The translations under genes were made by a program, and so were the position numbers. Of a stretch of DNA of 64,000 bases, positions 1-64,000 are shown one piece after another (positions within the stretch are counted from its first letter, which is position 1; each line of letters opens with the position of its first letter). A model generated the notes under the pieces. That model saw only the letters and a list, made by a program, of their open reading frames with translations. It ran no database searches and was not told the origin of the DNA. The stretch spans positions 53,069,702 through 53,133,701 of the forward strand of contig OZ020307.1 of assembly GCA_963971305.1 (NCBI GenBank). The letters are read 5' to 3'. The DNA comes from Arcuatula senhousia (lineage: Eukaryota; Mollusca; Bivalvia; Mytilida; Mytilidae).

Positions 1-1075
1 AACACTATTTTTTGCCTTTAAGGGGCTTTAACCCCTATAAAGGGTCATATGACAACTTCCACCCCATGGAGACTTTTGTAGAGCTAAATGAGCTGAACAT
101 TTTAAGCAAGCAACAGCTTTTCTCTATCTACAATAGTTTTCATTCTATTAGGGCAAAAACATGCAAAAACGCTATTTTTCAACTTTAAGGGGCTGTAACC
201 CCTATAAGGGATCATCTGACAACTTTGACTTTATGGAGACTTTTGTAGAGCTAAATGAGCTGAACATTTAAGCAAGCAACAGCTTTTCTCTATTTGCAAT
301 AGTTTTCATTCTATAGGCCAAAAACACTATTTTTTGCCTTTAAGGGGCTTTAATCCCTATAAAGGATCATCTGACAACTTCAACCCCATGAAGACTTTTG
401 TAGAGCTTAATGAGCTGAACATTTTAGCAAGCAACAGCTTGTCTCTATCTGCAATAGTTTTCATTCTATAGGCCAAAAACACTATTTTTCGCCTTAAAGG
501 ACTGTAACCCTTTTAAGGGGTCATCTGACAACTTTGACCCTATGGAGACTTTTGTAGAGCTAAATGAGCTGAACATTTAAGCAAGCAACAGCTTTTCTCT
601 ATCTACAATTGTTTTCATTCTATAACCAAAAACATGCAAAACGCTATTTTTCACCTTTAAGGGGCTGTAACCCCTATAAGGGATCATCTGACAACTTTGA
701 ACATACGGAGACTTTTGTAGAGCTAAATGAGCTGAACATTTAAGCAAGCAACAGCTTTTCTCTATTTGCAATAGTTTTCTTTCTATAGGCCAAAAACACT
801 ATTTTTTGCCTTTAAGGGACTGTAACCCCTATATGGGGTCATCTGACAACTTCGACCCTATAAAGACTTTTGTAGAGCTTAATGAGCTGAACATTTAAGC
901 AAGCAACAGCTTTTCTCTATTTACAATAGTTTTCATTCTATAAGCCAAAAACATGCAAAAACGCTATTTTTCACCTTTAAAGGGCTGTAACTCCTATAAG
1001 GGATCATCTGACAACTTTGACCAGATGGAGACTTTTGAAGAACTTTTGATGCTGAAGCAGAAGGGTGGCAACAGA
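1..1075. repeat. ~160-bp tandem satellite, ~6.6 units
   Basis: Units share CTTTAAGGGGCTGTAACCCC and GACTTTTGTAGAGCTAAATG. Two unit types alternate imperfectly: one begins CACTATTTTTTGCC, the other CATGCAAAAACGC. The array continues beyond the window start. Confidence 0.92.
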
Positions 1076-2090
1076 TTTCATCTATCTCTTATACTTTTTG
1101 ATTAACAAGCCAAAAATAGTAGTCTGACCCCCCTGATCTATTTTTAGTAACGGTGGCCATGTTTTTTGACATATCGAAAATCGAAACACAAGTTTGGTGC
1201 AGGACACCCTAAGGATCATTTGTACCAAGTTTCATTAAATTCTGTTCAGTAGTTTCAGAGGAGAGAAAATTTTTGAACAAGAGTTAACACTAAAGTATGT
1301 CTCGCCTGCCGGCACCATCAGAAACAATTATTCTTTCTTACTTTCACTATATTTTGAATTTACATGGATTTTCAGTTTCTGAGATCAAAAGATGTTTATA
1401 GAACTTAAACATTGCAAATACATGCAATAAAAATAATCAAAGTCACTCAACCAGAAAATCAAGGTCAAGGTCAAAAGATGGGGATGCAACTGTGCTAAGC
1501 TACTACTGGGGCATATGTAACCAAGTTTCATCAACCCAGGACCTATAGTTCTTGAGATATGGAGGTGCTCACAAAACTTTTCCATTGCTATTATATGTAT
1601 TGAAAATTGTCAAAGTCACTCAACCAGAAAATCAAGGTCAAGGTCAAAAGATGGGGATGCAACTGTGCTAAGCTATTACTGGGGCATATGCATACCAAGT
1701 TTCATCAACCCAGGACCTATAGTTCTTGAGATATGGAGGTGCTCGCAAAACTTTTCCATTGCTATTATATGATTTGAAAATTGTCAAAGTCACTCAACCA
1801 GAAAATCAAGGTCAAGGTCAAAAGATGGGGATGCAGTTGTGCTAAGCTACTACTGGGGCATATGCATACCAAGTTTTATCAACCCAGGACCTATAGTTCT
1901 TGAGATATGGAGGTGCTCATAAAACTTTTACAAAAAGTTAATGCCTCCGCCGCCGGTAAAGTAACACATATGTCCCGCTCTGCTTCCCAGGCGAGACAAA
2001 AATTGTCAACAGACGACGACAGACAACGACGTCGACGGACGCCAAGTAATGATAATAGCTCACATGGACCTTCGGTCCAGGTGAGCTAAC
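1076..2090. repeat. Dispersed repeat with three internal ~174-bp units and terminal hairpin
   Basis: It contains AAGAGTTAACACTAAAGTATG and TCTCGCCTGCCGGCACC, words also near 25000 and 51740. Three ~174-bp units (CAACCAGAAAATCAAGGTCA) span about 1440-1930. The end is a hairpin at 2058-2089, GCTCACATGGACC TTC GGTCCAGGTGAGC. Related units lie at 54280-54790. Confidence 0.85.
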
Positions 2091-2094
2091 AAGT

Positions 2095-2300
2095 AAAAAA
2101 TGACAGGACTTTGTTTAATAGAAACAAGATGAGCAACAGACCTGAAATCAAATCCCAAGTTATGGAACCCTTACCCTGATGCTGTATACCAAATATCAAG
2201 TGGCTGTGAAATGTAACTGTTATGAAAAACCAGCAAGATGCCCGCCAGCCTGCCTGACATTCACCATTTTATAACCCAGATCTTTTACCTCAAGAAATCC
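2095..2300 (+). repeat. Dispersed repeat family (four copies in window), copy at 2095
   Basis: Shares GACCTGAAATCATATCCCA and TATACCAAATATCAAGTGGC with 29605-29745, 36975-37105 and 44690-44885. It is about 150-200 bp and non-coding, SINE- or MITE-sized, with no tRNA-like head recognised. Confidence 0.8.
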
Positions 2301-2518
2301 AGCCAAAAAGGGAGGGATGTAGTGGTTTAAAGTCACCTCTTCTTCAGAATTTTGTTATTAATTAGCAGATTTTTGGCAAAATATCAGCCTTAGCCTGCTC
2401 TCCTTTTGTCCTGAACTCATGAAGGAGCCACCCACTTTTGAAATTTTCTAAATCCATCTTAGTTTTTATTCTTAGAACAGATTATTTAACACAATGTTCT
2501 CTTTCAGATCCTATAGCC
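2301..2518 (+). promoter_or_regulatory. Upstream region of TRIM-like copy 1 with candidate acceptor
   Basis: Conserved with 44886-45096. A ctctttcag acceptor at 2498-2506 lies 12 bases before the ATG, implying a 5' non-coding exon further upstream. No promoter element was recognised. Confidence 0.55.
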
Positions 2519-4210
2519 ATGGCTTCTACATGTAGTGTATGTTCAAAAGGAAAGAAAACATCAGCACCTTCCGTCTGGTGCCCTGATTGTCATGACCTGC
2601 TATGTCAACCCTGTACTGAACATCATAAACGCCAGAAAGATACAAGAAATCACAGCACCATACCATATGAAGATTACCAAAAGTTACCGCCTTTTATTTT
2701 GAAGATAAAGCCATACTGCACAGAACACAGAGAGAAATTTACTGAGTTTTGTAGGATCCATGATACACCGACTTGTATCAAATGCCGAAAAAAGCATCAC
2801 CAGAAATGTAAAGACATCCCCAAAATTGAGGATATCATACACAAGGTTAAAGGTTCTGTGCTGTTTGAGGATACAATGTTGGAGATGGAAACCAAATGTG
2901 GAATTTTGAAACAGATTGCTGATGAAAGAAACAAAAATCTAAAACAATTAAACATTTCATGCAAGAAAATGAAAGCAGATTTTGAGGAAAAAATTGACAA
3001 TTTGATAAAACACTTAACAAACTTGAAAGACAAAACACTTTCTGACATGGATACTGTGTATAATAAACTGGACTATAACATTTCCACCACAGTTAAAACA
3101 GTTCAATCCAAGGAGGAAGAACTGCATGCCATACTGGACCAAAAGGATGAGATCCTGAAGTACGCCTCAAATTACATGACGTTGATTGGAATTAAAGAAA
3201 TGGAGACCATTGTTAATGAAATGGACATTTATCTTAACGAACTCTCAAACAGTGAAAAACTTCTGAAGTATGAGCTGAAATTCGAAGTCAATGAGATCAT
3301 TGAGGACATTATAAATGGTATTCAGTCGCTGGGAGACATTCAAGTTGGCAAGAGTCATTCTGCCTTATCTATACAAAACACTGGAGCAAGATATCTAGAG
3401 GCTGTGAAAGTGGTACAGACATCAGCACCTGTACAGCTCCAACTACAACAGACCATTGACCTGAATGGTAATCATTACTACCATGGCTGCTGTACCTTAC
3501 CTAGTGGAATGGTGGTGATTGCTGATTCTGGTGACTATCATGGTAATGATTGTAAGGTAATAATACACAAGTCTGATGGATCACTAAGATCCACCATCAA
3601 GTTTGGTAAGAGTGATGGAGTGTATGATGTGACACCAGTAGATGATCATCATGTTGCTGTGTCACATCATAGGTCTGGCACTATCTCCATCATAGATGTA
3701 GATAGTGACCAGGTGGTGAAAAAGTTAAAGGTTGGAGAGGAGGTGAGAGGGCTGTGTTGTAGAGGTAGAGAGTTAGTATGTTGTGTTAAGTATAAAGGTC
3801 TAGTCAGAGTGAACATAGACAGTGGGAAGGTAGAGATGGTGGTGAAGGATGAGAGGATTAGTTTTTTTTCACATGTAGAGGTAAGTAGCAGTCTCATATG
3901 TTACACATGTCCTAATACAGACACAGTAACTGTACTAGATACTCAGTTCAATATTATCTTTAAATACAAAGATGAGGCTGTACTTAAGTTTCCCATGGGT
4001 GTGACAATAGATGGCAATGATAATATCTATGTCATAGGTTCCTGGTCTAACAATCTGGTACTCCTGTCCCCTGATGGTAAGTCATGTCATCAGTTACTAG
4101 GTAAGGATGATGGACTGTATATACCTTCTGCTGTACACTATGACAGTAGTACTAAGAAACTGGTGGTGGTTAACCAGGAAGGACCTGGTCTTATTTTCTC
4201 TGTGGGGTAA
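2519..4210 (+). CDS. TRIM-like B-box / coiled-coil / beta-propeller protein, copy 1
   Basis: 563 residues in one exon. Two B-box zinc fingers lie at about residues 5-45 (C5, C8, C21, C24, C29, C32, H35/36, H45) and 67-97 (C67, H70, C78, H81, C86, C89, H93). A lysine-rich coiled coil follows to about residue 260, then a C-terminal region with NHL-like beta-propeller repeats (ending VVVNQEGPGLIFSVG). No RING is present, so E3 ligase activity cannot be assumed. Bivalves carry large families of such proteins, often linked to innate immunity; that role is inference. An upstream in-frame ATG at 2438 is rejected because a ctctttcag acceptor sits at 2498-2506 and the paralogue starts at the equivalent MASTCSVCSKG. 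Confidence 0.92.
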   Translation: MASTCSVCSKGKKTSAPSVWCPDCHDLLCQPCTEHHKRQKDTRNHSTIPYEDYQKLPPFILKIKPYCTEHREKFTEFCRIHDTPTCIKCRKKHHQKCKDIPKIEDIIHKVKGSVLFEDTMLEMETKCGILKQIADERNKNLKQLNISCKKMKADFEEKIDNLIKHLTNLKDKTLSDMDTVYNKLDYNISTTVKTVQSKEEELHAILDQKDEILKYASNYMTLIGIKEMETIVNEMDIYLNELSNSEKLLKYELKFEVNEIIEDIINGIQSLGDIQVGKSHSALSIQNTGARYLEAVKVVQTSAPVQLQLQQTIDLNGNHYYHGCCTLPSGMVVIADSGDYHGNDCKVIIHKSDGSLRSTIKFGKSDGVYDVTPVDDHHVAVSHHRSGTISIIDVDSDQVVKKLKVGEEVRGLCCRGRELVCCVKYKGLVRVNIDSGKVEMVVKDERISFFSHVEVSSSLICYTCPNTDTVTVLDTQFNIIFKYKDEAVLKFPMGVTIDGNDNIYVIGSWSNNLVLLSPDGKSCHQLLGKDDGLYIPSAVHYDSSTKKLVVVNQEGPGLIFSVG

Positions 4211-5900
4211 GTATAAGGTTTTCAATATTGAGAGAGAGTGTGGGAGTGTGGGAGGGGAATATAGATAATAGTAAGAAGCAAACTTGTGGTGATAGACATA
4301 GAGTTGTTTTATTGGTGATGTGTAAGAGGTTGTTTTATTAGCTCTGAATGATGCTATGAATGTGTGAATGTGGTTTAGGGGATGGATTTAAGCAACAGTA
4401 AGTGGTTTGCATTTGGCTATAGACATGGGGTTGGTTTATTAGATCTGAATAATTCTGGTATGAATGTATGTGGTTTAGGGGATGAAATTAATCAATAGTT
4501 AGTGACTTGTTTGTGACAAATAGACTTAAATTTAGTTTTATTAGCTCTGATTGATTTTGGTATGAATGTGTTAATGTGGTTTAGGAGATGAATTTAATTA
4601 AGATATCATTGATGTTTTTCAAAAAATGAAAAATGTAAGAAAAGTTCTTTTGCTTTAATAATTTTATTCTGGGCTTATATCTTCATTTTTTGTAATCTTT
4701 GTAGCACCTGTGTATTTTATTAAGGCAATATACTTATATTTGTTTAAGATATTTAACCTACACTTTCTCAGTAGAATGTAGATGATTGTTGTACAATTAT
4801 GTTACGAGGAATTCTGAAAAACAAACTGAAAAGTTTGGAATTAAAATTTTCTCCAACCAAATACTTTTGAATTTATATATATACTTTTATTGTGTAACAT
4901 TGCCCTTGATACCTGCTAAATATATACATTGTCAAACAGTTACTAGTTTTGTATTTTAGTTTTAAGGATGAGGAATTATATCAGACTCAATTTTTGTTAC
5001 TGAATCCTTTCATTAATGTGTATATTTATTTCATCTGTTATATTGCTTTGTTTGTAAAATGTAAAATACAAGTTTTAATCAAATATAATTTAGGTTTATA
5101 AAATATTTTTTTTTCTAGTTTTAAATTATTTCATTAAATTACAGAGTTATACTTAATGTCAGATCCTTCCAAGATTTAAGATTTTAGAATTCCTGAAATT
5201 TTCGAGGTTTTTATAAGATTAGTACTAAAATGTCCAGAAAGATCACAACAAAACTTCTGAACAAGGAACAAAATATCCTAGTACAAATGCAGACAGCATA
5301 CCATAAAAATATAAACCACAATGGTCCTGACTTAGTTCAGACATCTAAAAAGAAATGGTTGGGTTGAAACTATTTTATGGCACCAACATAAAATAGAAGC
5401 ACAGAGGTACCAATTGGGCTTTCAAATGTCAAAAGTCTGACAGTGCAAAGATAAAAACGAGAAAAGCGGGAAGAAACAACCAACACAAAAACATATAGAA
5501 ACAACTGAAAAGCAATTAATAATGCCATAACAAAAGTGAACTCTTAGAGAAAGATTTTAGGTTTTAGTAGTAACACCTACACATGATATGAGAAATGATT
5601 GTGAAATGTGAAAATGATTTGACAATCACAGAACAGCATACAGCATGAAAATCTAAGCTGAGAGCAACATGATTAAAAAATACAAGCATAGATTTGCACA
5701 TAAATCAAACGATAAAAGTTGGAGTACTAATAAACAAACTATATCATATACAATTGTGAAATGTGAAAATGATCTGACAATCACAGAACAGCATACAGTA
5801 AATGAAAATCTTAGCTGAGTGCAAAATGATTAAAAAATACAAGCATAGATTTGCACAAAAATTCAAATGAACAAACAAATGTGTCAAGATGACACTGATG
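4211..5900. other. 3' flank of TRIM-like copy 1
   Basis: Conserved with 46792-48370. It includes three loosely repeated ~100-bp blocks around GAATGTGGTTTAGGGGATG (4370-4600), AT-rich sequence, then a dispersed family (5390-5560; ACAAAAACATATAGAAACAA) also seen at 47990-48140, 49910-50060 and 55730-55870. No gene seen. Confidence 0.7.
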
Positions 5901-6355
5901 CCCCGCCCCGCTGGCAATATAATAAAACTGTATTTTTTACAAAATTTGCTAAGTCCCAGGGCCGTAATTTACGTCAAAATCAGTGGACCAGAACGAAACT
6001 CAAACTCGACCTGTAAATCATCATGGTAGACTCACATACTAAAAACCATTTGAATATATGCAAGGATGGTGAAAAAGTGTGGAAAACTGTTATTTTTACA
6101 AAAAGTCCAAGGGCCGTAATTCAGGTCAAAATCAATGGACGGGACATTAAAAAAGGATTTTGAAAATTGGATCATTATTAAACAAACTTGGTTGAAGACA
6201 TACTAAATATAAAGTATACAAAGTTTGAAAACAAACCTTTCAGTGGTTTCAGAGAAGACAATCTTTGAAGAAAAGTTAACAGACGGAATGACGACGTACA
6301 CCTTGTGATGACAATAGCTCACATCACCTAATGTGTCAGGTGAGCTAAAAAGACA
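5895..6355. repeat. Dispersed repeat with ~180-bp internal units, hairpin end
   Basis: Two units of GGGCCGTAATTTACGTCAAA type, ending in a GCTCACATCACC...TCAGGTGAGC hairpin near 6312-6345. Copy 2 (48370-48710 and 49313-49728) holds three or more units and is split by the foldback element. Confidence 0.8.
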
Positions 6356-6960
6356 AGATGTCCCACCTGACAATGCGACATGGAAAAATAACTTTATCCT
6401 TAACCTTATTTGGAAAGGACAAATAGACAAATAGGAGTGTTCGCCTAGCTCATTAGTGATGTCATATTCACTAATTTGCATCTCATTAAGTGTCAAATTG
6501 GATGGCAATAAACAGTGCAATAAACAAACATCGATTGATAGGATAATTTCCTCAAATTTTAAATCCTTGTAACTTTTTTATTTGATAAGATAAATTGGTT
6601 CTGTAAACGGTTCTGGGAAGAAAAATTTATTCATATTTACCATAATAAAGTTTTAAAAGATTGCTAAAAAAATTAATTTTCTACAAAATTGTTTCTGGAC
6701 CAAGTTGATTTTTGTTGAAAATTTTAAATCAACCAAATTTTCGATCTTTTGAACCATTGAATATTTATTTGTAAAATGCACTACAAAAACGATCTTTTTC
6801 TGAAAATTGTAGAACCAAAAGAATTTTTCAATTATCTTGAAAAACAAAAAAGTTATGACAGTTTAAAGACGTTTTTCAACACAATTTTATTGTCTTTTTG
6901 CCCTCCAAAAATATTCCACTGGTAAGCTCTGACGTCATGGCGAACATCCCTATAGAGCAG
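6356..6960. other. AT-rich stretch
   Basis: No gene recognised. It lies between two dispersed repeats in copy 1, and copy 2 lacks most of it. Confidence 0.5.
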
Positions 6961-7555
6961 AATACAATAGGCCCCTTTGGCATAAAACAAGAGGCTCCCA
7001 AGAGCATGAATCGCTCACCTGAACTACACAGATACATATATTTGTAGGTATTATTGTGCTTAACCATATGCAATTTAAATTTATGAAATAACTTGGTTAG
7101 TTTTCAAGATACTGAGCTTAATTAGTTCAAATTTGGCAAAAATTAGGGAAAAGAACAAAGAACAAAAGAACCAGTTTTGAGTAATTAGCAAACAAGAGTT
7201 AACACAAAAGTATGTTCTACAGCTTTGACCTATAACATGAAATGTAGATCTTGATGTGCTTAATCATATGCAATTTGAATTTTAAAATATCTTGTATAGT
7301 TTTCAAGATATAGGGCTAAATAAGTGCAAAATTTTGAAAAAATCCAGAAAAAGGGCAATAACTCCTACATCGGTTGTTGGATCTTCTTGAAAATTTCTGG
7401 TCCTGTAGATCTTGAGGTGCTGATCACTTTTACCCATGCCAGAATTTTGATATCTGTTACAGTTTTTTAGTTATTTGCAAAAAACTGTATTTGACCCCTA
7501 TGGACGCCAATTGATGGTATAAGCTCACATGGACCTTTGGTCCAGGTGAGCTAAA
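6961..7555 (+). repeat. Dispersed repeat family with GCTCACC/GGTGAGC ends
   Basis: Begins AGAGGCTCCCAAGAGCATGA ATCGCTCACC and ends with a GCTCACATGGACC TTT GGTCCAGGTGAGC hairpin. A longer relative lies at 42405-43611. Confidence 0.82.
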
Positions 7556-7846
7556 AAAAACTAGAATTGTGAAACAGCTAAATGAGCACATCCTCAAGCC
7601 CTATTTAGATTTTAAATTGGGAATTTTTTCCTCCTCAATGATGTAGGATGACAATGAGATTTCTCCATGCACATCTTAATATGATGTTCTCCCTTCCTAT
7701 CAGGGTTCATCAAACTCCTTAAAGGAGTTTAAGAGTTGCATATGAGCTATGTTAACAGACACATAGACAGGAATGATTCCATACCACCCCCACCCCATGT
7801 AATACAAACAAAATGTCAGTGTGAGACACAAACAAGGGAATAATAC

Positions 7847-7999
7847 CTGTCTGATTGCAGTGCAGATTTGATCCTTGACCTTTGAGAAGATTGGAATTCT
7901 GGGTAGGTCAGTCAGAAGCCAGCTGTGTTTTGATTGATGGAGATAATCTAGTTCAATCATTTCTTCCATAGGTTTTTCAGATAAAACCATCCATAGTCC
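7847..7999 (-). pseudogene. INTS1 exon E6 duplicate (no stop)
   Basis: 153 bp, fully open, with TGG where the in-line E6 has TAG. It encodes GLWMVLSEKPMEEMIELDYL. It ends the recognisable fragment; no E7 follows within the window. Confidence 0.85.
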
Positions 8000-8413
8000 C
8001 TGAAATTAAACAAATTACTTTTTCATTTACAAGAAACTTAAAGTTTTGAAAGATGTAGTTTGTATAACCAATTAAGAAGCCAAGGCTGAAGTAACATTTG
8101 TTAGTAAAAGTTTGTCTCTGTAAAAATATCTGTTCTTTATTTGTTTTTTTTTCATTTTAAATTCAAGTCATCCAAAAATAAAAGTTCTTTTTTAAATTGA
8201 AGGGGGTGAGTAGGAGATGGTCTCATCCCACACTCCTGTAAAGAGAAATGCAAAATCCTACTTTCTCAATAAAATTTTAGAGCAAAAAAATTCCAGCAGT
8301 TATATGCGTTGGAGTCTGAATTTGCTGTGAATAAATATGCCTTTCGAGTTGGCCCATGAAAGGTCTTACTGACCCTCATTAAAACTAACTGAACACACAC
8401 AATTTAAACTCAC

Positions 8414-8563
8414 CTTTATAGCTAACAATCTGTTGGACGGCTGCTGGGAGGATAGCCTCTTCAGAAAATAATCTAAGACCTGACTTGCCGGTTCTTCTTG
8501 AGTCGATTCATCGTGAACCAAACTCTGTAGATGTTTTAGTAGCTGCTCTTTCTTCTTCATTTT
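8414..8563 (-). pseudogene. INTS1 exon E5 duplicate
   Basis: 150 bp, open, with GT/AG borders. It reads DYFLKRL, one leucine fewer than the in-line exon, and so looks more ancestral than the in-line copy at this site. Confidence 0.85.
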
Positions 8564-8944
8564 CTGTACAGAAAAAATAAACTTTTAGTTCACTAGAATT
8601 TGTGAAAGTAATGTTTAAATTAAGAAATGCAAATGCATTTCTTTCAACCAACAGAAAATTCATATTAACTTTAAGTTAAATCCTGCATAGTGTACAATTT
8701 AAAAGATTATATAACTCAATTTCAATTCTATGATTTTTGAGAAAGGTAAGAATATCACTGATGATTAATTATAAACTGTTAACACAGAGACATTTCTTGC
8801 CTGTCGCAACTGGACACAGTATAAAATTAAGTAAAAATCCTCCTTAAACTGATCTTAGCTGATGCTTAAGCAGCTGCATACCAAATATATATGGTGAATC
8901 ATAACTGTTTTAGATAAAACACTCATGACATAAGTAAAAAGTCA

Positions 8945-9610
8945 ACAGTGTAAAATTTCAAAGTCAGTAGACCATGACTGCAGGAGCAAACAGATGAAAT
9001 GCTTTTGAAATTGATCTGTGCTGATGCTAATGCAAGTGCATACCCAATATCAATGATATACCATATCTGCTTCATGTTAAACAGACGTAAGAAAAAAGGT
9101 TAACCTCGGCCAAATTGGTGTAAAATTTAAAGTCAGTAGACCGTGACTGCAGGAGCATACAGATGAAATGCTTTTGACATTGATCTGTACTGATGCTAAT
9201 GCAAGTGCATACCCAATATCAATGGTGAACCATAACTGCTTTATGTTAAACAGATGTAAGAAAAAAGGTTAACCTTGGCCAAAACGGTGTAAAATTTCAA
9301 AGTCAGTAGACCGTGACTGCAGGAGCATACAGATAAAATGCTTTTGAAATTGATCTGTACTAAAGCTAATGCAAGTGCATACCCAATATCAATGGTGAAC
9401 CATAACTGTTTCATGTAAAACAGACGTAAGAAAAAAGGTTAACCTCGGCCAAATCAGTGTAAAATTTCAAAGTCAGTAGACCGTGACTGCAGGAGCATAC
9501 AGATGAAATGCTTTTGAAATTGATCTGTACTAATGCTAATGCAAGTGCATACCCAATATCAGTGGTGAACCATACCAGCTTCATGTAAAACAGACTTATT
9601 AAGCAAAAAC
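8945..9610. repeat. ~169-bp tandem repeat, 4 units
   Basis: Units contain CAAAGTCAGTAGACCGTGAC and GCAAGTGCATACCCAATATC, at about 8960, 9128, 9298 and 9468. The array is followed by the CCTAAGTCTCGCC repeat word. It is present only in copy 1 of the duplication. Confidence 0.9.
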
Positions 9611-10130
9611 TTTAACCAATTGTGGACGCCGCCGCTGTCATCACTGCCGCCAGAATCACCATACCTAAGTCTCGCCTTTTGCAACATTCGTCGCAACAAG
9701 ACTATGTGTCAAAGCACAGCCTTTTTTAACACACTCCTTTTTCTGTTACCAATTTTCATGAAATACAAATGACAACAAAGTTCCAGACAATAAATTTTGC
9801 TACGCCTGACGCGCGTTTCGTCTATTCAAGACTCATCAGAGGCGCTCTACTAAAACAATTGAAAATGCCAAACACTGTATGAATATGAAGAGCATAGAAC
9901 AGTATAACCAAAAATACCAAACTGGGGAACCAAATTATTACTAAGATATTCAACCTATGTCTGGGGTAGGAAGAACCTTAAGGTTTAGACAATTTTGAAA
10001 TTTAGACAGATAATTTAAAGCTTTGATGTATTCTCCAACTCAAAAGTGTTGGTGCCGGAGCGGGCTAACCTCGGGGAATTTAAACTCCACCAGCAGTGCT
10101 AACCTTCACGTGTGTTCGAAATACAAATGA
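9611..10130. repeat. Dispersed repeat fragments
   Basis: Contains TACGCCTGACGCGCGTTTCG (about 9800), a GC-rich word unusual here, and GAGCGGGCTAACCTCGGGGA (about 10058). Non-coding. Confidence 0.5.
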
Positions 10131-10345
10131 CAACAAAGTTAAAGCAAACGGGTATAACTTTTATGTCTTCATAGAACTTCATGATGTAATACATTTCATG
10201 ATGATTACTAACATCGAACAAGGAATACATGTAGGTCAATATGATTTTGAACTTATGAACATGCGTATCAGGACATTAAATCCCCAACTACTTTTAGGCA
10301 AAATAAAATTCTTGAAGTCACATGATTTATAAGCCATAACCATAC

Positions 10346-10516
10346 CTGTCTTTTTTTGTGTTTTTCGGCATGAGTAGATTCATCATCTCCATCAAACAAG
10401 GAGGAATCAGAGTCTTGGAGAAGGAATTCAAACAGACACTGGACAGGTAGGACCTGTAATGATCCTTCATTGCCATCCACCAGCTCAGCCAGCCATGGCA
10501 TGGTCTTAGAGGTTCC
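10346..10516 (-). pseudogene. INTS1 exon E4 duplicate
   Basis: 171 bp, open, with the same borders as 51407-51577 and a C to F change (QCLFEFLLQD). It lies within the broken fragment. Confidence 0.85.
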
Positions 10517-11700
10517 CTGAAAGTGGAAAAGACAAATTAAGGAGGTTGGGGTGTCTAAATATTTAACATTGGATCTTTTTCAAACTTTTATAGTAAATTG
10601 GCATTAGTATTAGCATTGAAAATATATAATAAAAACAATAGGTCACAGGGCTTATTTTTTAAATATTAAAGCAATTTGTATAGAATGTATAGGAAAAATT
10701 CTCAAAATGCATATGTTTTTAAAGCCTGACATAGAAATTTCTACAAATTTGTGTAAAATAACAAAACTAGAATATACTTTTGATTTCTGTAATGAAATCA
10801 TGGGATGACGGTACTCCTTTTTGAGATATTTAAGGAAAACTACATTTTCTAATACATTTCTTTGTAAAAATTGGTCACACATTTTCCCACCAATTATCTC
10901 CCCTGAAATCAATTTTTTTAAGAAAAAGCTTAATATCTTTTGAAGTGTTTATCTTGAATTTTTTTTATTAATAAAATGTAATAAAGAAATAAATTTTACA
11001 TCATTTATGCTGTAACAAGTCTTTAAACTGAAATATTGGCTTAAAATTTGCAATATGACTGAAAAAGATGCATTGTTTTAGAACCCCCAGCCTCCTTAAG
11101 AACAAAGGCCAGGGTTCCCATTGTATTTTGAAATGGTGAGTTCAAATTTTGAATTCCCATGTCAATTGTACACCTTAAAAAAGTAAATTATAGAGGGGAA
11201 AGGGTGTAAAAACCTAAATGGGCATGTTAAACTTCGAGGTAAATAATTTTAGACTGATTGAGTCAGATTCTAAGATTGGTATTGAATCAAATGCATTACA
11301 TATTTGATCAAGGACCAGTTGCAAGACTGCAGGCAGTGACCACTGGTTTGGCTGTTATCCAATGTGGTTTTTTAAGTAGCCACTGATTTATGTAGACCAT
11401 GTCACATACACTTATCTTGCATTCGACATTCAAATCCAGGGAGCCCCAGGTAGATGAATTGTCCCTCATTTGGGGCAGAACGAGAACAACCTGGATAATG
11501 ACGTAGCAACATTATGTGTAACCTAGGTTGTTCCAAATGTACACTTTTATTTGTTAAAAAGATCATTGACCCATACAAAACAGAGGTCAACCCGGGAAAA
11601 ATAATCTACCCAGGCTGCCCTGGGAGGAAATGTCAAGCGCGCACTTAATATTCCACATAGTTTCTAAAGATAATAAAATTTAAGAAAAAGATTGATGTCA
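10517..11700. other. Intron-like stretch of copy 1
   Basis: AT-rich with only stray short frames. No gene recognised, and no clear match in copy 2. Confidence 0.5.
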
Positions 11701-11718
11701 GTCTTTTTATGTACTAAC

Positions 11719-11834
11719 CTGTCTCTGTATGATATCCAGTAAAAAGTCTGGCTGTCGACTCCTACAGAGTCGCTGCCCAATCTGTAAACTGTCATTCAAA
11801 CTTTTTATCTGCTGGTGGCTTCCTAGCAGGTCCA
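11719..11834 (-). pseudogene. INTS1 exon E3 duplicate, 14-bp deletion
   Basis: 116 bp against 130 bp in copy 2. Fourteen bases are missing just after the AAGCCACCAGC stretch, which shifts the frame before IKSLNDSLQIGQ. The splice sites remain (ctgaaaac side acceptor cag|, donor AGACAG|gttagt). Confidence 0.9.
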
Positions 11835-11849
11835 CTGAAAACAGACAAC

Positions 11850-12640
11850 ATCTGAATAAAATGCTAATAATCATACATGTATGTGTAAAATGGCAAATCA
11901 AAAGCTAAGTCTAAAGAAAAGACAATAAATATACTACTGTGAAAGTTTTAATTTTCATGGGATACAAGCTTTTTTAGTAATTGTGGGTCAGGCATACCAT
12001 AAAAATAAGAAATATATATGTCCACTATGCATTATATCATTTAACAGAGAGTAGATGAGTTATAGCTATAAAATCTTCAAATAGTACTAGAAGATGGAGC
12101 TTTGCAAATATCAAGAGGCTGTGGTGTGTACAGGCCCAAAACATTGTGTGTATATGTCAAATATATACTGTGAATTCATTTATTTTCTTGAGTATTAATT
12201 TTTCTTGGTTTTGCTCAAAAAGACATTTCATTGGATATTAATTTCATGGTTTCCACATGTTGCTGAATGTAATCAATGTAAAAACAACACTTTGTTGGAT
12301 TCTCATTTTCATGGCTCACAAACACCCAAGAACCCTGAAAAATTGATACCTCATGAAAAATAATGAAACCATGCACAGGAAAAAATTAGGATATCAGGTA
12401 AACAGGAAGAGGATGAGTAAGGGTCATCAAATTGCTTCAATTTACACCATATAAGAAGAAGTTAAATGTCAAATTTTACAAGGCTTTGACATGTCTGTGG
12501 TGAAAGTTTTTGTGATGCCGTACAACAGATAGTGGGAAAGTGATTTCCATTATTTCACTTTCCAACAAGTCGAAGGCGACATAAAAATAACAACCTCGAT
12601 CAATCATATTGCAGTTAAAGCCCTTGGGACCCCTTTACTT
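11850..12640. other. Intron-like stretch of copy 1
   Basis: No gene or repeat structure recognised. Confidence 0.45.
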
Positions 12641-12648
12641 ACTTTGGG

Positions 12649-12700
12649 TCCATTGTTGTTAGCTGGGCTATTAATGATTATTAACTACAATGAGGGTCTT
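12649..12700 (-). pseudogene. INTS1 exon E2 remnant
   Basis: Only the last 50 or so bases of E2 are recognisable, ending in a GACCCAAA|gtaagt donor. The acceptor and the first three quarters of the exon are gone or unrecognisable. Confidence 0.75.
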
Positions 12701-13001
12701 TCACAGAAGTATGTTGCCTACATCTTAAAATATTTGATAACCTGAGTTATGGGTATACAATGGATTTATACTATATAGTGATATACCAGGAAGCTATAGG
12801 CCTTAATACAAGAGGCTGTGACATGTATTTGCAGGGAAAACTGTAATGGAACCTTTTGTGACGCTGCAGGAAGAAACAAGACAATGGATAGTGTCAAAGT
12901 GACCCTTTAATTTCATTTATGTACATCTCCATATGAAATATTTTCATCATGTAATGTTTTCTTAAATTCAACAAGCTGGACAGACAGACCAAACCACCCC
13001 T

Positions 13002-13036
13002 CCCCCCCCACCACACACACACACACACACACACAT
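13002..13036. repeat. CA microsatellite
   Basis: A run of C followed by (CA)n of about 12 units. Confidence 0.9.
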
Positions 13037-13113
13037 GACCCAACATCCCCCACATGCACACACATAATGGAGTGTAACTTTTTTTCCCCAATTCATGTAT
13101 CCTACATTCATAC

Positions 13114-13266
13114 CTGGTCATGACCATTTCCATCATACATTTAAGTGTTGGGTAGTTTTCCCACGAGGTATGACCAAACGTCCTAGTATTGAAGGCTGAT
13201 AGGACCAGTAGTATCACCCATGATTTCCAGTACAGGTTAGATATAGCCAATGTTGGTGGAGTGTAC
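13114..13266 (-). pseudogene. INTS1 exon E1 duplicate
   Basis: 153 bp with intact splice borders and the same reading as 57535-57687. It belongs to a fragment with no 5' half above it and broken exons below it, so I call it pseudogenic. Confidence 0.85.
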
Positions 13267-13989
13267 CTGTAAAAACAAGAAAAAACTTTATTTTAACATT
13301 AATGTACGGCATTTTGTAGGCAAACGTCTATTACCAATTTTTTTAATGCAAGAAATTTACTATAATAGTTAATTTTAATTTTTTTCTGCATTTAAACAAT
13401 ATAACTAAATAAAAATTCCATCAAACAAGGCGGAACATATTATCAACTGGAATACTGACAAAGTCAAAGTCTGATAAAACTGAAGTTATTTAAAAAATAT
13501 TTGATGCATTTGCATAAAACTAGATGCTGGATAGCGGTAATTTTGGGAGTTGCACATTTCTTGATTTGTATCCAAAAAGGAGGTATCAAATTTAAGCCGT
13601 CTTTTTGGCATTTGTGGAATCTAGAGTGTGTTACATGTATGGGATATAAAATTGAAATGTGTTTACAGAAAAACCACAGCAAAAATAAATGAATCTACAT
13701 GTTACAATCCTTACCTCATTAATTTTCCGGAAGCCAAATGTCTTTGTTACAATACTGTTCTACATTCTCCATAAACAATACTTTGTGCAGGCTGCAAATA
13801 ATACACTACAATTTTGTAACGAACGAACAAAATAGTATATTTTCTTCTGAAAGATTGGCCAGGCTATGGACAATAAACTTAATAATGTATCTATAATATT
13901 GTTGATTTTTGAAATCTTAAAAGAGGAGTCTGAGCATCTTTGAATTGGGATTTTCAAATTTTTGACAAATTATCCTATGTGTCTTTATA

Positions 13990-14340
13990 ATAAATGTCAG
14001 ATGCCAAGTTTAAAAATATTTTAAAGTAACACATTTTCCACAAAAGCTTATATAAAGAAGTTAACACCATTGCAAGGGTAAAGTAATACTTGTGTCTCGC
14101 CTTCCACGTTAAATCATCACAAGACAAAAAATGACTATGTGGGTAGTAAAATATCCACCAGACCTAAATTCCATACTCACTACACATGGTCTCATACTTG
14201 AGTCACAAACCAAATTTCAAGACAATGTGATAAGTAGTTGCCAAGAAAACTGTTAGGAAGGATTTGTTGCAAACAGATGGATGGACAGAAGGGACAGGAC
14301 TAAACCAGAGATATATATATTTGTCCCATCTCTGTAACTT
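13990..14340. repeat. Dispersed repeat carrying the TCTCGCC word
   Basis: Contains AGTTAACACCATTGCAAGGG and TGTGTCTCGCCTTCCACG, then a CAAATTTCAAGACAATGTGA block. The family is also at 25830-25870, 9660 and 57200. Confidence 0.6.
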
Positions 14341-14365
14341 TGCACAAAGTAAACAAGTTCTTTCA

Positions 14366-14371
14366 TTTATT
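14366..14371 (-). terminator. Candidate INTS1 poly(A) signal
   Basis: AATAAA on the minus strand about 370 bases after the INTS1 stop. It is only a hexamer in AT-rich sequence, so support is weak. Confidence 0.3.
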
Positions 14372-14743
14372 CAATATTCACCATTTAATAAATTCTTGAA
14401 ATCAAGCCAAAAATTTAAGAACCAATACATTACAGATTAGGGCATTAACAAAAACTCATAACTTGAAATGACCTTTTTATGGTCTCAACATGATACAAAG
14501 ATAGCACTTTCATAACAATGATCAATCATTTCACAAAACATTACAAAACAAAACAAAATGTTCTTTTATGTGATAATTCTATAAAAATGAAAACATGAAA
14601 TCATGATACATGTATATATAAAACTTTCAATTACACCTTCATTTTATGAATGACACATTTCAATTTCATGTGCAATGAATAGATAAGCTGTCAATGTATT
14701 ATTTATAATGAGTTACAGACAGCAATACATTGTATTACAGATT

Positions 14744-14862
14744 TTAATTGTTCATATTATCTAAGTTGAGTAATTGTAATGTCTCTGTAATATAAGGGGC
14801 AGTGTCAATCGATGTTGATGTTCCAATGATGAAGGCCTTTTGTAAGATAAGATTGGCTTGGT
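14744..14862 (-). CDS. INTS1: INTS1 exon E29 (terminal coding exon)
   Basis: 119 bp after acceptor tttttcag|. It encodes ANLILQKAFIIGTSTSIDTA and ends NLDNMNN with TAA at 14744-14746. It aligns with the vertebrate C-terminus, so the 3' end of this gene copy is complete. Confidence 0.92.
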
Positions 14863-17800
14863 CTGAAAAAGACAAAAGAAAATATCAGATTTACAAAATC
14901 TACTAAGTAAAACTGTGAGCCAACGCCCCACTTTCATAACAATATCAAAAGTGACGGAACTTCAGAATACAGAACTAAGACCATAGGTAAAACAGTGTAT
15001 TTTCCTCTACAATCATGGTTATAATAATCTGTGTCTATGTCATTAAGATATTGGTGGGAACATAATCATGCAGACTTGCAATACAAGATTTTCCATAGTG
15101 TCATGGGATTTATTTATAAGGATAAATTCTATGAGATATTTGATGGTCTTCACATACTGCACATAATCTCTAATTTAAAAGTAATGGACATGAACTAAAC
15201 AGAAGTATAATGGATGGATTGATGTGGTTCAATTTTTTTAGCTCACCTCATGAAAGTTTGGGGGGCTATGTGATACCCCCGGTGTCAGGGTCCGCTCATT
15301 TTCTATCTCTTTGATGAGTGCTGATGTAGGTTTGTCAAAGGATTTTGTTTTGTTTTTCTTTCTCTCATTTGACACACTGAATTGACCATTGTTAGCATAA
15401 CAGGTATGCTATAGCAAGTAGGAACTGCTTATTCTTCGAGAGCCTCTGAGTTTGTTCTTGTAATGACGAGGTCATGTTCTTAATTGCTATTCAGTTGTTT
15501 TTGTGTTTTTATGTTTTGTGTTTCTTATTGCTGTTCTCTTTCTTGTTTAATGGTTTTGTCTTTGACCTATTCATCTTTTGACATTCAAATTACCCCATTA
15601 ATATGTATACCTCTAAGTTTCTTTTGTAGGAAAACAAAATATTGAACATTATTAAAATAATTAAATTCACACTGGGAGCCAACTGCAAGATGATGACCAA
15701 AGACCAAAGTGTAACGGAACTACAGAACTACGGATAGACATAAGTTAAACAGTATACCCCTGACCCTGTTCTTCGAAACAGGAGGGGTATATATTAGATA
15801 TAAAAAGTTTCCGAGTAAGAATAAATACTGACCTTGACATAGAACTGAGAATTCTGGGAGAACTTTGAGGGCACTTGTCACAACATCTGGGTTGATGTCA
15901 TCTAAGCATTGTATATACAAGGCTGCAAACTGTATTGCTGTCCTGTAATGTAATTGAAAATATCAGTTAATAAATCTATTATAATTATCTGTAATAAATT
16001 TTTGCTTTATAGAACCAAAAACTCATTTTTTTATGGATCACAAATAATCTGTAATATTTTTTTTTCCAATTTAGATGGTTTTTTTTTATTTATACAGGAT
16101 CTTTGACCTGTGTTAGACTCATGTTTTTAACATTTACATGTCCGTGCAAATATGTAGAAAGCCAATTTCTTTGTTTATCTTTCAATCCCTCCAAAAGGCT
16201 AATCAACATATAATCAACTGTCTCCTGATAAAAAATACCTCCTCCCCTCAATGACTGTCTTACCCAGGATTCTGTCTTATATGCCTCATTACTAAGTTGA
16301 ATGATATATTCCTTATCTGATCGTTACAGTCATTCAACTTCTCTTTCAGATGTACCTGGTTAAACAAACAAATACAACTCTATGTATCTAGTGCAATAAA
16401 TAAAATGCTTAAAAAAAGTTTTTCCACTGCCACTAAGGTCACATGGAAAATGCTGTTCTCACATGTCTCATTTAGTATATTAGTGCAATTTGTCTTGAGA
16501 AAACATATAGTTACAAAAAATTGTCTCTTCGAGTATGTTTAACACAGTCATCAACATTTCCAAACATGAAATTTTTTTTCACTTCTCTGTTCCTTCATTC
16601 ATAATAAATTGTTTTTATTTATTAAGCAAACATACCATGAAGTTTTCTAAGATGTCCACTTTTCTTTTGGAAAATTCGTCAAGTTCTCTCAAAACTTCTA
16701 ATACATCTGAAACATTATTACAACAAAATTTTGACTGAATTTGAACAATAAACACCAGTCTCCTTTATTACTTTAAATGTATTATAATCATTATGTAGTT
16801 ATGTTGTCAGGTACTTATAAAGTAATTCTACAATATCATACAATGGACTGGTACATGTGTACTTAGATTCTACTCATTTCATGTATTGTTTCATTATTAT
16901 CGTGGAGTATCATTTTTTGTAGTTTCTGTGGGTTGCCTTTACCCACAAAAATTGATGCCCCATGATAAGGAAATTTACATTGATCTGTATTCTGTAGTCT
17001 TCATAACAACAAATTTAAGAATCCACGAACTGATTCTTTTACATCAAACCACTAAAATTAATACCCATTCAAATAAATGAATCCACAGTATATATGTTTC
17101 TCGTGGGACTTAATTAAAGCTTTCATGAAAAATTGCTGATCACAAAGACTTTATATTTTCCTGCTGCCTCCAAACATAAACTATTTCATAACTTGTATTT
17201 TTCACACCTTAAATCAAGCCAATAATGCAAGTGCATCATTTTAAAAACACAAAGTCTAAAGTTATGCTATGCAAACATACCTTGACTGGATCCCTTAAAC
17301 TTTTTAACAAAAGGTGCCAGTTGACTTAATGTATACGGTGACGATGGCCGTGGTGGTATGGCAGGAAGTGATGATTCTGTCACAGGAGAGTTACCGTCCT
17401 TGTTCTGTGTTGGTAAGCTCAGACCAGCTAGTAACGATTTCAATCCAGCCATTTCTGGATAATGACTTGAGACATTGCTGAAAGGAACAAATGTACAAAG
17501 TATAATATACAAGAAAAAACTTTTTGTGTGCAAATCAATTGCCAATAAAAACCTGCAAAGATCTATTAAATCTCTTAAATTATCTTTTAATAAAGCACAT
17601 AATTATAACAAATATAAGTATTGAAATTGCAGGTTTGGGGAATTCAAATCATTTTTAGATACAGCGATGATATTTGTAAGTAAGTTCAAGGAACCCTGTG
17701 AAAAACTTACTCTATATGTAATTTTCATATATGTTACCTTAAAAGTTTTATATATTTCTGTAACATGACAACAGATTTTTGTGGCTGACAGTTGACAAAC

Positions 17801-20800
17801 TTGTTGAGGAATTTGATAAACTTAGCTATCACAGGGACCAGTACTTTCTCATTTCCATGATTCTGCAAAGATATGACGTACAGTACACCAACAGACATAC
17901 CGTGACTGATCACCGTGATAGTGGTACACCACTCTTAGAGACATAACAAATATCTTTTTTGTTGTTAAAGATTTAAAAAAAATTCTTTTTACATTTTGAA
18001 GGAATGATTATACAGAACAATTTCCAAAAAGAATTTTTGAAAAATCTTTAACCACAAAAAGATATTTGTTATGTCTCTAAGAGTGGTGTACCACTATCAC
18101 GGTGATCAGTCACGGTATGTCTCTTGGTGTACTGTATTCTATATATTGTAACAATAAAACATAAACATAATCTAACATATGCATTACATGAAAATTATTT
18201 CTTTAAGTCAAATTTTTGTGTTTCAAAGCAGGTGGTTAATTGTACTCAACTGAAGATAAGTCAAAGCAGGTGGTTAATTGTACTGAACTGAAGATACTTG
18301 TACTTTTAGGTTGGATAGAGATGTAAAAGTAGAGTTAAAGCTGTTGACACCTAAGCATCAGATTCGGTTGGATACTACACAAGAAGTTTATAATGATATA
18401 ACTGACCTAATAAACACCATAAATTTTGTGAACCAATTTCAGAAGACTTAATTATTTATCAAAGAAAAAACATCTTCCAAGAAAGTCAGGTGACTCAATG
18501 AGGTATTCTTATCAGGTCAGAAATTTATAAAATGCATGACCTCTAACATTTAATCCTTACCTGAAGCAGAGAGAAATATGAACCAATGATGTCTTCTAAT
18601 GAGGTCAAATCTTTGTAGAATACATGTGGCTGAAGATTTTCTAGGAGACCTTGAATGTGTGTGAACATCAGCACATAGTTTTTGTGTCTCATCTCACCAA
18701 ACTTAAATTCAGTTTTTCCTTTTAGTAAAGCTGCTATCAAGGGGAGTTGCCTGAAATGGAGAAAAAAAAGCATATCAATGAAAAATAATGTAACATATTC
18801 ACAAAAAATAGTTTTACTTGGAAAAATTGCACAACTTCAATAAATTTCTAATATTAACCTCCCACTAAGCTGTAATTTTGTTTATACAGTATGACACAAT
18901 TTCTACAACTACCAAAATTTGAAGTTTATGACGGTTAAGAGATGATCCTGGATTTTTAAAGCTACGAGACTTTGGAAACAAAAGTGTGGCTTTCCAACAT
19001 TTTCTACAAATCTTGTCTCATGACTCCATTAGATGTTTCAAAATGATGTAATAAAGCATTTCGAAATAGAATAAAGTTCTTTTTCAAATCCTGATTTTAG
19101 AAAACCTTTAAGGATGAGTGGCTAACCCAAGCTATCTCCTCTCACATTACCTTAACAATAGGACTGGGTGTTGTGCCGCTAACTTCTTACATGCCATTGT
19201 GGCATCCGACATCCTATCTTCTGACCTCTTCCCGTGACCTGTCTGACCTAAACCTGTCAATAACCTGTGAGAAACTAGGTCAACCTGAAGTAGTGAGAAG
19301 ATAAAGTAGGAAAATCTAGAGCAAGCGAGAATTTGTACATGTAGTAAAAAAGGTCTGCTTAAAACAAAACTAGTGACAAAATAAAGAAAATCTGAATTAG
19401 ATAAGAAAAATAATCATTATCATACTAGAATGCCTTTATTAGCAAATAAAGAACCTTAAAATCAAAACTTTTTACTTGTCATTTTCAATACTTGTCTTAT
19501 ATAATACCTTTGTTATGAAAGTCTGAGACGTGCTGATGTCTGTCATGTTTACATCAGACTCTGGCATCATGTACAGGACTTTAGGACATTGGCAGTATAG
19601 CTCCATTAGCAACTGTTCATATACATTCTTATTTCTGAAAAAAAAATCAAAGTTTAATAAAGCATGATGCCATACTCTGCAACATGAACAAGTAACATTA
19701 GCTTGACAGTAACTCTGATTTGGTTTGTTTTCTGAATGGACCAGAACACATTATGCCCCTCTTCTTTTGTAGGTGGGTTCAAATGCTACACATGATCTAG
19801 GTAGACTGTGCATATTTACATTTAAATAGAGTATGTGTACAGAACTTAAGGACATTGGCAGTCAAATTCCATTCACAACTGTTAATAAACATTCTTATTT
19901 CTGAGACGAAAACAACAAACACTCGTGATAATTTTAAAGTGGCAACATTTTTTTAGTATTTTACATCAGAAATTTACATCTGATGAAATTCTAACATAAA
20001 ACAATAATGTATGATAGCCAAAGTATTTAGTATTATAATTTGCACTGACTTCAAGTTTTATGAAAACAAATTAAAACTAGAAATACTTTGAGCCAACTGA
20101 CAAAAGGATATTTCCCTTATATATCAAAATCTACAAAGTAAATGGATAAAAAAGTCTAATTATCTCCATTTACTAACATCCAAGAACACTGAACTGCACA
20201 TCTCAATATGATATGCTTCCTTCATGTCAAGTTTCATCGATGCATTTAGGAGTACATGTAGTTGTGCTTCTATAATACAAATGTATATAGACAGACTGCA
20301 TATAACTACTATTGACCCCTAAACTTTGTTTGCTGGGGTATAAACAGAATATACTTTGAGATTAGTAAAACTTTTCTTAACCAAACTGGATTAAAAGTTC
20401 ATTCCTTTTTTTTCTTCATATTAGACCTTTATTAAAACAAACATTTGTATATTCAGAAAAAAAATTCTTTTGTCCAAAAAGGTCAAGTCCAGGCAGATTT
20501 CACTGTAATATCGAAACTTTTAAAGCCAAATTAAGATTTCATGATGTTCTCCCCCTTTTTATACCTGTTATCATTAATGGCAGTGGTGATGTGTTTTATG
20601 GCACATTTCATTGACATCTCATTTTCTCTGATACATGCCATCAGCAGACAGCAACGTAATCTAATCCTATCCTCAATGTCAAGGATATCTGTTACCATGG
20701 CAACCTCCTGAACTATGAACTCTACTACAGATATGACCTGCTGAGGGGTCAAGGCTAAAATGTCCTCTTGTTTGTGATTCTTAAAAGAAAATGATAAACT

Positions 20801-23800
20801 ATTGTTTAAAGATAATAACATTTTTTTTTTGCATTTGATTTCCTTATTTACACGTACATTTTGTTGGATTTTCATGTTTGCACTTTTTGCTAGAATGAAT
20901 CAATTTCAAATGAACACTTTGTTGAATGCTTATGCTGAAACAAACAAATTGTAATGAAACCACGGTATTATACAAACATGGCATCAATCCAGCTGATATA
21001 CCCATGGCAAGCACAAAATTATTCACAATAATGTCATTAATTATTTGTTTAACTAATATCTCTTTATAAATAACTACTATTTTTCACAATTATCACCTGA
21101 CTTAGATTGAAACTCAATAAATCTCTGTCAACCAAGAAAGGGAGAGAAATCACCAGACATAATGTACAAAGTAGGATGATTATCTAACCCCTGAGAGATT
21201 ATAACAAAAACCTAAGGGGGGGGCACTTATAAAATATCCCATGATGATGAAACTAAATGGTTCACAAAAGACAAGCATAAAACCATGAAGACATTTTATA
21301 AGGGAATCAAATACATGTATGTACTTCAAAAATGAAATTTCTGTATAAAGTAACATTCATCAGAAGTATCAATTCTACATACCTTGGGGATTTTCTGTTC
21401 TCTTCCTTTCCATATTTTAGGTATCTGCAAACAGGCCCACAGGAAATCTAAGACTGTGGATGGATTGTAGCTAGGAAAAACAACAACAGGGATATCAAAA
21501 AGATTTCTTTCTATCATACTACTAAAATACCTGCAGTGTTCTCCTGAGGCCCTGATAGCATCCTGACATGTGATGCTATAATTACAAATCAGAAGATGCT
21601 TTTTTGTTAACCAATTATACAAAGATTTAAGCCGATATTTTTTGCAATTTTCTTTTTTCTGAGTTACTTCACAAAAATTTGAAACCTGTAAAAACCACCT
21701 ATTCTACTGTACATTAGAAGAGTTCCTTTACCCATTTCTTGACACATTTATATATTTGGTTGTTAGTCAGAGCATTGTAACAGTCAGTTGTGTTAAATGA
21801 CAGGGTCTACTGAGGTTTCCATAACTAAAAATTTGACATGTTATATATTTACACTTTTAAGAGGTTAATCATCAATCTTTTTAAATGTTTTTTTTATCAT
21901 ATTGATAAATTTATTGAATAAGTGAAATAAATCAATTCATTTTCATTCAATATCTGATATTAAGGGAAAAAAATTGCATCTGTTGATAAAAATTTCAAAA
22001 AATGTTAGTAAAGTTGAAAAATCATTATCAAAGTTATAAGTTGTTATTTTTTTCTAACAAGAATGTGATAAGAACAACATGTGACTTTTTCTTGATCGAT
22101 GTACCACACAATTCATGTAAGGGGTATAGTTTTATGACGATTTTTGTATGCTCTTATGCTGATGTAGACTAGAAAATGTGCCTATGAGCCATAGGATGGC
22201 CCTCCCATTTTAAAATATCATTGAACCCCAATGCGTATAACCTGGCTTATGGACCTTAACCAAGAACTTAACCATTGTTGTTCATGCATAAAATATAGGC
22301 CACAGTGACCTAATTTCTAGTGCGTGGTGTAGCTCTACCCAAGACCCATCTAGTGGTGAAATATTATTGACTCCCAACTTCTAGTATTCGAGTAATGGAC
22401 CTTAACCAAGAACTTAACCAAAGTCATTCATTTGTAAAATATAGGTCAAAGTGACGTAATTTCTAATGGGTGGTATCACCTTACCCAAGACCCATCTAGT
22501 GGTGAAATATCATTGACCTCCAACATCTAGTATACGAGTAATGGACCTTAACCAAGAACTTAACCAAAGTGTTACCGACGTACGGACGGACACACGGATG
22601 GACAAGGGTAAAACTATATGGCCAATCCACATACATGGTCGGGCCATAATAAAGTTTCATGGTGGTATCACATTTCTTTCAGGGTTTCAGAGAAATGTAC
22701 CTTAAACCTGTTGTAACCCTCATTTCATAGGTGCTAAAGGGTTGACTGGCTAACAGATTCAAACACTACATGCCCCTCTACTTTGTTGGGTGGGGCATAA
22801 ACATCATCAAAACTTTTGTATATGCCAATACAGCATTATCATAAAATTTCAAGACTACTGTTAATAATTTTACCTGTTTAATCCATCACTTTTGAGTACA
22901 GTGTAAATACACTGATGGAGGGAAGACCAGCTGGTTTGGTGTGTAAGCATGGCAAGCAGGTAGGCTCTGCAATTAGGGGAGTTAACTCCAGAAGGGGACA
23001 TAACTCCTGATGGCATCTGCTGCTTCCCAAACAGAAGATACTGCTCAAGTTCTGGGACAACTTTTACCACTTCAGGATCCAGAAGTTCTAACCAGTCTAC
23101 CAGTAAGGTTGACATGCCTTGTGTTATAGGGGTATTGTCACTGTAAAAAAGATACATACATGTATAAGCAAATGATGGATATATGCATTCCTGCAGCACA
23201 GATTCCCACTGTCAGTTCTGAATATCACTCGGGACAAGCAGTTTGCCATATCTAATAACTAAGCAGCACAGATTCCCACAGTTCGAATATCACTTGGAAC
23301 ATGCAGTTTGCCACACCGAATCACTATGCAAAATTACAATTTTTTTAAATTATAGATTCTGAGAAAGCTTAATTTCTGTTTCATAAATGGTGGTGATCAT
23401 CTTCTTAAATTGTTCCGAATTTCTTATCTAGCCAGATTTTTTATCATTACTTAACTTAGTATAATGCTTCTATATTGCTTCTAACAATTCTTCACCTGCA
23501 CTATGAACCAAAATAATGACTGACATTACCATGTACAGTTCAAATTTGATTTGAATATGACTGAAATGAACAGTAAATTACTTCAAATTATCTGTAAAAT
23601 GCTGATTTTATTTGATGCAATATCTTCAGTAATTATCAATTTCTGTATTTTTACTGTTTTTATTGTCCTTAACTGTAGAAGATGATGTCAGTTTATATCA
23701 GTCAATTTTGTGATTTGTAACAAATCATGACAGTCATTTACCTTGATTTAAAATCACTGATATGGCTTGTTATTGTCATTGTCAGTCATTTACAGAACTT

Positions 23801-26800
23801 TACCTTGATTTAAAATGGCTGACAGGAATTAGTGGATCATACATCTTGAAGTCAATGTCAGTCATTTTAAATCAAGGTTAAGTTCTTTCAATAACTGACA
23901 ATGACAGTAACGAACCACATCAGTGATTTTAAATCAAGGTAAATATTTAAAATCGAATTTGAACTGTGCATGGTAATGTCAGTCCTTATTTTGGTTCATA
24001 GTTCAGGAAGAAGGGTAAGAATCAGAGATAATTTAGATGGGCACAAAGTCGTATTTAGGACCAGCATGCTGGGCAGACGCCTTCCCGTTTGACAGGAAAA
24101 ATTGATTAGGAACTGTATGAAACAAGAGGTCCCAGAAATTTTCTTCATAAGGAGGATAAAAACAAGTAAATATCTAATTTACATGTTCAATATTACTGTG
24201 CAAGCTATAGTTCAGTAGCCTTTGGGACATCATCAGATTTGATTAAACTCTTTATAAGGAGGATAAAAACAAGTTAAAATTTAATTTACCTGTTCAATAT
24301 TACTGTGCAAGCTAGTTCGGTAGCCTTTGGAACATCATCAGATTTGATTAAACTCTTTTTAAGGAGGATTAAAAACAATTTAAGTCAAAATCTAATTTAC
24401 ATGTTCGATATTACTGTGCAAGCTAGTTTGGTAGCCTTTGGAACATCATCAGATCTGATTAAACTCTTTATAAGGAGGATAAAAACAAGTTAAAATCTTA
24501 TTTACCTGTTCAATATTACTGTGCAAGCTAGTTCGATAGCCTTTGGAACATCATCAGATTTGATAAAACTCCTTTTAAGGAGGATAAAAACAAGTTAAAA
24601 TCTAATTTACCTGTTCAATATTACTGTGCAAGCTAGTTCAGTAGCCTTTGGGACATCATCAGATTTGATCAAACTCTTCATACAATTTTTCATTAAACTC
24701 TCTACAGTTTGTTCACCTTCGTCGGCTTTAAGCTGAATTTCTAAAATAAATGCAAAAAGACAAATTAAATATTGATTATGAAATTTCATCAACATAACAT
24801 TCAATATCACAAATGGAATTTGAAATGTTTAATATAATATTATTTTTAATAAAGTTTAATACCATATTATAAGTTATGGAATTAGTGTTAAAGACACAAC
24901 TACTACATTATTAATTCTGTGAAACCAAACTGGAAACCAGTCAACAGCATTCAAATGTTCAGCATGACCAAATATTCTATTATAAACAAGTGTGGCCACT
25001 AAAAGTATGTCTCGCCTGCTGGCACCATGACTTAGTTCAACTACCTGAGCTTTCATTTCTTGACATAAACATAAAAAGTGTCTTCCCAATATCAGATGCC
25101 TAGCTATAATAATTGAAAATGGGGTCAAGGTCACATGGCATGGTGACAGTTTCGTAGACCATTACCTCAACTGTCTGTATAACCAATATCAGATGCCTAC
25201 CTATTGTACTTTTCCAGCCAATCTTCATCCACAAAAGTCTTATAAAAATTTTTTCGGCCTATAAAAGACCTACGTTCACAGAGTCACTGGAGCATGAAAA
25301 TGGGGTCACATGGCCACACGGCATTGTGACAGTTGCGTAGACCACAACTTGAACGGTCTGTATACCAAATATCAGATGCCTAGCTATTATACTTTTCAAG
25401 CAATTCATTGTCCACCAAAGTCTTACAAAAAAATTTTCGCCTATAAAAGACCTCAGTTCACAGAGTCACTGGAGCGTAAAAATGGGGTCATGGCCACACG
25501 GCATGGTGACAGTTGCGTAGACCACAACTTGAACGGTCTGTATACCAAATATCAGATGCCTAGTTATTATACTTTTTAAGCAATTCATTGTCCACAAAAG
25601 TCTTACAAAAAAGTTTACCGCCTGAAAAAAGAGCTAAGTTCACAGAGTCACTGGAGCATGAAAATGGGGTCACATGGCCACACGGCATGGTGACAGTTGC
25701 GTAGACCACAACTTGAACGGTCTGTATACCAAATATCAGATGCCTAGCTATTATACTTTTCAAGCAATTCATTGTCCACAAAAGTCTTACAAAAAAGTTT
25801 ACGCTGGTGCTGTCACCGGAAAGTCATACCTATGTCTCGCCTTCCGTGACTATTTGTCGCAGACAAGCCAACAATAAAAATGAATTTTGTAAGCGTAAAT
25901 TTAGTCCATTTTTTATTTTTTATTTTTTCAATTTATGGAAAAAACATATCCATATACTACATGTATAATCATCATTTTAAGGCACCTTTTATGATCTCCT
26001 TAGGCTGCCCTGTGAGTATTTGATGTTTGGTTGGGTCAGACTTTTCTGTGCCCTTTTCTACATGGTATTTTGATATGATAGTTGCCAAAACAGATTTCTG
26101 AGAGACGTTAGACAAATTCTGCATCAAAATCTCTAGATGGTTCCCAAGTCCTTCCTGCAATTAAAAGAGTAGGGAAATTTTTATCATCAAAACCTGAATT
26201 CAATACATGAATCTTGTGGTAAAGAAGTTGAATCAGTACTGATCAGAAGTAAAATATGAACAGAGAAATAATATTCAATGAAATATACCTTACCCAAAAC
26301 AACTTTGTAAAATACTGGTATCAAATCAAAGTCAATAAATTAGAAATTAATGACTATCAATCTTTAAATACAATTTACATGTACTTAATATATTATTTCA
26401 TTTATATAAAATTGATATATTTTTTTTAATACTTACACTGTGGGAAACAAGAATCTTGAACAAGGGACAAGACTTAGGATTAGTTAGGATTCCTTTGATA
26501 AACTTGGCTCTTTCAGGACCAACCATCAGCTGAAAAAAACATTAAACAAATCAAGCATCATAATAAATGTTTCTGACAATTCAATCAGACAAACATTACC
26601 ATAAACTTTGATAAACAAATGATTGAATTTTCTACTTCCTAATTTCTTTTTTCAAACTTTTACTTTGACATTTAAAAAGCCTATAGTATCTTTCTCTTCA
26701 TTTTCCATTTAGAATGTGCTGATAATTATGAAGCAGGGTTTCCGCTGGCGTGGGCCACTTGGGCCATTGGCCCTATTTTATCAATTCTGGCCCAACAAAG

Positions 26801-29800
26801 TGGCCCAAAATGTTGGTTCCGTATTTTGATCAACAATGTCATTTTCGTGTCATTTAAACTGACAACAAATTTCACTATGAAGCCCTATTTATTGATTTAT
26901 GATCCAAGCTAACACCGTTAATTAACTGTCAATTGTGTAAAGGGGTCGAAATAACAGGTGCTTGACCATCGCTGATTGATTTGGATTAATTGATAGAAAT
27001 CAATCATGAATGCAATATAATTGACCAATCAGGAGTAAGTTTATTTTTATATCAGCTGATTTAAATGGCAATTCACGTGCTCTGACCATGTTGACCAAAT
27101 GATAAATATTCTTGTGAAAATATCAGAAAAACTGGAAGTAAACATAGATGAAAGGATTTACCTTCATGAAATTATTTTATTAAGAACATCCTGTAATCCA
27201 AACACATCCTTTTTCATGCATCAAATTGAGATCAGATGAGAGAACTGGTAGCCAGACAACTCGGCCCGAGGACAAGTCGGCCCGGGACAACTCGGGCCGG
27301 ATTTTAAGACAACTCGGACCGGTAGAAGACAACTCGGCCCGGTTCAAGAAAATAAATATTTTATGATATTTAACGTATATAATAACGGAAAGATACTTTT
27401 TAAATAATTTTCGGTTAATTTTGTGTGCATTAAACACTAGATTTGCATAATTTTTATAGCAGTTTTCACGAAATATCCTTTCACTTCTCTAGTTCTCTGA
27501 TTTTGACTTCATGTTTGCAAATATAATGTTAAAGCTTTACTTATCTAGATCTTCAGCTTTGATTCTAAAAAATATATAATAAGAAGTATGCCTACACATG
27601 GAAAAAAATTGTGTGTGAAAAAGGCTTTAGATTTTTTTAACAAAAATAAATTGTTTATTTTTTCATATTTTCTCAAATAAGAATGATTGTACCGTACATT
27701 TTTGTAAAGTTAATTAGCTTTCTGGTTGATAAAAATCATGTCTATGGCAGACTTGTTGAAATAAAGCAAAGTTGTGTAACATTTGAATAGAATTTTCTCA
27801 CTTTGCTGTTAAAGATATAAACAGGTTAAAGTCGGGCCGACTTGTCTTATAGAGGGCCGATTTGTCCTACAGACCGGGCTGAGTTGTCCTGGGCCGATTT
27901 GTCCTCGGGCCGAGTTGTCTGGCATTCAGAGAACTTTGTTTACATATTTACGATCTCTGTCTCCTCTGTAATACCCTCCTTTTGATAGGAGCACCTCCAT
28001 AACAGCAGAGTACTGTGGTTTAGTGGAGTTCCAATGATTGATTTATTTTGTTAAAACAAGTTTTTTTTATTATATTATTTTTTTGCCCATATTATAACAA
28101 AAACAAAAAATTCTAGAAAGATCTGTAGTACATTAAAAAACATTATGACAGTTTGTTAAATCTTAATATGATTAACTATGATCGATTCAACAAATGTTTA
28201 AATATATATTATTGAACATAATAATAACTGTTGTAATCTGTGTGCTTTCCTTGGTACTGAAAATAATATTAATAATGATTTCCGGCCAAAACTCAAAAAA
28301 AAAATATTGGCCCAATGTCATTTATGTTGGCCCAAAAAATATGCATTTGGCCCAAGGGATGGCCCAAAGAAAAATACACCCAGAGGAAACCCTGTGAAGT
28401 CAATAATTTTGACGATGTATGACCTTCAAGGGTTCATTTCTATGTCCATATGCTAAACATCATTATTATTAAAATATACGATATTGAGATGTGGAATAAG
28501 TGTACGCGACACAACAAACATAAACAAACAGCAATTCAAAAAATAACAACGGAAAACAGCGAGCAGTCTTCAACATGACCATAGGTCACTGCTTACCGTC
28601 TTGCATTGGCCCAAGACTTATAATACAATACAAAAGTATCAAAACCAATCCCTAAATCATCAACGAAAGACTCAATTCTTGACATAAAACAGTTAACATA
28701 GAATGACAAGGACAAACAAAGGAATTGGCAAAGTTTCCTGGCTTAGGACAGGCACATATAAAATGTGGCGGGGTTAAACTAGTTTTTTGGATCCAACCTT
28801 CCCCCTATTGATAAGCTTGCACAAAGCTACATTTAAAACACATTGTAAAACTCAATCAACAAAAGTTCAATTCAACAAGAGAGAACCTAAGACAAAATAC
28901 TGTACGAAAACAACAAGACAAGGAGGAACTCTCTTGAGATTACACTCGAAGTTACTGACAACTAGCTAAGAAACATTTATCGATTGATGTAAAAGAATCA
29001 AATACATCAGTTCTAAATCCGACACCCCACGTCAAAAAAATGAATGATTAAGAGTTGTATCACCATACAGAACCGACATACTTGATCGCTGTGGTGCATG
29101 CATGCATTAGTTTTTTTCCAACTTACAACACTCTATTAAAACAGTTGTACTGACATTTCTTGACACTGTTTTTAATGGATTTACTTTATTGTGATTATTA
29201 CCAAATTCTCATTAACTATTTCCCTTCCTAGCTATCTACATGAAATAATGTTGTATGTTTGTATAGGAGAAGTAGGCATACATTTCATAAAGGGTGGTCT
29301 ACTAAACGTCTTTATAGTGATACTAACCTCCATAATACCAGATACAATATTCTGTACAATTGGTAGATTTGATGGTCTGGAAATTGTCTACAAAATAAAT
29401 CATCATTCACAAAGTCATACACAACGCATGTTGTTTTATTGTGTAAAAGTAAAAATTTGATCATTAAACTTCATGCATAAATATTCATATTTAAGTGTTA
29501 TTTTGATACAGCTAAATTTTCTATATTTAGTTAACAAAGTAAAACTGATGCATAAATTTTATAGCACAATTATTATCTTACAGCATAAAAAATCTGTCAA
29601 AAATGGCAGGATTTCGTTAAACAGGAAGTAGGTGAGCTACATACCTGAAATCGTATCCCACGTTATGGGACCCCACCCTGATGCTGAATACCAAATATCA
29701 AGTGGCTGTGATTAGTAGTTGCTGAGAAAACTGTTACGAAAAATAACATCAAATTACTTTCAAAATCAAATGAAAATACATCTATTATTTCAACATACTG

Positions 29801-32800
29801 TTAATAGAGTTTGGTAATTCCTGTGGTCATCAGAAGAAGGTTTGCCGCAGTAAACCTGTAAAATATGGAAAAAATCTCAAGTAAATAAATCAATTCCACC
29901 AGTATGATAGATTTTTATAAGGGCATCGCAAAAATTGTAAAAAATCATAATCTTAAAAGCATTCTAACTACACAATTTCAAGCAAAAGATTGTAAATTTA
30001 TATCTATTTATAATTAAGTTACAGCTTTAAGCATTCAATAACTTTGTCCCATACCTTAACCAGAAGTGTCTGTCTTTGTCCCATACCTTAACCAGGAGTG
30101 TCTGTATTTGTCCCATACCTTTACCAGGAGTGTCTGTATTTTTCCCATACCTTAACCAGGAGTGTCTGTATTTTTCCCATACCTTAACCAGGAGTGTCTG
30201 TATTTTTCCCATACCTTAACCAGGAGTGTGTGTATTTGTCCCATACTTTAACTAAGAGTCTCTGTATATATCCCATACCTTAACCAGGAGTGTCTGTATT
30301 TGTCTTATACCTTAACCAGGAGTGTCTGTTTTTGTCTTATACCTTAACAAGGAGTGTCTGTATTTGGCTCATACCTTAACCAGGAGTGTCTGTATTTGTC
30401 CCATACCTTAACAGGAGTGTCTGTATTTTTCCCATACCTTAACCATGAGTGTCTGTATTTGTCTCATACCTCAACCAGGAGTGTCTGTATTTGTCCCATA
30501 CCTTAACCAGGAGTGTCTGTATTTGTCTCATAACTTAACCAGGAGTGTCCGTATTTGTTCCATACCTTAACCAGGAGTGTCTGTATTTGTCCCATACCTT
30601 AACCAGGAGTGTCTGTTTTTGTCCCATACCTTAACCAGGAGTGTCTGTATTTGTCTCATACCTTAACCAGGAGTGTTTGTATTTGTTCCATACCTTAACC
30701 AGGAGTGTCTTTATTTGTCCTATAACTTAGCCAGGAGTGTCTGTATTTGTCCTATACCTTAACCAGGAGTGTCTGTATTTGTCCTATAAATTAACAAGGA
30801 GTGTTTGTATTTGTTCCATACCTTAACCAGGAGTGTCTGTATTTGTCTTATACCTTAACCAGGAGTGTCTGTATTTGTCCCATACCTTAACCAGGAGTGT
30901 TTGTATTTGTCCCATACCTTAACCAGGAGTGTCTGTATTTGTCCCATACCTTTACCAGGAGTGTCTGTATTTGTCCCATACCTTAACCAGGAGTGTTTGT
31001 ATTTGTTCCATACCTTAACCAGGAGTGTCTTTATTTGTCCTATACCTTAACCGGGAGTGTCTGTATTTGTCCCATACCTTAACCAGGAATGTCTGTATTT
31101 GTCCCATACCTTAACCAGGAGTGTCTGTATTTGTCCCATACCTTAACCAGGAGTGTCTGTATTTGTCCCATACCTTAACCAGGAGTGTCTGTATTTGTTC
31201 CTTGTCCCAGGCAGCAGTAGTTTTATGGAGGTGAGATTTCTGCCACCAGCCGCTAGTTCTGACACTTTTGTCCTTCATCTCTACATCTTTGGATGCTGAA
31301 AATAATCAAATAACTCCTTTGAATGACAACTAAGAGAAATAAAACTTCTTCATGCAAATCTCAATTGATGTACTTCCCTCATATAAAGTTTACATCAAGT
31401 GGGTTAGGATTTGATCTTACAAAATTCAGGACAGCCAGACAAGATGATTTTGACACATCCCAAAAGCTCAATTAACAATCGATTGAAAATCATTATATGT
31501 TCTTTTTATAAATTTTCTTAATCAAATTTGCCATGGAAAGTTTTATCTCTTTACCTACCCAGATCTCTCTGTTTTTGTAGATTGTAGAAGAGTTATCCCC
31601 CATAACCTAACTTAGCAAGATCTCCCTGTTTCAGTAGATTATAGAAGAGTTATCCCCCATTACCCAATTTATCAGCAAGATCTCCTTGTTTCAGTAGATT
31701 GTAGAAGAGTTCTCCCCCTTTAGCTCCTCTCATGTGCTGTATCTCTATTAGTTGAGCCATGTACTGTTTATCCTCCACTGATTGTTCAACTAGCACTCTG
31801 TCCACGACCACAGATTTATCCAAGGAAGTGAGTAGGGATGTCATACTCCTGACAGGAATACCAAATGTAGGAATAAATAATAACAACTGCCCAGGCTCTA
31901 TATCCTGTAAAGCTGAAAGTTCAGAGAACAACTTGATGAAAATTATAAATCATTCTTTTCTTGTTTATTCAAAATTCATTGTTTATCAATATATTTAAGA
32001 AATAGAGAACTGTTATAATGTATCATTTTTAACTTACTGTACTTTGATACTTTGAGAACTGTTATAATGTATAATTTTTTATCGTTCTTTGATACTTTGA
32101 GAACTGTTATAATCATAATGTATTTTTTTAATCACCAAGGCAGTTTTTCATTTGAACAAGACCAGTGGAATCAACTCAATGAAGATACAACCCCCCCCCC
32201 TCTTACTTTGATACTCTTGCTAAATGTAAAATTTCATTAAAACCCATCAAGCTGTTAAGGAGGATATTTAGTTACGACATGTGTACAGGACAAGAACAGA
32301 CAGGGGGTTAATATATACCTATTTTATCATAACCTTTGATAAACATGATTCCAGCACAATCTTATTCAATGCTATACACAAATATGTAAATCTTGAATTA
32401 TTATATGAGCACTTACCAACATCTACCAGCTGTTCAACATGTGACCTAATCATTCTAAGTTTCAGCCAATCAGGAAGCAGCAATGCCTCTTCTGATGTAT
32501 CCAGGAGGAAGGCAGAAGGAGTACTACCATCAACAGGGAACCAGGTCTCCAGTAATTCTTCATATTGACTCTCACCTGAAACATACAAAGTACAGAGATA
32601 ATGGATAGGCTGAACCATCAGTCATTCCCAAGGTCTGTAGGTCAACGGACAAATCGGATAAAAATTTGCTTGGTCGTCCAGTAAAATATTTTTATTTTTT
32701 TCATTGCACTGTACTGGTACACGATTACAGGACATGGAGAAAAGAGAAAAAAGAATACTTTGGAATAACTTACCCTTGAAATATGATTCGTAATATTAAG

Positions 32801-35800
32801 CCAGCAATCGGATAAAAATTTGCTTGGTCCAATTAAATATTTTTTTTTTCATTGCAATGTACATGATTACAGGACATGGAGAAAAGAGAAAAAAAATACT
32901 TTGGAATCACTTACCTTTGAAATATGATTCGTAATATTAAGCCAGCACTCCGCAGATAGCCCTGCTTTTTATAAGGGGCAGGACCCCCCTTTACTTAAAT
33001 ATCTGTAGGGATTCAACTGTTTTTCTGGCATAGCTACATGTATACATCAAGTGGTTCATAAATAAACAAACTTTGAGAAAAGGGGGTCATTATGTATGAA
33101 AAAAGAAATTTTGTATTACACTGTTGCCATGAAAACAGCAATAATTTGCTTCAAAAACCTGAAAAAAAAAGTGTCAACAGACCTTTTTTGCATGAAATTT
33201 GAACAATTAATGTTCTTCCCAAATATGTTGACATTTTATTTCAGTTTCCTGTAGAGCAGATGTCTAATTTTGAGAAAAATAGCCTCAACCTGGGTCATCG
33301 CTGTTTTGATTTTGCGCTATCTTAAGGGCCATAAAAAGTTTTTATTTTAAAGCATAAAAAATTACCTAAAAATACACCATCCTAGTTTCCCTTTGCATCC
33401 AACATGTTTACATATAAAGCTAGCAACACTAAATTATGTATCAAAATTGGGGGGAAGTGCCAGATACCACATTTTTTCAAATAAAAATATATAATATAAT
33501 ATTATGTTACCATAGCAACAGGTTTTGTAAAATTTTCTATATTTTCAACCCTAGCCAAATTTGGGTAACTAACACCCATCTGTGGAAAGCCTGCTTAGGA
33601 GAGCACTGAAAATATCTAATTTTTGTAGCGAAGTAATTTTTGCTACATTTGTGGTCCATGAAAATCTTCGAAAAAAATACACCCACAAAAACCTAAAACC
33701 CAATAATTGACATTTGAATGGAATGTGTGAAAATGAGCAACCACAAAAAAGATATTTTGTTGGATTTCTAATTTTCTGGATTGCACTTGTTGCTAATAGG
33801 AATCATTTAAAAGAAAACTTTGTTGATTTCTTATTTTTGTGGTTAATTGTCATACATGATAAACATGAAATTTGGTACCGTATGAATAATATTAAAACCA
33901 CAATAAATTAACTTTAAGTGGGACTGGTCAAATAAACTGTGATTGACTAACCGTGGAGTTTAACCTCTTTACAATACCTAGACATAGGTCTGCAGCAATG
34001 TAAAACTGTGATTTAACTGTAATTTCATCTATAACTACTACATGTATAAGATATGCCATTCTATTGTAAAGTAATAATGACTGACTGGGGAGTTTAACGT
34101 CATGACTATACCTAGATATAGGACGGTAGTAAAAATTAAGAATTTATGACATTATTAAGATAAATTGTTGTATCATTAAATGAAAACTCAGGGGTGATGT
34201 AATAGTTATTACATGAAACCAGGATGTGTCAGTAAAAGATCACCCCAGACAGAAGGACAAGGGAAAAACTATATGGCTGATCCACATACATGGTCAGGCC
34301 ATAAAAAAACATGCTTTGAAAAACAAAAGAAAAAAGTAGATCAGGGTCTTCCAAGTGATGATCTGTCTCAGATCAGCCATGTTAGAACAAAGAGCTGGGA
34401 TGTAAAAACTGTTCAGAAAATAGAATGTTCCATTAGAATGAAAACTCAGGAGTGATAAACTTTTAAATAAATAGTACATTCAATCCCTGAGTGAAAAGTC
34501 AGGGAGGATTAAGATAGAATACTCCATTTCTAAGTAAAAGGGGTTAATAAATTTAACTGTTTATAAGCTAAAATGTTCCATTACTGAATGAAAACTTGGG
34601 GTTATAAACTGTTAATAAGATAGGACGTTCTATCATTGAGTGAAAATTCAGGGGTGATTTACTGTTATAAGATCAAATGTTCCATTTCTGAGTAAAAACT
34701 TAGGGTTGATAAACTGTTAAAAAGATAGAATGTTCCATTATTGAATGAAAATTAGGGGTGATAAACTGATTATAAGATAGAATGTTCCATTATTGAGTGA
34801 CAACTAAGGGGTTATAAACTGTTCATAAGATAGAATGTTCCCTATTTAGTGAAAACTCAGGGTGATTAACTGTTTATAAGAATGTTCTATTATTGATTGA
34901 AAATTAGGGGTGATCAACTGTTTATAAGATAAGATGTTCCATTACTGAGTAAACACTCAGGGGTTATAAACTGTTTATATGATAGAATGTACCATTATTG
35001 AACAAAAAATCAGGGGTGATTAACAGTTTATAAAAATAAGAATGTTCAATTTTTGAATTTTTACAATTTTAAATGTTAAAGATAGAATGTTCCACTAATG
35101 ATTGAAAACTCTTCGACGATAACTGTGTTTCCAGAAATAGTTATTACATGAGGATGCATTGTGTCAGTAAAAGATCACCTCGACGGCCGAAGGGGTGATC
35201 TTACTGACACACCAATTCCGAATGTAATAACTATTTTACGTCCCAGCCTTCAAAATATGTCATGTAAAATTTTAATACTAACATTAGAATACATTCTGTG
35301 CATTACGAGTCAAAAAGCAAACATTTTTATAATATATAATAAAAACTATCCTTATTGGGCCCCTTCAATATTCTTTATGTACAAATTTTTACCGTAAAGT
35401 TTCCATCAGATTCCTGGCCCAGTGGATATGAAGGTAGTCTTGAAACAGAGAGAACCAATGTTCAAACACCAGTGGGAAGAATTCTATTTTTCAATCTTCA
35501 AATTTATTGAACATTTCTCAAAAAACATGCTTTGAAAAACAAATGAAAAGAAACAATAGAGTTGAAAAAGTAGAACAGGGTATTCCGAGGGATGATCTGG
35601 CTCAGATCACCCCTGTTAGGACAAAAGAGCTGGGATGAAATCCATTAAAGATTTCTGTTTTTCAGTTTATCCCATATCATACATTTGGAAAGACCATATA
35701 TCAGTAGAATAATCATTGCATGGACCACTATTAAAGATATGCATGGTACAGAATGTTTTAAGTTTACCTAAGTTTTTGTTAAATACAGGTATACATACAT

Positions 35801-38800
35801 TAAGGAGGGCCGTAGGTCAGTAGAATGATCATAGCATGGACCACTAAGATATGCATGGTTACAGAATAACCAGCTATTTAGTTTATTCAAGATTTTGTTA
35901 AATACAGGTATACATACATTAAGGAGGGCCGTAGGTCAATAGAATGATCATAGCATGGACCACTAAGATATGCATGGTTACAGAATAACCAGGTATTGAT
36001 TTTATTTAAATTTTTGTTAAATACAGGTATACATACATTAAGGAGGGCCGTAGGTCAGTAGAATAATCATAGCATGGACAACTATTGAAGATATGCAGGG
36101 TTACAGAATCACCTGCTATTTAGTTTATTTAAGTTTTTGTTAAATACAGATATACATACATTAAGGAGGGTTGTAGGTCAGTAGAATGATCATAGCATGG
36201 ACCACTAAGATATGCATGGTTACAGAATAACCAGCTATTTAGATTATTTAAGATTTTGTTAAATACAGATATACATACATTAAGGAGGGCCGTAGGTCAG
36301 TAGAATGATCATAGCATGGACCACTAAGATATGCATCATTATAGCACCAACATTCCATAGCAGTTATATAGTAATCATGTTTGTGAAGTGCAGGTATACA
36401 TACATTTAGGAGGGCCATAAGTCAGTAAAATGATCATAGCATGGACCACTAAGATATGCATCATTATAGCACCAACATTCCATAGCAGTTATATAGTAAT
36501 CATGTTTGTGAAGTGCAGGTATGCATACATTTATGAGGGCAGTAGGTCAGTAAAATAATCAAAGCATGGACTACTATTAAAGATATGCATGGTTACAGAA
36601 TAACCAGGTATTGATTTTATTTAAGTTTTTGTTAAATACAGGTATACATACATTTAGGAGGGCCGTAGGTCAGTAGAATGATCATAGCAAGGACCACTAA
36701 GATTTGCATCATATATTATAGCAACAACATTCCAAAGCAGTTATATAGTGATCATGTTTGTGAAGTACAGGTATACATACATTTAGGAGGGCCGTAGGTC
36801 AGTAGAATGATCATAGCATGGACCACTAAGATATGCATGGTAGCCGAGTCACCACCATTCCATTGTAGCAAGATCTGATCTTGTGTGTTGGACTGAAAAA
36901 GAAAAAATGCCACGTATAGGTATGACTGATTAAAACAAAGCTTTTAAAAAAATTTCAAAGTCAAAATTGGCCAAATTTGTTCAACAGGAAGTAGGTGAGC
37001 GACAGACCTGAAATCATATCCAATGCTATGGACCCCACCACCATGTTGTATACCAAATATCAAGTACCTGTGATTAGTAGTTGCTGAGAAAACTGTTACA
37101 CAACTTTATTCCCCACCCACCTATCCTCTGCCCGCCCACTGCACACTACATTAACCATTTTAAAACCTTAATTTTTCTGTTCGTGAAATGATTTCCCACT
37201 AAACGCACTAACGTTCCAATAAGGTACCCATAACGTTCATTCATGGTTTCTAGAACGTTCCGAAATAACATTGCAGGAACGTAAAAGTGTAGACTCCATT
37301 TTCGGTTCTTATAACGTTCCGTCGGAACTATATTGGATCGTTCCCTGAACGTTTTCTGGTGGTTTTGTTTTACCTCTTGAGGTTCATGTATAGTTTTAAG
37401 AACGTTTTATTTACGTTCTGCTAATGTTTTACCAGCACCCTCTCACAACTGGTGGGATGATTTTAGGTATATGTGATTTATGAAATTGTTTTTTTTTTCA
37501 TAAATCTTCGTTTTTGATAGTTTTTAAGTCTTTTAACATTTTTTGAATGTCTTTCTGGTTTTGAATTTACATGGTGTCACTGCTTAATCTTAATTAATAA
37601 GAGCAGTTATGTTATCTATATCATAATGAATACTCTTTGCAATGGCATTTAGATCTTCCAGATAGATCGTCTCTGACAAGTCTTAAATACACTATAAACG
37701 GGCGTTCATTTAGCTGAAACTTTCTTGCAAAAAGAAAAAGAAAAACAAAAATATATTTAGATAGAATATTTTATAAGAAAAAACTCCACAAACACAGTTA
37801 AAAGTTTCAAGTGCAGTCATTAATTATAGTCCATTTCCTCTTTATCCTATATATTCTCACTAATAGTTCCGTGTAAATCTCAATTTAAGTATCATTTCTA
37901 TTCCATCTCAGTTGAAATTTTCAAGAATTACATTCATATTTGTCACTTTATTAGAATGATATGGTCTCTTTTATCATCGTACTCCAAGATCCTTTATTCT
38001 TCATGCATTTGTTTTCCTGAAACGTAAAAGAAATTTATTTTATCCAATAAGAAAAAAATGACACCAAAATATACACAAGCTGCAGTGAGATTATTATTTC
38101 TTTTAATCTAACTAATACATTTAAGCATAAATATAAACATCTTATACTTTATTAGGAATAGTACATGTAAGTTAGGCTCTCAACACGTTGTTGTCTATTA
38201 TGATAGAATAATTTAATAATTACATAATTTAATGTCTTAATTAAGTACCAAATAGTTTCTATTAAATGGGTAAAGATCCATGAATATATTGTTGCTTTGA
38301 ATATGATGCAAAATAAGTAATCTCACATCCTACCTCAACCACCTATAAAATTCAACCCTTTAACATCACCAAGACAATTTGAAGTTTCAAATTGAGTTAA
38401 GCCGGCATTATTTTTTCTATCCTGCATGTATGCATATTATTGTGAGTGGACCTGAAAAGAAAAAAAAACGCATTTTAATGGTAAAACCGCTCGTTATGTA
38501 TTTCTAATTTTTAACATTCAATGATAAAATCATTACACTTAATTGCACTTTCTTGTGGCAACTAATTACGATTAGTGTATCAAGTTTAGATATTTTTCTT
38601 ATCTTGGGTCAGCATGACCGGTGTTGTAGCGGATGCAATTTGATATCTGTGTGTAGAGATAAAGCGCTCGTTTTTAAATACACAAACTCTCAGCTTAATT
38701 ACTTTGATTTAATATCTTCTATATATCGTGCATGTATATATCAACAAATGAAATCAAAATAAACACAAATTTATAGAATTGTCGTTAACAAATATATTAT

Positions 38801-41800
38801 TCATTACATAAATGTGCATGAACACGAGAAGTTGATTGTCTGATTATTCATTTGTTATTTAAGAATATTTTGTCTAACTAGTATGATAGTTTATACATAT
38901 TAATCAAATCCGTTAGAATCCCAAATATAATTTGTTCTTTTCCAACATTTTGTCAAAATAAAAATAGTTTCTTACCGGTATATCCGAGACATTGAAATGT
39001 GTCTATCCTGTCGGCAGTCATAATTTTTCAAACGCGGGCGATACTGTTGTGCGCATGTCTATTTTCAAGTGCAAAATACTTCACATGTTTATTACTGAAT
39101 TTGAAATTGAAATTATTTTTATGTAAATTTGTATTTTTATAAGAATATACATAAACAATTGCGATAATTCATATTTTAGAAATGTAAATTAGACCATGAT
39201 ATATTGATACATACCATTGAATGTATTTATAAAAAAAAATAAGGAATCATTTTTAAAAGTTGAAATACATATCGCTTGACGCATTTAAAATAATTCCTTT
39301 TCTCAAATAATTGTTAAGGAATTATGCATGCTACATGTATAACAATAATGTTTTAATAAGTATCTTACATGTATTAAAGAAGAAATTCTTTATTTTTTCG
39401 AAGGACCTTTAAAACATTCTTAAAACGTTTTAATTACAGTCCGTTTTCTTGCGTTTTGTACTAACTGTCTCAGAACGACCCATGAAATATTTGAACTTGA
39501 TAGAACGATATAATAACGTTCGTACGGAACGTTTAAAAAAGGTTACAGCGGAACGTTACGAAGGGACCTTGATATAACGATATAATAACGTTCGTACGGA
39601 ACGTTTTAAAAAGGTTACAGCGGAACGTTACGAAGGGACGTTTTTAAAACGTTCTGAGAACTATATAGTTTTAAAAAACCCTGAGAGAACTATAAACTAA
39701 CGTTCCGATACCGTTCTGTGTTCAGTGGGTTAATCTGGCAAAAAATTCCATAAAAGACAACCATGTCCAGATTTTGTTTCACAGAAAAGAGATAAGAAAC
39801 TTACCTTAAGGTTCATCAGGACTGTTTGATTATTTTTTGTGCAGAAAATCTTAGCATAACTATGTAATGTTGCATTTTAATTCTGTTGGTTGTGTCACAT
39901 ATTCCATTAAATATTATATGACCCAAATCATCAAAAGAATCATTAGTGGGCCATAATAAAAACAAGGGTCTGATTACATACAATAAGTGTAAATCTTAAA
40001 ACTTAGATCAACATACCCATGAATATCCCTCCTTCTGTGGTTCCTTAGCTTTCTTCAGATATGTATTGTACAGCATGATCAGAGATTTGAGGGTTTCATG
40101 CATCTCTGTAGAATTTTCTCGTCCTTCCTCTGGTAAGATGTGGCTAACGATAGTATTCCTCTCGACAATTAACTGAGCCATATCCTAAAAGATAAAAGAT
40201 TAAAATATTACATGTTAAATGAGTTTCATGTATCTCTGTGGAATTTTCTCTTCTTCCCTGTGGTAAGATGTGGTTATGATCGTATTTCTCCCCCACCAAC
40301 TTAATTCTGTCCTAAAAGAAAGAAAATTAAAACATTGTGTAGTGGGTAATTTTACAAAGTCACAAATTTTGCAATTTGTACCCAAAAGATGGGTGTTAAA
40401 TTTTAACTGCCTTACTGTTGTAAATGGGGCATAAAAATTTGTGCAGGGTCACATTAAAGCGGCTAGCTGTTTGAAAATTCCAATGTGGAATTCAAATAGC
40501 TGCTGACTCATGTAAGTTGTCTAGGGCAAACCTATTCCACATCTTAATTTCTCCTGTATATCATAATGGTTGAAACCAATACTTAGCAGAACCACTTCAT
40601 CTAACTGCTGTAGAGTGAGATCATGTGACTGAGTGGACTAAATACTTACCAGAACCACTACATCTAACTGCTGTAGTGTGAGATCATGTGACTGAGTGGA
40701 CTAAATCCTTACCAGAACCACTACATCTAACTGCTGTAGTGTGAGATCATGTGACTGAGAGAACTAAATACTTACCAGAACCACTTCATCTAACTGCTGT
40801 AGTGTGAGATCATGTGACTGAGTGGACTAAATCCTTACCAGAACCACTACATCTAACTGCTGTAGTGTGAGATCATGTGACTGAGTGGACTTAATACTTA
40901 CCAGACCCACTTCATCTAACTGCTGTAGGGTGAGATCATGTGACTGAGAGAACTAAATACTTACCAGAACTGTAGTGTGAGATCATGTGACTGAGTGGAC
41001 TAAATACTTAGCAGAACCACTACATCTAACTGCTGTAGTGTGAGATCATGTGACTGAGTGGACTAAATACTTACCAGAACCACTTCATCTAACTGCTGTA
41101 GTGTGAGATCATGTGACTGAGTGGACTTAATACTTACCAGACCAACTTCATCTAACTGCTGTAGGGTGAGATCATGTGACTGAGAGAACTAAATACTTAC
41201 CAGAACCACTTCATCTAACTGCTGTAGGGTGAATCATGTGACTGAGAGGATTAAATACTTACCAGAACCACTTCATCTAACTGCTGTAGAGTGAGATCAT
41301 GTGACTGAGTGGACTAAATACTTACCAGAACCACTTCATCTAACTGCTGTAGAGTGAGATCATGTGACTGAGTGGACTAAATACTTACCAGAACCACTTC
41401 ATTTAACTGCTGTAGAGTGAGATCATGTGACTGAGTTGACTAAATACTTACCAGAACCACTACATCTAACTGCTGTAGAGTGAGTTCATGTGACTGAGTG
41501 GACTAAATACTTACCAGAACCACTTCATCTAACTGCTGTAGAGTGAGAACATGTGATTGAGTGGACTAAATACTTACCAGAACCACTTCATCTAACTGCT
41601 GTAGAGTGAGTTCATGTGACTGAGTGGACTAAATACCTACCAGAACCACTTCATCTAACTGCTGTAGTGTGAGATCATATGACTGAGTAGACTAAATACT
41701 TACCAGAACCACTTCATCTAACTGCTGTAGTGTGAGATCATGTGACTGAGTGAACTAAATACTTAGCAGAACCACTACATCTAACTGCTGTAGAGTCAGA

Positions 41801-44800
41801 TCATGTGACTGAGTGGACTAAATACTTACCAGAGCTGTAGAGTGAGATCATGTGACTGAGTGGACTAAATACTTACCAGAACCACTTCATCTAACTGCTG
41901 TAGAGTGAGATCATGTGACTAAGTGGACTAAATACTTACCAGAGCTGTAGAGTGAGATCATGTGACTGAGTGGACTAAATACTTACCAGAACCACTTCAT
42001 CTAACTGCTGTAGAGTGAGATCATGTGACTAAGTAGACTAAATACTTACCAGAACCACTTCATCTAACTACTGTAGTGCCAGTGAGATTATGTGACTAAG
42101 TAGACTAAATACTTACCAGAACCACTTCATCTAACTGGTGTAGAGTGAAATCATGTGTCTTTTGACTGAGAGGACTAAATACTTACCAGAACCACTTAAT
42201 TTAACTCCTGTAGAGTGAGATCATGTGACTGGGTGGACAAAATACTTACCAGAACCACTTCATCTAACTTCTGTAGAGTGAGATCATGTGACTGAGTGGA
42301 CAGAAACATAATGTAGGAACTGATAACTGATGGGTCTGTCTCTATCTGACATGCCTGAAGAAAAGATAAAATTACTTTAGAAATTAGTCTATATTCTAAA
42401 GACAGGAGTCCCCCAGGAGCCTGAATTGCTTATATAACTAAAATGCCTCAATTTTAAGCTTTGAGGTAAAAACCACTTCTTTTACATTATAAGGGTCATA
42501 GTCATATGACAACTTTAGTTCAACTAATGTATCGAAGTGTTAAGTCCAATAAGCTGACGATTTCAGAAATTAAAAGCTCTTCATTATTTTCTACATCTAC
42601 AATATGACGGCTCCAAGGCATAAACAGTAATTTTCATGTTTAATTGGCCATTATTCCTACTTCCATATAATATTTTTGGTAGGGATTATCTAACTTTTAA
42701 ATTACAGTTCACAATACAATTTGACAATTTGAAGGCTGTGGAAATAAATCAATTTTGTTGTTCTAAGGAGAATAACTCATGAAAGAACCTACATCTTTGG
42801 CCATTTACAAATTTTGTAGATCTTTAAGTGTATAACAGTATGCAATTAAAATTTTTTATTAAATATCTTTCAAGATCTTCAGCTTAATAACCACAAAGTT
42901 AAGAAAAAAAATCAAGAAAAAAGACAATGACTCCTCAATTCTTAAAATTATCAAGGCATCTTGAGATTCTGAACATTTTGCACCTAGTCAGAAATTTGAT
43001 ATACCAAGTTTGATAGCAATTGAACTTATGGTGTCAGAGGATTTTTAAACAGTTTTCATTACAATAAGGAAAGGCTGTAGAAAAAAAGTTTTAAGATTCT
43101 AAGGGGAATAACTCCTTAAAAGATTGGTACAAAAACTTTGACTCTGTTACATGTTTTGTAGATCTGGATGTGATGAACAATATGCAACTAAAATTTATCA
43201 AATATCTTTTTCAAGATATTAAACTTCACAAGTGCAACACATGGAGAAAAAAAATAGGAAAAAGGGCAATAACTCCTAAATGGACGGTTGGGTCTTCTTC
43301 AAAATTTCTGAACAGGTAAATTTTGAGGTGCTGTGTAATTTTACCCACAAAGAAATGTTAATGTCTGCAACAGGTTTGGAGTTATTTGCATAAAACTACA
43401 ATTTACCCTTATGTTCTATTTTTAGAAATGGCGGCCATATCGTTTTACAAATAAAAATCCAAATGAAAAATTTGTACCACCCATGCCAATAAACAATTGT
43501 AATAAGTTTGGTGCCAGAGGAGTAAACATTCGAAAAAGTTGACAAATGGTGCCAAGAAATAGCAATAGCTCACCTGACCCACTCACCTGACACTTTGGGT
43601 CAGGTGAGCTGATTTGAAGGGGAGTGAAACAATAAAAAAACGAATCTTTCTTTCATTCAAACTCTTGTAGAAAAGGCAGTAATTGATGTAAAAATCTTCG
43701 TAATCACACAGTTTTTAAGCTTTTGATATTTTATACTATATACTAAAATTCAAATACTAAAGTGGTAAATGTGTTTCATGTAACATAGCAATATGTTTAT
43801 AAATGCACACATGATATATTGCATCATGTTATAATTCCTCAACTGCTCTCATTCTTTATGGTAAACAGAATTTAAATGCTGTTTTTAACGTCTGTTGAAT
43901 ATGTAATAATATTCCAGAATGGAATGTAATGGCATGCACTGACAATAAAACTTAAGTTCAACTATCTTATAGAGTGTTAACAATAGAGCATATATTTAAT
44001 AAAAAAGATTGTAATGACTCATAGAATCAGAATATAATTTTTAAATCTCAATCATTAATGTTCAATGAAATGAATGGACTGTAATATAATACAATGACAA
44101 TTTAACAACTGTTCTTTGTCAAAGTAAAGATGTAATCATTCTCTAAAACTTTGCATTCATTGAAACATTGAGATCTCTTTAAACATTTTTCATTCAATTT
44201 ATTTCTAAAGAGACAACTAGTCGTGTAACACTAGAACTTCCTTATCAACTCGTTGTCAATACACAAAGTGTAATCATTACCAAAACAAAATTACAATGTT
44301 CCGCACAACTGTACTTGAATGAATAATGCAATTTAAAATATAATTGTTCATACAGACTTACATGTATGCCAAAAAACATTGCCAACATACAAATTTTGAT
44401 TTATTACACACTATATAAGGTAAATAAGTTTATCTTGTGTTTATTTGTTTTATAATTCTAGTAATATTTCTGTCATTTCAATAAAATGATATTTAGTGTA
44501 TTAGATCTTATCTGTTAAATGTCAATAAAACAACAAAGAAGCTAACTTAAACTTGAATCAAGGATCAATTATTTGTAAAATCAAATAAAATAAATTCAAA
44601 GTAAAAACAAATTTCAAGTTGTTTTTATTTAAGTATCTAAATAGTTTGAAAATGAAATAGCCCTTCTATAGCAGATCTAAAAAAGTAAAAAATGGCAGGA
44701 TTTTGTTAAATAGAAAGAAGATGAGCAACAGACCTGAAATCATATCCCAAGTTATGGAACCCTTAATTACCCTGATGCTGTATACCAAATATCAAGTGGC

Positions 44801-47800
44801 TGTGAAATGTAACTGTTACGAAAATTTCTACCCCACCAGCAAGATGCCCGCCCGCCTGCCCAACATTCACCATTTTATAACCCAGATATTTTACCTTGAG
44901 AAATCCAGCCAAAAAGGGAGGGATGTAGGGGTTTAAAGTCATCTGTTGTTATTAATTAGATGATTTTTGGCAAATTATTAGCCTGTTGTCCTGAACTCAT
45001 GAAGGAGCCACCCACTTTTGAAATTTTCTCAACCCATCTTAGTTTTTATTGTAATAACAGATTATATAACACAATATTCTCTTTCAGATCCTAGCCATGG
45101 CTTCTACATGTAGTGTATGTTCAAAAGGAAAGAAAACATCTGCACCTTCAGTCTGGTGCCCTGATTGTCATGACCTGCTTTGTGGACCCTGTACTGAACA
45201 TCATTCACGCCAGAAAGATACAAGAAATCACAGCACCATACCATATGAAGACTACCAAAAGTTACCGCCCTTTATTTTGAAGATAAAGCCATACTGCACA
45301 GAACACAAAGAGAAATATACCGAGTTTTGTAGGGTCCATGATACACCGATATGTATCACATGCCGAAAAAAGCATCACCAGAAATGTAAAGACATCCCAA
45401 AAATTGAGGATATCGTACACAAGGTTAAAGATTCTGTGCTATTTGAGGATACAATGTTGGAGATGGAAACCAAATGTGGAATTTTGAAACAGATTGCTGA
45501 TGATAGAAACAAAAATCTAAAACAATTAAACATTTCACGCAAGAAAATGAAAGCAGGTTTTGAGGAAAAAATTGACAAGTTGATAAAACACTTAACAAAC
45601 TTGAAAGACAAAACCCTTTCTGAAATTGATATTGTGTATGATAAACTGGACAATGACATTTCCATCACAGTAAAAACAGTTCAATCCAAGGAGAATGAAC
45701 TTCATGCCATATTGGACCAGAAGGATGAGATCCTGAAGTACGCCTCCAATTACCAGACGTTGATCGGAATTAAAGAACTGGAGACCATTGTTAATGAAAT
45801 GGACATTTATCTTAATGAACTCTCAAACAATGAAAAACTTCTGAAGTTTGACCTGAAATTCAAAGTCAATGAGACCATTGAGGACATTATAAATGGTATC
45901 CAGTCCCTGGGAGATATCCGAGTCACCAATAGTCCTTCAGCCTTATCTATTCATAACACTGGAGCCAGATATTTAGAGGCTGTGAAAGTGGTACAGACAT
46001 CAGCACCTGTACAGCTCCAACTACAACAGACCATTGACCTGGATGGTGATCATTACTACTGGGGCTGCTGTACCTTACCTAGTGGACTGGTAGTGATTGC
46101 TGATTCTGGTGCCCGTGGTGGTTATGATTGTAAGGTAATAATACACAAGTCTGATGGATCACTTAGATCCACCATCAAGTTTGATAAGAGTGAGAGAGTA
46201 TATGATGTGACACCAGTAGATGATCATCATGTTGCTGTGTCACATCCTGAGTCTGGCACTATCTCCATCATAGATGTAGATAGTGACAAGGTGGTGAAAC
46301 AGTTAAAGGTTGGAGAGACAGTGGAAGGGTTGTGTTGTAGAGGTAGAGAGTTAGTGTGTTGTGTGGAAGAGAAAGGTCTAGTCAGAGTGAACATTGACAG
46401 TGGGAAGGTAGAGATGGTGATGAAGGATGAGAGTGTTGGTTATCAATCACATGTAGAGGTAAGTAGCAGTCTCATATGTTACACATGTCTTTTTCCTACA
46501 CACACAGTAACTGTACTAGATACTAAGTTCAATGTTACCTTTACATACAAAGATGAGTCTGTACTTAAGGGTCCTATGGGTTTGATAATAGATGACCATG
46601 ATAATATCTATGTCACAGGGGCCTGGTCTAACAATCTGGTACTCCTATCGCCTGATGGTAAGTCATGTCATCAGTTACTGGGTAAGGATGATGGACTGGT
46701 GAGTCCTACTGCTGTACACTATGACAGTAGTACTAAGAAACTGGTGGTGGTTAACCGTGAAGGACCTGCTCTTATTTTCTCTGTGGGTTAAGTATGAGGT
46801 TATCAGCAGTGAGAGAGTATAGGAGTGTTGTAGGGAGATACAGATAATGGTAAGAAGTCAAGCAAACTGCAATGTGTGGTGAAAGTCATAGAGTTGATTT
46901 ATTGGTTCTACTAAGCGGGTTGTTTTTTTAGCTCTGTATGATTCTAATATGAATGCGTGAATGTGGTTTAGGGGATGGATTAAAGCAACAGTAAGTGGTT
47001 TGCATTTGGCTATAGACATGGGGTTGGTTTATTAGACATGAATAATTCTGATATGAATAGGTGTGGTTTAGGGGATGAAAGAAACAGTTAGTGACTTGTT
47101 TGTGACAAATAGACTTACAGTTGGTTTAATTAGCTCTGATTTATTCTGGTATGAAACTATGAATGTGTGAATGTGGTTTAGGGGATGAATTAAATTAAGA
47201 TATCATTGATGGTTTTCAAAAATTGAAAAATGTGAGAAAAGTTCGTTTGCTTTAGAAATTTCATTCTAGGCTAGCTTATATCTTCATTTTTGTAATCTTT
47301 GCAGCATCTGTGTATTTTATTAAGGCAATATACTTATATAGTTGTTTAAGATATTTAACCTACACTTTCTCAGTAGAATGTAAAAGATTGTTGTACAATT
47401 ATGTACAAGGAATTCTGAAAAAGTTTTAAATTAAAATTTTCTCCAACCCAATATTTTTGAATTTTTATATTTACTTTTATTGTGTAAGATTGCCCTTGAT
47501 ACCTGCTAAATATATACAAACAGTTAGTAGTTTTGTATTTTAGTTTTAAGGATAATGAATTACATCAGACTCAATTTTTGTTACTGAATCCTTTCATTAA
47601 TTTGTACATTTTTTTCATCTGTTATATTGCTTTGTTTGTAAAATGTACAAAAATCAAATTTTTATCAAATATAATTTTGGTTTATAACATATATATTTTC
47701 TAGTATTAAATGTATTTTGTTAAATTACAGAGTTATACTTGATGTTAGATCCTTCCAAGATTTAACATTTTAGAATTTCTGAAATTTTCGAGGCTTTTAT

Positions 47801-50800
47801 AAGATTAGTACTAAAATGTCCAGAAAGATCACAACAAAACTACTGAACAAGGAACAAAATATCCTAGTACTAATGCAGACAGCATACCAGAAAAATATAA
47901 ACCACAATGGTCCTGACTTAGTTCAGACATCTAAAAAGAAATGGTTGGGTTGAAACTGTTTTATGGCACCAACCCTCCCTCTTCCATTAAAATAGAAGCA
48001 CAGAGGTACCAATTCGGCTTTCAAATGTCAAAAGTCTGACAGGGCAAAGATAAAACTAGTGAATATACACAAACGAGAAAAGCAGGAAGAAACAGACAAC
48101 ACAAAAACATAGAGAAACAACTGAAAAGCAATCAATAATGCCATAACAACAGTGAACCCTTAGAGAGAGACCTCAGGGTTAAGTAGTAACACCAATCACA
48201 TCATATGAGAAATGATTGTGAAATGTGAAAGTGATCTGACAATCACAGAACAGCATACAGTAAATGAAAATCTTAGCTGAGTGCAACATGATTAAAAAAT
48301 ACAAGCATAGATTTGCACAAAAATTCAAATGAACAAACAAATGTGTCAAGATGACACTGATGCCCCGCTGGCAAAAATAATAAAACTGTACTTTTAACAA
48401 AATTTGCTGAGTCCAAGGGCCATAATTTAGGTCAAAATCAGTGGACCAGAACAAAACTCAAACTTGACCTGTAAATCATCATGGTAGACTCACATACTAA
48501 AAACCATTTGAATATATGCAAGGATGTCGAAAAAAGTGTGGAAAACTGTTTTTTTTTACAAAAAGTCCAAGGGCCGTAATTTAGGTCAAAATCAAAGCAC
48601 TGGAATGAAACTCACACTTGACCTGTAACTCATCATGCTAGACTCACATACTAAAAATCTTTTAAATATATGCAAGGATGGGGAAAAAAGTGTGGAAAAC
48701 TGTTATTTTTACAAAGGACTAGAGCCACGAACCCCATTATTTGGCCCTGTTAATTCTCAAATATCAAAATTGGTTTGTTTTACACCAAATTTTGTGTATG
48801 AATAGCTGGATGTCTGTGTTATAAGAGAAAAGATTTAGTTATGGTGAATAAATGAATTTTCAAGTACCATAACCCTTCAAAAATAGCCAAAATCATTGAT
48901 TTTCCACTTTTTGGCCAAAATGACTTGTTTTTCAGTCACAATTTTGTGATTTTCTATGTGGCGCCACCCCTCGCCCATCGAAATTTTTGTTGAAATATGA
49001 AGAAAATAATGTACATGTATTTATAAGATTTAAGCAAAAATATTAATGGGCGAGGGGTGGCGCCCATGTCACTTTCACCAAAAACCAGTTGAAAAATTGT
49101 GAAATTTAGCTGAAATTAGCAAATTTTCAATTTTAGCGTCGCTTTATGACGTCATGACAACGTCACAAGTACAGAAAACTTTAAAATTGATTTTGTTTTG
49201 TAACAAGTAATCATTCTAGACTACTTGGCCACAAAAATCTTATCTACAAAATGAATTTGAAAAATGGTCCGATTTAGGGCCAAATATGAGGGTTCGTGGC
49301 TTTAGTCCTTTGCTATGTTCAAGGGCCTTAATTTAGGTCAAAATCAGTGGACCGGAACAAAACTCTAACTTGACCTGTAACTCATCATGGTAGACTCACA
49401 TACTAAAAATCTTTTGAATATATGCAAGGATGTCGAAAAAAGTGCTGAAAACTTTTTTTTTTAATTTGCTTAGTCCAAGGGCCGTAATTTGGGTCAAAAT
49501 CAATGGACGGAATTATGGGCGGGACATAAAAAAGGATTTTAAAAATTGGATCACTAATACACAAACTTGGCTAAAGACATACTAAATATCAAGTGTACAA
49601 AGTTTGAAAGCAAACCTTTCAGTGGTTTCAGAGAAGACAATCTTTGAAGAAAAGTTAACAGACAGACAGACGATGAACACCTTGTGATGACAATAGCTCA
49701 CATGACCTTTCGTGTCAGGTGAGCTAAAAAGACATGATGTCCCACCTGACAATGCAACATGGAAAAGAAACTTTATCCTTAACCTCATTTGGAAAGGACA
49801 AATAGACAAATAGAACATAACATTATTGGCACCTTGGCATAAAAAAAAAACAATTATAAAAGCTTAATGACTACATCCTAAAGCCCACACTATTTGGATG
49901 CTCAGAAGCAGAGGTACCAATGGGGCATCCAAATGTCAAAGATAAAAAGGGCAGAGACAAAACCAGTAAACAAACACCACAACAGGACCAAAATACAGAC
50001 AACATATAAAACACGGAAACACAAAAATTACTTAATATAAATTAACAACGCCAATTCTTGTCTAAATTGGGAAAATTATTTCCAGAATGATCTAGGATGA
50101 CAGTGAGATTTCTTCATGCACATCTTTATATAATGTTCTCACTTCATATCAAGGTTCATCAAATTCTAACGAGCAGTTTAAGAGTTGCTTATGAGATATG
50201 AGAACAGACACAAAGACTAGGCAGATTCCATATGCCCACCCTATATAATACAAACACAGCGTCAGTGTGAGACATAAACTAAGGTAATACCTGTCTGATT
50301 GCAGTGCAGATTTGATCTTTGACCTTTGAGAAGATTGGAATTCTGGGTAGGTCAGTCAGAAGCCAGCTGTGTTTTGATTGGTGGAGATAATCTAGGTCAA
50401 TCATTTCTTCTATGGGTTTTTCAGATAAAACCATCTATAGTCCCTGAAATTTAACAAAAAACTTGTTCATGTACAAGAAACTTAAAAGGGGTGAGTAGGA
50501 GGAGGTATCATCCCACATTCCTGTAAAAAGAAATGCAAAATCCTGCTTTCCAGCAGTTATATGGGCTGCAGCCTGAATTTGCTGTGAATAAATATACCTT
50601 TCCAGTTGGCCCGTGAAAGGTCTTACTGACCCTAATTGAAACTAACTCAACACACATAAATTAACTCACCTTTATAGCTAACAGTCTGTTGGATGGTTGC
50701 TGGGAGGATAACCTCTTCAGCAGGAAATAATCTAAGACCTGACTTGCCGGTTCTTCCTGAGTCGATTCATCATGAACCAAACTCTGTAGATGTTTTAATA

Positions 50801-53800
50801 GTTGCTCTTTCTTCTTCATTTTCTGTAGAGAAAAAAATAACTTTTAAGTTCACTGGAATTTATGAAAATAATGATCAAATGTTTTTATTTCGACCAACAG
50901 ACAATTCATATTAACTTTAAGTTTAATCCTGCATAGTGTACAACTTAAAAGATAATACAACTCATTTTCAATGTTAGAATTTTTGATAAAGGTAAGAATA
51001 CCACTGATGATTGATAAAAATAAGACTGTGTCAAAGCACCGCCTTGTATAACACCCTTCTTTTTCTGTTACCAATCTTCATGGTAGTTAAAGCTAAAGCA
51101 AATGGGTATAACTTTACATGTAAGAATGATTTTTGTGTGTTCATAGAACTTCATGATGTAATGCATTTCATGATGATTGCTAACTTCCTACAACGAATAC
51201 AGTCATGTAGGTCAATATGCAATGCGTACAGGAATAACATTTCATGATGGTAAATAACTTCCCCAAAACGAATACATATACCGGTAGGTCAATATGATAT
51301 CGAACTTGTGAACATGAGTATCAGAACATTACATGCCCAACTTCTTTTTGGCATCAAATAAAAATATTGGAGTAACAGGATTTATACATGTAAGTCATAA
51401 CCATACCTGTCTTCTTTTATGTTTTTCGGCATGAGTAGATTCATCGTCTCCATCAAACAAGGAGGAATCGGAATCTTGGAGAAGGAATTCGCACAGACAC
51501 TGAACGGGTAGGACCTGTAATGATCCCTCATTGCCATCCACCAGCTCAGCGAGCCATGGCATGGTTTTAGAGGTTCCCTGAAATGAACAGAGAAAGATTA
51601 ATAGCAAAACTTCAAGGAATCATTGTCTTTGAGAAGAAATTCAAACAGACATAAGATGGGTAGGAACTGTAATGATCCCTCATTGCAATCCACCAGCTCA
51701 TCAAGCCATGGCATGGTTATAGAATTTCCCTTTAAGTAAAACAAGAGTTCACACTAAAGTTTGTCTCGCCTGCTAGCATCATCGAATATCTAATCATTTG
51801 ACTTTTCATTCATAAATTCTTGACATTTTCCTGTGGACCAACCAAAATGATTTGAGATATCATAGTCATTTTAAACAGACTAACAGAAAAGACTGAACAC
51901 AAAAAAAAAACAATATTAAACAGTCATTTATTGAAGAAATGAGGTCAAGGTCAGATGAAATTGTGACTAACCAAAACAATCCAATTTAATTCATCAATAT
52001 CCTAAAGATCAGATGCCTTACAATTATACTTTTTTAAAGAAATTCATTTTCCACAAAAGTCAAAAATGTTAACAGTCTTTTTACAAAGTCACATAAGCAT
52101 GACAATGGGGTCAAGGTCACAGGCCATGGTGACAGTTGTGTAGACCATAACCTTAACTGTCTGTATATCAAATATCAGATGCCTAGCTATTATACTTTTC
52201 AAGTAATTCTTATTCATGGTGCTAAGATTTACAAATGAACTTTAAATTATAGTTTGAAAGGAATATAAACATGGAGTTGAAATTAAATAGTACCGTATAG
52301 CATGTTATTTAATCTGAGGTAAATTTCATGGGCCAACAAAATGCATTTGCATCATAAGGCATTTGTAAAAAAAAAAACAAGAATATGTCCAAAAGACATG
52401 ATGCCCCATCTTGGAACATTAATTTTTCCGCAATCACTAAAGCATCACTAGGTGCACCTTCCATCCCAATATGGTTGCTAAGGCACATGACAGTAAGTGG
52501 GAATGGACTTTAATCATTATTCTTTAAGAGTTCATCCATGTGGAAAATATAGGTCAAATCCAGCTTCTGAAGAATGCATTGTGCTAAGCATCACTATGTG
52601 CACCTACCATCCCAATATGGTTGCTATGGCACATGTCAGTAAGTGGGAATGGACTTTAACCATCATTCTTTAAGAGTTCATCCATGCGGATAATATAGGT
52701 CAAATCCAGCTTCTGAAGTATGCATTGTGCTAAGCATCACTAGGTGCACCTACCATCCCAATATGGTTGCTATGGCACTTGTCAGTAAGTGGGAATGGAC
52801 TTTAACCATTAATCTGTAAGAGTTTATCAATGCGGAAAATGTAGGTCACAGCCAGCATCCGAAGCATGCATTGTGCTAAGCCTCACTAGGTGCACCTACC
52901 ACACAAATATGGTTGATGTGGCACTTGTCACTAAGTGGAAAAAGACTTTAATCATTCTTTTGTAAGTGGTCATTCATGTGGAAAATATAGGTCACATCCA
53001 GCATCCGAAGCTTGCATTGTGCATAGCATCAATAGGTGAACCTACCATACCAATATGATTGATGTGGCATTTGTCAGTAAGTGGGAATTTTGAAATATGG
53101 GATTTGGGACGGACAAACGGACCAACAGACAGTCAGACGGACAGACAGATGAACGGACCCGAACACTATATGCCCCTTCATTTTCGTAGATGGGGCATAA
53201 AATGTTTGGGATTTTTTTTGTTAACGTGAAATTTAATGTAAATCAAAATCATTTTGTACAAGTATATTTTTGTACTTACTTGTCTCTGTATGATATCCAG
53301 TAAAAAGTCTGGCTGTCGACTCCTACAAAGCCGCTGCCCAATCTGTAAACTGTCATTCAAACTTTTTATCTGCTCTAAGACAGCCGCTGGTGGCTTCCTA
53401 GCAGGTCCACTAAAAATAGACAACACAAAAAAAATTTAATATGAACAAATCATATGCACATGTATATCATTACAAATCAAAATCCATGTCCCATGATCAA
53501 ACTATAAATCTTTTATGGTGAACGTATTAATTTTTATGGTGTCTTCTCAAGTCAGGCAAACCATAGAAATGGAAAATATAAATGTCAATTATATGTTAAA
53601 TCATAAATATTTGGTAAACAGGAAGTTGATGAGTTACAGCATCACTTAACATCATATAGCATTCAAGACACCACAAAACATAGAACAATGTAGGATGCTG
53701 CAACATGAAAAACAACATGATGATGTATATGCTACTTTACAAAAATTTGCAGGCACAATGAAAATAAGTATTACTTAGGATCCATTGTTGTTAGCTGAGC

Positions 53801-56800
53801 AATTAGTAAACTATTAGCCTCAGTTATGGTCACTTTACTGGTTGCAGCAGCCAAGTGGGTCTCAAATTCTAAAATCTCTTGTTTTTCCTGTTCTCCAATC
53901 TGTCGTTCTTTGTCTAAGAAGTCATTGACAGTTTTATCTTCAACCACAGAAGTGGGAGGAGGAAATACATAGTTCCTGTTAAAAGCAAAAATCATAAATT
54001 TAATATCTGAAACATAATAATGATGATTATACCCCTTTCACATTTACGAGATTTCCTTACGAGTTCCTACGAGTTTTCAACTCTTTGCAAAGACTCGTAA
54101 ATCACTCTTTGTTACTCGTAAACAGGTCTTTCTAGCTCGTGTGAAATCGTCAGAACTGGTGAAAGTTTTACGAGTTGAAAAAACAACAATGTCATAATTT
54201 TATTCCTAAACACATCGCAAATAACTCGTAAGCACAATATTTCTTTCTTATTGCCACTACATTTTCATTAATTTATAAGGTCTCAGTTTCTGTAAATAGG
54301 TTGTTATAGAACTAACATTGCTAATCTCAACCAGAAAAACAAGGTCAAGATCAAAAGATGCAACTATGCTAAGCCATTACAAGGGCATATGCATACCAAG
54401 TTTCATCAACCTATGACCTATAGTACTTGAGACATGGAAGTGCTCATACAACCTTAACACTGCAATTATATGTATCTAAAATTGTCAAAGTGGTTCAACC
54501 AGAAAATCAAATTCAAGGTCAAAAGATGGGATGCAACTGTGCTAAGCTATTACTTGTGCATATGCATACCACGTTTCATCAACCTAGGACTTATAGTTCT
54601 TGAGATATGGAGGTGCTCGCAAAACCTGAACATTGTTATTACATGTATATGTATTGAAAAATGTTAAAGTCACTCAACCAGATTCAAGATCAAGGTCAAA
54701 AGATGGGGGAGGCAACTGTGCTTAGCTACTACTGGGGCACATGCATACCAAGTTTCATTAACCTTAGCCTTATAGTGCGCTTATAAAACCTTAACATAAA
54801 AGTCAACGCTTCCATCAGTAAAGTAGCCAGTGGCGTAGCTAGGGTATTATTAAAGTGTACTCCCAAGTCGGCAGGGGGTTAAGGGGGCCGCTTAAGGCCC
54901 CCTTATGAGTCCAGGGCAAAGCCCTGGTGGGGGGCCAGGGGGCGAAGCCCCCGGAAGCTAACGAATTTTAGACAATTTAGGTATAGATTTTGACCATTCT
55001 GAAACTACAGATGACTTCAATTTTTTCAATTTTTGTTTTATTTTTTTTTTAACTTAGGTAGGCGTGTGTGTACCTTAAATCACTATTGGTCACTATTGAT
55101 TGTTATATTTCATTTGGATTCCGTTTTTCTATATTTAAGTATTTTTTATATGAGATATATATGAAAGATCGTGGATAATCAGATTAAATTTTTAAATAAA
55201 AGAAGTACACACCTACATTTTGTCACAAAGATTGCGTGAAAGGTTCATGAAATTCCATTGAGAGTTTGAAGAGTTGCGAAAACGAGACTGAGATACGAGA
55301 AGGGTAATCTAAGGCTTAACGGTGGTACATCTATGGACGGACATCCCAGACCCTATCTATATACCGTTAAATATATTTCATGCAGGGGTATAATAAACTG
55401 TTTTGATTGACTTTTTAAGGTTGAGGTGTCGATATTTTTCCCCTCTTTATTGAATTCAATTTGGAATGCTAAGTATAAAATGCTCAATAATAAACCCTTA
55501 ATATATCTTTCTTCTGTCTTGGGATCTGTCGTGCTTACACGGTCGGACTTCTTCCAACCACGAACAAAGCGACCCTGTTTGATTTTTCAAATAAACCATT
55601 AAAATCGTAAAAATTCCTACCTCACGGGAATTTCATATCTATGTGCGTCTTCCCACGATCCAGAAAGTAGCTGGTTTTTTTATATCTTGTTGGCGAAGGT
55701 CTTGTTCGGACAATGAAAGAAGCTGTGGTACCAATGGGGTATCCGAATGTCAAAAGTCCGAAAAGGCAGAGACAAAACCAGTAAACACCAACAAGAACGG
55801 GACAAAAACAGACAACATGTAAAACATGGAAACACAAAATAACTGAATATCAATCAACAACGCGAACTCCAGTCGAAACAAGAGTGAACTCAGGTGCTCA
55901 GGAAGAGTAAGCAGTTCCTGCTTGCTATAACACACCCGTCGCGTTGCCAATAGTCCATTCAGCTTGTCAAATGTAGTAAAGGAAGACAAAAAAAAACCCT
56001 ATGACAAACCAACATCTGCACTCATCTGAGAGATCAAAATCCCATATTAGTGCATGATGTCTTCCGTAAAATTTCTTGAGTGAAGACAGCAACCGAGGAG
56101 CAACATAATCCTGTGCGAGCAATTTTTGCGTCAGACGTGTTGCTCTGCTAAGGAAATCGATGTAAGTCCCGCACGCTCTGGAGTAACGAATCAATTGAGA
56201 TATGTAAACCCCATAGGCTGGAGCGGACGGAATGTTGCTACACAAGGGAAAGTTGACGATTGGAAAGTTGAAGTCATCACGTTTGTCTTAGAGCCTTGTT
56301 GAAAGTCTTCCTTGAGATGTAGATCTAAATATGAAGCAGACTTCCTAGAATCCGTTGTGTCCTTTATCTCAAGCTCCTGGGGATATATGAGATGGAGAAA
56401 GTTACCAAATCGAAAATTGTTTAGTGAAAGGACATCATCAATATAACGGAACATGAGGTTGAAAGAGCTACATGTAGTTTACGGTCTTTTTTGTCTAGAA
56501 GAGATTGTAAGAAGTCTGCTTCATATGAAAGAAGAAACAAATCAGCAAGCAAAGGTGCACAATTAGTGCCTATTGGAATCCCTATTGTTTGCTGAAAAAC
56601 ACGTCCACTAAACTGAACAAATATGTTGTCAATAAGAAAGTTGAAAACAAGTCCGGGTATGGTATCTGACAAGAGCGTTTAACGTTAGAATGTTTACTCC
56701 TGGAACATGATGGTTGACTTTGTTGTCATTTGTATTTCAGAGGTCGTTAAAGTTTGTTCTGGTGTTTCAATGTTCGTTTTTTGGCTTGGATTGATCTTAT

Positions 56801-57116
56801 TGAAAACATCTGTAATTTTCTTTTGCATTTTGGGATGATTATCTTATTCTAGGTACCAAGTCCATGCTACGTTGTTTTGAAAAGTACGCCATTAAACGCT
56901 GCATGTAAAAAAGGGACACGAAAATTTCCGTAATACCCCGGTATTATTACGTTCAGGATACAGATATAGCTGACAAAGATTTAATATGCAAGGCATGCCT
57001 AAAAAAATCCCACCGCTGAGTATGTATATGCATACATCAAGACTTAAAATGTAAATATATACCTACCCAGAGCCCCATATATCAGACTAATATTAAAACT
57101 GGTGTTCTTTCTAAAA

Positions 57117-57147
<31 letters not shown>

Positions 57148-57687
57148 GAAATGATGTGGACGTTTTGGAGTACAAGAGTACGCTTAGCTACGCCCCTGGT
57201 AGCACCTTTGTCCTGCTCTGCTTCGCAGGCGAGACAAATGCTATACCAGGAAGCTACACGTCTTATAACTAGAGACTGTTACATTTAGTTGCACGGAAAA
57301 CTGTGACGGAACTTTTTGTGATGCCATAAGACACTGCAAGATGAAGGATATTGCCAAAGAGACCCATGAATTTTTTGATATGCATCTCCATACAAAATAT
57401 TTTTCTCATGTACAATTTTTTCTAATTCATTTAGCTGTCTAGGAGGTCCCAACTACCCTCCCCCCCAACCACAAACATACACAAATGGGGTGTATAAAAA
57501 GATTTTTTCCCATTGAAGTATCATACATTCATACCTGGTCATGACCATTTCCATCATACATTTAAGTGTTGGGTAGTTTTCCCAGGAGGTATGACCAAAC
57601 GTCCGTGTATTGAAGGCTGAGAGGACCAGTAGTATCACCCATGATTTCCAGTACAGGTTAGATATAGCCAATGTTGGTGGGGTGTAC
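14744..57687 (-). CDS. INTS1: INTS1, Integrator complex subunit 1, C-terminal 29 exons (5' half outside window)
   Basis: INTS1 is the large nuclear scaffold subunit of Integrator, which cleaves nascent snRNA 3' ends and terminates promoter-proximal Pol II. Twenty-nine minus-strand exons (listed separately as E1-E29) join with consistent phases to about 1,372 residues plus a stop at 14744-14746. That equals roughly the last 1,370 of the about 2,190 residues of vertebrate INTS1. Collinear landmarks include SLQVLPVQCLCEFLLQD, DTSEEALLLPDWLKLRMIRS, LLVDWLELLDPEVV, LKSLLAGLSLP and LQKAFIIGT. The protein is helical-repeat-like with no enzymatic motif. A TRIM-like gene lies on the opposite strand in the E6-E7 intron, and five introns begin with tandem copies of the preceding exon end. 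E6 holds one in-frame TAG. The exon calls rest on remembered homology and splice consensus; no transcript was available. Confidence 0.93.
14863..15832. other. INTS1 E28-E29 intron
   Basis: Includes a dispersed repeat at 15235-15600 that starts TTAGCTCACCTCATGAAAGT. Otherwise nothing recognised. Confidence 0.55.
15833..15942 (-). CDS. INTS1: INTS1 exon E28
   Basis: 110 bp between attacag| and GTCAAG|gtcagt. It encodes INPDVVTSALKVLPEFSVLC, matching vertebrate FEVVQTALRNLPEYALLC. Confidence 0.93.
16264..16355 (-). CDS. INTS1: INTS1 exon E27
   Basis: 92 bp between aaccag| and CCTGG|gtaaga. It encodes DQIRNISFNLVMRHIRQNPG, matching vertebrate CCRNLAFSLALRSMQNSP. Confidence 0.9.
16636..16706 (-). 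CDS. INTS1: INTS1 exon E26
   Basis: 71 bp between gtttcag| and TTCATG|gtatgt. It encodes DVLEVLRELDEFSKRKVDIL, matching vertebrate EDLLEVLSDIDEMSRRRPEIL. Confidence 0.93.
17281..17477 (-). CDS. INTS1: INTS1 exon E25
   Basis: 197 bp between ttttcag| and GTCAAG|gtatgt. It encodes MAGLKSLLAGLSLPTQNK, then a proline/serine-rich linker and YTLSQLAPFVKKFKG, matching vertebrate VMLKSLLAGLSLP...AEMAPYMKRL. Confidence 0.95.
17738..17862 (-). CDS. INTS1: INTS1 exon E24
   Basis: 125 bp between tttgcag| and TTTTAAG|gtaaca. It encodes VLVPVIAKFIKFLNKFVNCQ. A palindromic MITE starts only 18 bp upstream of its acceptor. Confidence 0.88.
17881..18134. mobile_element. Tc1/mariner-type palindromic MITE
   Basis: 254 bp. 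Inverted repeats of about 105 bp begin CAGTACACCAA and are almost perfect. TA dinucleotides at 17879-17880 and 18135-18136 fit a TA target duplication. It lies in the E23-E24 intron next to the E24 acceptor. Confidence 0.93.
18561..18750 (-). CDS. INTS1: INTS1 exon E23
   Basis: 190 bp between atttcag| and CTTCAG|gtaagg. It encodes EMRHKNYVLMFTHIQGLLEN followed by LQPHVF, matching the vertebrate HVLGLLELLQPHVF segment. Confidence 0.93.
19151..19284 (-). CDS. INTS1: INTS1 exon E22
   Basis: 134 bp between acttcag| and TTAAG|gtaatg. It encodes SDATMACKKLAAQHPVLLL, matching vertebrate ADASMACRKLAVAHPLLLL. Confidence 0.93.
19508..19634 (-). CDS. INTS1: INTS1 exon E21
   Basis: 127 bp between tttcag| and ACAAAG|gtatta. 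It encodes NKNVYEQLLMELYCQCPKVL, matching CRDLLLQLYLQRPELRV in position. Confidence 0.88.
19650..20560. other. INTS1 E20-E21 intron
   Basis: AT-rich. A fragment of a TGCCCCTCTTCTTTTGTAGG repeat occurs near 19755. No gene seen. Confidence 0.5.
20565..20779 (-). CDS. INTS1: INTS1 exon E20
   Basis: 215 bp between ttttaag| and AACAG|gtataa, leaving in phase 2. It encodes QQVISVVEFIVQEVAMVTDI and a CCLLMACIRENE helix matching the vertebrate LLLSCCCGDDE region. Confidence 0.9.
21383..21470 (-). CDS. INTS1: INTS1 exon E19
   Basis: 88 bp between ttcctag| and CCCAAG|gtatgt. It encodes PSTVLDFLWACLQIPKIWKG, matching vertebrate ASLDFLWACIHVPRIWQG. Confidence 0.95.
22100..22820. repeat. Dispersed repeat with ~145-bp internal units
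   Basis: ACCTTAACCAAGAACTTAAC recurs at about 22250, 22395 and 22545. It ends with CGTACGGACGGACACACGGA and GGTCGGGCCATAA. A related element is at 52370-53205. Confidence 0.75.
22874..23140 (-). CDS. INTS1: INTS1 exon E18
   Basis: 267 bp between ttttacag| and AAACAG|gtaaaa, phase 2 in and out. It encodes TLLVDWLELLDPEVVKVVPE and AYLLAMLTHQTSWSSLHQC, both near identical to vertebrate INTS1. Confidence 0.95.
23489..24012. mobile_element. Foldback element, ~520 bp
   Basis: Arms near 23495-23580 and 23940-24005 pair (CTATGAACCAAAATAATGAC against GTCAGTCCTTATTTTGGTTC). Inside, CCTTGATTTAAAATCACTGA-like blocks recur in both orientations, so the whole element can fold on itself. No coding potential. 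Confidence 0.85.
24170..24610 (-). repeat. ~106-bp array made of the E17 end and donor, 4 extra units
   Basis: The block encoding LIKSDDVPKATELACTVILN, its gtaaat donor and about 35 intron bases recur at about 105-113 bp spacing. The exon portions remain close to the real exon. Confidence 0.93.
24611..24740 (-). CDS. INTS1: INTS1 exon E17, founder of the ~106-bp array
   Basis: 130 bp between ttttag| and GAACAG|gtaaat, leaving in phase 2. It encodes SLIKSDDVPKATELACTVIL. Its last 60-70 bases with the donor and proximal intron recur four more times downstream. Confidence 0.87.
25070..25870. repeat. ~182-bp tandem repeat, 4 units
   Basis: Units share GGCATGGTGACAGTTGCGTA and ATATCAGATGCCTAGCTATT. 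The array ends in a TATGTCTCGCCTTCCGTGAC tail. A single related unit is at 52090-52210. Open frames across it are an artefact of repetition. Confidence 0.9.
25986..26154 (-). CDS. INTS1: INTS1 exon E16
   Basis: 169 bp between attgcag| and ATAAAAG|gtgcct, leaving in phase 1. It encodes EGLGNHLEILMQNLSNVSQK. Confidence 0.85.
26437..26529 (-). CDS. INTS1: INTS1 exon E15
   Basis: 93 bp, phase 0, between ttttcag| and CACAGT|gtaagt. It encodes LMVGPERAKFIKGILTNPK and aligns with the vertebrate LVMSMHRSHFLACPLLRQL segment. Confidence 0.85.
26734..28394. mobile_element. hAT-like non-autonomous element, 1.66 kb
   Basis: Ends CAGGGTTTCCGCTGG and, inverted, CAGGGTTTCCTCTGG, with TGAAG at both flanks (26729-26733 and 28395-28399). 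Both subterminal zones are packed with TTGGCCC/GGGCCA motifs, as in hAT transposase-binding regions. No transposase frame is present. A second element is nested inside. Confidence 0.85.
27247..27927. mobile_element. Foldback element nested in the hAT-like element
   Basis: Long imperfect inverted ends built from iterated GACAACTCGGCCCGG motifs surround about 500 bp of AT-rich sequence. AGAGAACT (8 bp) flanks it at 27239-27246 and 27928-27935, an 8-bp duplication as for hAT elements. It is non-coding. Confidence 0.85.
28560..28975. repeat. Dispersed repeat-like block
   Basis: A block beginning near CATGACCATAGGTCACTGC and continuing to CAACTAGCTAAG. It has the composition of mussel-type dispersed repeats, but no second copy was seen in the window. 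Confidence 0.35.
29328..29387 (-). CDS. INTS1: INTS1 exon E14 (small)
   Basis: 60 bp, phase 0, between ttttgtag| and ATGGAG|gttagt. It encodes SRPSNLPIVQNIVSGIME, which leads naturally into E15. Confidence 0.78.
29605..29745 (+). repeat. Dispersed repeat family, copy in E13-E14 intron
   Basis: Begins AAAAATGGCAGGATTTCGTT and keeps the GACCTGAAATCGTATCCCA and AAATATCAAGTGGCTGTGAT blocks. Confidence 0.8.
29799..29855 (-). CDS. INTS1: INTS1 exon E13 (small)
   Basis: 57 bp, phase 0, between tttacag| and TTAACA|gtatgt. It encodes VYCGKPSSDDHRNYQTLLT. It is open and in phase, but poorly conserved. Confidence 0.72.
30045..31173 (-). repeat. 32-bp minisatellite made of the E12 end and donor, ~35 units
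   Basis: On the minus strand each unit carries CTCCTGGTTAAG|gtatgg, the E12 end and its 5' splice site, followed by GACAAATACAG. The unit is 32 bp, so frame shifts from unit to unit. The array fills nearly the whole E12-E13 intron. Single-base variants are scattered with no clear higher-order pattern. Confidence 0.96.
31174..31295 (-). CDS. INTS1: INTS1 exon E12, founder of the 32-bp array
   Basis: 122 bp ending in phase 0 at GTTAAG|gtatgg. It encodes WWQKSHLHKTTAAWDKEQ. This is a weakly conserved part of INTS1, so support is mainly phase and splice sites. Its end seeds the 32-bp minisatellite. Confidence 0.82.
31560..31663 (-). repeat. Short array of the E11 end, 2 extra copies
   Basis: Two more copies of the ACTCTTCTACAATCTAC exon-end block follow E11, each about 65 bp, ending in GT dinucleotides (TTAG|gttatg and CTGG|gtaggt). 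Reading into either meets an in-frame TAA. Confidence 0.85.
31664..31912 (-). CDS. INTS1: INTS1 exon E11, founder of a short ~65-bp array
   Basis: 249 bp, phase 1 to phase 1. It encodes IEPGQLLLFIPTFGIPVRSM. The donor chosen is AAATTGG|gtaatg: it keeps frame with E12, and reading on meets TAA within 12 bases. Two further copies of the exon end follow in the intron. Confidence 0.88.
32417..32575 (-). CDS. INTS1: INTS1 exon E10
   Basis: 159 bp, phase 1 to phase 1, ending GATGTTG|gtaagt. It encodes FLLDTSEEALLLPDWLKLRM, among the most conserved stretches of INTS1. Confidence 0.95.
32640..32955. repeat. Tandem pair of ~155-bp units with strong donor-like sites
   Basis: Two copies of TCGGATAAAAATTTGCTTGG ... 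TAATATTAAGCCAGC. On the minus strand each has a TTTCAAAG|gtaagt-like junction. It is not used in the INTS1 model because E9 and E10 already join in phase. Confidence 0.85.
32956..34200. other. Part of INTS1 E9-E10 intron
   Basis: AT-rich with no gene recognised. Confidence 0.45.
34430..35115. repeat. ~57-bp tandem repeat, ~11 diverged units
   Basis: Units of AGATAGAATGTTCCATTATT plus GTGAAAACTCAGGGGTGAT. It does not resemble any INTS1 exon. Flanked by GTCAGTAAAAGATCACC words at 34230 and 35163. Confidence 0.88.
35697..36780 (-). repeat. ~120-bp array made of the E9 end and donor, 9 units
   Basis: The units contain the 3' part of E9 (the MHILVVHAMIILLTYGPP coding stretch), the gtatgtata donor and about 55 bases of intron ending in a TTTAACAAAAAC-type stretch. 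Two units near 36330-36520 have a different intronic half, as if from a second unit type. Distal units read CCTTAAT|gtatgt where the true exon reads CCTAAAT|gtatgt. Confidence 0.93.
36781..36892 (-). CDS. INTS1: INTS1 exon E9, founder of the ~120-bp array
   Basis: 112 bp between tttttcag| and CTAAAT|gtatgt, leaving in phase 1. It encodes GGDSATMHILVVHAMIILLT, matching vertebrate GETATMHILVVHAMVILLT. Its 3' half is repeated nine times downstream. Confidence 0.93.
36975..37105 (+). repeat. Dispersed repeat family, copy in E8-E9 intron
   Basis: Same family as 29605-29745 (GTTCAACAGGAAGTAGGTGA, GACCTGAAATCATATCCAA). Confidence 0.78.
37195..39729. mobile_element. AACGTT-rich insertion, ~2.5 kb
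   Basis: Short inverted ends CCCACTAAACGCA and, inverted, CCCACTGAACACA. Both ends are rich in GAACGTT/AACGTTC words. Near the right end a block of about 71 bp (GATATAATAACGTTCGTACG...) is directly duplicated at 39507 and 39578. The interior (37450-39400) is AT-rich without a recognisable gene. TTAA follows the right end but not the left, so no target duplication is claimed. Confidence 0.6.
40017..40184 (-). CDS. INTS1: INTS1 exon E8
   Basis: 168 bp, phase 0, between tcttttag| and TCATGG|gtatgt. It encodes LIVERNTIVSHILPEEG, matching LVVERSTIMSHLF. A diverged partial copy including an acceptor lies just upstream at 40206-40317. Confidence 0.92.
40206..40317 (-). repeat. Diverged partial copy of INTS1 E8 with acceptor
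   Basis: The sequence resembles the 5' two thirds of E8 including a tctttcttttag acceptor, but it carries indels and has no open frame. It lies in the intron just above E8. Confidence 0.75.
40578..42250 (-). repeat. 63-bp minisatellite made of the E7 end and its 5' splice site, ~27 units
   Basis: Each unit repeats the last 51 bases of E7 (encoding STQSHDLTLQ(K/Q)LDEVVL) plus gtaagtatttag. The unit length is 63 bp, 21 codons ending in TAG, so read-through would stop at once. Most units keep GTTCTG|gtaagt; a few have lost it (for example near 40588). A ctctacag AG precedes the last seven codons in most units. Two or three units are shortened (near 40970, 41830, 41950), and 42060-42190 carries small insertions. 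Confidence 0.97.
42250..42354 (-). CDS. INTS1: INTS1 exon E7, founder of the 63-bp array
   Basis: 105 bp, phase 0, between ttcttcag| and GTTCTG|gtaagt. It encodes ETDPSVISSYIMFLSTQSH, matching vertebrate METDPQTISAYLIYLSQ. Its last 51 bases plus 12 intron bases are repeated about 27 times downstream. Confidence 0.92.
42405..43611 (+). repeat. Dispersed repeat family, long copy in E6-E7 intron
   Basis: Starts with GGAGTCCCCCAGGAGCCTGA and ends in a hairpin around TCACCTGAC...GTCAGGTGAGC. Internally it has two or three relics of ~350-bp units ending in AAGATCTTCAGCTTAATAAC-type sequence. Confidence 0.75.
43612..44689. other. AT-rich intron stretch (INTS1 E6-E7)
   Basis: No gene, array or inverted repeat recognised. 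Confidence 0.5.
44690..44885 (+). repeat. Dispersed repeat family, copy at left edge of duplication copy 2
   Basis: Paralogous to 2095-2300 and marking the same edge of the duplicated block. Confidence 0.8.
45097..46791 (+). CDS. TRIM-like B-box / coiled-coil / beta-propeller protein, copy 2, nested in INTS1 intron
   Basis: 564 residues, intact, in the same order as its paralogue at 2519-4210: B-box 1 (residues 5-45), B-box 2 (67-97), coiled coil to about 260 and a beta-propeller C-terminus (VVVNREGPALIFSVG). By eye about nine in ten residues are shared. It lies on the strand opposite INTS1 inside the E6-E7 intron. An ATTCTCTTTCAG acceptor just before the start suggests a non-coding upstream exon. 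Both copies keep full frames, unlike the neighbouring INTS1 exons, which suggests selection on the protein. The substrate or ligand is unknown. Confidence 0.92.
   Translation: MASTCSVCSKGKKTSAPSVWCPDCHDLLCGPCTEHHSRQKDTRNHSTIPYEDYQKLPPFILKIKPYCTEHKEKYTEFCRVHDTPICITCRKKHHQKCKDIPKIEDIVHKVKDSVLFEDTMLEMETKCGILKQIADDRNKNLKQLNISRKKMKAGFEEKIDKLIKHLTNLKDKTLSEIDIVYDKLDNDISITVKTVQSKENELHAILDQKDEILKYASNYQTLIGIKELETIVNEMDIYLNELSNNEKLLKFDLKFKVNETIEDIINGIQSLGDIRVTNSPSALSIHNTGARYLEAVKVVQTSAPVQLQLQQTIDLDGDHYYWGCCTLPSGLVVIADSGARGGYDCKVIIHKSDGSLRSTIKFDKSERVYDVTPVDDHHVAVSHPESGTISIIDVDSDKVVKQLKVGETVEGLCCRGRELVCCVEEKGLVRVNIDSGKVEMVMKDESVGYQSHVEVSSSLICYTCLFPTHTVTVLDTKFNVTFTYKDESVLKGPMGLIIDDHDNIYVTGAWSNNLVLLSPDGKSCHQLLGKDDGLVSPTAVHYDSSTKKLVVVNREGPALIFSVG
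46792..48370. other. 3' flank of TRIM-like copy 2
   Basis: Collinear with 4211-5900, with the same GAATGTGGTTTAGGGGATG blocks (46950-47190) and the same dispersed family at 47990-48140. No gene seen. Confidence 0.7.
48712..49312. mobile_element. Foldback element with nested GC-rich hairpin, only in duplication copy 2
   Basis: Ends CAAAGGACTAGAGCCACGAA and its inverse at 49290-49312. An inner inverted pair, GGCGCCACCCCTCGCCCAT (about 48960) and its reverse complement (about 49048), is strikingly GC-rich for this region. The equivalent place in copy 1 (about 6095) has no insert. Confidence 0.87.
50291..50443 (-). CDS. INTS1: INTS1 exon E6, carries in-frame TAG
   Basis: 153 bp, phase 0, ending AGACAG|gtatta. 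It encodes SWLLTDLPRIPIFSKVKDQI. The third codon is TAG (plus-strand 50435-50437), whereas the paralogous exon at 7847-7999 has TGG. The rest is open. The A also makes a second AG nine bases into the exon, so a downstream acceptor would drop exactly three codons including the stop; skipping the whole exon also keeps frame. Confidence 0.9.
50670..50822 (-). CDS. INTS1: INTS1 exon E5
   Basis: 153 bp, phase 0, ending ATAAAG|gtgagt. It encodes QVLDYFLLKRLSSQQPSNRL. It has one more leucine codon than the duplicated copy, which reads DYFLKRL as vertebrates do. Confidence 0.92.
51407..51577 (-). CDS. INTS1: INTS1 exon E4
   Basis: 171 bp, phase 0 on both sides, ending AGACAG|gtatgg. It encodes MPWLAELVDGNEGSLQVLPV and the acidic DSDSSLFDGDDES stretch. 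A diverged partial copy of the exon lies just upstream in the intron at 51612-51733. Confidence 0.93.
51612..51733 (-). repeat. Diverged partial copy of INTS1 E4
   Basis: It resembles most of E4 (the CATGCCATGG, GCAATGAGGGATCATTACAG region) with substitutions, just upstream of the real exon. It is absent from copy 1. Confidence 0.8.
52370..53205. repeat. Dispersed repeat with ~150-bp internal units
   Basis: About four units share CATTGTGCTAAGCATCACTA and CAATATGGTTGCTATGGCAC. It ends in a GGACAGACAGATGAACGGAC and GATGGGGCATAA tail, the same style as 22100-22820. It lies in the E3-E4 intron. Confidence 0.82.
53280..53409 (-). CDS. INTS1: INTS1 exon E3
   Basis: 130 bp between ttttag| and AGACAA|gtaagt. 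It encodes SLNDSLQIGQRLCRSRQPDF, very close to vertebrate INTS1. The duplicated copy lacks 14 bp here. Confidence 0.93.
53775..53975 (-). CDS. INTS1: INTS1 exon E2
   Basis: 201 bp between aacag| and CCTAA|gtaata. It encodes EILEFETHLAAATSKVTIT, matching the vertebrate segment before the KPP...LEQIKSLN region. Only its last 50 or so bases survive in the duplicated fragment at 12649-12700. Confidence 0.9.
54280..54822. repeat. Dispersed repeat with ~174-bp units, interrupted by the 54828-57198 insertion
   Basis: Three units of the 1440-1930 type (GGCATATGCATACCAAGTTT). The parent repeat resumes at 57199 with CACCTTTGTCCTGC and GGCGAGACAAA. Confidence 0.85.
55985..56672 (-). pseudogene. Penelope-like element reverse transcriptase, frameshifted
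   Basis: Three overlapping frames read in order: FQQTIGIPIGTNCAPLLADL (56421-56672), FRYIDDVLSL with EIKDTTDSRKSASYLDLHL (56191-56454), then CSNIPSAPAYGVYISQLIRY to KKFYGRHHALIWD (55967-56245). These are fingers/palm, catalytic YIDD and the conserved C-terminal RT block of Penelope-like elements. At least two frameshifts break it. No GIY-YIG endonuclease was found beside it. Confidence 0.85.
57119..57146. repeat. Poly(T) tract
   Basis: About 28 consecutive T, near the right end of the 54828-57198 insertion. It may be a poly(A) tail of minus-strand retrotransposed sequence. Confidence 0.85.
57535..57687 (-). CDS. INTS1: INTS1 exon E1 (first in window)
   Basis: 153 bp, entered in phase 1 after a cag acceptor and left at CCAG|gtatga. 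It encodes LAISNLYWKSWVILLV, a conserved INTS1 segment. The next exon upstream lies beyond the DIRS-type insertion and outside the window. Confidence 0.9.
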
Positions 57688-58269
57688 CTGTAAATACAAG
57701 AAAAAACTTTATTTTAACAATAAATTAGGACATTCAGTTGTAAGTATCTATTACTGATTTCTTTAACGAAAAATTTTTTTTAGATCAACTTGGGTCATTT
57801 TCAACACTATGTTGATTATCCTTTTTTCTGATTGCAGTTTAGTTGTTATGGGTTTTATTTGTTTGTTGTGTGGATTGTTTTCTTTGATGAATTCATGTTT
57901 GATTTTGTCTTGGTCTTTTTGGACATTTGATTGCCCTGGCTTATTGGTAAATCACTGTGTCTTAAACAACAAAATTTCCCTGTAAAATCAAAAGTTTCTG
58001 GCAAACTTCTTTTATTTTCTGCATTTAAACAATATAACTAAATAACAATTCCAAATTACCAACTGGAATATACTAACAAAGTCAAAGTCTGATAAAACTG
58101 AAGTTATTTATCAAAAATATTTGATGGATTTGCATTAAACAAGACGCTGGATAGAGGTAAATTTGGGAGTTGCAAATTTCATGATTTGTATCCAAAAAGG
58201 AGGTATTAAATTTAAGCGGTCTTTTTGCATTTGCGGAATCTAGAGTGTGTAGCATGTATGGGATATAAT

Positions 58270-58915
58270 ATTTAGCGATCTATAATCTTTTTGCGATTAC
58301 TCAGACCTCAAACATAGAGCGAAAATTAGAAACTTACAAAAGATTTCCACTACATGGTATCATCTTATCTTTATTCCTTTTCTTTCATTTGCAATGTGCA
58401 AGTGTTGTATTTTAGTAAATTGTGGTTTATTAGGAATTTAACTCGTTAAATTGGAGTTTATACATTTGATAATACCCCTATGGTGCCCTTCAGTATCTCC
58501 TTATGGGAACCCTCTCTATCTTATTTTTAGAACATGGGTTAACCAATTATATTAAAGAACCGGAGATAAGTAAGTCATTGTTTTAGCTGACCTCGTTAAT
58601 GGCAGCAGTTTTCCTTGGTTCTGAAATTATTTTGTTTTATTATTACGTTTTTTTCATCAACTTATTGACCATTGCAGTTTATATTTGGGATTTAATTTAT
58701 ATTGAGGACTTGTTACGACGCTGTTCTATCGTGCGTATCTCGTTTTGATCGTTCGATCTGCAACAAAAGACTTTGTGATCAAACTTTGCTAGGACGGGTC
58801 TATCGTGACCTATATAGATTTATCTAGATATATTGTTATTAAAATCGGGATTTATATCAAAGTATCATATTGAAGGTCAGTCACAATTTCGTTATTTTAC
58901 TAAATTGACATCATT
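58270..58915 (+). promoter_or_regulatory. 5' non-coding leader of the DIRS-type element
   Basis: 646 bases between the insertion edge and the gag start, absent from the paralogous copy. It should hold the element's promoter and left terminal repeat by position; no TATA box or repeat could be assigned with confidence. Confidence 0.4.
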
Positions 58916-60061
58916 ATGGGTCCTGTACGTCGGCGACGAGGTGATCCTGTTCGTTATGACCCAGAACTGTTGGAAAATGGGACGATTGTGCGTTTAAAGG
59001 AAGAACTGTCAAAAAAGGGTATTAGAATCCCAGTAAATGCCAGACGTATGACACTGGTTAGACTTTTGAGGGCAGCCGGAGATGAAACGCCCGCCGAATT
59101 GCTAGATAGACCCGATAGTGGTGCGCGAAATCTGACACCAGCTACATCACGTGATGATAACAATGAACATGGTGGGCTATCCCATAATGCAATGAGGCTA
59201 AATGATAACAACAATGACAATAGCCGAATTTTGATTGATTTAGTTTCGAAAGTGTCAGCTACTGTGCACTCGTTGCAACAAAATGTGACAGGATTGACAG
59301 CAACAGTGAACACGCTCTTGGCCGAGAGATCTCAAACTTCAAATAGTCGACCAGAACCGGCGAATGCACCTATGAACGAATCGCGAGCGGCCCAGCCGAT
59401 TCAGAATACTTTGGATAGCGTCACGGCGAATGACAGGCCCTCTTTCACGTTAGAATCAGCATACAGAGCCATGTCAAGACCATCGGCTGCCGCCGGAAGT
59501 GCAGAACAGCTGACTAGAAACGCAGTACGAACGAACAGGGGATATGCGGCCGAGTCCCTCCCGTATGTGGAGACTGTTTCCGAAAAATTAAGAAAAAGCA
59601 TCATTGCAGGTAATGATGTTAATCTGGCATCACTTTTGATTCCTTACTATGCAGGTTCAGGAATTCAAGAATCAGCAAGTCATTCTAACTATTCTGGGGG
59701 TGACAATCAAAACTTAAAATTAGATCACAGGCTTAATAGGTTTTTATCTTTGGCTGAATTTATACAAGCTTTTGGCACTTACAAAAGCGTCATGTGTCAA
59801 GCCCATCCACACAGAAGGGAAGAATTGGATGCTTATGAGAGGGATATTGTAGACATGGCTACTCGCTATCCAGGGAGGGGATTTTACGAGTACCATAAAC
59901 AGTTCTCAGCTCAAGCAGCTGCCCATGCTACTTACAACAACATCCCCATTGACTGGTCTATACGAAACAACACGTTATTTTGTAATATTTTTGCAAACGC
60001 ACGACCAAATGCTTGCAACAACTGTGGTAGCCCGTTTCACTTTACTGCCTTTTGTAACTAG
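58916..60061 (+). CDS. DIRS-type gag-like protein
   Basis: 381 residues. The N-terminal part is basic with a SAP-like helix stretch (residues 20-55), the middle is low complexity and Asn/Ser rich, and a conserved C-terminal part runs from about 240. It ends in a CCHC knuckle: C367, C370, H375, C380. The expected role is nucleocapsid or RNA binding. The frame stops at TAG 60059-60061, but stays open beyond it to 60325 with further zinc-finger residues, so this may be a truncated form of a longer gag. Confidence 0.85.
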   Translation: MGPVRRRRGDPVRYDPELLENGTIVRLKEELSKKGIRIPVNARRMTLVRLLRAAGDETPAELLDRPDSGARNLTPATSRDDNNEHGGLSHNAMRLNDNNNDNSRILIDLVSKVSATVHSLQQNVTGLTATVNTLLAERSQTSNSRPEPANAPMNESRAAQPIQNTLDSVTANDRPSFTLESAYRAMSRPSAAAGSAEQLTRNAVRTNRGYAAESLPYVETVSEKLRKSIIAGNDVNLASLLIPYYAGSGIQESASHSNYSGGDNQNLKLDHRLNRFLSLAEFIQAFGTYKSVMCQAHPHRREELDAYERDIVDMATRYPGRGFYEYHKQFSAQAAAHATYNNIPIDWSIRNNTLFCNIFANARPNACNNCGSPFHFTAFCN

Positions 60062-60325
60062 TCAAGTTTTTCCAGTAGGCAGTCTCAAGGGGCAAGGTCT
60101 TTCAACTCTGATCAAGACACTTATGGCAGGGAAAGAGTTTTATTTATGGGTCGTGAAATTTGCAACAATTTCAATGGCCAGAAGGGTTGTGTGAACACTA
60201 GGTGTAAGCATGCACATATATGTCTGCTATGTAAGGGAGACCACAATAAAAACATGTGTCAAGTATCAAAAAACGAGGCACAGGGTCCCCAGCGAATAGG
60301 GACCCTATCACAGAGAAAGAATTGA
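60062..60325 (+). CDS. Gag frame continuing after UAG, Cys/His-rich
   Basis: 87 codons in the same frame as the gag, straight after its TAG. They contain ICNNFNGQKGCVNTRCKHAH and then CLLCKGDHNKNMC, a CCCH/CCHC-like cluster that vertebrate DIRS-type gags also show in this place. Either the TAG is a degenerating mutation or it is read through. The end overlaps the RT frame by 70 bases. Confidence 0.7.
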   Translation, partial: SSFSSRQSQGARSFNSDQDTYGRERVLFMGREICNNFNGQKGCVNTRCKHAHICLLCKGDHNKNMCQVSKNEAQGPQRIGTLSQRKN

Positions 60326-61935
60326 ATGACATGTTACTTTCAGGGGCAACTACTCCAATTCACATTAATCAATTAGCTTTAGAATTAAGCAACTATCCTG
60401 ACTTTAATTTCAAAGAGTTTTTATTGTCCGGTTTAACTCATGGTTTTGATACAGGAATTAAGCATTTGCCAGAGTTGCCATTTGAGTGCAAAAATTTGAA
60501 ATCTGCCTTATCACAACCAGATCATGTAACTGTTTTAATTAATTCTGAAGTTGAGAAAGGGTATTTGTTAGGACCGTTTGACGATATACCGTTCAAAAAC
60601 TTTCGAATAAATCCAATTGGGGTAGCTGAGGGCAAATATAACAAAAAGAAGAGGTTAATAGTGGATCTATCTGCGCCCCATGAGAATGAATTAAATCCAA
60701 GTCTGAATGACTTGATTGATAAAGATGAATTTTCACTTTCGTATGTGTCTATTGATGATGCTATTAAAATAATTAAGAAATTAGGTCGAAAAGCATGGCT
60801 CATGAAAACAGATATAACTGATGCATTTAAAATTATACCTGTAGCACCAACATTGTGGTCTTTTCAGGGCATTAAATGGAATGAAAAATACTATTTTTTC
60901 AGCAAGTTAGTTTTTGGAAGCAGGAGTAGTCCCTCTTTATTTAATAATTTGTCTACAGCTATATGCTGGATTGCGAAAAACAACTACAACATTCAAAATA
61001 TCTTACATTTGTTGGATGATTTCTTAGTGATAGTTCCTGAACACTATGACGCACAGTTTACTATGAATGTGTTTTTAAACATATTTGAATTATTAGGTAT
61101 CCCTCTTTCGGCCAAAAAGACAGAGGGACCTACTCATATTCTTGAATACTTAGGAATAATCCTTGATACTGAACTTATGCAGGCCCGCCTTCCCAGTGAA
61201 AAACTTAAACGTATACAGGCTATTCTTGAGCATTTTAGTAGTCGTAACACTTGCACAAAGCGGGAACTATTAAGCCTCCTCGGACACTTGAACTTTGCAT
61301 GTAGAGTCATTTTACCAGGCCGTTCATTTGTGTCACACCTTATTAAGTTATCTACAACTGTCAAGAAGTTACATCATCACGTCAATCTGAAACATTGTAG
61401 ACCAGATCTTTCTATGTGGGCTAAATTCATGTCAGATTGGAATGGGGTTTCCTTTTTCATCAATGATGACATTACTAATGCGGCTGATATTCAACTCTTT
61501 ACTGATGCAACACAGACATCCTTTGGGGGTTTTTATATGAACGCTTGGTTTCAAGGGGATTTCCCAGATGTACTAATTCATGAACAAACATCAATGGCAT
61601 TTTTTGAGCTGTACCCCATTGTAATGGCATGTATTTTATGGGGGCATTGTTGGTGTAAAAAAAGGATTTTATTTCATTGTGATAACTTAGCGACAGTTGA
61701 GATTATAAGAAAAGGTCGCTCTAAGATACCAAGTATTATGAAACTTATGCGTAAACTGACTTTCCATTCTGCATGCCATAATTTTGTTATTCATGCATGT
61801 CACATCCAGGGTACAAAAAATTGTATTGCTGATTCTATTTCTCGTTATCAGATGACCAGGTTCCGAGCGTTGGCACCGCAAGCAGATTTAACACCAGTCC
61901 CATGTTTACCGGCCTCCGACCTGATGATGGATTAA
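60256..61935 (+). CDS. DIRS-type reverse transcriptase / RNase H
   Basis: 559 residues. RT motif A is KTDITDAF (D186, D189). The catalytic box is LLDD (D254, D255) where retroviral-like RTs have YxDD. RNase H follows at about residues 410-530 with TDATQTSFGGF (D417), an FELYPI glutamate and CDNLATVEI. The frame is intact. It starts within the gag continuation in another frame and ends overlapping the recombinase frame by 34 bases, a compact layout typical of the group. The true start could lie upstream by fusion or frameshift with gag. Confidence 0.93.
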   Translation: MSSIKKRGTGSPANRDPITEKELNDMLLSGATTPIHINQLALELSNYPDFNFKEFLLSGLTHGFDTGIKHLPELPFECKNLKSALSQPDHVTVLINSEVEKGYLLGPFDDIPFKNFRINPIGVAEGKYNKKKRLIVDLSAPHENELNPSLNDLIDKDEFSLSYVSIDDAIKIIKKLGRKAWLMKTDITDAFKIIPVAPTLWSFQGIKWNEKYYFFSKLVFGSRSSPSLFNNLSTAICWIAKNNYNIQNILHLLDDFLVIVPEHYDAQFTMNVFLNIFELLGIPLSAKKTEGPTHILEYLGIILDTELMQARLPSEKLKRIQAILEHFSSRNTCTKRELLSLLGHLNFACRVILPGRSFVSHLIKLSTTVKKLHHHVNLKHCRPDLSMWAKFMSDWNGVSFFINDDITNAADIQLFTDATQTSFGGFYMNAWFQGDFPDVLIHEQTSMAFFELYPIVMACILWGHCWCKKRILFHCDNLATVEIIRKGRSKIPSIMKLMRKLTFHSACHNFVIHACHIQGTKNCIADSISRYQMTRFRALAPQADLTPVPCLPASDLMMD

Positions 61936-62912
61936 AAGCACAAGTTGATAATCTTTGGGATGCTTCTATAAGTGAGAGTACAAAACGCACATATGATTCA
62001 GCTTTGAAATGTTTCAAGTCATTCTTGGTTTTAAATCGGGTTGACTGTCAGACAGGGCTTCCTTTTATTACAGAAGAGCAGCTAATATATTTTGTTACTT
62101 ATTGCCAAAAGTCTTTGAAACTCAAACACGATACAATTAAATTATATTTAGCAGGAATCCGTTATTTTCATATAAGATCTCACGGTTTTGACCCTATTGA
62201 GTCTTCAGCACGTTTACCATATATAATGCGGGGTATTAAAAAGTCACAGTCTAACATCACTAAGACAAGACTGCCCATTACTTATTCAATCTTGAAAGAA
62301 CTATGTAACTTGCTAAGCAAAGGAGTTTATTCCCCCTTTATTGATTTAATGCTTCAATGTGCCTTCAAATTGGCCTTCTTTGGGTTTTTACGTTCTGGTG
62401 AATTTACTTGTCAAAGAAATTCAAATGACAGACATTTGTTAATGCAAGATATATCGGTAGACAGTAGTAGTAAATGGTTCAAAATTAACTTGCGTTTTTC
62501 CAAATGCGATCCTTTTGGTCAAGGTGTTACGCTTACCATTTATGAGAATAATTGTCTTAAGCCGGTTGAAACTATGAAAAATTACCTGTCTATGAGAGCC
62601 AGTAGTCTACCAGGGGCATTAAGCGCAACACCATTATTTCTTGATAATGAATTCACAAGTGATCCACTAGGAAGAGATACCCTTATTTCTTTTCTAAGAC
62701 GTTTATTAGATATACTAGGATACGAAAGCAAAAATTATAGTGGTCACTCTTTTAGAAAAGGAGCAGCCACGTCAGCGGCTGCATCTGGTGTCGAAGATCA
62801 TGTAATTCGTACGCTCGGAAGGTGGTCATCTGATTGCTACATTCGTTACATAAGTACAGATGTAAATGTGTTACAAAAGGCACAAACAGACATGTATCTA
62901 GAGAGTAGTTAA
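61902..62912 (+). CDS. DIRS-type tyrosine recombinase
   Basis: 336 residues. The N-terminal SAM-like core-binding domain spans about 15-110 (TKRTYDSALKCFKSFL). The catalytic set is complete: R164 (FLRSGEF), H282 and R285 (GHSFRKGAA), W308 and the nucleophile candidate Y316 (GRWSSDCYIRYI). It would integrate the circular cDNA by site-specific recombination, without the target duplication made by DDE integrases. The intact frame with all active-site residues suggests a young copy. Confidence 0.93.
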   Translation: MFTGLRPDDGLKAQVDNLWDASISESTKRTYDSALKCFKSFLVLNRVDCQTGLPFITEEQLIYFVTYCQKSLKLKHDTIKLYLAGIRYFHIRSHGFDPIESSARLPYIMRGIKKSQSNITKTRLPITYSILKELCNLLSKGVYSPFIDLMLQCAFKLAFFGFLRSGEFTCQRNSNDRHLLMQDISVDSSSKWFKINLRFSKCDPFGQGVTLTIYENNCLKPVETMKNYLSMRASSLPGALSATPLFLDNEFTSDPLGRDTLISFLRRLLDILGYESKNYSGHSFRKGAATSAAASGVEDHVIRTLGRWSSDCYIRYISTDVNVLQKAQTDMYLESS

Positions 62913-63218
62913 GTTTAGGTTATTGTATCATATTTGTTATATTATGCCTCACTGTATCTTTAGTTGTGTTAATACTTTCAAATGTTTATTTAACATATGG
63001 TTATTTGAATCAATCAATGTATCATCTTTTGGGGGCTTTCATTCACTTCACTTTGTTCATTCATTCATTTTGGAGGCCATAATTACGGGGAATTATTTTA
63101 ACCCCAATTCGATAATACATCTCTATTCAGTTAACTTCTTTTCTTTAGATTTAGATTTTACATCGTAGGTTATATGTATTATGTCAGTTTAAACAATTAT
63201 TCTTTATGTCAGTTATGT
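62913..63218 (+). other. 3' non-coding part of the DIRS-type element
   Basis: AT-rich sequence between the recombinase stop and the 107-bp repeats. A small open frame (62923-63168) has no recognisable motif; I see nothing else. Confidence 0.5.
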
Positions 63219-63515
63219 CGACGTCAGCAGGGGGCTATTTTGCCCGCTGTTGTTCCACTCGGGCAACTTAGTCCTATATCGTGATGTCACCTGAGTTCCT
63301 CAGGCTCTAACTAGAAACTTATTTTCGACGTCAGCAGAGGGCTATTTTGCCTGCTGCTGTTCCACTCAGGCAACTTCGTCCTATATCGTGATGTCACCTG
63401 AGTTCCTCAGGCTCTAACTAGAAACTTATTTTCGACGTCAGCAGAGGGCTATTTTGCCTGCTGCTGTTCCACTCAGGCAACTTCGTCCTATATCATGATG
63501 TCAACTGAGTTCCTC
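63219..63515 (+). repeat. Three 107-bp direct repeats at the 3' end of the DIRS-type element
   Basis: Units start at 63219, 63326 and 63433 (the last shorter), each opening CGACGTCAGCAG. Each unit has two small palindromes: CCTGAG TTC CTCAGG and GCCTGC...GCAGGC-like arms around GCTGTTCCACT. Confidence 0.9.
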
Positions 63516-64000
63516 AGTACATGTACAAAAATCAAACAATCATTTCGATTATGTTTAGGATTTTGAGATCCTCGAAATCTTCAAAAAATTAAGGCTAAAG
63601 TTTACATTCAGCTGATTTAAAAAATTATTGTAGTTTTAGATCATTTTGTAGAAGAAGTGAGTAGCCCCCAAAATGCCAAATGATACTTTACAATTTTATT
63701 TTATGTTAGTATACATAATGTAGAATATTTTTACAAGATATATTGATATTAGAAATGTATATTTACAAATTGTGTGTTTGTAGTATATGTTAGAAAAAAT
63801 TAGTATAGTTAATAAATATGTTCATATTGAAGCTATGTATAATTGTACAGGGATGATCCCTCCCTTCTGAATACCTTATGTTCAAATTGGCCGCTGTATC
63901 TCTCGGGTGATCCTGACCCGGGGGTGTATCCAGCCTTGACTTGTGACGTTAATATTAATGCAAGAATTCTATTGAGGATTTGGGTATAAGTCATTACAAG
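63516..64000. other. Unassigned end of window
   Basis: AT-rich, no gene seen. It may be the remaining 3' end of the DIRS-type element. A GATCCTGACCCGGGGG stretch near 63910 is GC-richer than its surroundings. Confidence 0.4.

Follow-up and report, generated by a model that had tools for sequence, protein, structure and literature searches.

The INTS1 gene and its partial tandem copy

The DNA analysed, hereafter the window, is a stretch of 64,000 nucleotides from the mytilid bivalve Arcuatula senhousia, and it contains an INTS1 gene (copy A) that runs on the minus strand from 57688 down to 14750. Exon placement, guided by protein P0004, yielded 29 exons (E1 to E29), the number given in a preliminary description of this DNA, and 1371 codons could be read with a single in-frame stop, a TAG in the third codon of E6. 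The exon-placing script permitted only GT/AG sites, and under this restriction a frame-keeping GT/AG pair was found for all 28 introns. Junction scores were 68-128 at 26 junctions, -2 at E16/E17 and 29 at E17/E18; these two weakest junctions are located in a poorly conserved stretch. The best protein matches of the exon translations were mytilid INTS1 proteins (73% identity to that of Mytilus edulis across the full query), human INTS1 (PDB) was matched by the string of exon translations from the window, and three INTS1 domains were detected in E7-E29 (Pfam). A tree grouped copy A, P0004 and Mytilus in a single clade with a support of 100/100, the branching order inside it being unresolved, and viral contigs queried with Mytilus INTS1 gave no match.

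No exon was found within the window for residues 1-697 of copy A; it may be a fragment truncated at its 5' end, or the missing 5' exons may lie outside the window. A retroelement is situated immediately upstream of the first exon of copy A in the window. Given the stop in E6 and the absence of the 5' half from the window, copy A may not be intact.

A partial tandem copy of E1-E6 (copy B) occupies approximately 13.8 to 7.6 kb of the window. Identity between the two copies ranges from 87.6 to 96.8% across the five exons that were aligned (E1, E3, E4, E5, and E6), E2 being left out because copy B holds only its end. Copy B lacks 14 nt of E3 and is therefore itself damaged. Among 251 aligned codons, 242 of them countable, 4 non-synonymous and 28 synonymous differences were detected (dN/dS 0.035). 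Thus, either both copies were constrained during most of their separate history or they have been homogenised by conversion. The E6 codon that reads TAG in copy A reads TGG in copy B, and the TAG of copy A is either recent damage, an allelic variant or an error.

Tandem arrays across five donor sites

In copy A, five exons each form the opening unit of a tandem array whose copies run unbroken from the exon into the intron, as the preliminary description had reported for these same exons. All arrays are on the minus strand. That of E7 (exon at 42250-42354) extends over 40578-42305 with approximately 28 copies of a 63-bp unit, that of E9 (exon at 36781-36892) over 35674-36854 with approximately 10 copies of a 119-129-bp unit, and that of E11 (exon at 31664-31912) over 31553-31722 with approximately 3 copies of a 57-60-bp unit. 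The E12 array (30043-31201; exon at 31174-31295) comprises approximately 36 copies of a 32-bp unit, GTATGGGACAAATACAGACACTCCTGGTTAAG, and the E17 array (24142-24682; exon at 24611-24740, the exon with the least supported junctions) approximately 5 copies of a 105-bp unit. The unit sizes first proposed hold for E7, E9, E12, and E17, and only that of E11, given as about 65 bp, needs correction. In all five cases, the unit combines roughly 28-74 nt from the 3' end of the exon with the donor and part of the following intron. The position of the exon as unit 1 is automatic for any tandem duplication across a donor.

The unit consensuses of the five arrays have nothing in common beyond a chance 8-mer. 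The array exons, searched together with 80 bp of flanking sequence on each side, gave no further match in the window at E<=0.05, and the occurrence of units at other places that characterises dispersed repeats was not found within the window at this threshold. A translated 63-residue piece of the E12 array had no protein match, which is a weak test, also of whether this array is conserved in other genomes. The spread of a dispersed element was rejected as a source of the arrays, since the exon edges are unmatched elsewhere in the window. The earlier view that unit sequences are unrelated, and that one type of event has been repeated independently without any family spreading, therefore stands, as no matches longer than a chance 8-mer were found between the unit consensuses and none of the exon edges elsewhere in the window.

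Units carry 0-19% substitutions relative to their own consensus, plus gaps; some E7 units lack 16 bp or more within their exon-derived part, and the E7 array exhibits higher-order periods of 126 and 189 bp. This variation between units is that of an ordinary minisatellite array. It also bears on the possibility that the arrays are assembly artefacts, with repeats collapsed or falsely extended, for which the presence of a tandem partial gene copy in the same window could be invoked. However, units lie up to 19% off their consensus, with private changes and gaps, whereas false extension would tend toward identical units; such an artefact is very unlikely, although the precise number of units per array might be in error.

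Duplications across acceptor sites

An exon-by-exon search, in which the 29 exons with 80-bp flanks were compared with the window at E<=0.05, revealed three duplications that span an acceptor, all on the minus strand, upstream of their exon and with one extra copy. They were found at E4 (51463-51731; shift 152 bp, 82.9% identity), E8 (40093-40336; shift 127 bp, 76.9% identity), and E21 (19570-19919; shift 268 bp, 82.1% identity). As judged by eye, the E8 copy retains a pyrimidine tract and AG, and the E21 copy a pyrimidine-rich AG. The splice-boundary duplications in the gene are thus eight, five at donors and three at acceptors. Strict donor polarity is ruled out by the duplicates at E4, E8, and E21, and the uniform polarity initially attributed to the arrays is not exclusive.

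Donor arrays and acceptor duplicates differ in copy number, with approximately 3 to 36 copies in the former and two in the latter, and the chance that the three lowest counts all fall on acceptors is 1 in 56 (hand calculation). Because the acceptor duplicates are more diverged than the donor array copies, this contrast is confounded by age; nevertheless, the difference in amplification between donors and acceptors may be real. The choice of a 3' splice site tends toward the first suitable AG, so that upstream acceptor copies would be more harmful than downstream donor copies, which may be why no acceptor duplicate has been amplified here. Against a purging of acceptor copies, two of the three look splice-competent by eye.

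Boundary-spanning repeats compared with random placement

Local direct repeats were found at 20 loci in the gene, eight of which cross a splice boundary and 12 of which do not. With the 20 unit lengths distributed randomly over the 42,939-bp gene (6000 placements each, one array being entered with its 52-bp TRF unit and not with its 105-bp shift), 1.72 donor-spanning and 1.70 acceptor-spanning loci were expected. For this one gene, the probability of obtaining at least five donor-spanning loci was 0.021, that of at least three acceptor-spanning loci 0.24, and that of at least eight in total 0.025. Barring whole-exon and within-exon placements changed these values to 0.010, 0.16, and 0.003, respectively. 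Dropping six arrays judged to be "dispersed families" gave donor probabilities of 0.003 and 0.0008, which are not relied on. With the TRF arrays alone (19 arrays by hand count, after merging overlapping rows and excluding one poly-T run), 1.05 loci of each kind were expected; the probability of at least five donor-spanning arrays was 0.0045, and the number of acceptor-spanning arrays was zero (P = 0.35).

All these tests were made after the fact on one gene picked for its odd look. The excess of donor-spanning repeats is three- to fivefold, with P about 0.005-0.02, and is suggestive but not established, because the gene was picked as odd and because old duplicates that include a constrained exon are easier to detect. 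The preliminary description had considered the five arrays hard to credit to chance; an excess does exist, but it is moderate (P ~0.02), post hoc and limited to one gene. It had also suggested a process amplifying DNA across 5' splice sites, with which the excess agrees, although targeting is not shown by a single gene that harbours acceptor cases too.

A process of the genome that favours duplication across splice sites, above all 5' ones, and that might be linked to transcription or splicing, could have seeded the arrays. It would account for five donor-spanning arrays where 1.0-1.7 are expected, for eight boundary-spanning loci among 20 local repeats, for the independence of the unit sequences, and for the amplification of donor but not acceptor cases. 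Against it, the P values are modest and come from a single gene chosen post hoc, the acceptor cases indicate that the events are not donor-specific, and 12 of the 20 local repeats are clear of splice sites. Moreover, old exon-containing duplicates would be easier to detect, their exon copy being constrained. Seeding by such a process is considered unlikely.

Conservation and coding consequences of the spare donors

Of 81 donors, a count that takes in the five real ones, 75 retain the GT dinucleotide (E7, 25/28; E9, 10/10; E11, 2/2; E12, 33/36; E17, 5/5). This retention would fit selection maintaining many donors, for example as U1 binding sites against premature polyadenylation or as decoy sites. 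As a test, the 9-base donor window was ranked by diversity within the unit, from the lowest upward. The ranks at E9 (4/118) and E7 (9/63) lean low, in agreement with selection, but those at E12 (24/32), E11 (34/60), and E17 (61/105) do not, so that the donor columns are conserved inconsistently among the five arrays. Furthermore, a neutral array of such an age would probably also retain most of its donors. Selection on the donors was rejected on the basis of these inconsistent ranks, and its operation here is very unlikely.

The use of any of the spare GT donors leads to a premature stop (70/70, the six spare donors without GT being excluded). Therefore, only the first donor can yield INTS1, and the production of variant proteins by exon extension was discarded, as the frame breaks in every case. 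Together with the inconsistent diversity ranks, these stops leave the selection for donor-rich introns proposed in the preliminary description unsupported. Nevertheless, premature stops are compatible with unproductive mRNA, and the arrays might act as a splicing cassette in which downstream donors, or micro-exons formed by 21-nt pieces of the E7 units, give rise to protein variants or to an unproductive mRNA by which the INTS1 level is tuned. Differences between donor copies are few or absent, and the E7 array contains 21 sites of the form TACAG + 21 nt + GTA[AG]G (the true exon counted), 19 of them open. However, the 70 stops preclude variant proteins by extension, and lancelet mirages, in the accessible text of the reports, occur without splicing disturbance (PMC3087553, PMC3902484). 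A role as a splicing cassette is thus quite unlikely.

If the gene is normally expressed, E12 offers 33 GT donors and E7 offers 25, near-identical to one another and with only the first keeping the frame; these introns would then be a ready test of donor choice where local sequence cannot decide.

Comparison with known boundary repeats

According to the accessible text of two reports, the lancelet (amphioxus) genes Adh3, globins BflGb6 and BflGb9, troponin C, and PGBD5 carry "mirages" (PMC3087553, PMC3902484), the PGBD5 and troponin C cases coming from the second (PMC3902484). These are described there as minisatellite-like tandem duplications over either exon-intron boundary, with a gene-specific unit length, in which splice signals persist in many copies, though not in every one, and for which length instability and undisturbed splicing are reported (PMC3087553, PMC3902484). 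One globin mirage is given as 6 units in one haplotype and 3 in the other (PMC3087553).

The INTS1 units likewise span the boundary, with the true exon edge as one copy and the others intronic, and, as in the lancelet accounts accessible, both boundary types are hit (five donors, three acceptors). Some copies keep splice signals, namely GT in 75 of 81 donor copies and, as judged by eye, a pyrimidine tract followed by AG at E8 and E21. Relative to those accounts, INTS1 differs in belonging to a mollusc, in having eight boundaries affected in one gene, and in reaching up to about 36 copies. The likeness is one of anatomy only and is known here from one genomic sequence. Mirages of the kind described in lancelets, which are rare repeats, are nonetheless the best match, and the INTS1 arrays would belong to this kind, with the mollusc host, the density and the copy number as new elements. 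No mollusc precedent for such boundary arrays was recognised in the accessible text of the literature searched.

Two other systems share part of this anatomy, as far as the accessible parts of the papers go. Human segmentally duplicated genes contain internal tandem repeats at exon-intron boundaries (PMC2812944), which resemble the INTS1 case in their location and in affecting a duplicated gene (copy B here); however, they were found through paralog variation and are said to form new introns, whereas the INTS1 copies lie in existing ones. In the Rogers model, with cases in Drosophila, an intron is gained when an AG/GT proto-splice site is duplicated in tandem (PMC2891723). This model shares with INTS1 a tandem duplication across a splice motif, but, as presented in the accessible text, the intron is created inside coding sequence, whereas the INTS1 segment already had a real donor or acceptor. 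A tandem-array origin of human introns was reportedly treated by Zhuo et al. in PNAS in 2007, in a paper whose title connects arrays with introns.

Origin of the arrays

The arrays are most probably mirage minisatellites, that is, local tandem duplications in which the copied segment by chance included an exon-intron boundary of INTS1, a reading to which a probability of about three in four is assigned. Each array probably started as one short duplication. In E17, the 8-bp word TATGAAGA is present both at the array start, in the exon, and at the array end, in the intron; in E12, the 8-bp word TGGGACAA is common to both array edges, 7 bp off the unit's own alignment point. When 20-mers of the gene were paired at random 2000 times, 0.75% of the pairs shared eight or more bases (P = 0.0075 for each of the two words). 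The edge words at E7, E9, and E11 (5, 4, and 5 bp; P = 0.27, 0.68, and 0.27) are at chance level. The edge words would thus fit duplication between short direct repeats in E17 and perhaps in E12, and, to judge from the array edges, the initial duplication in E17 probably took place between an exonic and an intronic copy of its 8-bp word, separated by the length of one unit.

Minisatellite turnover, by slippage or unequal exchange, would then have raised some of these duplications to about 3-36 copies. The coding exon would necessarily be the outermost unit and the remaining array would be removed with the intron; therefore, the reading frame would be kept provided that the first donor is used. 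The spare donors would be passengers, and acceptor-spanning duplications would arise too, none having been amplified here. If copy A is dead, this argument from tolerated splicing applies to its past. In favour of local duplication, the exons remain coding (one stop in 1371 codons; dN/dS of 0.035 between copies A and B). Against it, random positions predict zero excess and a modest one is observed, the donor windows of E9 and E7 vary comparatively little (4/118 and 9/63), and no junctions in the gene model are weaker than those joining E17 to the adjacent exons.

A broader proposal, that a process tied to splice sites or transcription repeatedly seeds exon-edge arrays in mussels and, independently, in lancelets, with only the outermost donor used, is improbable. 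If true, introns with tens of near-identical 5' splice sites would constitute a natural experiment on how the spliceosome chooses a donor among equals. The present finding adds a mollusc, and a single gene with eight affected boundaries, to the range of mirages, in the sense of the papers that use the name for lancelets, as far as their accessible text shows (PMC3087553, PMC3902484). It also suggests a difference between donor and acceptor mirages in the extent of their amplification.

Repeats within introns 7 and 9

In the E7 array, the tandem array of 63-bp units that spans the donor site of exon 7 (E7) of INTS1 and runs into the intron (40578-42305, minus strand), TACAG followed by 21 nt and GTA[AG]G was found at 21 places, the true exon counted, 19 of which were open. 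The 21-nt pieces look like an in-frame seven-codon micro-exon, which reads QLDEVVL in 11 of them. Intron 9 carries a 52/105-bp array (34152-35179, minus strand) that spans zero splice sites, although it lies near the E9 array, which crosses the donor of exon 9.

Retroelement-like sequences around the first in-window exons of INTS1

Directly upstream of the first in-window exon of copy A, the 29-exon INTS1 gene, reverse transcriptase and tyrosine-recombinase frames were detected on the plus strand (58916-62912), the tyrosine-recombinase match being under the Pfam cut-off; we take them to resemble a DIRS-type retroelement. They are followed by a 107-bp tandem repeat (63218-63517). Frames resembling reverse transcriptase, possibly Penelope-like, were also located on the minus strand in the E1-E2 intron of copy A (56194-56678).

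Partial duplication of INTS1 and its flank

Copy B, a partial tandem copy of INTS1 E1-E6, lies downstream of the last exon of copy A (7613-13653, matching 50063-58272), with approximately 72-93% identity across matched blocks. Only the end of E2 was found in copy B, and an INTS1 fragment (residues 588-609) is located at 13790-13725. Regarding coding differences, E5 of copy A contains one additional leucine codon, and the third codon of E6 is TAG in copy A (50435-50437, minus strand) and TGG in copy B. Two similar intronless B-box (TRIM-like) ORFs were identified on the plus strand, one in the flank of copy B (2513-4204) and the other within copy A's intron 6, antisense to INTS1 (45097-46785). 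These paired ORFs belong to the same segmental duplication as the two INTS1 copies.
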